From: a virus
Length of the DNA: 25,537 nucleotides
Strand: one strand, 5' to 3'
Virus record (IMG/VR): IMGVR_UViG_3300009103_000140
Location: 1 to 25,537 of that record
Of the stretch, positions 1-25,537 are shown one piece after another. The notes beneath the pieces were generated by a model that had not been told where the DNA came from, ran no database searches, and worked only from the letters and a program-made list of their open reading frames with translations. A program made the translations under genes and the position numbers. The stretch's first letter is position 1, and the number at the start of each line of letters is the position of its first letter.

Positions 1-98
1 TCTTGGAAGAAGTGAAGGACGATCTCAGAGACATGAGGGCTGAGCAGAACACATACACAGAGGCTGTTCTGGAAGCCATCGAGAGGAATGGTCACTGA
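1..98 (+). CDS. 3' end of an unidentified upstream gene (partial)
   Basis: The frame starting at base 3 is open and ends at the TGA at 96-98. The last 31 residues are charged and helix-prone (many Glu, Lys and Arg with spaced Leu, Val and Ile; last residues ERNGH), consistent with the C-terminal helix or coiled coil of a phage protein. The TGA overlaps the ATG of the next gene by one base (TGATG), an arrangement typical of translational coupling in one transcription unit. The rest of the protein lies outside the window and I do not recognise the family. Confidence 0.55.
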   Translation, partial: LEEVKDDLRDMRAEQNTYTEAVLEAIERNGH

Positions 99-847
99 TG
101 GCGATTAGCGGGACTTACATATTCAACCCCGATGTAACCGAGCTTGTAGAAGAGGCTTACGAACGGGCTGGTCTTGAGATGAGATCAGGTTATGACCTTC
201 GCACTGCGAGGAGAAGCCTGAACTTCTTGATGCTGGAATGGCAGAACAGGGGTATCAATCTTTGGACAATCGAAGAGAAGACTCTGGAAACTTCTGCTTA
301 CGGTGGTCTTAGCAGTCAGCTTGTCAAGGGTGTTAGTAAGTATGACATAGCGACTGGGACCATCGGTTTGCTCGATGTCATCCTTCGTACAAATGATGGG
401 TCCACTTCCAGTCAGGCCGACTATCACATCTCTCGCATCTCTGAGCCGACTTACGCAAACATTCCAAACAAGTTGACACAGGCTCGTCCTTTGCAGTTCC
501 TTTTTGACAGAAAGGAGATCCTGGGTGCTGGAACAGATGGAGCGGATCAGCCGTCCACGATCACGTTCTGGCCGGTTCCTGATGACAGCGAAAAGTACAA
601 GGTGATCTATTGGAGGATTTCGAGAATCGCTGACGTTGGCAATCTCGGTTCTAACACCATGCAGGTTCCAGATAGATTTCTCCCTGCACTGGTTTCTGGC
701 TTGGCTTATCAGATTGCAATGAAGCGACCAGAGGCTGCTCCTCGTGTTGTTCCTTTGAAGCAACAGTATGAGGAGTTGTTCAAAGAAGCTGCCGACGAGG
801 ACAGGGTGAAGACTTCTGCCAGATTTGTTCCGAGGGTTGGCTACTAG
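98..847 (+). CDS. P22 gp4-like head-tail adaptor (tail accessory factor), 249 aa
   Basis: This probably builds the first ring below the portal, joining the DNA-filled head to the tail. The N-terminal third has the pattern of this family: an acidic helix (TELVEEAYERAGLE), then a Tyr-Asp-Leu-Arg-Thr-Ala-Arg-Arg-Ser-Leu-Asn helix, then LEWQNRGINLW near residues 45-57. P22 gp4-type adaptors share the same helix-then-EW-x-x-x-G-I organisation. The C-terminal part has YKVIYWRISRI and a long helix with a basic tail, also usual for these adaptors. The start at 98 is coupled to the preceding stop by TGATG. The next gene begins two bases after the stop. A T7 gp11-like (tail tubular A) role is the main alternative; both are head-tail connectors. 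Recognition is from family memory, not a search. Confidence 0.62.
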   Translation: MAISGTYIFNPDVTELVEEAYERAGLEMRSGYDLRTARRSLNFLMLEWQNRGINLWTIEEKTLETSAYGGLSSQLVKGVSKYDIATGTIGLLDVILRTNDGSTSSQADYHISRISEPTYANIPNKLTQARPLQFLFDRKEILGAGTDGADQPSTITFWPVPDDSEKYKVIYWRISRIADVGNLGSNTMQVPDRFLPALVSGLAYQIAMKRPEAAPRVVPLKQQYEELFKEAADEDRVKTSARFVPRVGY

Positions 848-849
848 GA

Positions 850-1647
850 ATGTCTGGTCCCTATGCAGTTGGTAAGCATGCGTTTGGCTTTTGTGATCGC
901 TGTGGCTTCCGATACCCGCTGGTCGAATTGAAGAACGAAGTGATCGCTCTGCAGGAAACTTCTCTGAAGGTTTGCCCCGAGTGTTGGGACCCTGACAATC
1001 CGCAGAACAATCTTGGAAGATTCACATTCGATGACGCCCAGGCTTTGAGGAATCCGAGGCCACCGCTTGGTCTTGTCGAGAGTCGTTACGGTGATGCAAT
1101 TCGCAATGACTTCCTTTTGGGAACAGTCACCAATGAACCAAGAAATGCGATTGAGGGTTGGTTTTACAATACTTATCCTTTTGGAGAAACAACTTCTTGG
1201 AACTCCACTGATAAGACAATTTACTGTGACAACCAGGGGGACGTAGAGAATACAAGTGCAGGACTTGTAAATTATGAGTACTACAGCGGTGGGGGTGGCC
1301 TTTCTGTTGATGCTTCGGTTTACAAGTTTGTTCGCGTTAGGATGCGGATTGTAGACAGAGGGACAGACACTCAGGACAATGCTTGGGATGGGGCATTCAG
1401 GTGGTACATCGGTGATCCATCGATTTATCTTGCGACACCGTTCGCCCAAAACCCACCTCGCTTTGTTCCTTCTCCTGACTTCAATGCAATGGGAGATCCT
1501 TGGCATATTATTACTTGGGATATGCGAAATGTTTCAGATTGGACTGGAACTGTAACTGGGGCATCTTTTGATTTTTTCGAGTACACAAGTACTACAACTA
1601 CAAAGAAGCTTATCGAAGTGGATTGGATTCGGTTTGAGAGTTCATAG
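850..1647 (+). CDS. Zinc-ribbon virion protein with C-terminal beta-sandwich extension, 265 aa
   Basis: The first 75 residues carry two Cys-x2-Cys knuckles (Cys15/Cys18 in CDRC and Cys42/Cys45 in CPEC) about 24 residues apart, which is a zinc-ribbon arrangement. They are followed by a Leu-Gly-Arg and Ala-Leu-Arg-Asn-Pro-Arg-Pro segment that I associate with short zinc-ribbon proteins next to connector genes in marine phages. From about residue 95 the protein changes to aromatic, Thr/Ser/Gly-rich beta sequence ending in WDM...VDWIRFES, resembling a jelly-roll or carbohydrate-binding fold. The extension could be a surface decoration or adhesion domain; that is inference. The ATG at 850 follows the upstream TAG by two bases, with AGGA overlapping that stop codon as a weak ribosome site. 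Confidence 0.6.
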   Translation: MSGPYAVGKHAFGFCDRCGFRYPLVELKNEVIALQETSLKVCPECWDPDNPQNNLGRFTFDDAQALRNPRPPLGLVESRYGDAIRNDFLLGTVTNEPRNAIEGWFYNTYPFGETTSWNSTDKTIYCDNQGDVENTSAGLVNYEYYSGGGGLSVDASVYKFVRVRMRIVDRGTDTQDNAWDGAFRWYIGDPSIYLATPFAQNPPRFVPSPDFNAMGDPWHIITWDMRNVSDWTGTVTGASFDFFEYTSTTTTKKLIEVDWIRFESS

Positions 1648-1659
1648 GGGGGCGTGCTG

Positions 1660-1884
1660 ATGCCCAAGGTTGGTGACAAGACATTTGAATACTCTCCGCA
1701 GGGAATGAGAGAAGCTCAGGAGTATGCGGCCAAGACGGGTCTCCCTGTTGAGAAGTCTCAGAGATACCATGTGGGTGGAATTGTTTGTCCTTCGGATAAG
1801 GCCAAGGGCAAGAAGAATGTTCGTGGTATGGGAATCGCTCGTAGGGGTGGGAGCTTCAATCCCACTGAGAACTCTCACAGTTAG
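1660..1884 (+). CDS. Small basic conserved phage protein, 74 aa
   Basis: This starts MPKVGDKTFEYS and continues with a helix (GMREAQEYAAKTGLP), a GGIV turn, and a Lys/Arg/Gly-rich tail (KGKKNVRGMGIARRGGSF). Small proteins of this pattern are frequent among the structural genes of marine tailed phages; no function is known to me. I chose the ATG at 1660 over the in-frame GTG at 1654 because a GGGGGG run at 1647-1652 sits seven bases upstream of it, an ideal ribosome-binding spacing, and because the conserved part begins MPKVG. The basic tail suggests nucleic-acid or acidic-surface contact, which is inference only. Confidence 0.6.
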   Translation: MPKVGDKTFEYSPQGMREAQEYAAKTGLPVEKSQRYHVGGIVCPSDKAKGKKNVRGMGIARRGGSFNPTENSHS

Positions 1885-1893
1885 GATCTGCCG

Positions 1894-2922
1894 ATGAACT
1901 ATTCCCAGTTGAAACAAGAGATTCAGGATTATTGCCAGAACAATGAATCCACTTTTGTTAGCAACATCGACAACTTCATTCGGGCAGCAGAGGACAAGAT
2001 CTTTTCAGCATTGGAGCTTCCTGCTTTTTGGAAGTCCGATTCCACAATCTCCCTGTCTGCAGACACTCCAGAGTACACCCTCAAGGCCGGAACTATTGAT
2101 GTCTTGTCTGTGAGAATCTCTGCTGGCTTGTATTCTTTGAATACAAGTAGTTCTTCTACTTATCCTTATCCGATAGCGACTCTTCCGGGTCCGGGCTTGT
2201 TGATTTACAAGAACGGAATCAGCGGCTCTCCCGTTAACTTGCTTGCAACAGATTCTGTTTATCTCTCTGGACTAACTGGCACAGTAGCTAGCTTGGACAC
2301 AGATGACCTGAACGGAGAGTGGTGGGATGTTGGTTCGGTTACGGATGACTACTTCACAATAGCTGGTCCGACAGTGTCCAGTGTGCAGACTACTGGTGGT
2401 GGAGATAATGGTAAGTTCCGCAGGAAGAATGCTGCCGGGGTTGTAGATGAATTGGGTCCAGTCAGTTACTTGCTTCGCAAGGACTACGACTTCCTATTAG
2501 AGGCATACCCGGGAAGTTCTGGAGCCATGACAACGGGTACTCCTCTGTACTATTCGATTTCCTCTTCGGGCGTAGATGCAACATCTACCAGTGATCCGAA
2601 TATGACAATTCGGGTTGGACCCATTCCAGATACTTCTCTTCCATTGGTAGTTACTTACTATGGAAAGACTACATCTGATTCTATCACTGGTGGTACGACA
2701 ACAACGACCACTTGGCTTTCAACAACCTTTCCCGATGTGCTGTTGAACGGATCACTTGTTCACGCTTACTTGTTTATGAAGAGTGATCCTGAAGTGGTTC
2801 AGATCTACGAGAGGCAGTACTCGGAAGGCATTCTTCTTTTGAAGAACATTGCAGATACAAGGCAGCAGTCTGGAGACTATCGTCGCAGTCCAGCGACGGA
2901 CCTGAATCTCCCGCCTCAATAA
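1894..2922 (+). CDS. SU10-type adaptor / head-tail connector with inserted beta-domain, 342 aa
   Basis: The N-terminus (MNYSQLKQEIQDYCQN, then NIDNFIRAAEDKIFSALELP) and the C-terminus (TWL...PDVLLNGSLVHAYLFMKSDPEVVQIYERQYSEG) match the ring-forming adaptor proteins typified by phage SU10, which sit between portal and tail. Between them, roughly residues 75-175, is an extra Ser/Thr/Gly-rich stretch (SGLTGTVASLDTDDLNGEWW and onward to a TTGGGDNG turn). It resembles the small repeated beta-domain also found in the two large tail genes downstream. After the insert the adaptor fold resumes (YLLRKDYDFLLEAYPG, then a GTPLYY strand). AGGA about eight bases before the ATG serves as ribosome site. The window thus encodes two connector-ring proteins, this and the gene at 98. 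Confidence 0.66.
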   Translation: MNYSQLKQEIQDYCQNNESTFVSNIDNFIRAAEDKIFSALELPAFWKSDSTISLSADTPEYTLKAGTIDVLSVRISAGLYSLNTSSSSTYPYPIATLPGPGLLIYKNGISGSPVNLLATDSVYLSGLTGTVASLDTDDLNGEWWDVGSVTDDYFTIAGPTVSSVQTTGGGDNGKFRRKNAAGVVDELGPVSYLLRKDYDFLLEAYPGSSGAMTTGTPLYYSISSSGVDATSTSDPNMTIRVGPIPDTSLPLVVTYYGKTTSDSITGGTTTTTTWLSTTFPDVLLNGSLVHAYLFMKSDPEVVQIYERQYSEGILLLKNIADTRQQSGDYRRSPATDLNLPPQ

Positions 2923-2931
2923 GGACCGTAA

Positions 2932-5814
2932 ATGGCTACTACTTTCAGTTCAAACTATCAGATCAAGCTCATTGGTGACGGTCTTGAGGCTGGAACTTGG
3001 GGTTCATCTACCAACCAGAATCTCCAGAGGTTGGAGGAAGCAATTGGTGGCAGCTACGTCTCCCTAGACATCACCAGTCCTGGCTCTGCCTCCACTTACG
3101 AGGGAGATGCGGGTGCAAATACCCTGTGGTGGGTAACGTCAAATTCTGCTCCTGCCGGACATGAAAATGCGTCAGGCAGGAGTAAGTACATTGTACTTAC
3201 TGGTTCCGTTGGTGCAGACCAGACGGTGAAGATTTACGGGGATGATACTGATATCAATCCAGAACGTGTCTTCTTTGTCAAGAATGGAATAACCGCTCCG
3301 TATGACATTATTCTGCAGTGTGATGATTCGTCTCCTGGTACATACACACTCAAGAATGGTGCATACGCAGCGATCTATACCAATTCATCTGCATCTCCAA
3401 AGATTGGAAATGTTCTTAGCAACATGCAGGTTGAGGGAGTTGTTCTTGCTGGTGCCACTGGAGAGCCCGCGATCTCTGTACCAACAAACTTGGCAGACGC
3501 TCTCTCGATTGAGGACGATGCCTCTTCCCCCTCCACGCTTCTGCAACTAGACACCAGAGATGATGTCACTGCGAATATTGATTCTATCGTCAGGTCGCCA
3601 GCCGAATCCGGTCCTATCGGTACAGCCACAAAAACCAAGCCCGTTGTTGTGACTGCGACAAATACCTTTGTTGAGAACGATGTAATTAGAATTACTGGTG
3701 TTGCTGGCATGGATGAGATCAACAGGGTCTTCAAGGTTATTGCCAGTGATGGCTCTACCTTTAGCATCAAGACACTTGCCGGTAACGATGTAGATGGTAC
3801 TGACTTTGGTGCGTGGACGACTTCCACGGGAACGGCAGTTGGAACAACTGCGCTTGTCACAACCGATGTCGCTCACTCTTTCGCAAATAACGACCGAGTC
3901 AAGATAACCGGCCTTGTCGCAGACAAGATGACTTCGGTCAACAACAAGACATTCACTATCGATACAGCTACGCCCGGTCTTGGTGATGATGAGTTCAATC
4001 TTGTTGGAATTGATGTATCTGGTGATGATGATGAGGTGTCTGGTTCAGGCGGTGTTGCAACCCAGGTGCTTCGCGCTGTGGATTTCAAGGATGTTGGCAA
4101 CTTAGATATAGACGCCAATGTCTTGGACATATCCACCCAGTCAACCGTTGTGACGGTTGCTGATGATACGGATAGTTCGCTCGGTGTGTTTCAAGCTGGC
4201 AACAGCTACATCGAGATAGACACTACGGACTCTTCGGAGCGGGTTGTTATTGGAAGGGACTCCTCTGACTGCGACAAGCTGGATATCGATACCGCCACTG
4301 TAGATCTTACTTCACAGGCAACGACACTTCTCCTTACGGAGGGAAGTGCGACAAGCCTGGATGTATGGGAGACAGCGCCAACTACTGGCGAAGGTGGTGT
4401 TCAGTTGATCACGGTGGACACAACCACACCGAAGGTCACTGTTCCGGTTGAACTTGAAGCAGGTGGTTCTCTTGAGGTTACGGGGAACTTGGATGTCAAT
4501 AGCACTTCTGACTTCGCCGACACAGCCACGTTCGCGAAGCTGGCTATGGATGGTTCCGGCGGGGACATAGATCTCACTGCTGGTGCGGAAGACATTAATA
4601 TATCTGGTGGGACGAGTGCCCTGAATGTCCAAGAGGTACGGACGTACATTGTACCTGATCCGCCAGTGAGCGGACCGATGCAAGGTCCCTTTCAGAACAC
4701 AGAGACACTAGTTTACGATCAGGTTAAGGTTTATTTTCCCGACTACGACAGGTTTGTTGGAGAAACCCTGACCATTTCTGGTCAAACTACTGACGAGAAT
4801 CCTTATTACACTGCGTCCCAACTCAATGGCGAACACACGATTATTGAAACTCAGTCAACCAATTGGCTAACTGTTCAGATTTCTGGATCGAGTGCGACAA
4901 GCGCAACTACGATTGGTGATGTGGGTATAAAGCTATCCTTTTCACCCAGGGACTACCTGAACTTCGACACAACGAACAAGTTGCTGGAAGTGGGGAAGAC
5001 TGCTTTTGGAACTTCTGAGCAAGAGACGGTTGTTCCAACATTCCCCAACGCTCTTCTCACCGGCACTGCTGGCTATCTGGCTTTCAATGCCTTGGATCTT
5101 GCCAATCTCAGTTCCAGTTATGGCATTCGGAATAACAGCGGAACTGTTCAGGGAAGAAATAATGTTGCGGCCCAAGACTGGACTGGCCTTGTAACGACAA
5201 CTCCTAATGATGGAGTTGTAACTGGTCTTACTACACCATTGGTAGCTATCACCTCAAATCCCACGGTAACTGTTAACAGCGATGGTGTTGATAGGGCTAC
5301 TGGTGATCGTGTGACAATCAGTGGTCAAACATCTACCCAGCATGGTCTGACTGCTGAAGATATCAATGGCACTTATGTGATTACTCGCAAGGATGTGGAT
5401 TCTTATTACATTACGATGCAGGATTCACTCCCAACGTCGGGTGGAGCGTTTGGAGACTCAACTCTTCGCTTCCAGTATGTAAGTCGTGCAACGGACCAAG
5501 AAACTAAAGAGGTTTCCGGTTCGTTTGATATTGGTCCGCTTCGGTTCATTTTCAATACAGTGGATGCAGAAGGGGATGGACATTCATCGGGGGATATCAC
5601 TCTTGGCGATACCGGAAAGGGAACATCTGTCACGATGAACTCACAACTTTATTTGGTTCTTGCAACTCAGGCCGAGCAGAATGATGTTAATAATAATGTT
5701 ACTGCCACGATTTTAGTTGGAACTCTCAAAGAAGGTGCTTTGAAGTTTAACTTTGGAGTCCCTGATGGAAAAAGAAGGTGTACCTACTTGGCGATAGGTG
5801 ATTCGGGTAACTGA
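2932..5814 (+). CDS. Modular tail fibre / tail-associated protein, 960 aa
   Basis: The N-terminus (YQIKLIGDGLEAGTWGSSTN) is a conserved virion-attachment start seen in many marine phage tail proteins. The body is almost entirely beta-type sequence rich in Thr, Ser, Asp, Gly and Val. It contains four copies of a small domain with the pattern GDxVxIxG...NG.y.V...d...f.I (about nt 3640-3830, 3850-4065, 4708-4940 and 5260-5480), resembling the phage version of the E1 FCCH-like domain. A segment near nt 4486-4533 (LDVNSTSDF) is shared with the second fibre gene. The C-terminal 100 residues (FIFNTVDAEGDG to the end) look like a compact beta tip. AAGGA at 2921-2925 precedes the ATG. It could be a fibre, tailspike or tail-collar component; the receptor is unknown. 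Confidence 0.6.
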   Translation: MATTFSSNYQIKLIGDGLEAGTWGSSTNQNLQRLEEAIGGSYVSLDITSPGSASTYEGDAGANTLWWVTSNSAPAGHENASGRSKYIVLTGSVGADQTVKIYGDDTDINPERVFFVKNGITAPYDIILQCDDSSPGTYTLKNGAYAAIYTNSSASPKIGNVLSNMQVEGVVLAGATGEPAISVPTNLADALSIEDDASSPSTLLQLDTRDDVTANIDSIVRSPAESGPIGTATKTKPVVVTATNTFVENDVIRITGVAGMDEINRVFKVIASDGSTFSIKTLAGNDVDGTDFGAWTTSTGTAVGTTALVTTDVAHSFANNDRVKITGLVADKMTSVNNKTFTIDTATPGLGDDEFNLVGIDVSGDDDEVSGSGGVATQVLRAVDFKDVGNLDIDANVLDISTQSTVVTVADDTDSSLGVFQAGNSYIEIDTTDSSERVVIGRDSSDCDKLDIDTATVDLTSQATTLLLTEGSATSLDVWETAPTTGEGGVQLITVDTTTPKVTVPVELEAGGSLEVTGNLDVNSTSDFADTATFAKLAMDGSGGDIDLTAGAEDINISGGTSALNVQEVRTYIVPDPPVSGPMQGPFQNTETLVYDQVKVYFPDYDRFVGETLTISGQTTDENPYYTASQLNGEHTIIETQSTNWLTVQISGSSATSATTIGDVGIKLSFSPRDYLNFDTTNKLLEVGKTAFGTSEQETVVPTFPNALLTGTAGYLAFNALDLANLSSSYGIRNNSGTVQGRNNVAAQDWTGLVTTTPNDGVVTGLTTPLVAITSNPTVTVNSDGVDRATGDRVTISGQTSTQHGLTAEDINGTYVITRKDVDSYYITMQDSLPTSGGAFGDSTLRFQYVSRATDQETKEVSGSFDIGPLRFIFNTVDAEGDGHSSGDITLGDTGKGTSVTMNSQLYLVLATQAEQNDVNNNVTATILVGTLKEGALKFNFGVPDGKRRCTYLAIGDSGN
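3181..3201. other. 21-base perfect palindrome (10-bp arms, 1-base centre)
   Basis: AGTAAGTACA and TGTACTTACT flank a single T inside the 960-aa tail gene. The arrangement suits a dimer-binding DNA site better than an RNA hairpin. Its core GTACATTGTAC recurs at 4644-4654 and 21818-21828. Confidence 0.5.
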
Positions 5815-5817
5815 TCG

Positions 5818-8271
5818 ATGTTGAAGCGTGTTGCGATTCCTCCCGGCATAGATAAAGAGTCTACGCAGTATTCTGCTGCGGGCCGGTGGTTTGACTGTAA
5901 CAACATGCGCTTCCGTGGTGGTGTGCCGGAAGTAATTGGTGGTTGGTCGCAAGATGGAAGCTACACGCTAGAGGGGCTGGCGCGTGCCTCGTTCACATCA
6001 AGGGATTACAGCGGAAACAACTTCCAGTTTGTTGGCACAGATTGGAAGTACTATGTGATCTCTGGTGATGGCGCACATGATATTACGCCCGTTCGTGCAG
6101 ACGGCACGGTTTCTATGGTTTTCAAAAGTGAAAATTTGAAGCCAAATATCCGTGTCACTCATACTAATCATGGTCTTTCCGTTGATGACTGGGTTGTTTT
6201 TACCAGTGGTATAACTGCCGATCTTGGAGATGTGACATCTGAAATATTGATGCAGCCTGAAGGTTTTCAGGTTTCTTGGGTTGATAGTCCTGATGTCTAT
6301 TACATCTACACTGTCAACAGGACGGTTGATCCACCTGTTGTTGTTCTACCAGATGCTTCTGAGGAAACTTTTGCGAGTACAGGTTATTCGTACAAGGTTA
6401 CCTCTGGTATCAGCACCGTTGTTACTGGTTCTGGTTGGGGTGCTGGTGAGTGGGGTGGCGATGAGGATCTGAAGACGGTTTATGATCTCGTTGAAGATCC
6501 TATTGGCTACGAGCAGGATAATGGGTTGGGAACGGAGGGTGGATACTGGGTCAAGATTCCTGATGGAATGTTGTCCGAGCTTCCGTCTGTAGATACAGGG
6601 GATTCAACGATTCCTCTTTCGTCAGATGCTGAGGATGCTGGCTTCAGGATACTTATTCGTGGTCTTAATTCTCTTGAACTTGTTAATGGTATAAGTTCTG
6701 TCTATTTACTCCAGAATTATGGTGTTGGCTTTTGGGATGTTTCCCTGAAGAGGGCATACATTTATCCGGTACAGGGTGCGATTGGTAGTGGTGCGACACC
6801 GTTTCCCGCACCTTCAAATCCTGAACCATCTTATGGTGGTGGAACTGATGGGAATATCTGCCTAACCCTTCGTGGTTGGGGGACTGCATCTTCTGTCCAG
6901 CTTGCAACGGATGAGCTTCGTCGGGTCTACATCGACAACTACGGTGAAGATGTGATGTTCTGCAATAGTGGGGGGCCGATCTATTATTGGGATGTTAGTG
7001 AGAATACATCGACGGGTGTTCCCGTTGTGGGTGAATCCGGTGTTGCCGTTGCAATGACAAAGACTTCTGTGTTTACAGAAGCTGTTGGTGTGCCTTCTGT
7101 TGTTGATAGCTTTTTGATTTCCAAGAAAGATGGTCATTGTGTTGCTCTGGGCTGTAACGATTTGGGAGCGGTTCCAGAGGTTATGAACTCACTTCTTGTG
7201 AGGTGGTCTGACCAAAGCAATCCATTTGATTGGATTCCGACAGCAACCAATACTTCTGGTGGTCAGGTGTTGCGAGTTGGTTCTCGGATTATCGGTGGCG
7301 TAAGCACCAAGGACGAGGTGGTTATCTTCACGGATGCGGCTGTCTATTCGATGAGATTCATCGGGGCTCCTGTCACATTTAGTTTCACATTGATTACGGA
7401 AGGAGTTGAGCTTCTGTCTCCTCTTTGCGCTGTCAATGTTGTGAATTCTGTTTTCTTCATGGGGAACGACGGCTTCTATACTTACACCGGATCGGTTGCC
7501 CCGTTGCCCTCCACTGTTTCCAAGTATGTTTTCGATGACATCAATTTGTCAGAGAAGGGCAAGGCGTTTGCTGCGGTGAACTCAGCCTTTTCTGAAGTGA
7601 TGTGGTTCTATCCATCAAGGGATTCCTTTGAACCGGACAGATATGTGGTGTTCAACTACGAAGAGAATGTTTGGTCTATTGGAAAATTTGATATGTCTTC
7701 ATTGAGCTACGCAACTGGTGGAGGCGAGTCGTATGCAAGAACCTCTTGGAGGGATGCAATCGTTTACAGCAATCCAATGGCGACATACATCTCTAACTAC
7801 AATCCGTTGTCAACTGGCGAAAAATATTCAACTGTTCCGATGGTGAAGAATTCTGCCGTGATGGTTCACGAGAAAGGATCTTCTGCTCAGAGCAAGGGAC
7901 TAGATCCCTACATTGAAAGTGGTGAAGTTGAAATTGGAGAAGGGGATTTCTTTTCCTTTGTGTCTCGGATCATTCCAGATTTGCAGTTGTTTGATTATCA
8001 AGACCCCCTCCTTACCAGTGAGCCTGTTGTGAACATCTCCTTGTTCGGCAGAGACTATCCAGGCAATGCTGTTTCTTCTTCTTCAAGTACGGATGTCACG
8101 TTTGCCAGAGATGGCAGTTTACTGACTGGAACCTATGAGCCAACAGGAAGTAGTACTGCCATCCGAATGCGTGCAAGAACTATTGCTATGAAGTTGAGTA
8201 GTGGAAGTACGAGTTTCAAGTGGAGGTCTGGTGCTATTCGATTTGATGCCAGACCGGATGGTATGCGTTGA
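5818..8271 (+). CDS. P22 gp10-like tail accessory / DNA-stabilisation protein, 817 aa
   Basis: This probably forms the distal tail tube ring and keeps packaged DNA in the head. The first 45 residues (MLKRVAIPPGIDKESTQYSA, WFDCNNMRFRGGVPEVIGGW) are the hallmark start of large gp10-like tail proteins in marine phages. The second half has the repeated short-strand pattern expected of a beta-propeller: LLVRWSDQSNPFDW, then VVIFTDAAVYSM, then FMGNDGFYTYTG, ending in MRARTIAMKLSS...FKWRSGAIRFDA. At 817 aa it is much longer than P22 gp10 (about 470 aa). Part of the excess is an inserted small beta-domain near residues 110-190 (NHGLSVDDWVVFTSG), related to those in the two preceding tail genes. The start follows the upstream TGA by three bases, and its own TGA overlaps the next ATG by one base. 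Confidence 0.63.
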   Translation: MLKRVAIPPGIDKESTQYSAAGRWFDCNNMRFRGGVPEVIGGWSQDGSYTLEGLARASFTSRDYSGNNFQFVGTDWKYYVISGDGAHDITPVRADGTVSMVFKSENLKPNIRVTHTNHGLSVDDWVVFTSGITADLGDVTSEILMQPEGFQVSWVDSPDVYYIYTVNRTVDPPVVVLPDASEETFASTGYSYKVTSGISTVVTGSGWGAGEWGGDEDLKTVYDLVEDPIGYEQDNGLGTEGGYWVKIPDGMLSELPSVDTGDSTIPLSSDAEDAGFRILIRGLNSLELVNGISSVYLLQNYGVGFWDVSLKRAYIYPVQGAIGSGATPFPAPSNPEPSYGGGTDGNICLTLRGWGTASSVQLATDELRRVYIDNYGEDVMFCNSGGPIYYWDVSENTSTGVPVVGESGVAVAMTKTSVFTEAVGVPSVVDSFLISKKDGHCVALGCNDLGAVPEVMNSLLVRWSDQSNPFDWIPTATNTSGGQVLRVGSRIIGGVSTKDEVVIFTDAAVYSMRFIGAPVTFSFTLITEGVELLSPLCAVNVVNSVFFMGNDGFYTYTGSVAPLPSTVSKYVFDDINLSEKGKAFAAVNSAFSEVMWFYPSRDSFEPDRYVVFNYEENVWSIGKFDMSSLSYATGGGESYARTSWRDAIVYSNPMATYISNYNPLSTGEKYSTVPMVKNSAVMVHEKGSSAQSKGLDPYIESGEVEIGEGDFFSFVSRIIPDLQLFDYQDPLLTSEPVVNISLFGRDYPGNAVSSSSSTDVTFARDGSLLTGTYEPTGSSTAIRMRARTIAMKLSSGSTSFKWRSGAIRFDARPDGMR

Positions 8272-11200
8272 TGTCTATCGAATTTCGTCCGCTTGAAAAT
8301 GCACCTGAGGAGTATTCTCAGGAGTCGGAGTCTCGGTTTCGCAGGGAGTTGGAAACCAGCTTGTTGCAGCTTTCGTCTTCACTAAACGGGTTCTTGACGT
8401 TTAGCGACCCGGAGTCATCTGCGAACATCAAGCGAGAGTTTTTTCTTTCACTGCCCCTTGGTATCCATGTTGACGGAGAAACAGCTACTCCTCCCGGTGG
8501 TGCGGGTAGCTTTACAACGCTGGATGTCAGTGGGGTTGCTACGTTTGGCGGAGCTTTGGATGTAAACAATACATCCGACTTCTCTGCTCTTGCAGTATTC
8601 AACTCTGGAATTGGCACTGATGATATTGGTGAGATCACATCAGGTCACGGTGTTGAGGTTGACTCTGTCCTACTGAAGGATGGAGTGGTTACCGGGGATC
8701 TCATTGGGGACGTAACCGGCAACGCGACCACTGCAACCACTGCAACCACTGCAACGACTGCGACCAACGCGACCAATGCGACCAATGCGACCAAGGCCTC
8801 GATCACAGACACGACTACCGCTGCTACCCATTACTTGACTTTTGTTGATGCCTCGACAGGCAATGAGGATCTCAAAGTAACAACAGATGGTGGAACTAGT
8901 GGTCCGTTGGGATTCAATCCATCAACAGGGAGTATGTCCCTACCACAAGGAGGCACGCTAACTGCCTCACATTTGAATGGTTATGTGGATTGTTCGGCCT
9001 GGAGGTACAAGGTTGGGCTCTTGGATCAAGTAACAATAGAGGCTTCTGAGACTACTGATGAGTACACGATCACCTTGCCTGGAGACATAGCTTCTACGGG
9101 CGAGTACCTGAAGGTTTCCTCTGTAACTGGGGGAGACACAGTTGTTGCGGACTGGGCATCTCTATCTGGTGATTTGGTCGGGAATGTCACTGGGAACGTG
9201 GAAGGCGATCTCACTGGGGACGTAACCGGGGATGTCACCGGGGATGTGACCGGCGATCTCACCGGGGATGTTACTGGTGGGACGGGTTCGTTCACTAGGG
9301 CACTGACCGGTGCTGGCGATGAGTATGTAGTTAGTTCTATAGCTACTGGTTCAGAAGCTGCTGGGGATTCCCTTCTGTATCTACGTTGCGATAGCGCAGG
9401 ATTCGGTAGTACGACAAAATTTGCAATCGATTATTTTAACAATTCTTTTATTGCCAACAAGCATAGGTTTACAGTTGATGGCAACGGAGCGGTTATCGCT
9501 CAGGGCTCTGTAACTTCCTCTGCTGGATTTGTCGGGGATGTAACCGGGGATGTGGAAGGCGATCTGACTGGGGATGTGGAAGGCGATCTCACTGGGAATG
9601 TAACCGGGGATGTGGAAGGCGATCTCACTGGAAACGCGGATACTGCGACCAAGGCTGCCATCACAGCAACAACTACGGACGCTACCCATTATTTGACCTT
9701 TGTTGATACTTCAACGGGTAATGAGGATCTCAGAGTAACAACAGATGGTGGGACTGGTGGTCCGTTGGGATTCAATCCATCAACAGGGAGTATGTCCCTA
9801 CCCCAAGGAGGCACGCTAACTGCCTCACATTTGAATGGTTATGTGGATTGTTCGGCCTGGAGGTACAAGGTTGGGTTCTCGGATCAAGTAACAATAGAGG
9901 CTTCTGAGACTACTGATGAGTACACGATCACCTTGCCTGGAGATACAGGTTCCGCGGGTGAATACCTTAAGGTTTCCTCGGTAGGTGGAGACACGGTTAC
10001 TGCGGACTGGGCATCTCTATCGGGTGATCTCACCGGTAACGCGGACACTGCGACCAACGCGACCAATGCAACCAACGCAACCAATGTCAATGTCACAGAG
10101 AATACAACTTCCTCCAGTCCTCTCTACTTGGGCTTTGTAGACGGAACTACTGGAAACCAAGAGTTAGAAGTAGATTCAGATTTGGCCTATTACCCGTCAA
10201 GTTCTGAGCTTAAAGTGTCTGATATCCGCATTTCCGGAACTGCGGGCACGGTTTCTAGGCCGAGTTCGACTTTGGCGGTTACTGCTAATCAAGTGGATGT
10301 AACTGGTTCTGGTAATGGTGTAAACATAGAAGATGTAAATTTCAACGGTGCCGATATACAGTATGTTGGTGAAATTAAAGCCCAAACTTACACAGCTCCT
10401 GAGTTTCAAACAGCTTCCTTTATTGGCGATCTCACCGGGGATGTTACCGGTAACGCGGACACTGCCACAACAGTGACTGGGGTAGCGCAGGCTGCAATCA
10501 CATCTGCTGTCAATCTGGCTAGCGTCGGTGCGTTGGATTCGGGGAGCATCACCTCCAACTTTGGCAACATCGATGTTGGGTCCAGCAATATCGAGTGCAA
10601 TGTCTCGACGGCAAATCAATTCAAAGCGGAGGCTGTTGCCGGATCTGTTGCGGTCGTCACGCTGAAGGAGGATGTTGACAACGGGGAGAAGAAAGTCGAT
10701 CTGCGCGCTGCGTCGGAAATGACGGATAGCTTCAAGTTTATTTTCCCCGACTCGTACACGGGTGCAGCGGTTGACGATCATCTTGCCATCTCCAGTATCG
10801 ACAACACAAACGAACTGAGCATGAAGTGGGCTCCAACCGTCGCTTCGCTTTCCGGGTTTCTTGCCGGAGCCCACACCACTGGTCTAGCGATGGATGCGAC
10901 CACATGGTATCCGTGCAACGCGGGCGGCGGCAGTTCGTATGCGACGAGCAACACCAGCAGTGTGTTTGAGATTCCGAGTGGCGACAGACCGATCTTCAAA
11001 TACACCGGCTCCGATTCCATCATTGCGGATGTGACAATCACAGGCAGCGTGCTCAAGACAACTGCCACTCCAGCGGATGTGAGCGCGCTGTTTGTGCGAT
11101 TTGGTCAAAAGAACAACGGTCTTCCGACTGGCTCCGATGTCTTGACGACGGGTGCGTCTATTATTTTGGGCAGTATTCCGTACAACGAATGGCACTCTTA

Positions 11201-11330
11201 CACGCTGAAGATGTCACTGGAGTTGGAAGAGAATGACTATGTGTGTGGCATGTACTTGTGCTACGGGGTCGATCACACATTTCGCCTTGGTTACCAGCAG
11301 ATAAGCATCCAGGGAATCAGGAAGGCATAA
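8271..11330 (+). CDS. Repeat-rich tail fibre, 1019 aa
   Basis: After a charged helical N-terminus (EFRPLENAPEEYSQESES) that probably docks on the tail, the protein becomes repetitive beta-type sequence. It has a GHGVEVDSVLLKDG fibre motif, arrays of Ala-Thr-Thr/Ala-Thr-Asn triplets, arrays of Gly-Asp-Val-Thr-type tetrads, and two copies of a module of about 124 residues (ATHYLTFVD...GLDQVTIEA-type) plus a degenerate third (LYLGFVDGTTGNQELEVDS). Such sequence is typical of trimeric shaft regions. The last 155 residues or so (from about nt 10861, WYPCNAGGGSS onward) look like a globular tip that would bind the receptor, and they are GC-richer than the shaft. I chose the ATG at 8271, coupled to the upstream stop by TGATG, rather than the TTG one codon earlier. 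Confidence 0.68.
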   Translation: MSIEFRPLENAPEEYSQESESRFRRELETSLLQLSSSLNGFLTFSDPESSANIKREFFLSLPLGIHVDGETATPPGGAGSFTTLDVSGVATFGGALDVNNTSDFSALAVFNSGIGTDDIGEITSGHGVEVDSVLLKDGVVTGDLIGDVTGNATTATTATTATTATNATNATNATKASITDTTTAATHYLTFVDASTGNEDLKVTTDGGTSGPLGFNPSTGSMSLPQGGTLTASHLNGYVDCSAWRYKVGLLDQVTIEASETTDEYTITLPGDIASTGEYLKVSSVTGGDTVVADWASLSGDLVGNVTGNVEGDLTGDVTGDVTGDVTGDLTGDVTGGTGSFTRALTGAGDEYVVSSIATGSEAAGDSLLYLRCDSAGFGSTTKFAIDYFNNSFIANKHRFTVDGNGAVIAQGSVTSSAGFVGDVTGDVEGDLTGDVEGDLTGNVTGDVEGDLTGNADTATKAAITATTTDATHYLTFVDTSTGNEDLRVTTDGGTGGPLGFNPSTGSMSLPQGGTLTASHLNGYVDCSAWRYKVGFSDQVTIEASETTDEYTITLPGDTGSAGEYLKVSSVGGDTVTADWASLSGDLTGNADTATNATNATNATNVNVTENTTSSSPLYLGFVDGTTGNQELEVDSDLAYYPSSSELKVSDIRISGTAGTVSRPSSTLAVTANQVDVTGSGNGVNIEDVNFNGADIQYVGEIKAQTYTAPEFQTASFIGDLTGDVTGNADTATTVTGVAQAAITSAVNLASVGALDSGSITSNFGNIDVGSSNIECNVSTANQFKAEAVAGSVAVVTLKEDVDNGEKKVDLRAASEMTDSFKFIFPDSYTGAAVDDHLAISSIDNTNELSMKWAPTVASLSGFLAGAHTTGLAMDATTWYPCNAGGGSSYATSNTSSVFEIPSGDRPIFKYTGSDSIIADVTITGSVLKTTATPADVSALFVRFGQKNNGLPTGSDVLTTGASIILGSIPYNEWHSYTLKMSLELEENDYVCGMYLCYGVDHTFRLGYQQISIQGIRKA
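8724..8795 (+). repeat. 9-nt tandem array (8 units) coding Ala-Thr-Thr / Ala-Thr-Asn
   Basis: Eight consecutive 9-nt units of the form GC[GA]-AC[CG]-A[AC][TCG] encode ATT four times, ATN three times and ATK once in the fibre shaft. A related five-unit array lies at 10041-10085. Length variation by slippage would change shaft length in steps of three residues. Confidence 0.85.
8802..9173 (+). repeat. Large direct repeat in the tail fibre, copy 1 (about 372 bp)
   Basis: This stretch repeats 858 bp downstream. The core 8901-9086 matches 9759-9944 with about three base differences by hand comparison; the flanks are more divergent and copy 2 lacks one codon. It encodes a module running from ATHYLTFVD to TADWASLSGD-type sequence. 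Confidence 0.9.
9168..9278 (+). repeat. 12-nt-type array coding Gly-Asp-[Val/Leu]-[Thr/Glu] tetrads, copy A
   Basis: Successive codon quartets such as GGGGATGTCACC encode GDVT, GDLT, GNVT and GNVE tetrads. The array links the first duplicated shaft module to an intervening segment of the fibre. Periodic Gly and alternating hydrophobic residues suggest a regular beta or collagen-like rod. Confidence 0.8.
9531..9633 (+). repeat. Gly-Asp-[Val/Leu]-[Thr/Glu] tetrad array, copy B
   Basis: This second array has the same tetrad, dominated by a 24-nt unit encoding GDVEGDLT that occurs three times. It leads into the second copy of the large shaft duplication. Confidence 0.8.
9660..10028 (+). repeat. 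Large direct repeat in the tail fibre, copy 2 (about 369 bp)
   Basis: This is the partner of the copy at 8802-9173. The nearly identical core with diverged edges indicates a fairly recent duplication or gene conversion, rather than two anciently diverged modules. Confidence 0.9.
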
Positions 11331-11336
11331 CGGTTT

Positions 11337-11732
11337 ATGACTGATCGATACAAAATTCTGGGCCAGGAGTCGATTGACAAGACTGATTCTGCAGACTTGT
11401 ACGAGGTTCCGTCTGCTGCGGCTGTGTCAGTTGGAACTGTTGAGGTGTCTCCGAAGTCGGCTTCTTTGCATGTGCGAACACTGGTTACAAGCATCATTGT
11501 TTGTAATACAGATGGTGTTGCTGGATCAATTACCATTAAACTTGTTTCGGCTGCCAGCAAGGAAACACATTTACTAAAGGGGAACTCTATTCCTGGCAAT
11601 GGGACCAAGACTCTATCTCTTGGGCTGGTCTTGTCTTCTGGTGAAAAGATAACTGGAAGTTCCCATGATGCGGATTACGACTTCACTGTAATGGGCGTAG
11701 AGATTTTGAGTGGTGGGGGTCCAAGTGGCTGA
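11337..11732 (+). CDS. Small beta-sandwich virion protein, 131 aa
   Basis: The pattern DLYEVPSAAA...LHVRTLVTSIIVCNTDG...NSIPGNGTKTLSLGLVLSSGEKI...DYDFTVMGVEIL is that of a common phage family of about 110-130 residues: 'LYxVP', then a strand ending in VVCN, then a loop and a 'G-L-x-L-x-x-G' strand, ending in a 'F-x-V-x-G-x-E-I' strand. Members lie beside fibre genes and are probably small structural or fibre-associated proteins; I know of no proven function. It starts six bases after the fibre stop, and its end overlaps the next gene. Family recognition is from pattern memory. Confidence 0.55.
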   Translation: MTDRYKILGQESIDKTDSADLYEVPSAAAVSVGTVEVSPKSASLHVRTLVTSIIVCNTDGVAGSITIKLVSAASKETHLLKGNSIPGNGTKTLSLGLVLSSGEKITGSSHDADYDFTVMGVEILSGGGPSG

Positions 11733-14250
11733 TGAATATGTAGGTCTAGCAAACGAACTTGCGAAGCAAGGTCGTTATGGCGACACAACGTTGATACATG
11801 TCAACCCTGTTGAATTACAGGGATTGGCTTCTGCTTATCCTGGGATGATTACCAGAAATCCAAAGACGGGTTTGCCTGAAGCTTGGATTCCCCTTGTAGC
11901 AGGAGCACTTCTTGGTGCCGCTGGTGCAGGAATCATGGGTCCCAAGGATGTTCCTCTTTGGCAGCGTGTGTTGGTTGGTGCTGCCGGTGGTGCGGTCATG
12001 GGCTATGCGGGTGGTGCGCTTGCTGGTGCCGGTGGTGCTGGTGCTGCTGCTACTACTCCTGTTGCTACTACTGGTGCTGGTACGGCCAATGCAACTGCCA
12101 TCAATACGGCGCTTCAGTCAGCAATGGGTCCCGCTGAACTGTCAACTTCTGCACTCCTGAACCCAGCAGCTTCTACCTTGGGTTCTACGGGTTCAGTTCC
12201 TGGCCTACTTGGTGGTACGCTTGAATCTTCCATTGCGGGTATGACTCAACCAGGCCCTGTTAGCCTACTAGCTCCTGCACCCCCTCCTGCACCCCCTCCT
12301 GCACCCACTCCTGTACCCACTACTGCCCCTCCAGCGGTTGACATTACTCCTGTGGATCTGGGTAGGCAGACTGCGGGTCCTCTCACTCAGTCAGCGCCCG
12401 AGTCGGTTGTCACGGCAGTGGAGCAGGCTCCTGCAGCAGTAGTGGAGCAGGCTCCTGCAGCAGTGGTTGATCAAGCCTCCACAGCAGCAGACGCTGCCAC
12501 GGCTGCGTCCGAGAAGGCTGCCGATCCCACCATAATGCAGCAGGTCAAAGACTTCGGTCTAACGAATGCTGCTCTTTCGGGTACGGCTGGTATCGCAGCC
12601 TCTTCACTTCTTCCCGGCAAAGAAGATGATGATGACTTCGATTACGAAGGAACTCCTTACGTCTGGGATCAAGACTTTGATGAGAGTGGTGTTCGTCGGG
12701 CAAACTTCCCCGGTCCAAACATTTCTCGCAATGAGCTTTTGGGATGGTCTTACTATCCGAGTACCCGAAACAGGGGATTCTCTGTTCGTGGTAATGCAGG
12801 TGGATTGATTGCGAACGGTGGGATTGTTAGGGGTTTTGCTAGGGGTGGTTATGCTGGTGACAGAGGGACTCCAACGGAGCGACGTATTGCAAGAGGATAC
12901 CCCGGACTTGAACAGTGGAGAGCGGATACTGCTGCACTTCCACCCGGATGGACCCGTGGTGAACCTTTCTGGGTAAACGATAACCGACAACATGGGTCCA
13001 CTGGTAAGTGGGTCACGCCGAAGGCAGTTTACGGTGGTATTAGTAGCACTCTTCCCGCTGGCGGTCCCTCGTGGGAATCCGGGTTGGGTTTGTCCCCGCT
13101 AGCTTCTGGTGCCATCGATCTATATGGTAGAGGAGCGCCAAGTAGTGGTTCTCCTTCTTGGCAAGCTGGTCTTGATAATGCAGTCATTCCAGTTTCCGAG
13201 GGTGGAGATTTCCATTCGGAACTAGCTGAGTTCATAGTAAAGGGTATTCCGTCTGGACGCACTCCAAGTTGGGATGATTCTGGAAGAAAGGAATTTTCCA
13301 GAACAATTCACAAGCATCCACCGAAGACCACTCCCGCTTGGGGTTATGATCCAGGCAAGAGGCGTAGCGTTCCCGATATTACGGGATTGGGTTACACGGC
13401 GACTATGGCAGCTTTGGATAATCCTCATGCCCGGGTTTTCATTGATGGAATCACTCCCTCGTGGGAGAAGAATGCAGGAGTTGATATGAACAGCAGGAAT
13501 TTCAATAGAAACCTGGGAGCATTTCGTCCCAATGCGTGGGCTCCTGATTCATCAGGTATTGCAGGTGGTGGCAGGGGAACTGCCGCCCTTCTTAGTGGCA
13601 TGGCAAGTCTTCAACCGTCTGTGAATTCAGTTGGAAGTATCGGACAACTCGCTGCCCCCAGAGTTGGCATGCAGGCGGGTGGCATTCTTGATGCATCTGT
13701 CATGATGGGAGCCGATCCGACTCGTGGTCAACTCCAAGCAGATGAGCAGGAGTTGATGATGTCTGGTGGCGACGGGATGAGTGATTCTGTTCCCGCACAA
13801 ATTATGCCCCCGGGTCCAGGCGGCATGGATGTATCGGTTGCACCTTCTTTTGGAGAAGCCGATGCCGTTGTTCCCGAGACGAATGCTGAGTTGTCTGATC
13901 AGCAAATGTTGCTTCAGATTGTTGTTGACGCGAAGTCTGCACTTGAAGGGACTCATCCCAATCCTGAAGAGGCAATTGTGAAGTTCCTTGAAGTGTTTGG
14001 AGAAGCGGAGCTTGAGAGCCTGAAGGTTGCAGTGATGGAGGAGCGGGGCCAGGGTGGTGAACCGGAGCAGATTGCTGTTTCTGGTGGTGAGTACATTGTG
14101 GATGCTTCTGCTGTTAGCGATCTAGGGAATGGTGACACCAATGCTGGCGCGCAGCGTCTTGATGATATGGTGAACAGAATCAGAACAGCTAGGCATGGTA
14201 CTGAGATTCAGCCTCCTCAGATTTTTGCAGAAGAAGTTCTTCCGGTTTGA
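11725..14250 (+). CDS. Putative internal/ejected virion protein, Gly-Ala-Pro-rich, 841 aa
   Basis: Residues 1-60 form a short globular start (ADEYVGLANELAKQGR), followed by Gly/Ala-rich hydrophobic helices (VAGALLGAAGAGIMG; GAAGGAVMGYAGGALAGAGG) that could insert in membranes. Next come a Pro/Ala-rich low-complexity zone, an acidic patch (KEDDDDFDYEG), a Gly/Arg region, and five PSW/PAW motifs at nt 13062-13465. The C-terminus from about nt 13670 (GGILDASVMMGADP, SGGDGMSDSVPAQI, SGGEYIVDASAVSDLGNGDT, ending EEVLPV) is a conserved block I associate with internal structural proteins of marine podovirus-like phages. The preferred start is GTG at 11725, with GGGGG at 11715-11719 as ribosome site; it overlaps the upstream gene by eight bases. 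An ejection role is inferred from the hydrophobic helices and the neighbouring transglycosylase gene. Confidence 0.55.
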   Translation: MADEYVGLANELAKQGRYGDTTLIHVNPVELQGLASAYPGMITRNPKTGLPEAWIPLVAGALLGAAGAGIMGPKDVPLWQRVLVGAAGGAVMGYAGGALAGAGGAGAAATTPVATTGAGTANATAINTALQSAMGPAELSTSALLNPAASTLGSTGSVPGLLGGTLESSIAGMTQPGPVSLLAPAPPPAPPPAPTPVPTTAPPAVDITPVDLGRQTAGPLTQSAPESVVTAVEQAPAAVVEQAPAAVVDQASTAADAATAASEKAADPTIMQQVKDFGLTNAALSGTAGIAASSLLPGKEDDDDFDYEGTPYVWDQDFDESGVRRANFPGPNISRNELLGWSYYPSTRNRGFSVRGNAGGLIANGGIVRGFARGGYAGDRGTPTERRIARGYPGLEQWRADTAALPPGWTRGEPFWVNDNRQHGSTGKWVTPKAVYGGISSTLPAGGPSWESGLGLSPLASGAIDLYGRGAPSSGSPSWQAGLDNAVIPVSEGGDFHSELAEFIVKGIPSGRTPSWDDSGRKEFSRTIHKHPPKTTPAWGYDPGKRRSVPDITGLGYTATMAALDNPHARVFIDGITPSWEKNAGVDMNSRNFNRNLGAFRPNAWAPDSSGIAGGGRGTAALLSGMASLQPSVNSVGSIGQLAAPRVGMQAGGILDASVMMGADPTRGQLQADEQELMMSGGDGMSDSVPAQIMPPGPGGMDVSVAPSFGEADAVVPETNAELSDQQMLLQIVVDAKSALEGTHPNPEEAIVKFLEVFGEAELESLKVAVMEERGQGGEPEQIAVSGGEYIVDASAVSDLGNGDTNAGAQRLDDMVNRIRTARHGTEIQPPQIFAEEVLPV
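12274..12321 (+). repeat. 12-nt Pro/Ala-coding tandem repeat
   Basis: Units of the CCTGCACCCCCT type repeat about three times and then degrade. They encode a Pro-Ala-Pro-Pro tract in the disordered zone of the 841-aa candidate internal protein. Confidence 0.8.
12418..12465 (+). repeat. 24-nt tandem duplication coding VEQAPAAV twice
   Basis: Two 24-nt units that differ only in their last base are followed by a degenerate third (VDQAS). They lie in the same low-complexity region of the 841-aa protein as the Pro/Ala repeat. Confidence 0.85.
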
Positions 14251-14264
14251 TCGGAATCAATTGA

Positions 14265-14717
14265 ATGTTGACAAGGAAGATGCCCTGGGAACTTGGACGA
14301 GAAGAGATCAACTTTTTCTACAGGGCTGTTGAAACAGATGAACATTCTGGAAGTGTGGACGATGTATCAGAGGACATTCTCAATGGGAGTCTTTCTCTTT
14401 GGATCTGGGAAGAGGATCATCAGCCTGAGTCCGACCCGCCCGTAATTCGCCGCCCCTTGGTCGTGGTCATTACCGAGGTCTGCAAATACAGGGATGGTTA
14501 CAAAGAATTTTGTGTGAAGATGCTTGCAGGAACTGGTGGTGTTGAACACCAACCAGAGATTGTTGAGAGCTTGTGCAAGGAAGCTGCGGCTGCTGGGTGT
14601 AAGAAGATGATTGCCTACATGAAGCCATTTCTCTTTGAGAAATTTGATATCGAAAATGTGATTCCGAATTTTCCTTCCGCAGAGAAGCTTTACGTTGTGA
14701 TAGGCATGGAGGTTTAG
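14265..14717 (+). CDS. Small virion-region protein, possibly GNAT-like, 150 aa
   Basis: Its layout is: a short N-terminal helix (GREEINFFYRAV), a strand pair around LSLWIWEEDHQ, a central strand (PLVVVITEVCKYRDGYKEF), a long helix (EIVESLCKEAAAAGCKKM), then MIAYMKPFLFEKFDIENV and a last strand (LYVVIGMEV). Proteins with this strand-helix-strand order, size and place before the ejection genes occur in many podoviruses. The T7 counterpart in position, gp13, is a GNAT-type acetyltransferase-like protein. I see no clear acetyl-CoA-binding R/Q-x-x-G-x-G/A signature, so enzyme activity is doubtful. ATG at 14265 is used; an in-frame ATG at 14280 has AGGA too close to it. The 3' end contains the GGAGG used by the next gene. 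Confidence 0.5.
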   Translation: MLTRKMPWELGREEINFFYRAVETDEHSGSVDDVSEDILNGSLSLWIWEEDHQPESDPPVIRRPLVVVITEVCKYRDGYKEFCVKMLAGTGGVEHQPEIVESLCKEAAAAGCKKMIAYMKPFLFEKFDIENVIPNFPSAEKLYVVIGMEV

Positions 14718-14718
14718 A

Positions 14719-15735
14719 ATGGGTGGTGGTGGTGGTAGCAAGCAAGAGTCGAGTGCATCGAGCATGCCCCTGTGGGCTGAGCCCTATCACAAGGAGTTGC
14801 TTGGAAGGGCTGCTCAGTTTGCATACGGTCAACCCTACGAAGCATATTCGGGCCAGAGGATTTCCGATTTCTCACCAGAGGAAGAGGCTGCTTTTGGGGT
14901 AGGTCGAAATATGTACGAGACAGGTGATGAGTATGCCCGTCCCGCAGCATCAAGTGTTGGCAAGGGTGTGACCAGATTGGATCAGATGTCTCCGGCCCAG
15001 AGCGCTGGTGGATTCACGCCTCAATCCTACGACTTCTCAAAGTTTGATCCGAACGAGTATGCATCCCCGTATCAACAAGCAGTTACAGACATTGCGCTCA
15101 AGCGGGCGAGAGAGGATTTTGATAGGCAGGAAAGAGATCGCAGATCTCAGTATTCTTCCTATGGAGCATCGGGCGGATACAACGAGAGACTGGATGACAT
15201 TCTTGGTGGTCAGGGTCAGGCAATGACACTTGCTGATATCCAGGCCGCTGGTAGTCAGAGTGGTTGGGATGCCGGTGTGGACATTTGGAAGGGACAGCAA
15301 CGCGCGGACATTGAAGCCGCAAAGATGGGCCAATTGGATCGCCAGCGTATGGCAGAATTGTCACTCCAGTCACAAGAGCAGAACCAAAGGAACTTGTTAA
15401 ACGCGGCTCGTGGTTATTCCGGGTTGGCACAAACAACGGCTGGTCTTGGTAGGAGTGCCCAAGATTGGCAGCTTGCCATGCAGAGGAATCTTGGCGCTAC
15501 GGGTGAAATGCAGAGAATGCAGGATCAAGCATATCTTGATCAGGCATATGCTGATTACAGAGCGCAAACAGATTATCCCAAGACGCAGATGAATTGGTTG
15601 CAGGGGATTCTTTCTGGAGTCCCGGTGGGACCCGGCGCAATCACAAGCCCGGGACCGGATCGTATGTCGCAGGCAATTGGTACTGGTCTTGGTGCTGCTG
15701 CAATAGCTTCCGGTATAAATCAGGTGGGTGGATAG
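14719..15735 (+). CDS. Putative internal virion / DNA-ejection protein, 338 aa
   Basis: The start is Gly-rich (MGGGGGSKQ), followed by PLWAEPYHKELLGRAAQF and a YSGQRISDFSPEEEAAF segment that I recognise as a conserved opening of marine phage structural proteins. The middle is a long amphipathic, Gln/Arg/Asp-rich helical stretch (DIALKRAREDFDRQERDRR; then AAKMGQLDRQRMAEL and SLQSQEQNQRNLLNAARGY), consistent with extended helices or coiled coil. The C-terminus is short and Gly/Ala-rich hydrophobic (GTGLGAAAIASGINQVGG). This composition resembles T7 gp14/gp15-class ejection proteins without clear homology. A strong GGAGG at 14708-14712, six bases before the ATG, sets the start. The role is inferred from position, directly before another candidate and the transglycosylase gene. 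Confidence 0.55.
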   Translation: MGGGGGSKQESSASSMPLWAEPYHKELLGRAAQFAYGQPYEAYSGQRISDFSPEEEAAFGVGRNMYETGDEYARPAASSVGKGVTRLDQMSPAQSAGGFTPQSYDFSKFDPNEYASPYQQAVTDIALKRAREDFDRQERDRRSQYSSYGASGGYNERLDDILGGQGQAMTLADIQAAGSQSGWDAGVDIWKGQQRADIEAAKMGQLDRQRMAELSLQSQEQNQRNLLNAARGYSGLAQTTAGLGRSAQDWQLAMQRNLGATGEMQRMQDQAYLDQAYADYRAQTDYPKTQMNWLQGILSGVPVGPGAITSPGPDRMSQAIGTGLGAAAIASGINQVGG

Positions 15736-15756
15736 CTTCCGGTACAGAGGGATGAA

Positions 15757-17472
15757 ATGAAGAGAAACACCTTTGGTGCGAATGGGGCTGGTGGTCATTC
15801 ATCAGCCCCTTCCTTTAGTAGCGTGATCGATATTGAGGATGAGTTGAAGGGTTGGGGTGACGACATGCTGCTTGAAGAGATGCAGCAACCCCGCTTTCCT
15901 CATATGCAATATCTGGTCTTCTCGGAGATCAATCGCAGGAAGGAAGATCGAGACAGGGTTAATAGAGAGAAGCAGGCTCAGGCCGCTCCCCAGGTTTCGA
16001 TGGCAGAGGAGGTTGTGATGTCTGCCTCTGCTCCTCCCGGTGGCGCACCTCCGGGTGGAATCCCTATGCCGCCTCCCGAAGGAATGCCCCCCGGTATGCC
16101 TGTGGGTATGCCACCGGCTGGACCCCCCGCTCCCCAGCAGTTGCAAGGACCCGTTGGTATCGAGCAAGCATACCCGCCTGTCGAACGCCCTCTTCCCGGC
16201 ACTATGGTTCAAGGAGCCAACAGGGGTGGTCTTGTTAAGGGATACAATCAGAGCCAGAGGCTTCCGTACTATTGGGAGGTTGATGCTCAACGTAGGCGGG
16301 ACAGGAGGGAAGAGGAGGCCAAGATTAGGGCTGGTCAGGAGTGGGAAGGTTTTCCAACTTGGTTGGGTGAAGTGCCCGGTAGAGTAGGTTCTTTCCTGGG
16401 GGATGCTTTTAGTGCGGTGGGAGAAGCCAAAGCGGCACGAGGTGCGGTACAGCGGGCCGCTGGTACTCATTTCATGCTTGGAACTCGTGCTGGGGAGGAG
16501 TTTGAGAAAAGTCTATTGGTTCCAGACTCCTCTTCGGAGGAAGTGCTTTCTACTCAAGATCCATCTTTAGTTGATGTATCGCTCACTTCACCAGTTGATG
16601 GATTATCCACGCAAGTTAATTCGTCACAAGATCCAGCCTTGAATGCGATTGTTGATGAGAGGGCCGCTCTGCTTGCCAAGGAAGAAGCTGCCCGGCGGGC
16701 CGAGGCTGAGCGCCGAGTTGCGGTGACGGGAAGAGTTCCGAGAACCGAGGACCCTCTTGATGCTTACAGAAAGTCGTTGGGGGCTATTTCTGCGTATAGT
16801 GGTGACAAGGAGAGGGAGATCCTTGAAAGGAGAAGGTCCGAGCTTGAAGAGACTTTCGCTGGACCGAGTGATGCAGACAAGAGGCGAAACATTCTCCTTG
16901 CTCTTGCCGAGGGCTTCCTAGATCCCAGCGTCAATGAGGAGACAGGTGTAGCAGCGGGACTTGGTAAAGGTATCAGTAATGCAAGGAAGGTTATACGGAA
17001 CAGGGAAGTTAGTGAAAACGAGAGAAAGAGGAATTTGGCAACAGCCCGCATTGCTCTTGATCAAATGGGTATCGAGGTGTTCAAGGAAGAAGATAAGTCT
17101 GCCAGAGATATTGCTCTCGCCAGGGCCAAGGGTGAACTTGAGATAGGTCTTGCTGGGCAGAAGCAAGCTTCTGCAAAGGCTATTCAGGATTCGATCAATA
17201 CTGTTCACAAGGAAATTGCCGAGGGGCGTGCTGCTGGTTACATGAAGAGGGAGAGTCTGAAGGGTATTGATAAGGCAATTTTAGAGATTGAGGAGACTAT
17301 TAGTACTAGATATTCTCTTATGAGCCCTGATCAAATGAGTGATCATGAGCGCAAGATGAAGGAGAATTTGGAGCAACGATTGCAGGGTTTGTATCTTGCC
17401 AGAAAGCGGGTTTCGGGTGTAGATATGCGGATCAATCGCGACTTTGTTCCCAGGGCGAATCAAGGTGGTTGA
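15757..17472 (+). CDS. Putative internal virion protein, Pro/Gly-rich and helical, 571 aa
   Basis: Residues 25-85 (DDMLLEEMQQPRFPHMQYLV, then FSEINRRKEDRDRVNREKQ and a SMAEEVV segment) match a block seen in many marine phage internal proteins, where a short helix is followed by 'YLV..E.NRR' and a disordered zone. Residues about 90-130 are an almost pure Pro/Gly/Met stretch (APPGGAPPGGIPMPPPEG and similar). The second half is strongly charged and helical: EEAARRAEAERRVAV, REILERRRSELEETF, then FLDPSVNEETGVAAGLGKGI and long Lys/Glu helices to the end. That is consistent with an elongated, partly coiled-coil protein that must unfold for passage through the tail. GAGG at 15747-15750 precedes the ATG. 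It lies just upstream of the transglycosylase gene, in the place of T7 gp15 relative to gp16. Confidence 0.52.
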   Translation: MKRNTFGANGAGGHSSAPSFSSVIDIEDELKGWGDDMLLEEMQQPRFPHMQYLVFSEINRRKEDRDRVNREKQAQAAPQVSMAEEVVMSASAPPGGAPPGGIPMPPPEGMPPGMPVGMPPAGPPAPQQLQGPVGIEQAYPPVERPLPGTMVQGANRGGLVKGYNQSQRLPYYWEVDAQRRRDRREEEAKIRAGQEWEGFPTWLGEVPGRVGSFLGDAFSAVGEAKAARGAVQRAAGTHFMLGTRAGEEFEKSLLVPDSSSEEVLSTQDPSLVDVSLTSPVDGLSTQVNSSQDPALNAIVDERAALLAKEEAARRAEAERRVAVTGRVPRTEDPLDAYRKSLGAISAYSGDKEREILERRRSELEETFAGPSDADKRRNILLALAEGFLDPSVNEETGVAAGLGKGISNARKVIRNREVSENERKRNLATARIALDQMGIEVFKEEDKSARDIALARAKGELEIGLAGQKQASAKAIQDSINTVHKEIAEGRAAGYMKRESLKGIDKAILEIEETISTRYSLMSPDQMSDHERKMKENLEQRLQGLYLARKRVSGVDMRINRDFVPRANQGG

Positions 17473-17480
17473 TAAGAAGT

Positions 17481-20400
17481 ATGGCTGGTAGGTACACATC
17501 TAGTGAACTAGAGGGGTTCCTTTCTAGCGCGACAGATTTGTACGGGAATCCACTGTCTAGTGGTTCTATCTCTGGTGCAAATCGCGAAGACCTCTTGAGG
17601 TATCTTGAAGAGGAGTCGCGCAAGCGGGGTATCAACCCGGCTCTTGCTGCTTCCATGATGGAGCAGGAGTCCAACTTCGATCCTTCGATTGCCTCTCGCG
17701 TGAATGAGGACAGGGAGGGTGAATACCGGGCCGCTGGCTTGTTCCAGCTTGCGCCAGAAACCGCACGCGAGCTTGGTGTCTCCAATCCCCTTGATGTTCG
17801 CGAGTCAATTCGCGGTGGTCTTACATACATAGACAGACTGTTGACCAAGTATGGTGATGATCCAATTCTTGCCGTTGCAGCCTACAACGCTGGTCCCGGT
17901 GCTGTTGATAAGTATGGAGGTATTCCTCCTTATCAAGAGACTGAAGACTATGTGAGAAGAGTGACTGGTTCCTTTGAGGACAGTCAGGGCAACACTATCA
18001 ATCGCTACGAAGAGAACATGCGGCGTTTCGGGGTTCCTCTCCCCGGAGAAGAGGAGGCTCCGGTTGATGAGGTTGCACGGGCAGAGCCCGTAGAGGAAGA
18101 GGCTGAAGATACTTACGAACTGATTCTTCCTGACGGAAGTTTCATGAATGTTCCAATTGGAATAGACAAAGAGGAGGCAAGAGAGTCTGCGCGGGAGGCA
18201 TATCCAATGGCTTTCCGTGGCGAATTGTCAGAAGAAGAAGAGAGCAACATGCTCGACGCAGGTCTTTCTGCTCTTTATCGCTCGGTCTACGGAATTCCAA
18301 TTGGTGCATCGTATGTGGGTGCCTTGTTCGGAGATGATCAGGAAGCTTTTGATCTGACCTCAGAGAGACTCCACGGTATATCCAAAACGGCTCATGGATT
18401 TGCTCCAGGGCTAACAACTCTCGATGATGTTTCAAGGGCATACGAAGATGAGGGCGTCCTTGATGCTGCGGCAAAGTTCATAGAATTCAGTGGCGAGAAG
18501 ATTGGAGAGAGTCTCGGGTTCATGCTTCCAAGTATTGTTAGCGGTGCTGCACTTGGATGGCTTGGCGCACTGGCCGGAAGTGTCATTGCCCCTGGAGTCG
18601 GAACAGTTGTTGGTGGTCTTACAGGAAGGGCACTTGGTGCTGTTGTTGGCAGAACTATGGGGTTCCTTGGCACCCAGGTATTCAACTACCTGTCGATGAA
18701 TATCGAGCGTGGTGTTGAGAACGGTCAAGTCAGTGTCGATGACTACAATCTAATAAATCAGACAATGGCTGCTGGAACGCAAGCTGGACTCGATGGTCTT
18801 CTTGTGTTGATGGCGGGTGGCAAGGTTGCTCTCGGTGTTGGGACAGAGATTGCAACGACTGCAGGAAGGCAGGCGATTACTCGCGGCGGGGCACAGGGTC
18901 TTAGCAAGGGTGGGATTGAGGCTGTTAGGAATTCCTTTGCTCAAACAATGGCAGGACTAGAAGCCCTTAGTCCTGTCAAAAGAATGGGTGCTGTGATGCT
19001 TGAGGAGAGCGTTGCAGAACTTGGACAGCAAGCAATCGAGCGTGGTGCTGCTGGTCTTGAGGTGAGCCCTGCCAGCAAGGAAGCAAGAGACGAATACCTA
19101 GAGGTACTTCTTTCTACAATTGGTCCGTCTTTTGCCTTTGGTGGAATTGGTGGAGTAAGTGCGAAGTGGTCGCAGACCAAGCAGAAGAGGGCAGAAGAAG
19201 GTTTAGTAAAGTCATACGAGGACAGGGCTCTTGTTGTCAACAACCAAGTCAAGAGTGCCGAGGAAGCAGAGGCCAATGAGCTAGAGCGTGTTGCTGGGGA
19301 GGCGGCTGAGGCTGGTCGGATCCCCCTTGAGGCTTCCCTTCTTGCCGCTCCAACGGCAGCGGATATACACACGATAGCGAAGGACCGGAACATCAACTCA
19401 GAGGATGCTGGCTTCCATCAGTTCTCAAGAAGAACTGTCGGAAAGGAACATCTTGATGACATGAACGCGGCGGAACTCAAGCAGGTTTATGACAAGCTTG
19501 CTTCGATGCCGGTTCAAGATGCGCGCATCAGCTTCTCTGTTGCGAACAACCAAGATGCCATCGACGTTGCGTCTCGCATTCGGTCCAACAGCAGTAAGAA
19601 GAGTGGAGCGATCCCTCTATCGGATACTGATTCGCAGATTAGAACTGCGATCCAGCAGACCGGAAAGCTCAATTTCAAAAATGTTGACAAGAAGGTTGTC
19701 GATGAAACTGTTGCAGCATACAGGCGAGCAATGGTCAATCTTCGATTGGTTGAAAAGAAGGATGGAAAGCTAAGGCTTGTTCGCACGAGGCCAACCACTT
19801 CCTCTGCGCTGACCGAAGTTGAATACGACAAGGTTGTTGATTTCATTAACCTTGAGGGTCGCTTCCCCAACCCTGAAGAGTTCGGATCTATTACCGGAAT
19901 CAGGAATGAGGAGTTCTACGAACTCGCCATTCAGGATGCTGTAAATCGTAATGACATCAAGCTGGACAAGGATGGCTATGTCCCGGTAGAGCCAACGTCA
20001 CAGAGGGAGGAGAGATTCTTCCTGCGTGTGAACGGTGTCACAGAGGACAAGTCATACAGAACTGAGGCTCAGGCGAATGAGGCTCGTGGAGAGCGGATCA
20101 GAAGCTTTGAGGAATCTGCCGCAGCGAGAACAAGGGAGGAGCTTGCCGCGCGTGGTCGAGGGATTCTTCCATCGAGACTTACTGCGCCAGCAGAAGAGCT
20201 TGCCCCCAGTGTCGAAGTTGTTTCTGCGGACACGCCACTTCTTTCCAGTCCGAAGGCTGATCTTGTTACCGAATACGAATATTCGGTGGAAGAGTCTCCG
20301 CAGTGGGTGGTCAGGGATGATACGGCTGGCTCTGAGCCTGTTGGAAATTACGACAACGAAGAGCAGGCAAGGAAGAAGGCGAAGCAACTCGGTGATCAGA

Positions 20401-23400
20401 AGAGTTGGGTTGTTCGTGACAGCAATGGTGTGGTTGTTAATACATCTGGAAGCAGGGCTGAGTCAGATGCGTATATCAAGCAGCAGTCTGAGTTGGCTGG
20501 CGGTATCGCGAGGGATACATACAGAAACAGAAGGGAGGGAGAGGGTCCCTATCCGACCGGGAGGGAGAGGGTTTCGGGACCCGAACTTGGTGATCCCCGT
20601 CCGGGGATGCTCCCGCGCTTAAGGAAGGAAGCGACCTGGGAAGAGAGAGGTCTTACGCAGGAGGAAAAGAAGAAGGCCAGGGACAAGAGCAATGCGATTG
20701 CTCGCTCGATCCACAAGGGTTCAAGGATTGCTTACGAAAGGGCGAAGAACAAGAAGAGGCGAGAGCTTCTCGCTGGCCGCGAGGCTGTCCAGCGGAACTA
20801 CACCTATGAAAGGGAGGATGGATTCGTTGTCAATGAGACAACAGTCACAGAGAGTGGTCGCAGGAGTAAGCCTGCAACTCGGGCCTTCTTCTCCGGCACT
20901 GATCCCTCAGAGGCAGAGACTCAGAGGCAGTCTTACGAGGCGTCGAGAGTCGGTGGTGAGTCCTTTGGTGGTGATCTAATTGAGGCGGGTGTCACTGCTG
21001 AAAATATAAGGCAGCTTCGCGATGACCCGAAGGGTTTTGCCGAGAGGCTAAAGCCGGATGGCACGAACGCTCCTCCCGCACAGGAAGAGTTGTTGGACAG
21101 GTTGGCGAAGGCGATTGAGAAGGAACTTGCCGGTCGAAACCTGCGTGGAATAGGTGTCAAGATTGTCAGGGGGATGAAGGGAGCGGAGGCTGGATTCAAC
21201 AGTGTCACCCGTACTATCTCTCTTAGCCTTGATCCCGGGATGGAGAATCTAAGTGACAAGGAGATACTAGAAGAGCTTGGTCGAAGGACAGATCATGAAC
21301 TAATTCATTCCCACAGGAAGTCTGGTTTGATTTCTCCAGGGGAATGGAAGCTCTTTGTTAGATATGCGAGAAAGGTTCCCATCAAGGCGAGTGCCTTGAA
21401 GCGAATCAATGATAGAAGGTTGGAGAATGGTCTTGATCCCAAGCCGGTGAGTACGACGTACTACGATTTGGCTCTTGATGCCTATGCTGGTTTTGATAGT
21501 GAGGGAAATCCCAGGCAGGGAGAAGTTGAGGGCTGGTTCGATGATGACTACAACGAAGAAGCTGTGGCTTTTATGCGTCAGGATTTCGCAAATGATCCTG
21601 CGGCAATCACAGGTAAGCCTGCTGCTTTGTTCAGAAGAACTGCGAGCGTAATTGGGAAGCTCAGAAATGCACTGAACGGCGCTGGTTACAAATCAGATTC
21701 TGAAGTCTTTGAAGTTCTTTGGGGCAAGGAGATGGGTAACCGTCTTGCCGCTGACAAGATGTTGGATATCTGGTGGCTCAAGAGACGTAATCAGCCTGAG
21801 TACAGAGATCTTGTCCAGTACATTGTACTGGCTCAAGAGGCTGGAGAGCTAGGTGCCGCAGAGAGAGCGGGTGCGTTGAACCAAGAGGGACTCGCTAGGC
21901 TTGAGTTGATTCGGTCAAGGATCGGTGATGCAGTTCTCGATCCGGTAGCTGAGTCCAAGCTGAGAAAGTATACGGATCTCTTCAGCAAGAGGAAGAGGAT
22001 TCCGGTTAGATACACAGATGCTCCCCCCGAAGAAGATGTTGAAGAGGGGGTCGTTGTCGAGGATCAGGGCACTGGTCGCGCTGCTCTTCGTCGGGAAGAC
22101 CTTGTTCAAGATGATGGAGTTCAATCAAGGGCTAGGACTGGTGGCGAGTATGGACCCAACGGTGATTGGTATGCCGGTGGGCAGTGGATAGCTACAACTG
22201 AGCTTCCAAAGAGGGAGCGTTCAAAGATAGAGAGGTCTGCCTCAAAGAAAGAGCAGGTTGAGTTCTTTGAGGGGGGTGTCGAGATTGATCCTGGGAGGAT
22301 TCCTATCGTTGCTCGTGGTGGTGGAACATGGCTTAAGCCAGATGGAAGATTGAATTATGATTTCATTGAAAGACAAGGATGGAGTGACCAGAAAATTGCT
22401 GAAGCAGAGAGTATGTCTGAGGCGTACCTTCGTGGTGAGCGTTTTGTTGGAGCAGTAGAGCATCCAATTTTGGCTAGTTTTCAGGATGCATCAAGAATGA
22501 TTTTGGCAGGGATGAGTGTCCCTGGTGCAATGCTGGACAAATTTTCACCCGATGTTCGTGATAGACTTGAACGATTAGCTCCACAAGAACTTGGAGTTCC
22601 TATTACCGAAGGCACTGGTCGCGCTGCGTTGAGAAGAGATATAACACCAGAGATACAAGAGGCGGCTCGTCAGGAAACTAGCAGGGGTGCTGATGCTGTA
22701 GCGGACAGGATGGATGCGATCTTGCCGGAGGCTGAAAGGCTTACAGATGGTTCGTCTACTTACACTGCGGGGCAACCGGATGGTGTTCCCTGGACCGATC
22801 TTTCTCAGACAGAGTTGAACGAGCGAGGTGCTGGCATCAGAGATGTCGGAGAGCTTAGAGAAGCTCTCGTTGATATATGGCAGGAGACGCTGAATCGTGT
22901 GAGCATCGCAGCGAGGGATGCCGTAGAGGAAACGGGAGCATCGTTCAGTCTTCTTCCAGAAGAAGTGGACGCTGCATTCCGCCTCCCCCTTAGCGCACAG
23001 CTTTGGTACGAGTTGGGTGGTGAGACGTTTGGACAAAATCTTCCACCCCTGGATAATCGCACTATGGGTCTTTTCTTTGATCTAATCGGTGCAACTTCTG
23101 CGCGGACTGAGCCAAGAGATAATATGTATCGTGCGATTTCGGTTCTTTCTCAGGTTCTAAGGGAAGTTCCAGTTGATGTAGATCTTGCTATGACTGGTCC
23201 CGTTGGGAAGGCTCTCTCTCGCGATGGTGTAGATGTAACTAATTTGGATGGAAACAAGACTGGTCAATTTAGTGGCACTCTCATGCTTACGTCTGGCATG
23301 CCAGTTCCTGTTCCATTCCCTGTAAATGATGTTTGGGTGGGTCGCATTTATGATGTAACAGAGAAGCAGCTTGCTGATAATCCCAGCTTGCATGAAGTGA

Positions 23401-25537
23401 TGGCAGTTCACCAGACTCTTCTGACAAAGTGGATCAACGAGAACTCACCCCAAAAAATTCCTCACCAACCCTGGCAGACACAGGCTAGAAACTGGGTTCA
23501 GTTGCGAACTTCCGATCAAGGTGTTGATACGTCTGGTTCACTTGAGAACATCAGGGGTAATGATTATCGGTCTGAGTGGGCCAATATGATTCAGCTTCTC
23601 AAGTCTGCTGGCGTGGGAGGTATTGATGGACAAAAACTTTCCATCGATGCACTCCTAGACCCCAAGTTGGTTGACGCACTTCGTCCAACTGTTCCCGTCT
23701 TCCGCAAAATTCCGAAGGCGACGGTCGAAGTAGGTACCTTGCTTACGGATACGGGTCGTTCAGCTAGGATGCTGTTTGACTTAGCCCAGTCTGTTGGTGA
23801 CAAGTTGTCGGAGAGGGAGTATCTGGCAACTCTTACAGGTCCGATGTCGGCTTCAGCGAAGGGCAAGCCAACCCCGTGGGAGGAGTTGGTCCGTGCGATT
23901 ACTGGTCGCTCCGATAAATTGTCGCGGATTGTTAGTGCAAGAGTTAATGCACCATTCGCAGTAGCTGGAACATATGAGGGTGCTGTTGCACCTAACTTGC
24001 GAATACCACTTGGTCAGATTCTGGGCGCAGGTGTAGTTCTTACCGATGAGCAGATTGAAATTTTCAATGCGATTGCTGGTGAGCATTTGTCGCAGGCAGC
24101 AATGGCGGCTAGCCATGTAAGGCTTTTGAATGATGGTGAAGCTGTTCCGGAGGGATCGACAAAGGGTTACTCAGTTTTCCTGAATGGTGAGATCGAGATG
24201 ACTGAAGATCTTCTAAGGTCTTTAGATCAAGCATTGCCAGAAGGACATTCTCTTAGTGGATATGAAGTTCCTGGTGGATATGTCTTAGATGTTAATCCAC
24301 GCTGGGATGATGATGGTCCGCTGGGAATTTCTCAGGATGAAATAGACGCTGCAATTGTTTCTTCTGGATTTGACAAGCTTGGCATTCCTGTTGGAGTTAA
24401 GAGACATGCCTATCGGAGTGTGTATACTGAGAATACTGATTACTCTGTAATCAAAGATCGGTTTACAAGGGGGATTTTTGAAGATGTCATCGAAGAACTA
24501 CAAAGACTTGGAGTCGGAGAAGAGCAAGCTTCTGCCGCAGCCGTCGCAACGCGAGCAACAGGAGGCGAAACAGGATTTGATTTACTCGGGAAAGTTTCGG
24601 CTGTCACCAGAGGCAGAGCGAAAACTGTCCTCAAGCGTTACGGGAGGCGCCTTCGTAATCTCGCCCACGCCGAGGGTGCGATCCAGGGAATCGCGAGAGA
24701 CGTAGAGAAACGTCAGCAAGTTTATCTTGAGAAAGCTTCAAAGAGGTTAATCAAGGCAGGCCACCTAGATGCTAGGCGTGTCCAAACGTCTTCTTTTCGT
24801 TCAGCAAGAGATGTTCGGTTGGGACTGCCTGCGCGCAGAACTATTTCAGATCAGCCAATTGATCCTGTTGCTTCCAAAACATCTGAAACTTTCCCTGGCA
24901 CAGGTGAGGGGAGAGGTTTTCTCTCCCAACTTCCACCACATCTAAGAGACAAGACTACCGGTTACCCTCTATCCACTAAAGATACTGGTCGCTCTGCTGT
25001 TCGTCGTGGTGATGTTGGAGTGCCAGATTCCTTTAACCAAGTTTTGATTGTTCATGGTCCCTGGGCAGAAAGAATTCTTAGTGGTGAGAAGACCGTTGAG
25101 ACTTCTGGTCAATCCCTTAAGGCTGATGGGGCTGCGCCCGGATGGGTTTTACTTCGTGATGACAGTGGTAGAGCCGATGGTGCTGCGAAGCTTGGTAAGC
25201 GAATACTCTACAATACTGAAGAAGAGTTCTTGGAAGACCAAGACAAACATTTGGTTACTAAGGGTGATGAGTTCTATTTTGGTAACCGTGTTCGTACATA
25301 TGGATATCCAATTGAAGATGTTATTCGCTTTGATGAGTCGGTAGATATTCCTCCGCTTGGTAGGGATCAGAGAAGAATAAAGCCTCTCGGCAAGCCTATT
25401 GGTAACCCTCTCTCTACTGAAGGCACTGGTCGCGCTGCTGTTAGGCGTGAGCTAATTGGTATTACACCAGATGATGTTTCTGGAATATCCGATACGACAT
25501 TCTTTCATGGTACTGATGCTACTGACTTGACCACTAT
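17481..25537 (+). CDS. Giant polyvalent ejected protein: lytic transglycosylase plus multiple effector-like domains (3' truncated by window)
   Basis: One frame stays open from ATG 17481 to the window edge, at least 2685 codons. Visible modules: SLT lytic transglycosylase at residues 48-160 (catalytic Glu63 in MEQESNF, GLFQL at 86-90, YNAGPG at 135-140); a small YELILPDGSF module at 212-242; Gly-rich hydrophobic helices around 341-470; a GemA-like helical segment at 628-677; WVVRD-type repeats near 846-1000; a metallopeptidase-like domain with HELIH at 1272-1276 and EE at 1359-1360; a WYAGGQW module at 1557-1577; a probable helix-hairpin-helix/DNA-glycosylase-like domain at about 1835-2010; an ASCH-like domain at about 2519-2640; and FFHGT at the edge, as in ADP-ribosyltransferase-like folds. 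TGR-[AS]-A-[LV]-RR linkers precede several modules. The SLT part should cut peptidoglycan during DNA entry, as in T7 gp16; the rest probably acts in the host or virion. Activities beyond SLT are inferred. Confidence 0.8.
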   Translation, partial: MAGRYTSSELEGFLSSATDLYGNPLSSGSISGANREDLLRYLEEESRKRGINPALAASMMEQESNFDPSIASRVNEDREGEYRAAGLFQLAPETARELGVSNPLDVRESIRGGLTYIDRLLTKYGDDPILAVAAYNAGPGAVDKYGGIPPYQETEDYVRRVTGSFEDSQGNTINRYEENMRRFGVPLPGEEEAPVDEVARAEPVEEEAEDTYELILPDGSFMNVPIGIDKEEARESAREAYPMAFRGELSEEEESNMLDAGLSALYRSVYGIPIGASYVGALFGDDQEAFDLTSERLHGISKTAHGFAPGLTTLDDVSRAYEDEGVLDAAAKFIEFSGEKIGESLGFMLPSIVSGAALGWLGALAGSVIAPGVGTVVGGLTGRALGAVVGRTMGFLGTQVFNYLSMNIERGVENGQVSVDDYNLINQTMAAGTQAGLDGLLVLMAGGKVALGVGTEIATTAGRQAITRGGAQGLSKGGIEAVRNSFAQTMAGLEALSPVKRMGAVMLEESVAELGQQAIERGAAGLEVSPASKEARDEYLEVLLSTIGPSFAFGGIGGVSAKWSQTKQKRAEEGLVKSYEDRALVVNNQVKSAEEAEANELERVAGEAAEAGRIPLEASLLAAPTAADIHTIAKDRNINSEDAGFHQFSRRTVGKEHLDDMNAAELKQVYDKLASMPVQDARISFSVANNQDAIDVASRIRSNSSKKSGAIPLSDTDSQIRTAIQQTGKLNFKNVDKKVVDETVAAYRRAMVNLRLVEKKDGKLRLVRTRPTTSSALTEVEYDKVVDFINLEGRFPNPEEFGSITGIRNEEFYELAIQDAVNRNDIKLDKDGYVPVEPTSQREERFFLRVNGVTEDKSYRTEAQANEARGERIRSFEESAAARTREELAARGRGILPSRLTAPAEELAPSVEVVSADTPLLSSPKADLVTEYEYSVEESPQWVVRDDTAGSEPVGNYDNEEQARKKAKQLGDQKSWVVRDSNGVVVNTSGSRAESDAYIKQQSELAGGIARDTYRNRREGEGPYPTGRERVSGPELGDPRPGMLPRLRKEATWEERGLTQEEKKKARDKSNAIARSIHKGSRIAYERAKNKKRRELLAGREAVQRNYTYEREDGFVVNETTVTESGRRSKPATRAFFSGTDPSEAETQRQSYEASRVGGESFGGDLIEAGVTAENIRQLRDDPKGFAERLKPDGTNAPPAQEELLDRLAKAIEKELAGRNLRGIGVKIVRGMKGAEAGFNSVTRTISLSLDPGMENLSDKEILEELGRRTDHELIHSHRKSGLISPGEWKLFVRYARKVPIKASALKRINDRRLENGLDPKPVSTTYYDLALDAYAGFDSEGNPRQGEVEGWFDDDYNEEAVAFMRQDFANDPAAITGKPAALFRRTASVIGKLRNALNGAGYKSDSEVFEVLWGKEMGNRLAADKMLDIWWLKRRNQPEYRDLVQYIVLAQEAGELGAAERAGALNQEGLARLELIRSRIGDAVLDPVAESKLRKYTDLFSKRKRIPVRYTDAPPEEDVEEGVVVEDQGTGRAALRREDLVQDDGVQSRARTGGEYGPNGDWYAGGQWIATTELPKRERSKIERSASKKEQVEFFEGGVEIDPGRIPIVARGGGTWLKPDGRLNYDFIERQGWSDQKIAEAESMSEAYLRGERFVGAVEHPILASFQDASRMILAGMSVPGAMLDKFSPDVRDRLERLAPQELGVPITEGTGRAALRRDITPEIQEAARQETSRGADAVADRMDAILPEAERLTDGSSTYTAGQPDGVPWTDLSQTELNERGAGIRDVGELREALVDIWQETLNRVSIAARDAVEETGASFSLLPEEVDAAFRLPLSAQLWYELGGETFGQNLPPLDNRTMGLFFDLIGATSARTEPRDNMYRAISVLSQVLREVPVDVDLAMTGPVGKALSRDGVDVTNLDGNKTGQFSGTLMLTSGMPVPVPFPVNDVWVGRIYDVTEKQLADNPSLHEVMAVHQTLLTKWINENSPQKIPHQPWQTQARNWVQLRTSDQGVDTSGSLENIRGNDYRSEWANMIQLLKSAGVGGIDGQKLSIDALLDPKLVDALRPTVPVFRKIPKATVEVGTLLTDTGRSARMLFDLAQSVGDKLSEREYLATLTGPMSASAKGKPTPWEELVRAITGRSDKLSRIVSARVNAPFAVAGTYEGAVAPNLRIPLGQILGAGVVLTDEQIEIFNAIAGEHLSQAAMAASHVRLLNDGEAVPEGSTKGYSVFLNGEIEMTEDLLRSLDQALPEGHSLSGYEVPGGYVLDVNPRWDDDGPLGISQDEIDAAIVSSGFDKLGIPVGVKRHAYRSVYTENTDYSVIKDRFTRGIFEDVIEELQRLGVGEEQASAAAVATRATGGETGFDLLGKVSAVTRGRAKTVLKRYGRRLRNLAHAEGAIQGIARDVEKRQQVYLEKASKRLIKAGHLDARRVQTSSFRSARDVRLGLPARRTISDQPIDPVASKTSETFPGTGEGRGFLSQLPPHLRDKTTGYPLSTKDTGRSAVRRGDVGVPDSFNQVLIVHGPWAERILSGEKTVETSGQSLKADGAAPGWVLLRDDSGRADGAAKLGKRILYNTEEEFLEDQDKHLVTKGDEFYFGNRVRTYGYPIEDVIRFDESVDIPPLGRDQRRIKPLGKPIGNPLSTEGTGRAAVRRELIGITPDDVSGISDTTFFHGTDATDLTT
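20559..20578 (+). other. Canonical G-quadruplex motif in the giant gene
   Basis: The run GGGAGGGAGAGGGTTTCGGG fits four G3 tracts with loops of 1, 3 and 4 bases on the coding strand. The 13-mer GGGAGGGAGAGGG also occurs at 20533-20545, and a 7-bp inverted repeat (ATCCCCG / CGGGGAT, 20593-20608) follows. The encoded peptide is a Gly/Pro/Arg/Glu linker near residues 1027-1034. Confidence 0.6.
21815..21831. other. 17-base perfect palindrome (8-bp arms, 1-base centre)
   Basis: CCAGTACA and TGTACTGG flank a single T inside the giant gene. It shares the GTACATTGTAC core with the palindrome at 3181-3201. Confidence 0.45.
22068..22094 (+). repeat. TGR-A-A-L-RR linker, copy 1 of the giant gene
   Basis: This encodes GTGRAALRR at residues 1530-1538, right before the WYAGGQW module. 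Its first 17 bases (GGCACTGGTCGCGCTGC) are identical to copies 2 and 4. Confidence 0.85.
22611..22637 (+). repeat. TGR-A-A-L-RR linker, copy 2 of the giant gene
   Basis: This encodes GTGRAALRR at residues 1711-1719, preceded by VPITE. It comes before the region that leads into the probable helix-hairpin-helix domain. Confidence 0.85.
24981..25007 (+). repeat. TGR-S-A-V-RR linker, copy 3 of the giant gene
   Basis: This encodes DTGRSAVRR at residues 2501-2509, preceded by TGYPLSTK. It comes directly before the ASCH-like domain and is the most diverged copy in bases. Confidence 0.82.
25422..25448 (+). repeat. TGR-A-A-V-RR linker, copy 4 of the giant gene
   Basis: This encodes GTGRAAVRR at residues 2648-2656, preceded by IGNPLSTE, close to the lead-in of copy 3. 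It comes directly before the FFHGT segment at the window edge. Confidence 0.85.

Follow-up and report, generated by a model that had tools for sequence, protein, structure and literature searches.

Six segments of a short-tailed phage, one in the adaptor (A), four in the fibre (F1 to F4) and one in the gp10-like nozzle (G), are best read, from their sequences and the modelled fold of A, as belonging to a single superfamily of small FCCH-like beta-barrels. Our comparisons establish their kinship, the insertion of A and F1-F4, and their location at different sites in related proteins. The proposal that they form a mobile decoration of the tail rings and fibre, probably making weak contacts with glycans or the host surface, we hold with about even confidence. 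The window, that is the whole stretch of DNA analysed, covers positions 1 to 25,537 of IMGVR_UViG_3300009103_000140. A preliminary description of the window had placed the six segments correctly to within tens of bases (Table 1).

Table 1. Genes and domains of the tail region discussed in the text, with positions in the window.
Feature	Position	Strand	Support
Adaptor gene P0001, 342 aa, SU10_adaptor family	1894..2922	+	PF24175 72.2 bits, cut-off 27
Fibre gene P0002, 960 aa	2932..5814	+	conserved N-terminal part, relatives' fibre gene
gp10-like nozzle gene P0003, 817 aa	5818..8271	+	phrog_3287 E 4.6e-71
Adaptor insertion, P0001 residues 76-187	2119..2454	+	anchor spacing, homologue alignment, c2 HMM, AlphaFold model
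A, FCCH-like barrel, P0001 ~residues 110-183	~2221-2442 (scored segment 2203-2424)	+	
F1, TubB-flavour FCCH-like domain, fibre	3619..3828	+	PF16190 25.0 bits; tub HMM 25.2 bits
F2, fibre, tandem to F1	3832..4065	+	PF16190 15.2 bits; tub HMM 25.7 bits
F3, fibre	4690..4941	+	it3 HMM 21.1 bits; F4 pairing 100/96
F4, fibre	5227..5481	+	window-free nozzle-domain HMM 26.5 bits, E 3.3e-7 at Z=1000
G, c1 barrel of gp10-like nozzle (first domain, fixed)	6109..6417 (scored segment 6124-6405)	+	
N2, orphan sequence at relatives' c2 position in nozzle	6457..6870	+	c2 HMM -1.8 bits

P0001 belongs to the SU10-type adaptors both by family (72.2 bits) and by fold (SU10 7z47_B, Z 15.6), its core model resembling the adaptors of SU10, Pa223 and cyanophage A4 in structure comparison (Z about 15.7). 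The phrog_3287 profile spans residues 1-767 of P0003 (E 4.6e-71), identifying it as a gp10-like nozzle, and the P0003 profile matched the solved nozzles 9nwi and 8zkm/8zkk. An N-terminal stretch of ~200 aa of P0002 is kept in the relatives' fibre gene, within the adaptor-nozzle interval.

HMMs trained without the window's phage (ORFs of its own loci were removed before the iterated HMM) recovered all six segments above controls, F1 with one model only. The window-free HMM of nozzle homologues gave 68.1 bits to G, 26.5 to F4, 10.8 to A, 9.3 to F3, 4.9 to F2 and -1.5 to F1. With the c2 HMM, representing the second nozzle domain of relatives, A reached 36.9 bits (E 1.6e-10, Z=1000), and the tub HMM of TubB-type domains gave 25.2 bits to F1 and 25.7 bits to F2. 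Among 2902 reversed ORFs used as decoys the top scores were 9.8 bits with c1all, 13.7 with c2, 7.3 with tub and 10.7 with it3. Shuffled versions, 500 per segment, were scored with four models, tub not among them. No shuffle of A reached its score in any of the four (0/500 each), and the same was true of G and F2 with c1all and it3, and of F3 and F4 with c1all, it3 and c2all. Shuffles and reversed decoys together rule out chance or low complexity for A, F2, F3, F4 and G. F1 was not set apart from its own shuffles in any of the four models (17-156 of 500 reached its score), so the evidence for it comes from Pfam and the tub model. Next weakest was F3, with 14.7 bits in context (it3) against 10.7 for the best decoy, and 21.1 bits on the segment (it3) against 10.0 for the best of its 500 shuffles. 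The preliminary description of one small domain reused in three virion genes holds insofar as all six segments exist and share kinship, but not in the sense of a uniform copied insert.

Three flavours could be distinguished. In F1 and F2 the likeness is to the E1_FCCH-like domain that "tail tubular B" nozzles carry; in F3, F4 and G it is to the fixed first domain of the nozzle family of P0003; and in A it is to c2, the optional second nozzle domain of related phages, with 40.8 bits by the c2 model versus 14.2 by c1all and 15.5 by tub. A also keeps the fold, and with it the c2 signature N45/W48/V51 (alignment A3 numbering); a tryptophan invariant in c2 and A is W143 of P0001. In the tree the sole well supported pair among the six was F3 and F4 (100/96), while A, on a long branch, grouped weakly with c2 (46/87), with F3 and F4 elsewhere. 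These HMM scores and the tree rule out that all six were copied from one another.

The name FCCH-like is supported for F1 and F2 by sequence and, modestly, for A by fold. E1_FCCH (PF16190), whose cut-off is 29.5 bits, was matched below this value by F1 at 25.0 bits (E 2e-5) and by F2 at 15.2 bits (E 0.023); the whole P0002 protein came to 27.7 bits, and A, F3, F4 and G on their own gave no PF16190 match. No segment of the window reached the cut-off of any Pfam family. A was the sole segment modelled, and its fold was taken from an AlphaFold model built with its c2 relatives (pLDDT 73.8), because the full adaptor model gives no confidence to this region (pLDDT <50 at residues 80-180). In Foldseek the FCCH-bearing enzymes UBA6 and UBA1 took all of the top 6 places for the A model, at E 0.10 to 0.38 and with no match below 0.001, and with VIA they took all of the top 20 at a modest Z of 4.8-5.2. 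Two endosialidases could also be aligned to the model, that of phi92 at Z 4.8 and endoNF at Z 4.0. The predicted viral structures that it matched were tail proteins of phages and unnamed proteins, with no E below 0.001, and by sequence the A profile found no solved relatives (best E 2.2, recA). The nozzle-domain profile, searched against the PDB, had endosialidases on top (E 0.0029 and 0.02), the subsequent matches including P22 coat protein 2m5s (0.084) and UBA1 FCCH (0.16). At the lax limit of E 10, End_beta_barrel was matched by 16/31 nozzle domains (best 2.9e-5) and E1_FCCH by 10/31 (best 4.1e-4); G itself scored 14.6 bits with End_beta_barrel PF12195, below its curated 35-bit cut-off.

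The preliminary description considered each copy an insertion, and this applies to A and F1-F4, which are missing from close homologues, but not to G, which is a fixed domain of its family. In the adaptor alignment, from which L002, L003 and identical sequences had been left out, A was missing in all 31 other distinct rows. The conserved SVRI and GPV motifs are separated by 112 residues in P0001; in 24 homologues both motifs could be located, and there the separation is 11-19. F1-F4 were missing in 8/8 aligned fibre homologues. Like the barrel of KP34gp57-type depolymerases, A and F1-F4 sit inside otherwise complete folds, and G does not fit this pattern. It is present in 30/30 aligned nozzle homologues, ruling it out as an insertion, and all 38 nozzles spanning the G region score >=15 bits there, although most of them were HMM training sequences. 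In adaptors A was found in the window, L002 and L003, all one phage. A tblastn search with A against the phage collection matched nothing, and a scan with A alone found the same phage only, whereas one with alignment A4 found the same phage plus nozzles, with one TubB-type nozzle.

That the domain is mobile, as had been suggested, is supported by the insertions A and F1-F4, by the nozzle-located kin of A and by a related fibre (L021) with a bona fide E1_FCCH (41.8 bits, above cut-off) at a different site from F1-F4. The FCCH-like superfamily recurred at a number of sites in the fibre and rings, and also in phages with other nozzle types. Among cultured phages, Pelagibacter phage HTVC010P and Vibrio phage MZH0603 bear such a domain in the nozzle. 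Within the nozzle clade that holds the window (100/99; L032, L024 and L055 left out), c2 is present in 9 of 12 rows, absent in two, and replaced in the window by N2. The place of c2 in the nearest relatives is occupied in the window's nozzle by an orphan sequence, and a c2-like barrel is found in the adaptor instead. N2 had no relative in viral_contigs besides the same phage. A diverged c2 was considered for N2 and set aside on sequence grounds, as the c2 HMM gave no signal (-1.8 bits, a score that 95/500 shuffles reach).

A second domain, B, behaves in a similar manner. The insert in the adaptor of L005 matches an insert in the nozzle of L010 (42% over 77 aa, E 6e-8), and B is missing from the L005 nozzle and the L010 adaptor, the adaptor cores of the two phages being near twins (comparison with L012 and L033 left out). 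A scan with the L010 B domain found L010 itself only. Several unrelated insert types (A, B and C) are located at different adaptor loops, B and C having no good Pfam match. That relatives gain and lose such domains, or have them in another protein, hints at exchangeable parts of the surface, which could adjust the contact with the host cell.

E1_FCCH, the first catalytic cysteine half-domain of UBA1 and UBA6, gave the best fold match of the A model and the weak matches of F1 and F2. The window domain differs from it in staying below the Pfam cut-off and in being found also in an adaptor and several times in a fibre. FCCH-bearing phage nozzle-like proteins are already labelled 'FCCH domain ubiquitin-activating enzyme E1' in GenBank. 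By sequence, the nozzle-domain profile found its closest PDB entries in the endosialidase beta-barrel PF12195, which also aligned with the A model, but the PF12195 cut-off was missed and P0001, P0002 and P0003 matched no sialidase family. Furthermore, three depolymerase tailspikes, including the P560 tailspike, were among the Foldseek matches of A (E 0.48 to 1.8). According to the available text of PMC10653864, depolymerases carry a six-stranded barrel insertion, and mutations inside the barrel lower activity; in the text at hand the KP34gp57 authors considered this insertion barrel to have been gained via horizontal transfer. What the two cases have in common is that a tail protein has received a small barrel; they differ in that depolymerase barrels are described there as helping to line the catalytic pocket, whereas those of the window are on the adaptor ring and on a fibre in which no enzyme was recognised. 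Domain mosaicism of phage tail proteins, receptor-binding ones and others, has also been described (Smug et al. 2023, PMC10684548), in available sections that cover fibres, spikes, endolysins and polymerases and contain no adaptor-nozzle ring exchange. Our literature search found nothing on FCCH-like domains in phage virions.

We propose that FCCH-like barrels would be exchangeable tail decorations in this group of phages. G is a fixed nozzle part, the fibre would have acquired a tandem pair plus two single copies, and one adaptor-ring loop would have acquired the barrel type carried by relatives as an optional second nozzle domain. Projecting from the tail, the barrels may make weak, many-copy contacts with sugars or further components of the host surface, which could help the tail to find the cell and orient on it. 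By analogy with SU10 the nozzle would have 6 copies; a barrel that left it for the adaptor (12 copies) would thereby change in number and position, with the working folds untouched.

The barrels could instead be structural struts making lateral contacts between tail subunits (adaptor-fibre, nozzle-nozzle) and stabilising the tail, with no host contact, a possibility that we find doubtful but well worth keeping. The insertion domain of the P22 coat protein plays a structural role, and the nozzle-domain profile touches precisely this protein (2m5s, E 0.084). The fixed state of G in its 30/30 aligned homologues is also expected of a structural part, and the available text of PMC9509320 describes extra nozzle domains of SU10 that touch one another and stabilise the tail, and an adaptor that grips the fibre by dock loops. 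However, close relatives without A and F1-F4 presumably assemble, and a needed strut should not vary between near twins, as the B domain does. It seems improbable that recombination simply puts small well-folded domains in permissive loops, where they are tolerated under little functional selection: the unrelated inserts A, B and C in different adaptor loops, the lack of a good Pfam match for B and C and the orphan N2 agree with this, but the recurrence of one superfamily at several fibre and ring sites, also with other nozzle types, and the fold and c2 signature retained by A argue against it. Finally, the source of A could have been F3 or F4 in the fibre of the same phage and not a nozzle domain. 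We consider this very improbable, although F4 and A match in BLAST (27.3 bits, E 1.6e-5 in the six-sequence set), since the c2 model that gives A 40.8 bits gives F4 6.3, and the tree, weak for A, puts it with c2 and F3 and F4 elsewhere.

Fibres and spikes are usually credited with host contact. If the ring proteins under them bear swappable binding domains, host range and adsorption would depend in part on genes normally read as plain connectors, and the 'ubiquitin-activating enzyme' labels on phage nozzles would be accounted for. Tentatively, the adaptor and nozzle rings might act as interchangeable sockets for shared small domains, letting a host-contact element change ring (6-fold or 12-fold) while the fibre evolves separately. 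The near twins L005 and L010 make the relocation of a domain between structural rings open to direct testing. In at least two unrelated families, FCCH-like barrel and B, the domain is located in the nozzle in one phage and in the adaptor in a relative.

The 25.5-kb record carries a podovirus-type virion module, in which the adaptor P0001, the fibre P0002 and the gp10-like nozzle P0003 contain the six segments under study. All three proteins are present at 100% identity in IMGVR_UViG_3300008740_000006 (IMG/VR, 62 kb), across which the domain profiles A2 and A3 and Pfam PF16190 match no other genes. The P0003 profile leads to the solved nozzles of Pa223 (9nwi) and VP1 (8zkm/8zkk), and the model of the P0001 core to the adaptors of SU10, Pa223 and cyanophage A4 (Z about 15.7). 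A second gene of the SU10_adaptor family (41.5 bits) lies upstream of the adaptor, which suggests a pair of adaptor-like ring proteins in this phage.

Features of the window and of loci of related phages (L0xx)
Feature	Positions	Remarks
Second adaptor-like gene	98-847	SU10_adaptor family
Adaptor P0001	1894-2922	PF24175 SU10_adaptor
A (adaptor)	2203-2424	
Fibre P0002	2932-5814	
F1 (fibre)	3619-3828	
F2 (fibre)	3832-4065	
F3 (fibre)	4690-4941	
F4 (fibre)	5227-5481	
Nozzle P0003	5818-8271	phrog_3287
G (nozzle)	6124-6405	
N2 (nozzle)	6457-6870	orphan
Second fibre-like gene	8268-11330	
Short tandem repeats within it	9204-9614	GDLTGDVTG-like (TRF)
Giant open frame	17469-25535	runs past window end
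Adaptor insert	L005:1010-1309	100 aa
Nozzle insert	L010:5360-5617	
Adaptor insert	L006:3404-3679	other type
Adaptor insert	L031:8406-8633	other type
Barrel-bearing protein	L040:2522-3400	293 aa

The preliminary description took the six segments as copies of one small FCCH-like beta-domain. Their kinship stands at the level of profiles; compared pairwise they show weak similarity, and Pfam E1_FCCH (PF16190) recognises F1 and F2 but not A, F3, F4 or G. An HMM of the G region, built from 30 nozzle homologues with the window excluded, gives 68.1 bits to G, 26.5 to F4, 10.8 to A, 9.3 to F3, 4.9 to F2 and -1.5 to F1. After iteration with sequences of relatives alone, none of them from the phage of the window, the HMM took in a second nozzle domain (c2) and scores A at 36.7 bits, F4 at 31.9, F3 at 14.7, F2 at 8.7 and F1 at -0.1. 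With an HMM of c2 alone (10 sequences) A reaches 36.9 bits (E 1.6e-10 at Z=1000), and with one of seven TubB-type domains F1 and F2 reach 25.2 and 25.7 bits; the top score of reversed-ORF decoys (n=2902) is 7.3 to 13.7 bits, varying by model. When each segment was shuffled 500 times and scored with four models (c2, c1all, the iterated it3 and c2all), no shuffle reached the score of A in any of them, of F3 and F4 with c1all, it3 and c2all, or of F2 and G with c1all and it3. F1 is not set apart from its shuffles, 17 to 156 of 500 reaching it in all four models, so that its kinship rests on Pfam and the TubB-type model.

A tree of 53 domains, for which the tool warned of few columns, pairs F3 with F4 (100/96), groups F1 and F2 with TubB-type domains (91/95) and nests G within the nozzle's first domain (95/94); A, on a long branch, groups weakly with c2 (46/87). 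The grouping from bit scores agrees, and together they indicate that this phage took members of the superfamily repeatedly, in three flavours. Simple copying of one domain into six is ruled out by the same tree groups and scores.

Each copy had also been regarded as an insertion, which holds for A and F1 to F4 and fails for G, found in 30 of 30 aligned nozzle homologues. The spacing from SVRI to GPV is 112 residues in P0001 versus 11-19 in the 24 other rows with both conserved anchors found, and comparison of adaptor homologues bore the claim out, the site of A being empty in all 31 other distinct rows. Adaptor inserts occur at other sites, in loop B of L005 and in loop C of L006, L016 and L031. 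Those of L006 and L031, in this third loop, are of other types with no good Pfam match. The alignment of the fibre with eight homologues is gapped over F1-F2, F3 and F4. Five fibres (L007, L008, L011, L013 and L032) match the N-terminus of P0002 and a second block downstream of F1-F2, which in L032 begins within F1-F2. In the L021 fibre (841 aa) an E1_FCCH domain at residues about 142-219 scores above the Pfam cut-off; its site is not one of those used in the window. A further gene type, upstream of the adaptor gene of a distant relative (L040), also has the barrel (35.1 bits).

A, in the adaptor, is the segment resembling c2, with YLxGLTGT and LN..WW.V common to both. In the nozzles of the window's nearest relatives (nearest by nozzle) c2 follows the first domain, and in the nozzle-core tree the window falls in a 12-row clade (100/99) with c2 in nine rows, none in two and the orphan N2 in the window. 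N2 stands at the place of the relatives' second barrel, and its own relatives found are from the same phage only. The pattern, a domain gone from the nozzle and present in the adaptor, fits relocation between them, and exchange with another phage just as well. A small domain of L005 and L010, both single metagenome contigs, gives a second case of this pattern and is unrelated in sequence to the barrel. The L005 adaptor insert and the L010 nozzle insert share 42% identity across 77 aa (E 6e-8). The L005 nozzle is without insert and matches that of L010 at about 72% on either side, and the L010 adaptor, also without insert, has a core nearly identical to that of L005. Assembly error within these open frames is unlikely.

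The model of A, from 11 sequences, has a mean pLDDT of 73.8. Foldseek against the PDB gave no row below E 0.001; UBA6/UBA1 lead with six rows (E 0.10-0.38), and the tailspikes P560, phi297 and KP34gp57 come further down (E 0.48-1.8). With VIA-align, the best E1 chain, aligned over the FCCH range, has Z 5.2, against 4.8 for phi92 endosialidase and 4.0 for endoNF; according to the tool, values of Z < 8 can reflect a common arrangement. Independently of that model, the nozzle-domain sequence profile places endosialidases on top (E 0.0029 and 0.02); its weaker matches include the P22 coat protein and the FCCH domain of UBA1. The matches in sequence and in fold converge, short of formal proof, on one group of small barrels. 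The domain is already known; TubB-like nozzles carry the GenBank annotation "FCCH domain ubiquitin-activating enzyme E1", and domain mosaicism of tail proteins has been described (PMC10684548). What is new is a barrel within the adaptor ring and two domain families exchanged between adaptor and nozzle; a literature search, with most subscription journals outside its scope, found no paper on an adaptor-ring barrel or adaptor-nozzle domain exchange.

The SU10 tail is described as having a dodecameric adaptor, with fibre-dock loops, that holds the fibres, and a hexameric nozzle (PMC9509320). The P0001 model places A between strands in the beta-rich middle of the adaptor, and judging from the order its site would be the fibre-dock region. 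The six-stranded barrel inserted in KP34gp57 helps shape the substrate pocket, and barrel residues matter for activity; the authors propose horizontal transfer as its source (PMC10653864). From the SU10 geometry and this precedent we infer that the barrels, in many copies each, may contact the surface weakly; that they are structural struts instead is a serious rival. One candidate residue for surface contact is a tryptophan invariant across A and c2: W143 in P0001, numbered W48 in alignment A3. Elsewhere in the window, the giant open frame matches an SLT transglycosylase domain (75.3 bits) close to its beginning and, weakly, ASCH towards its end.
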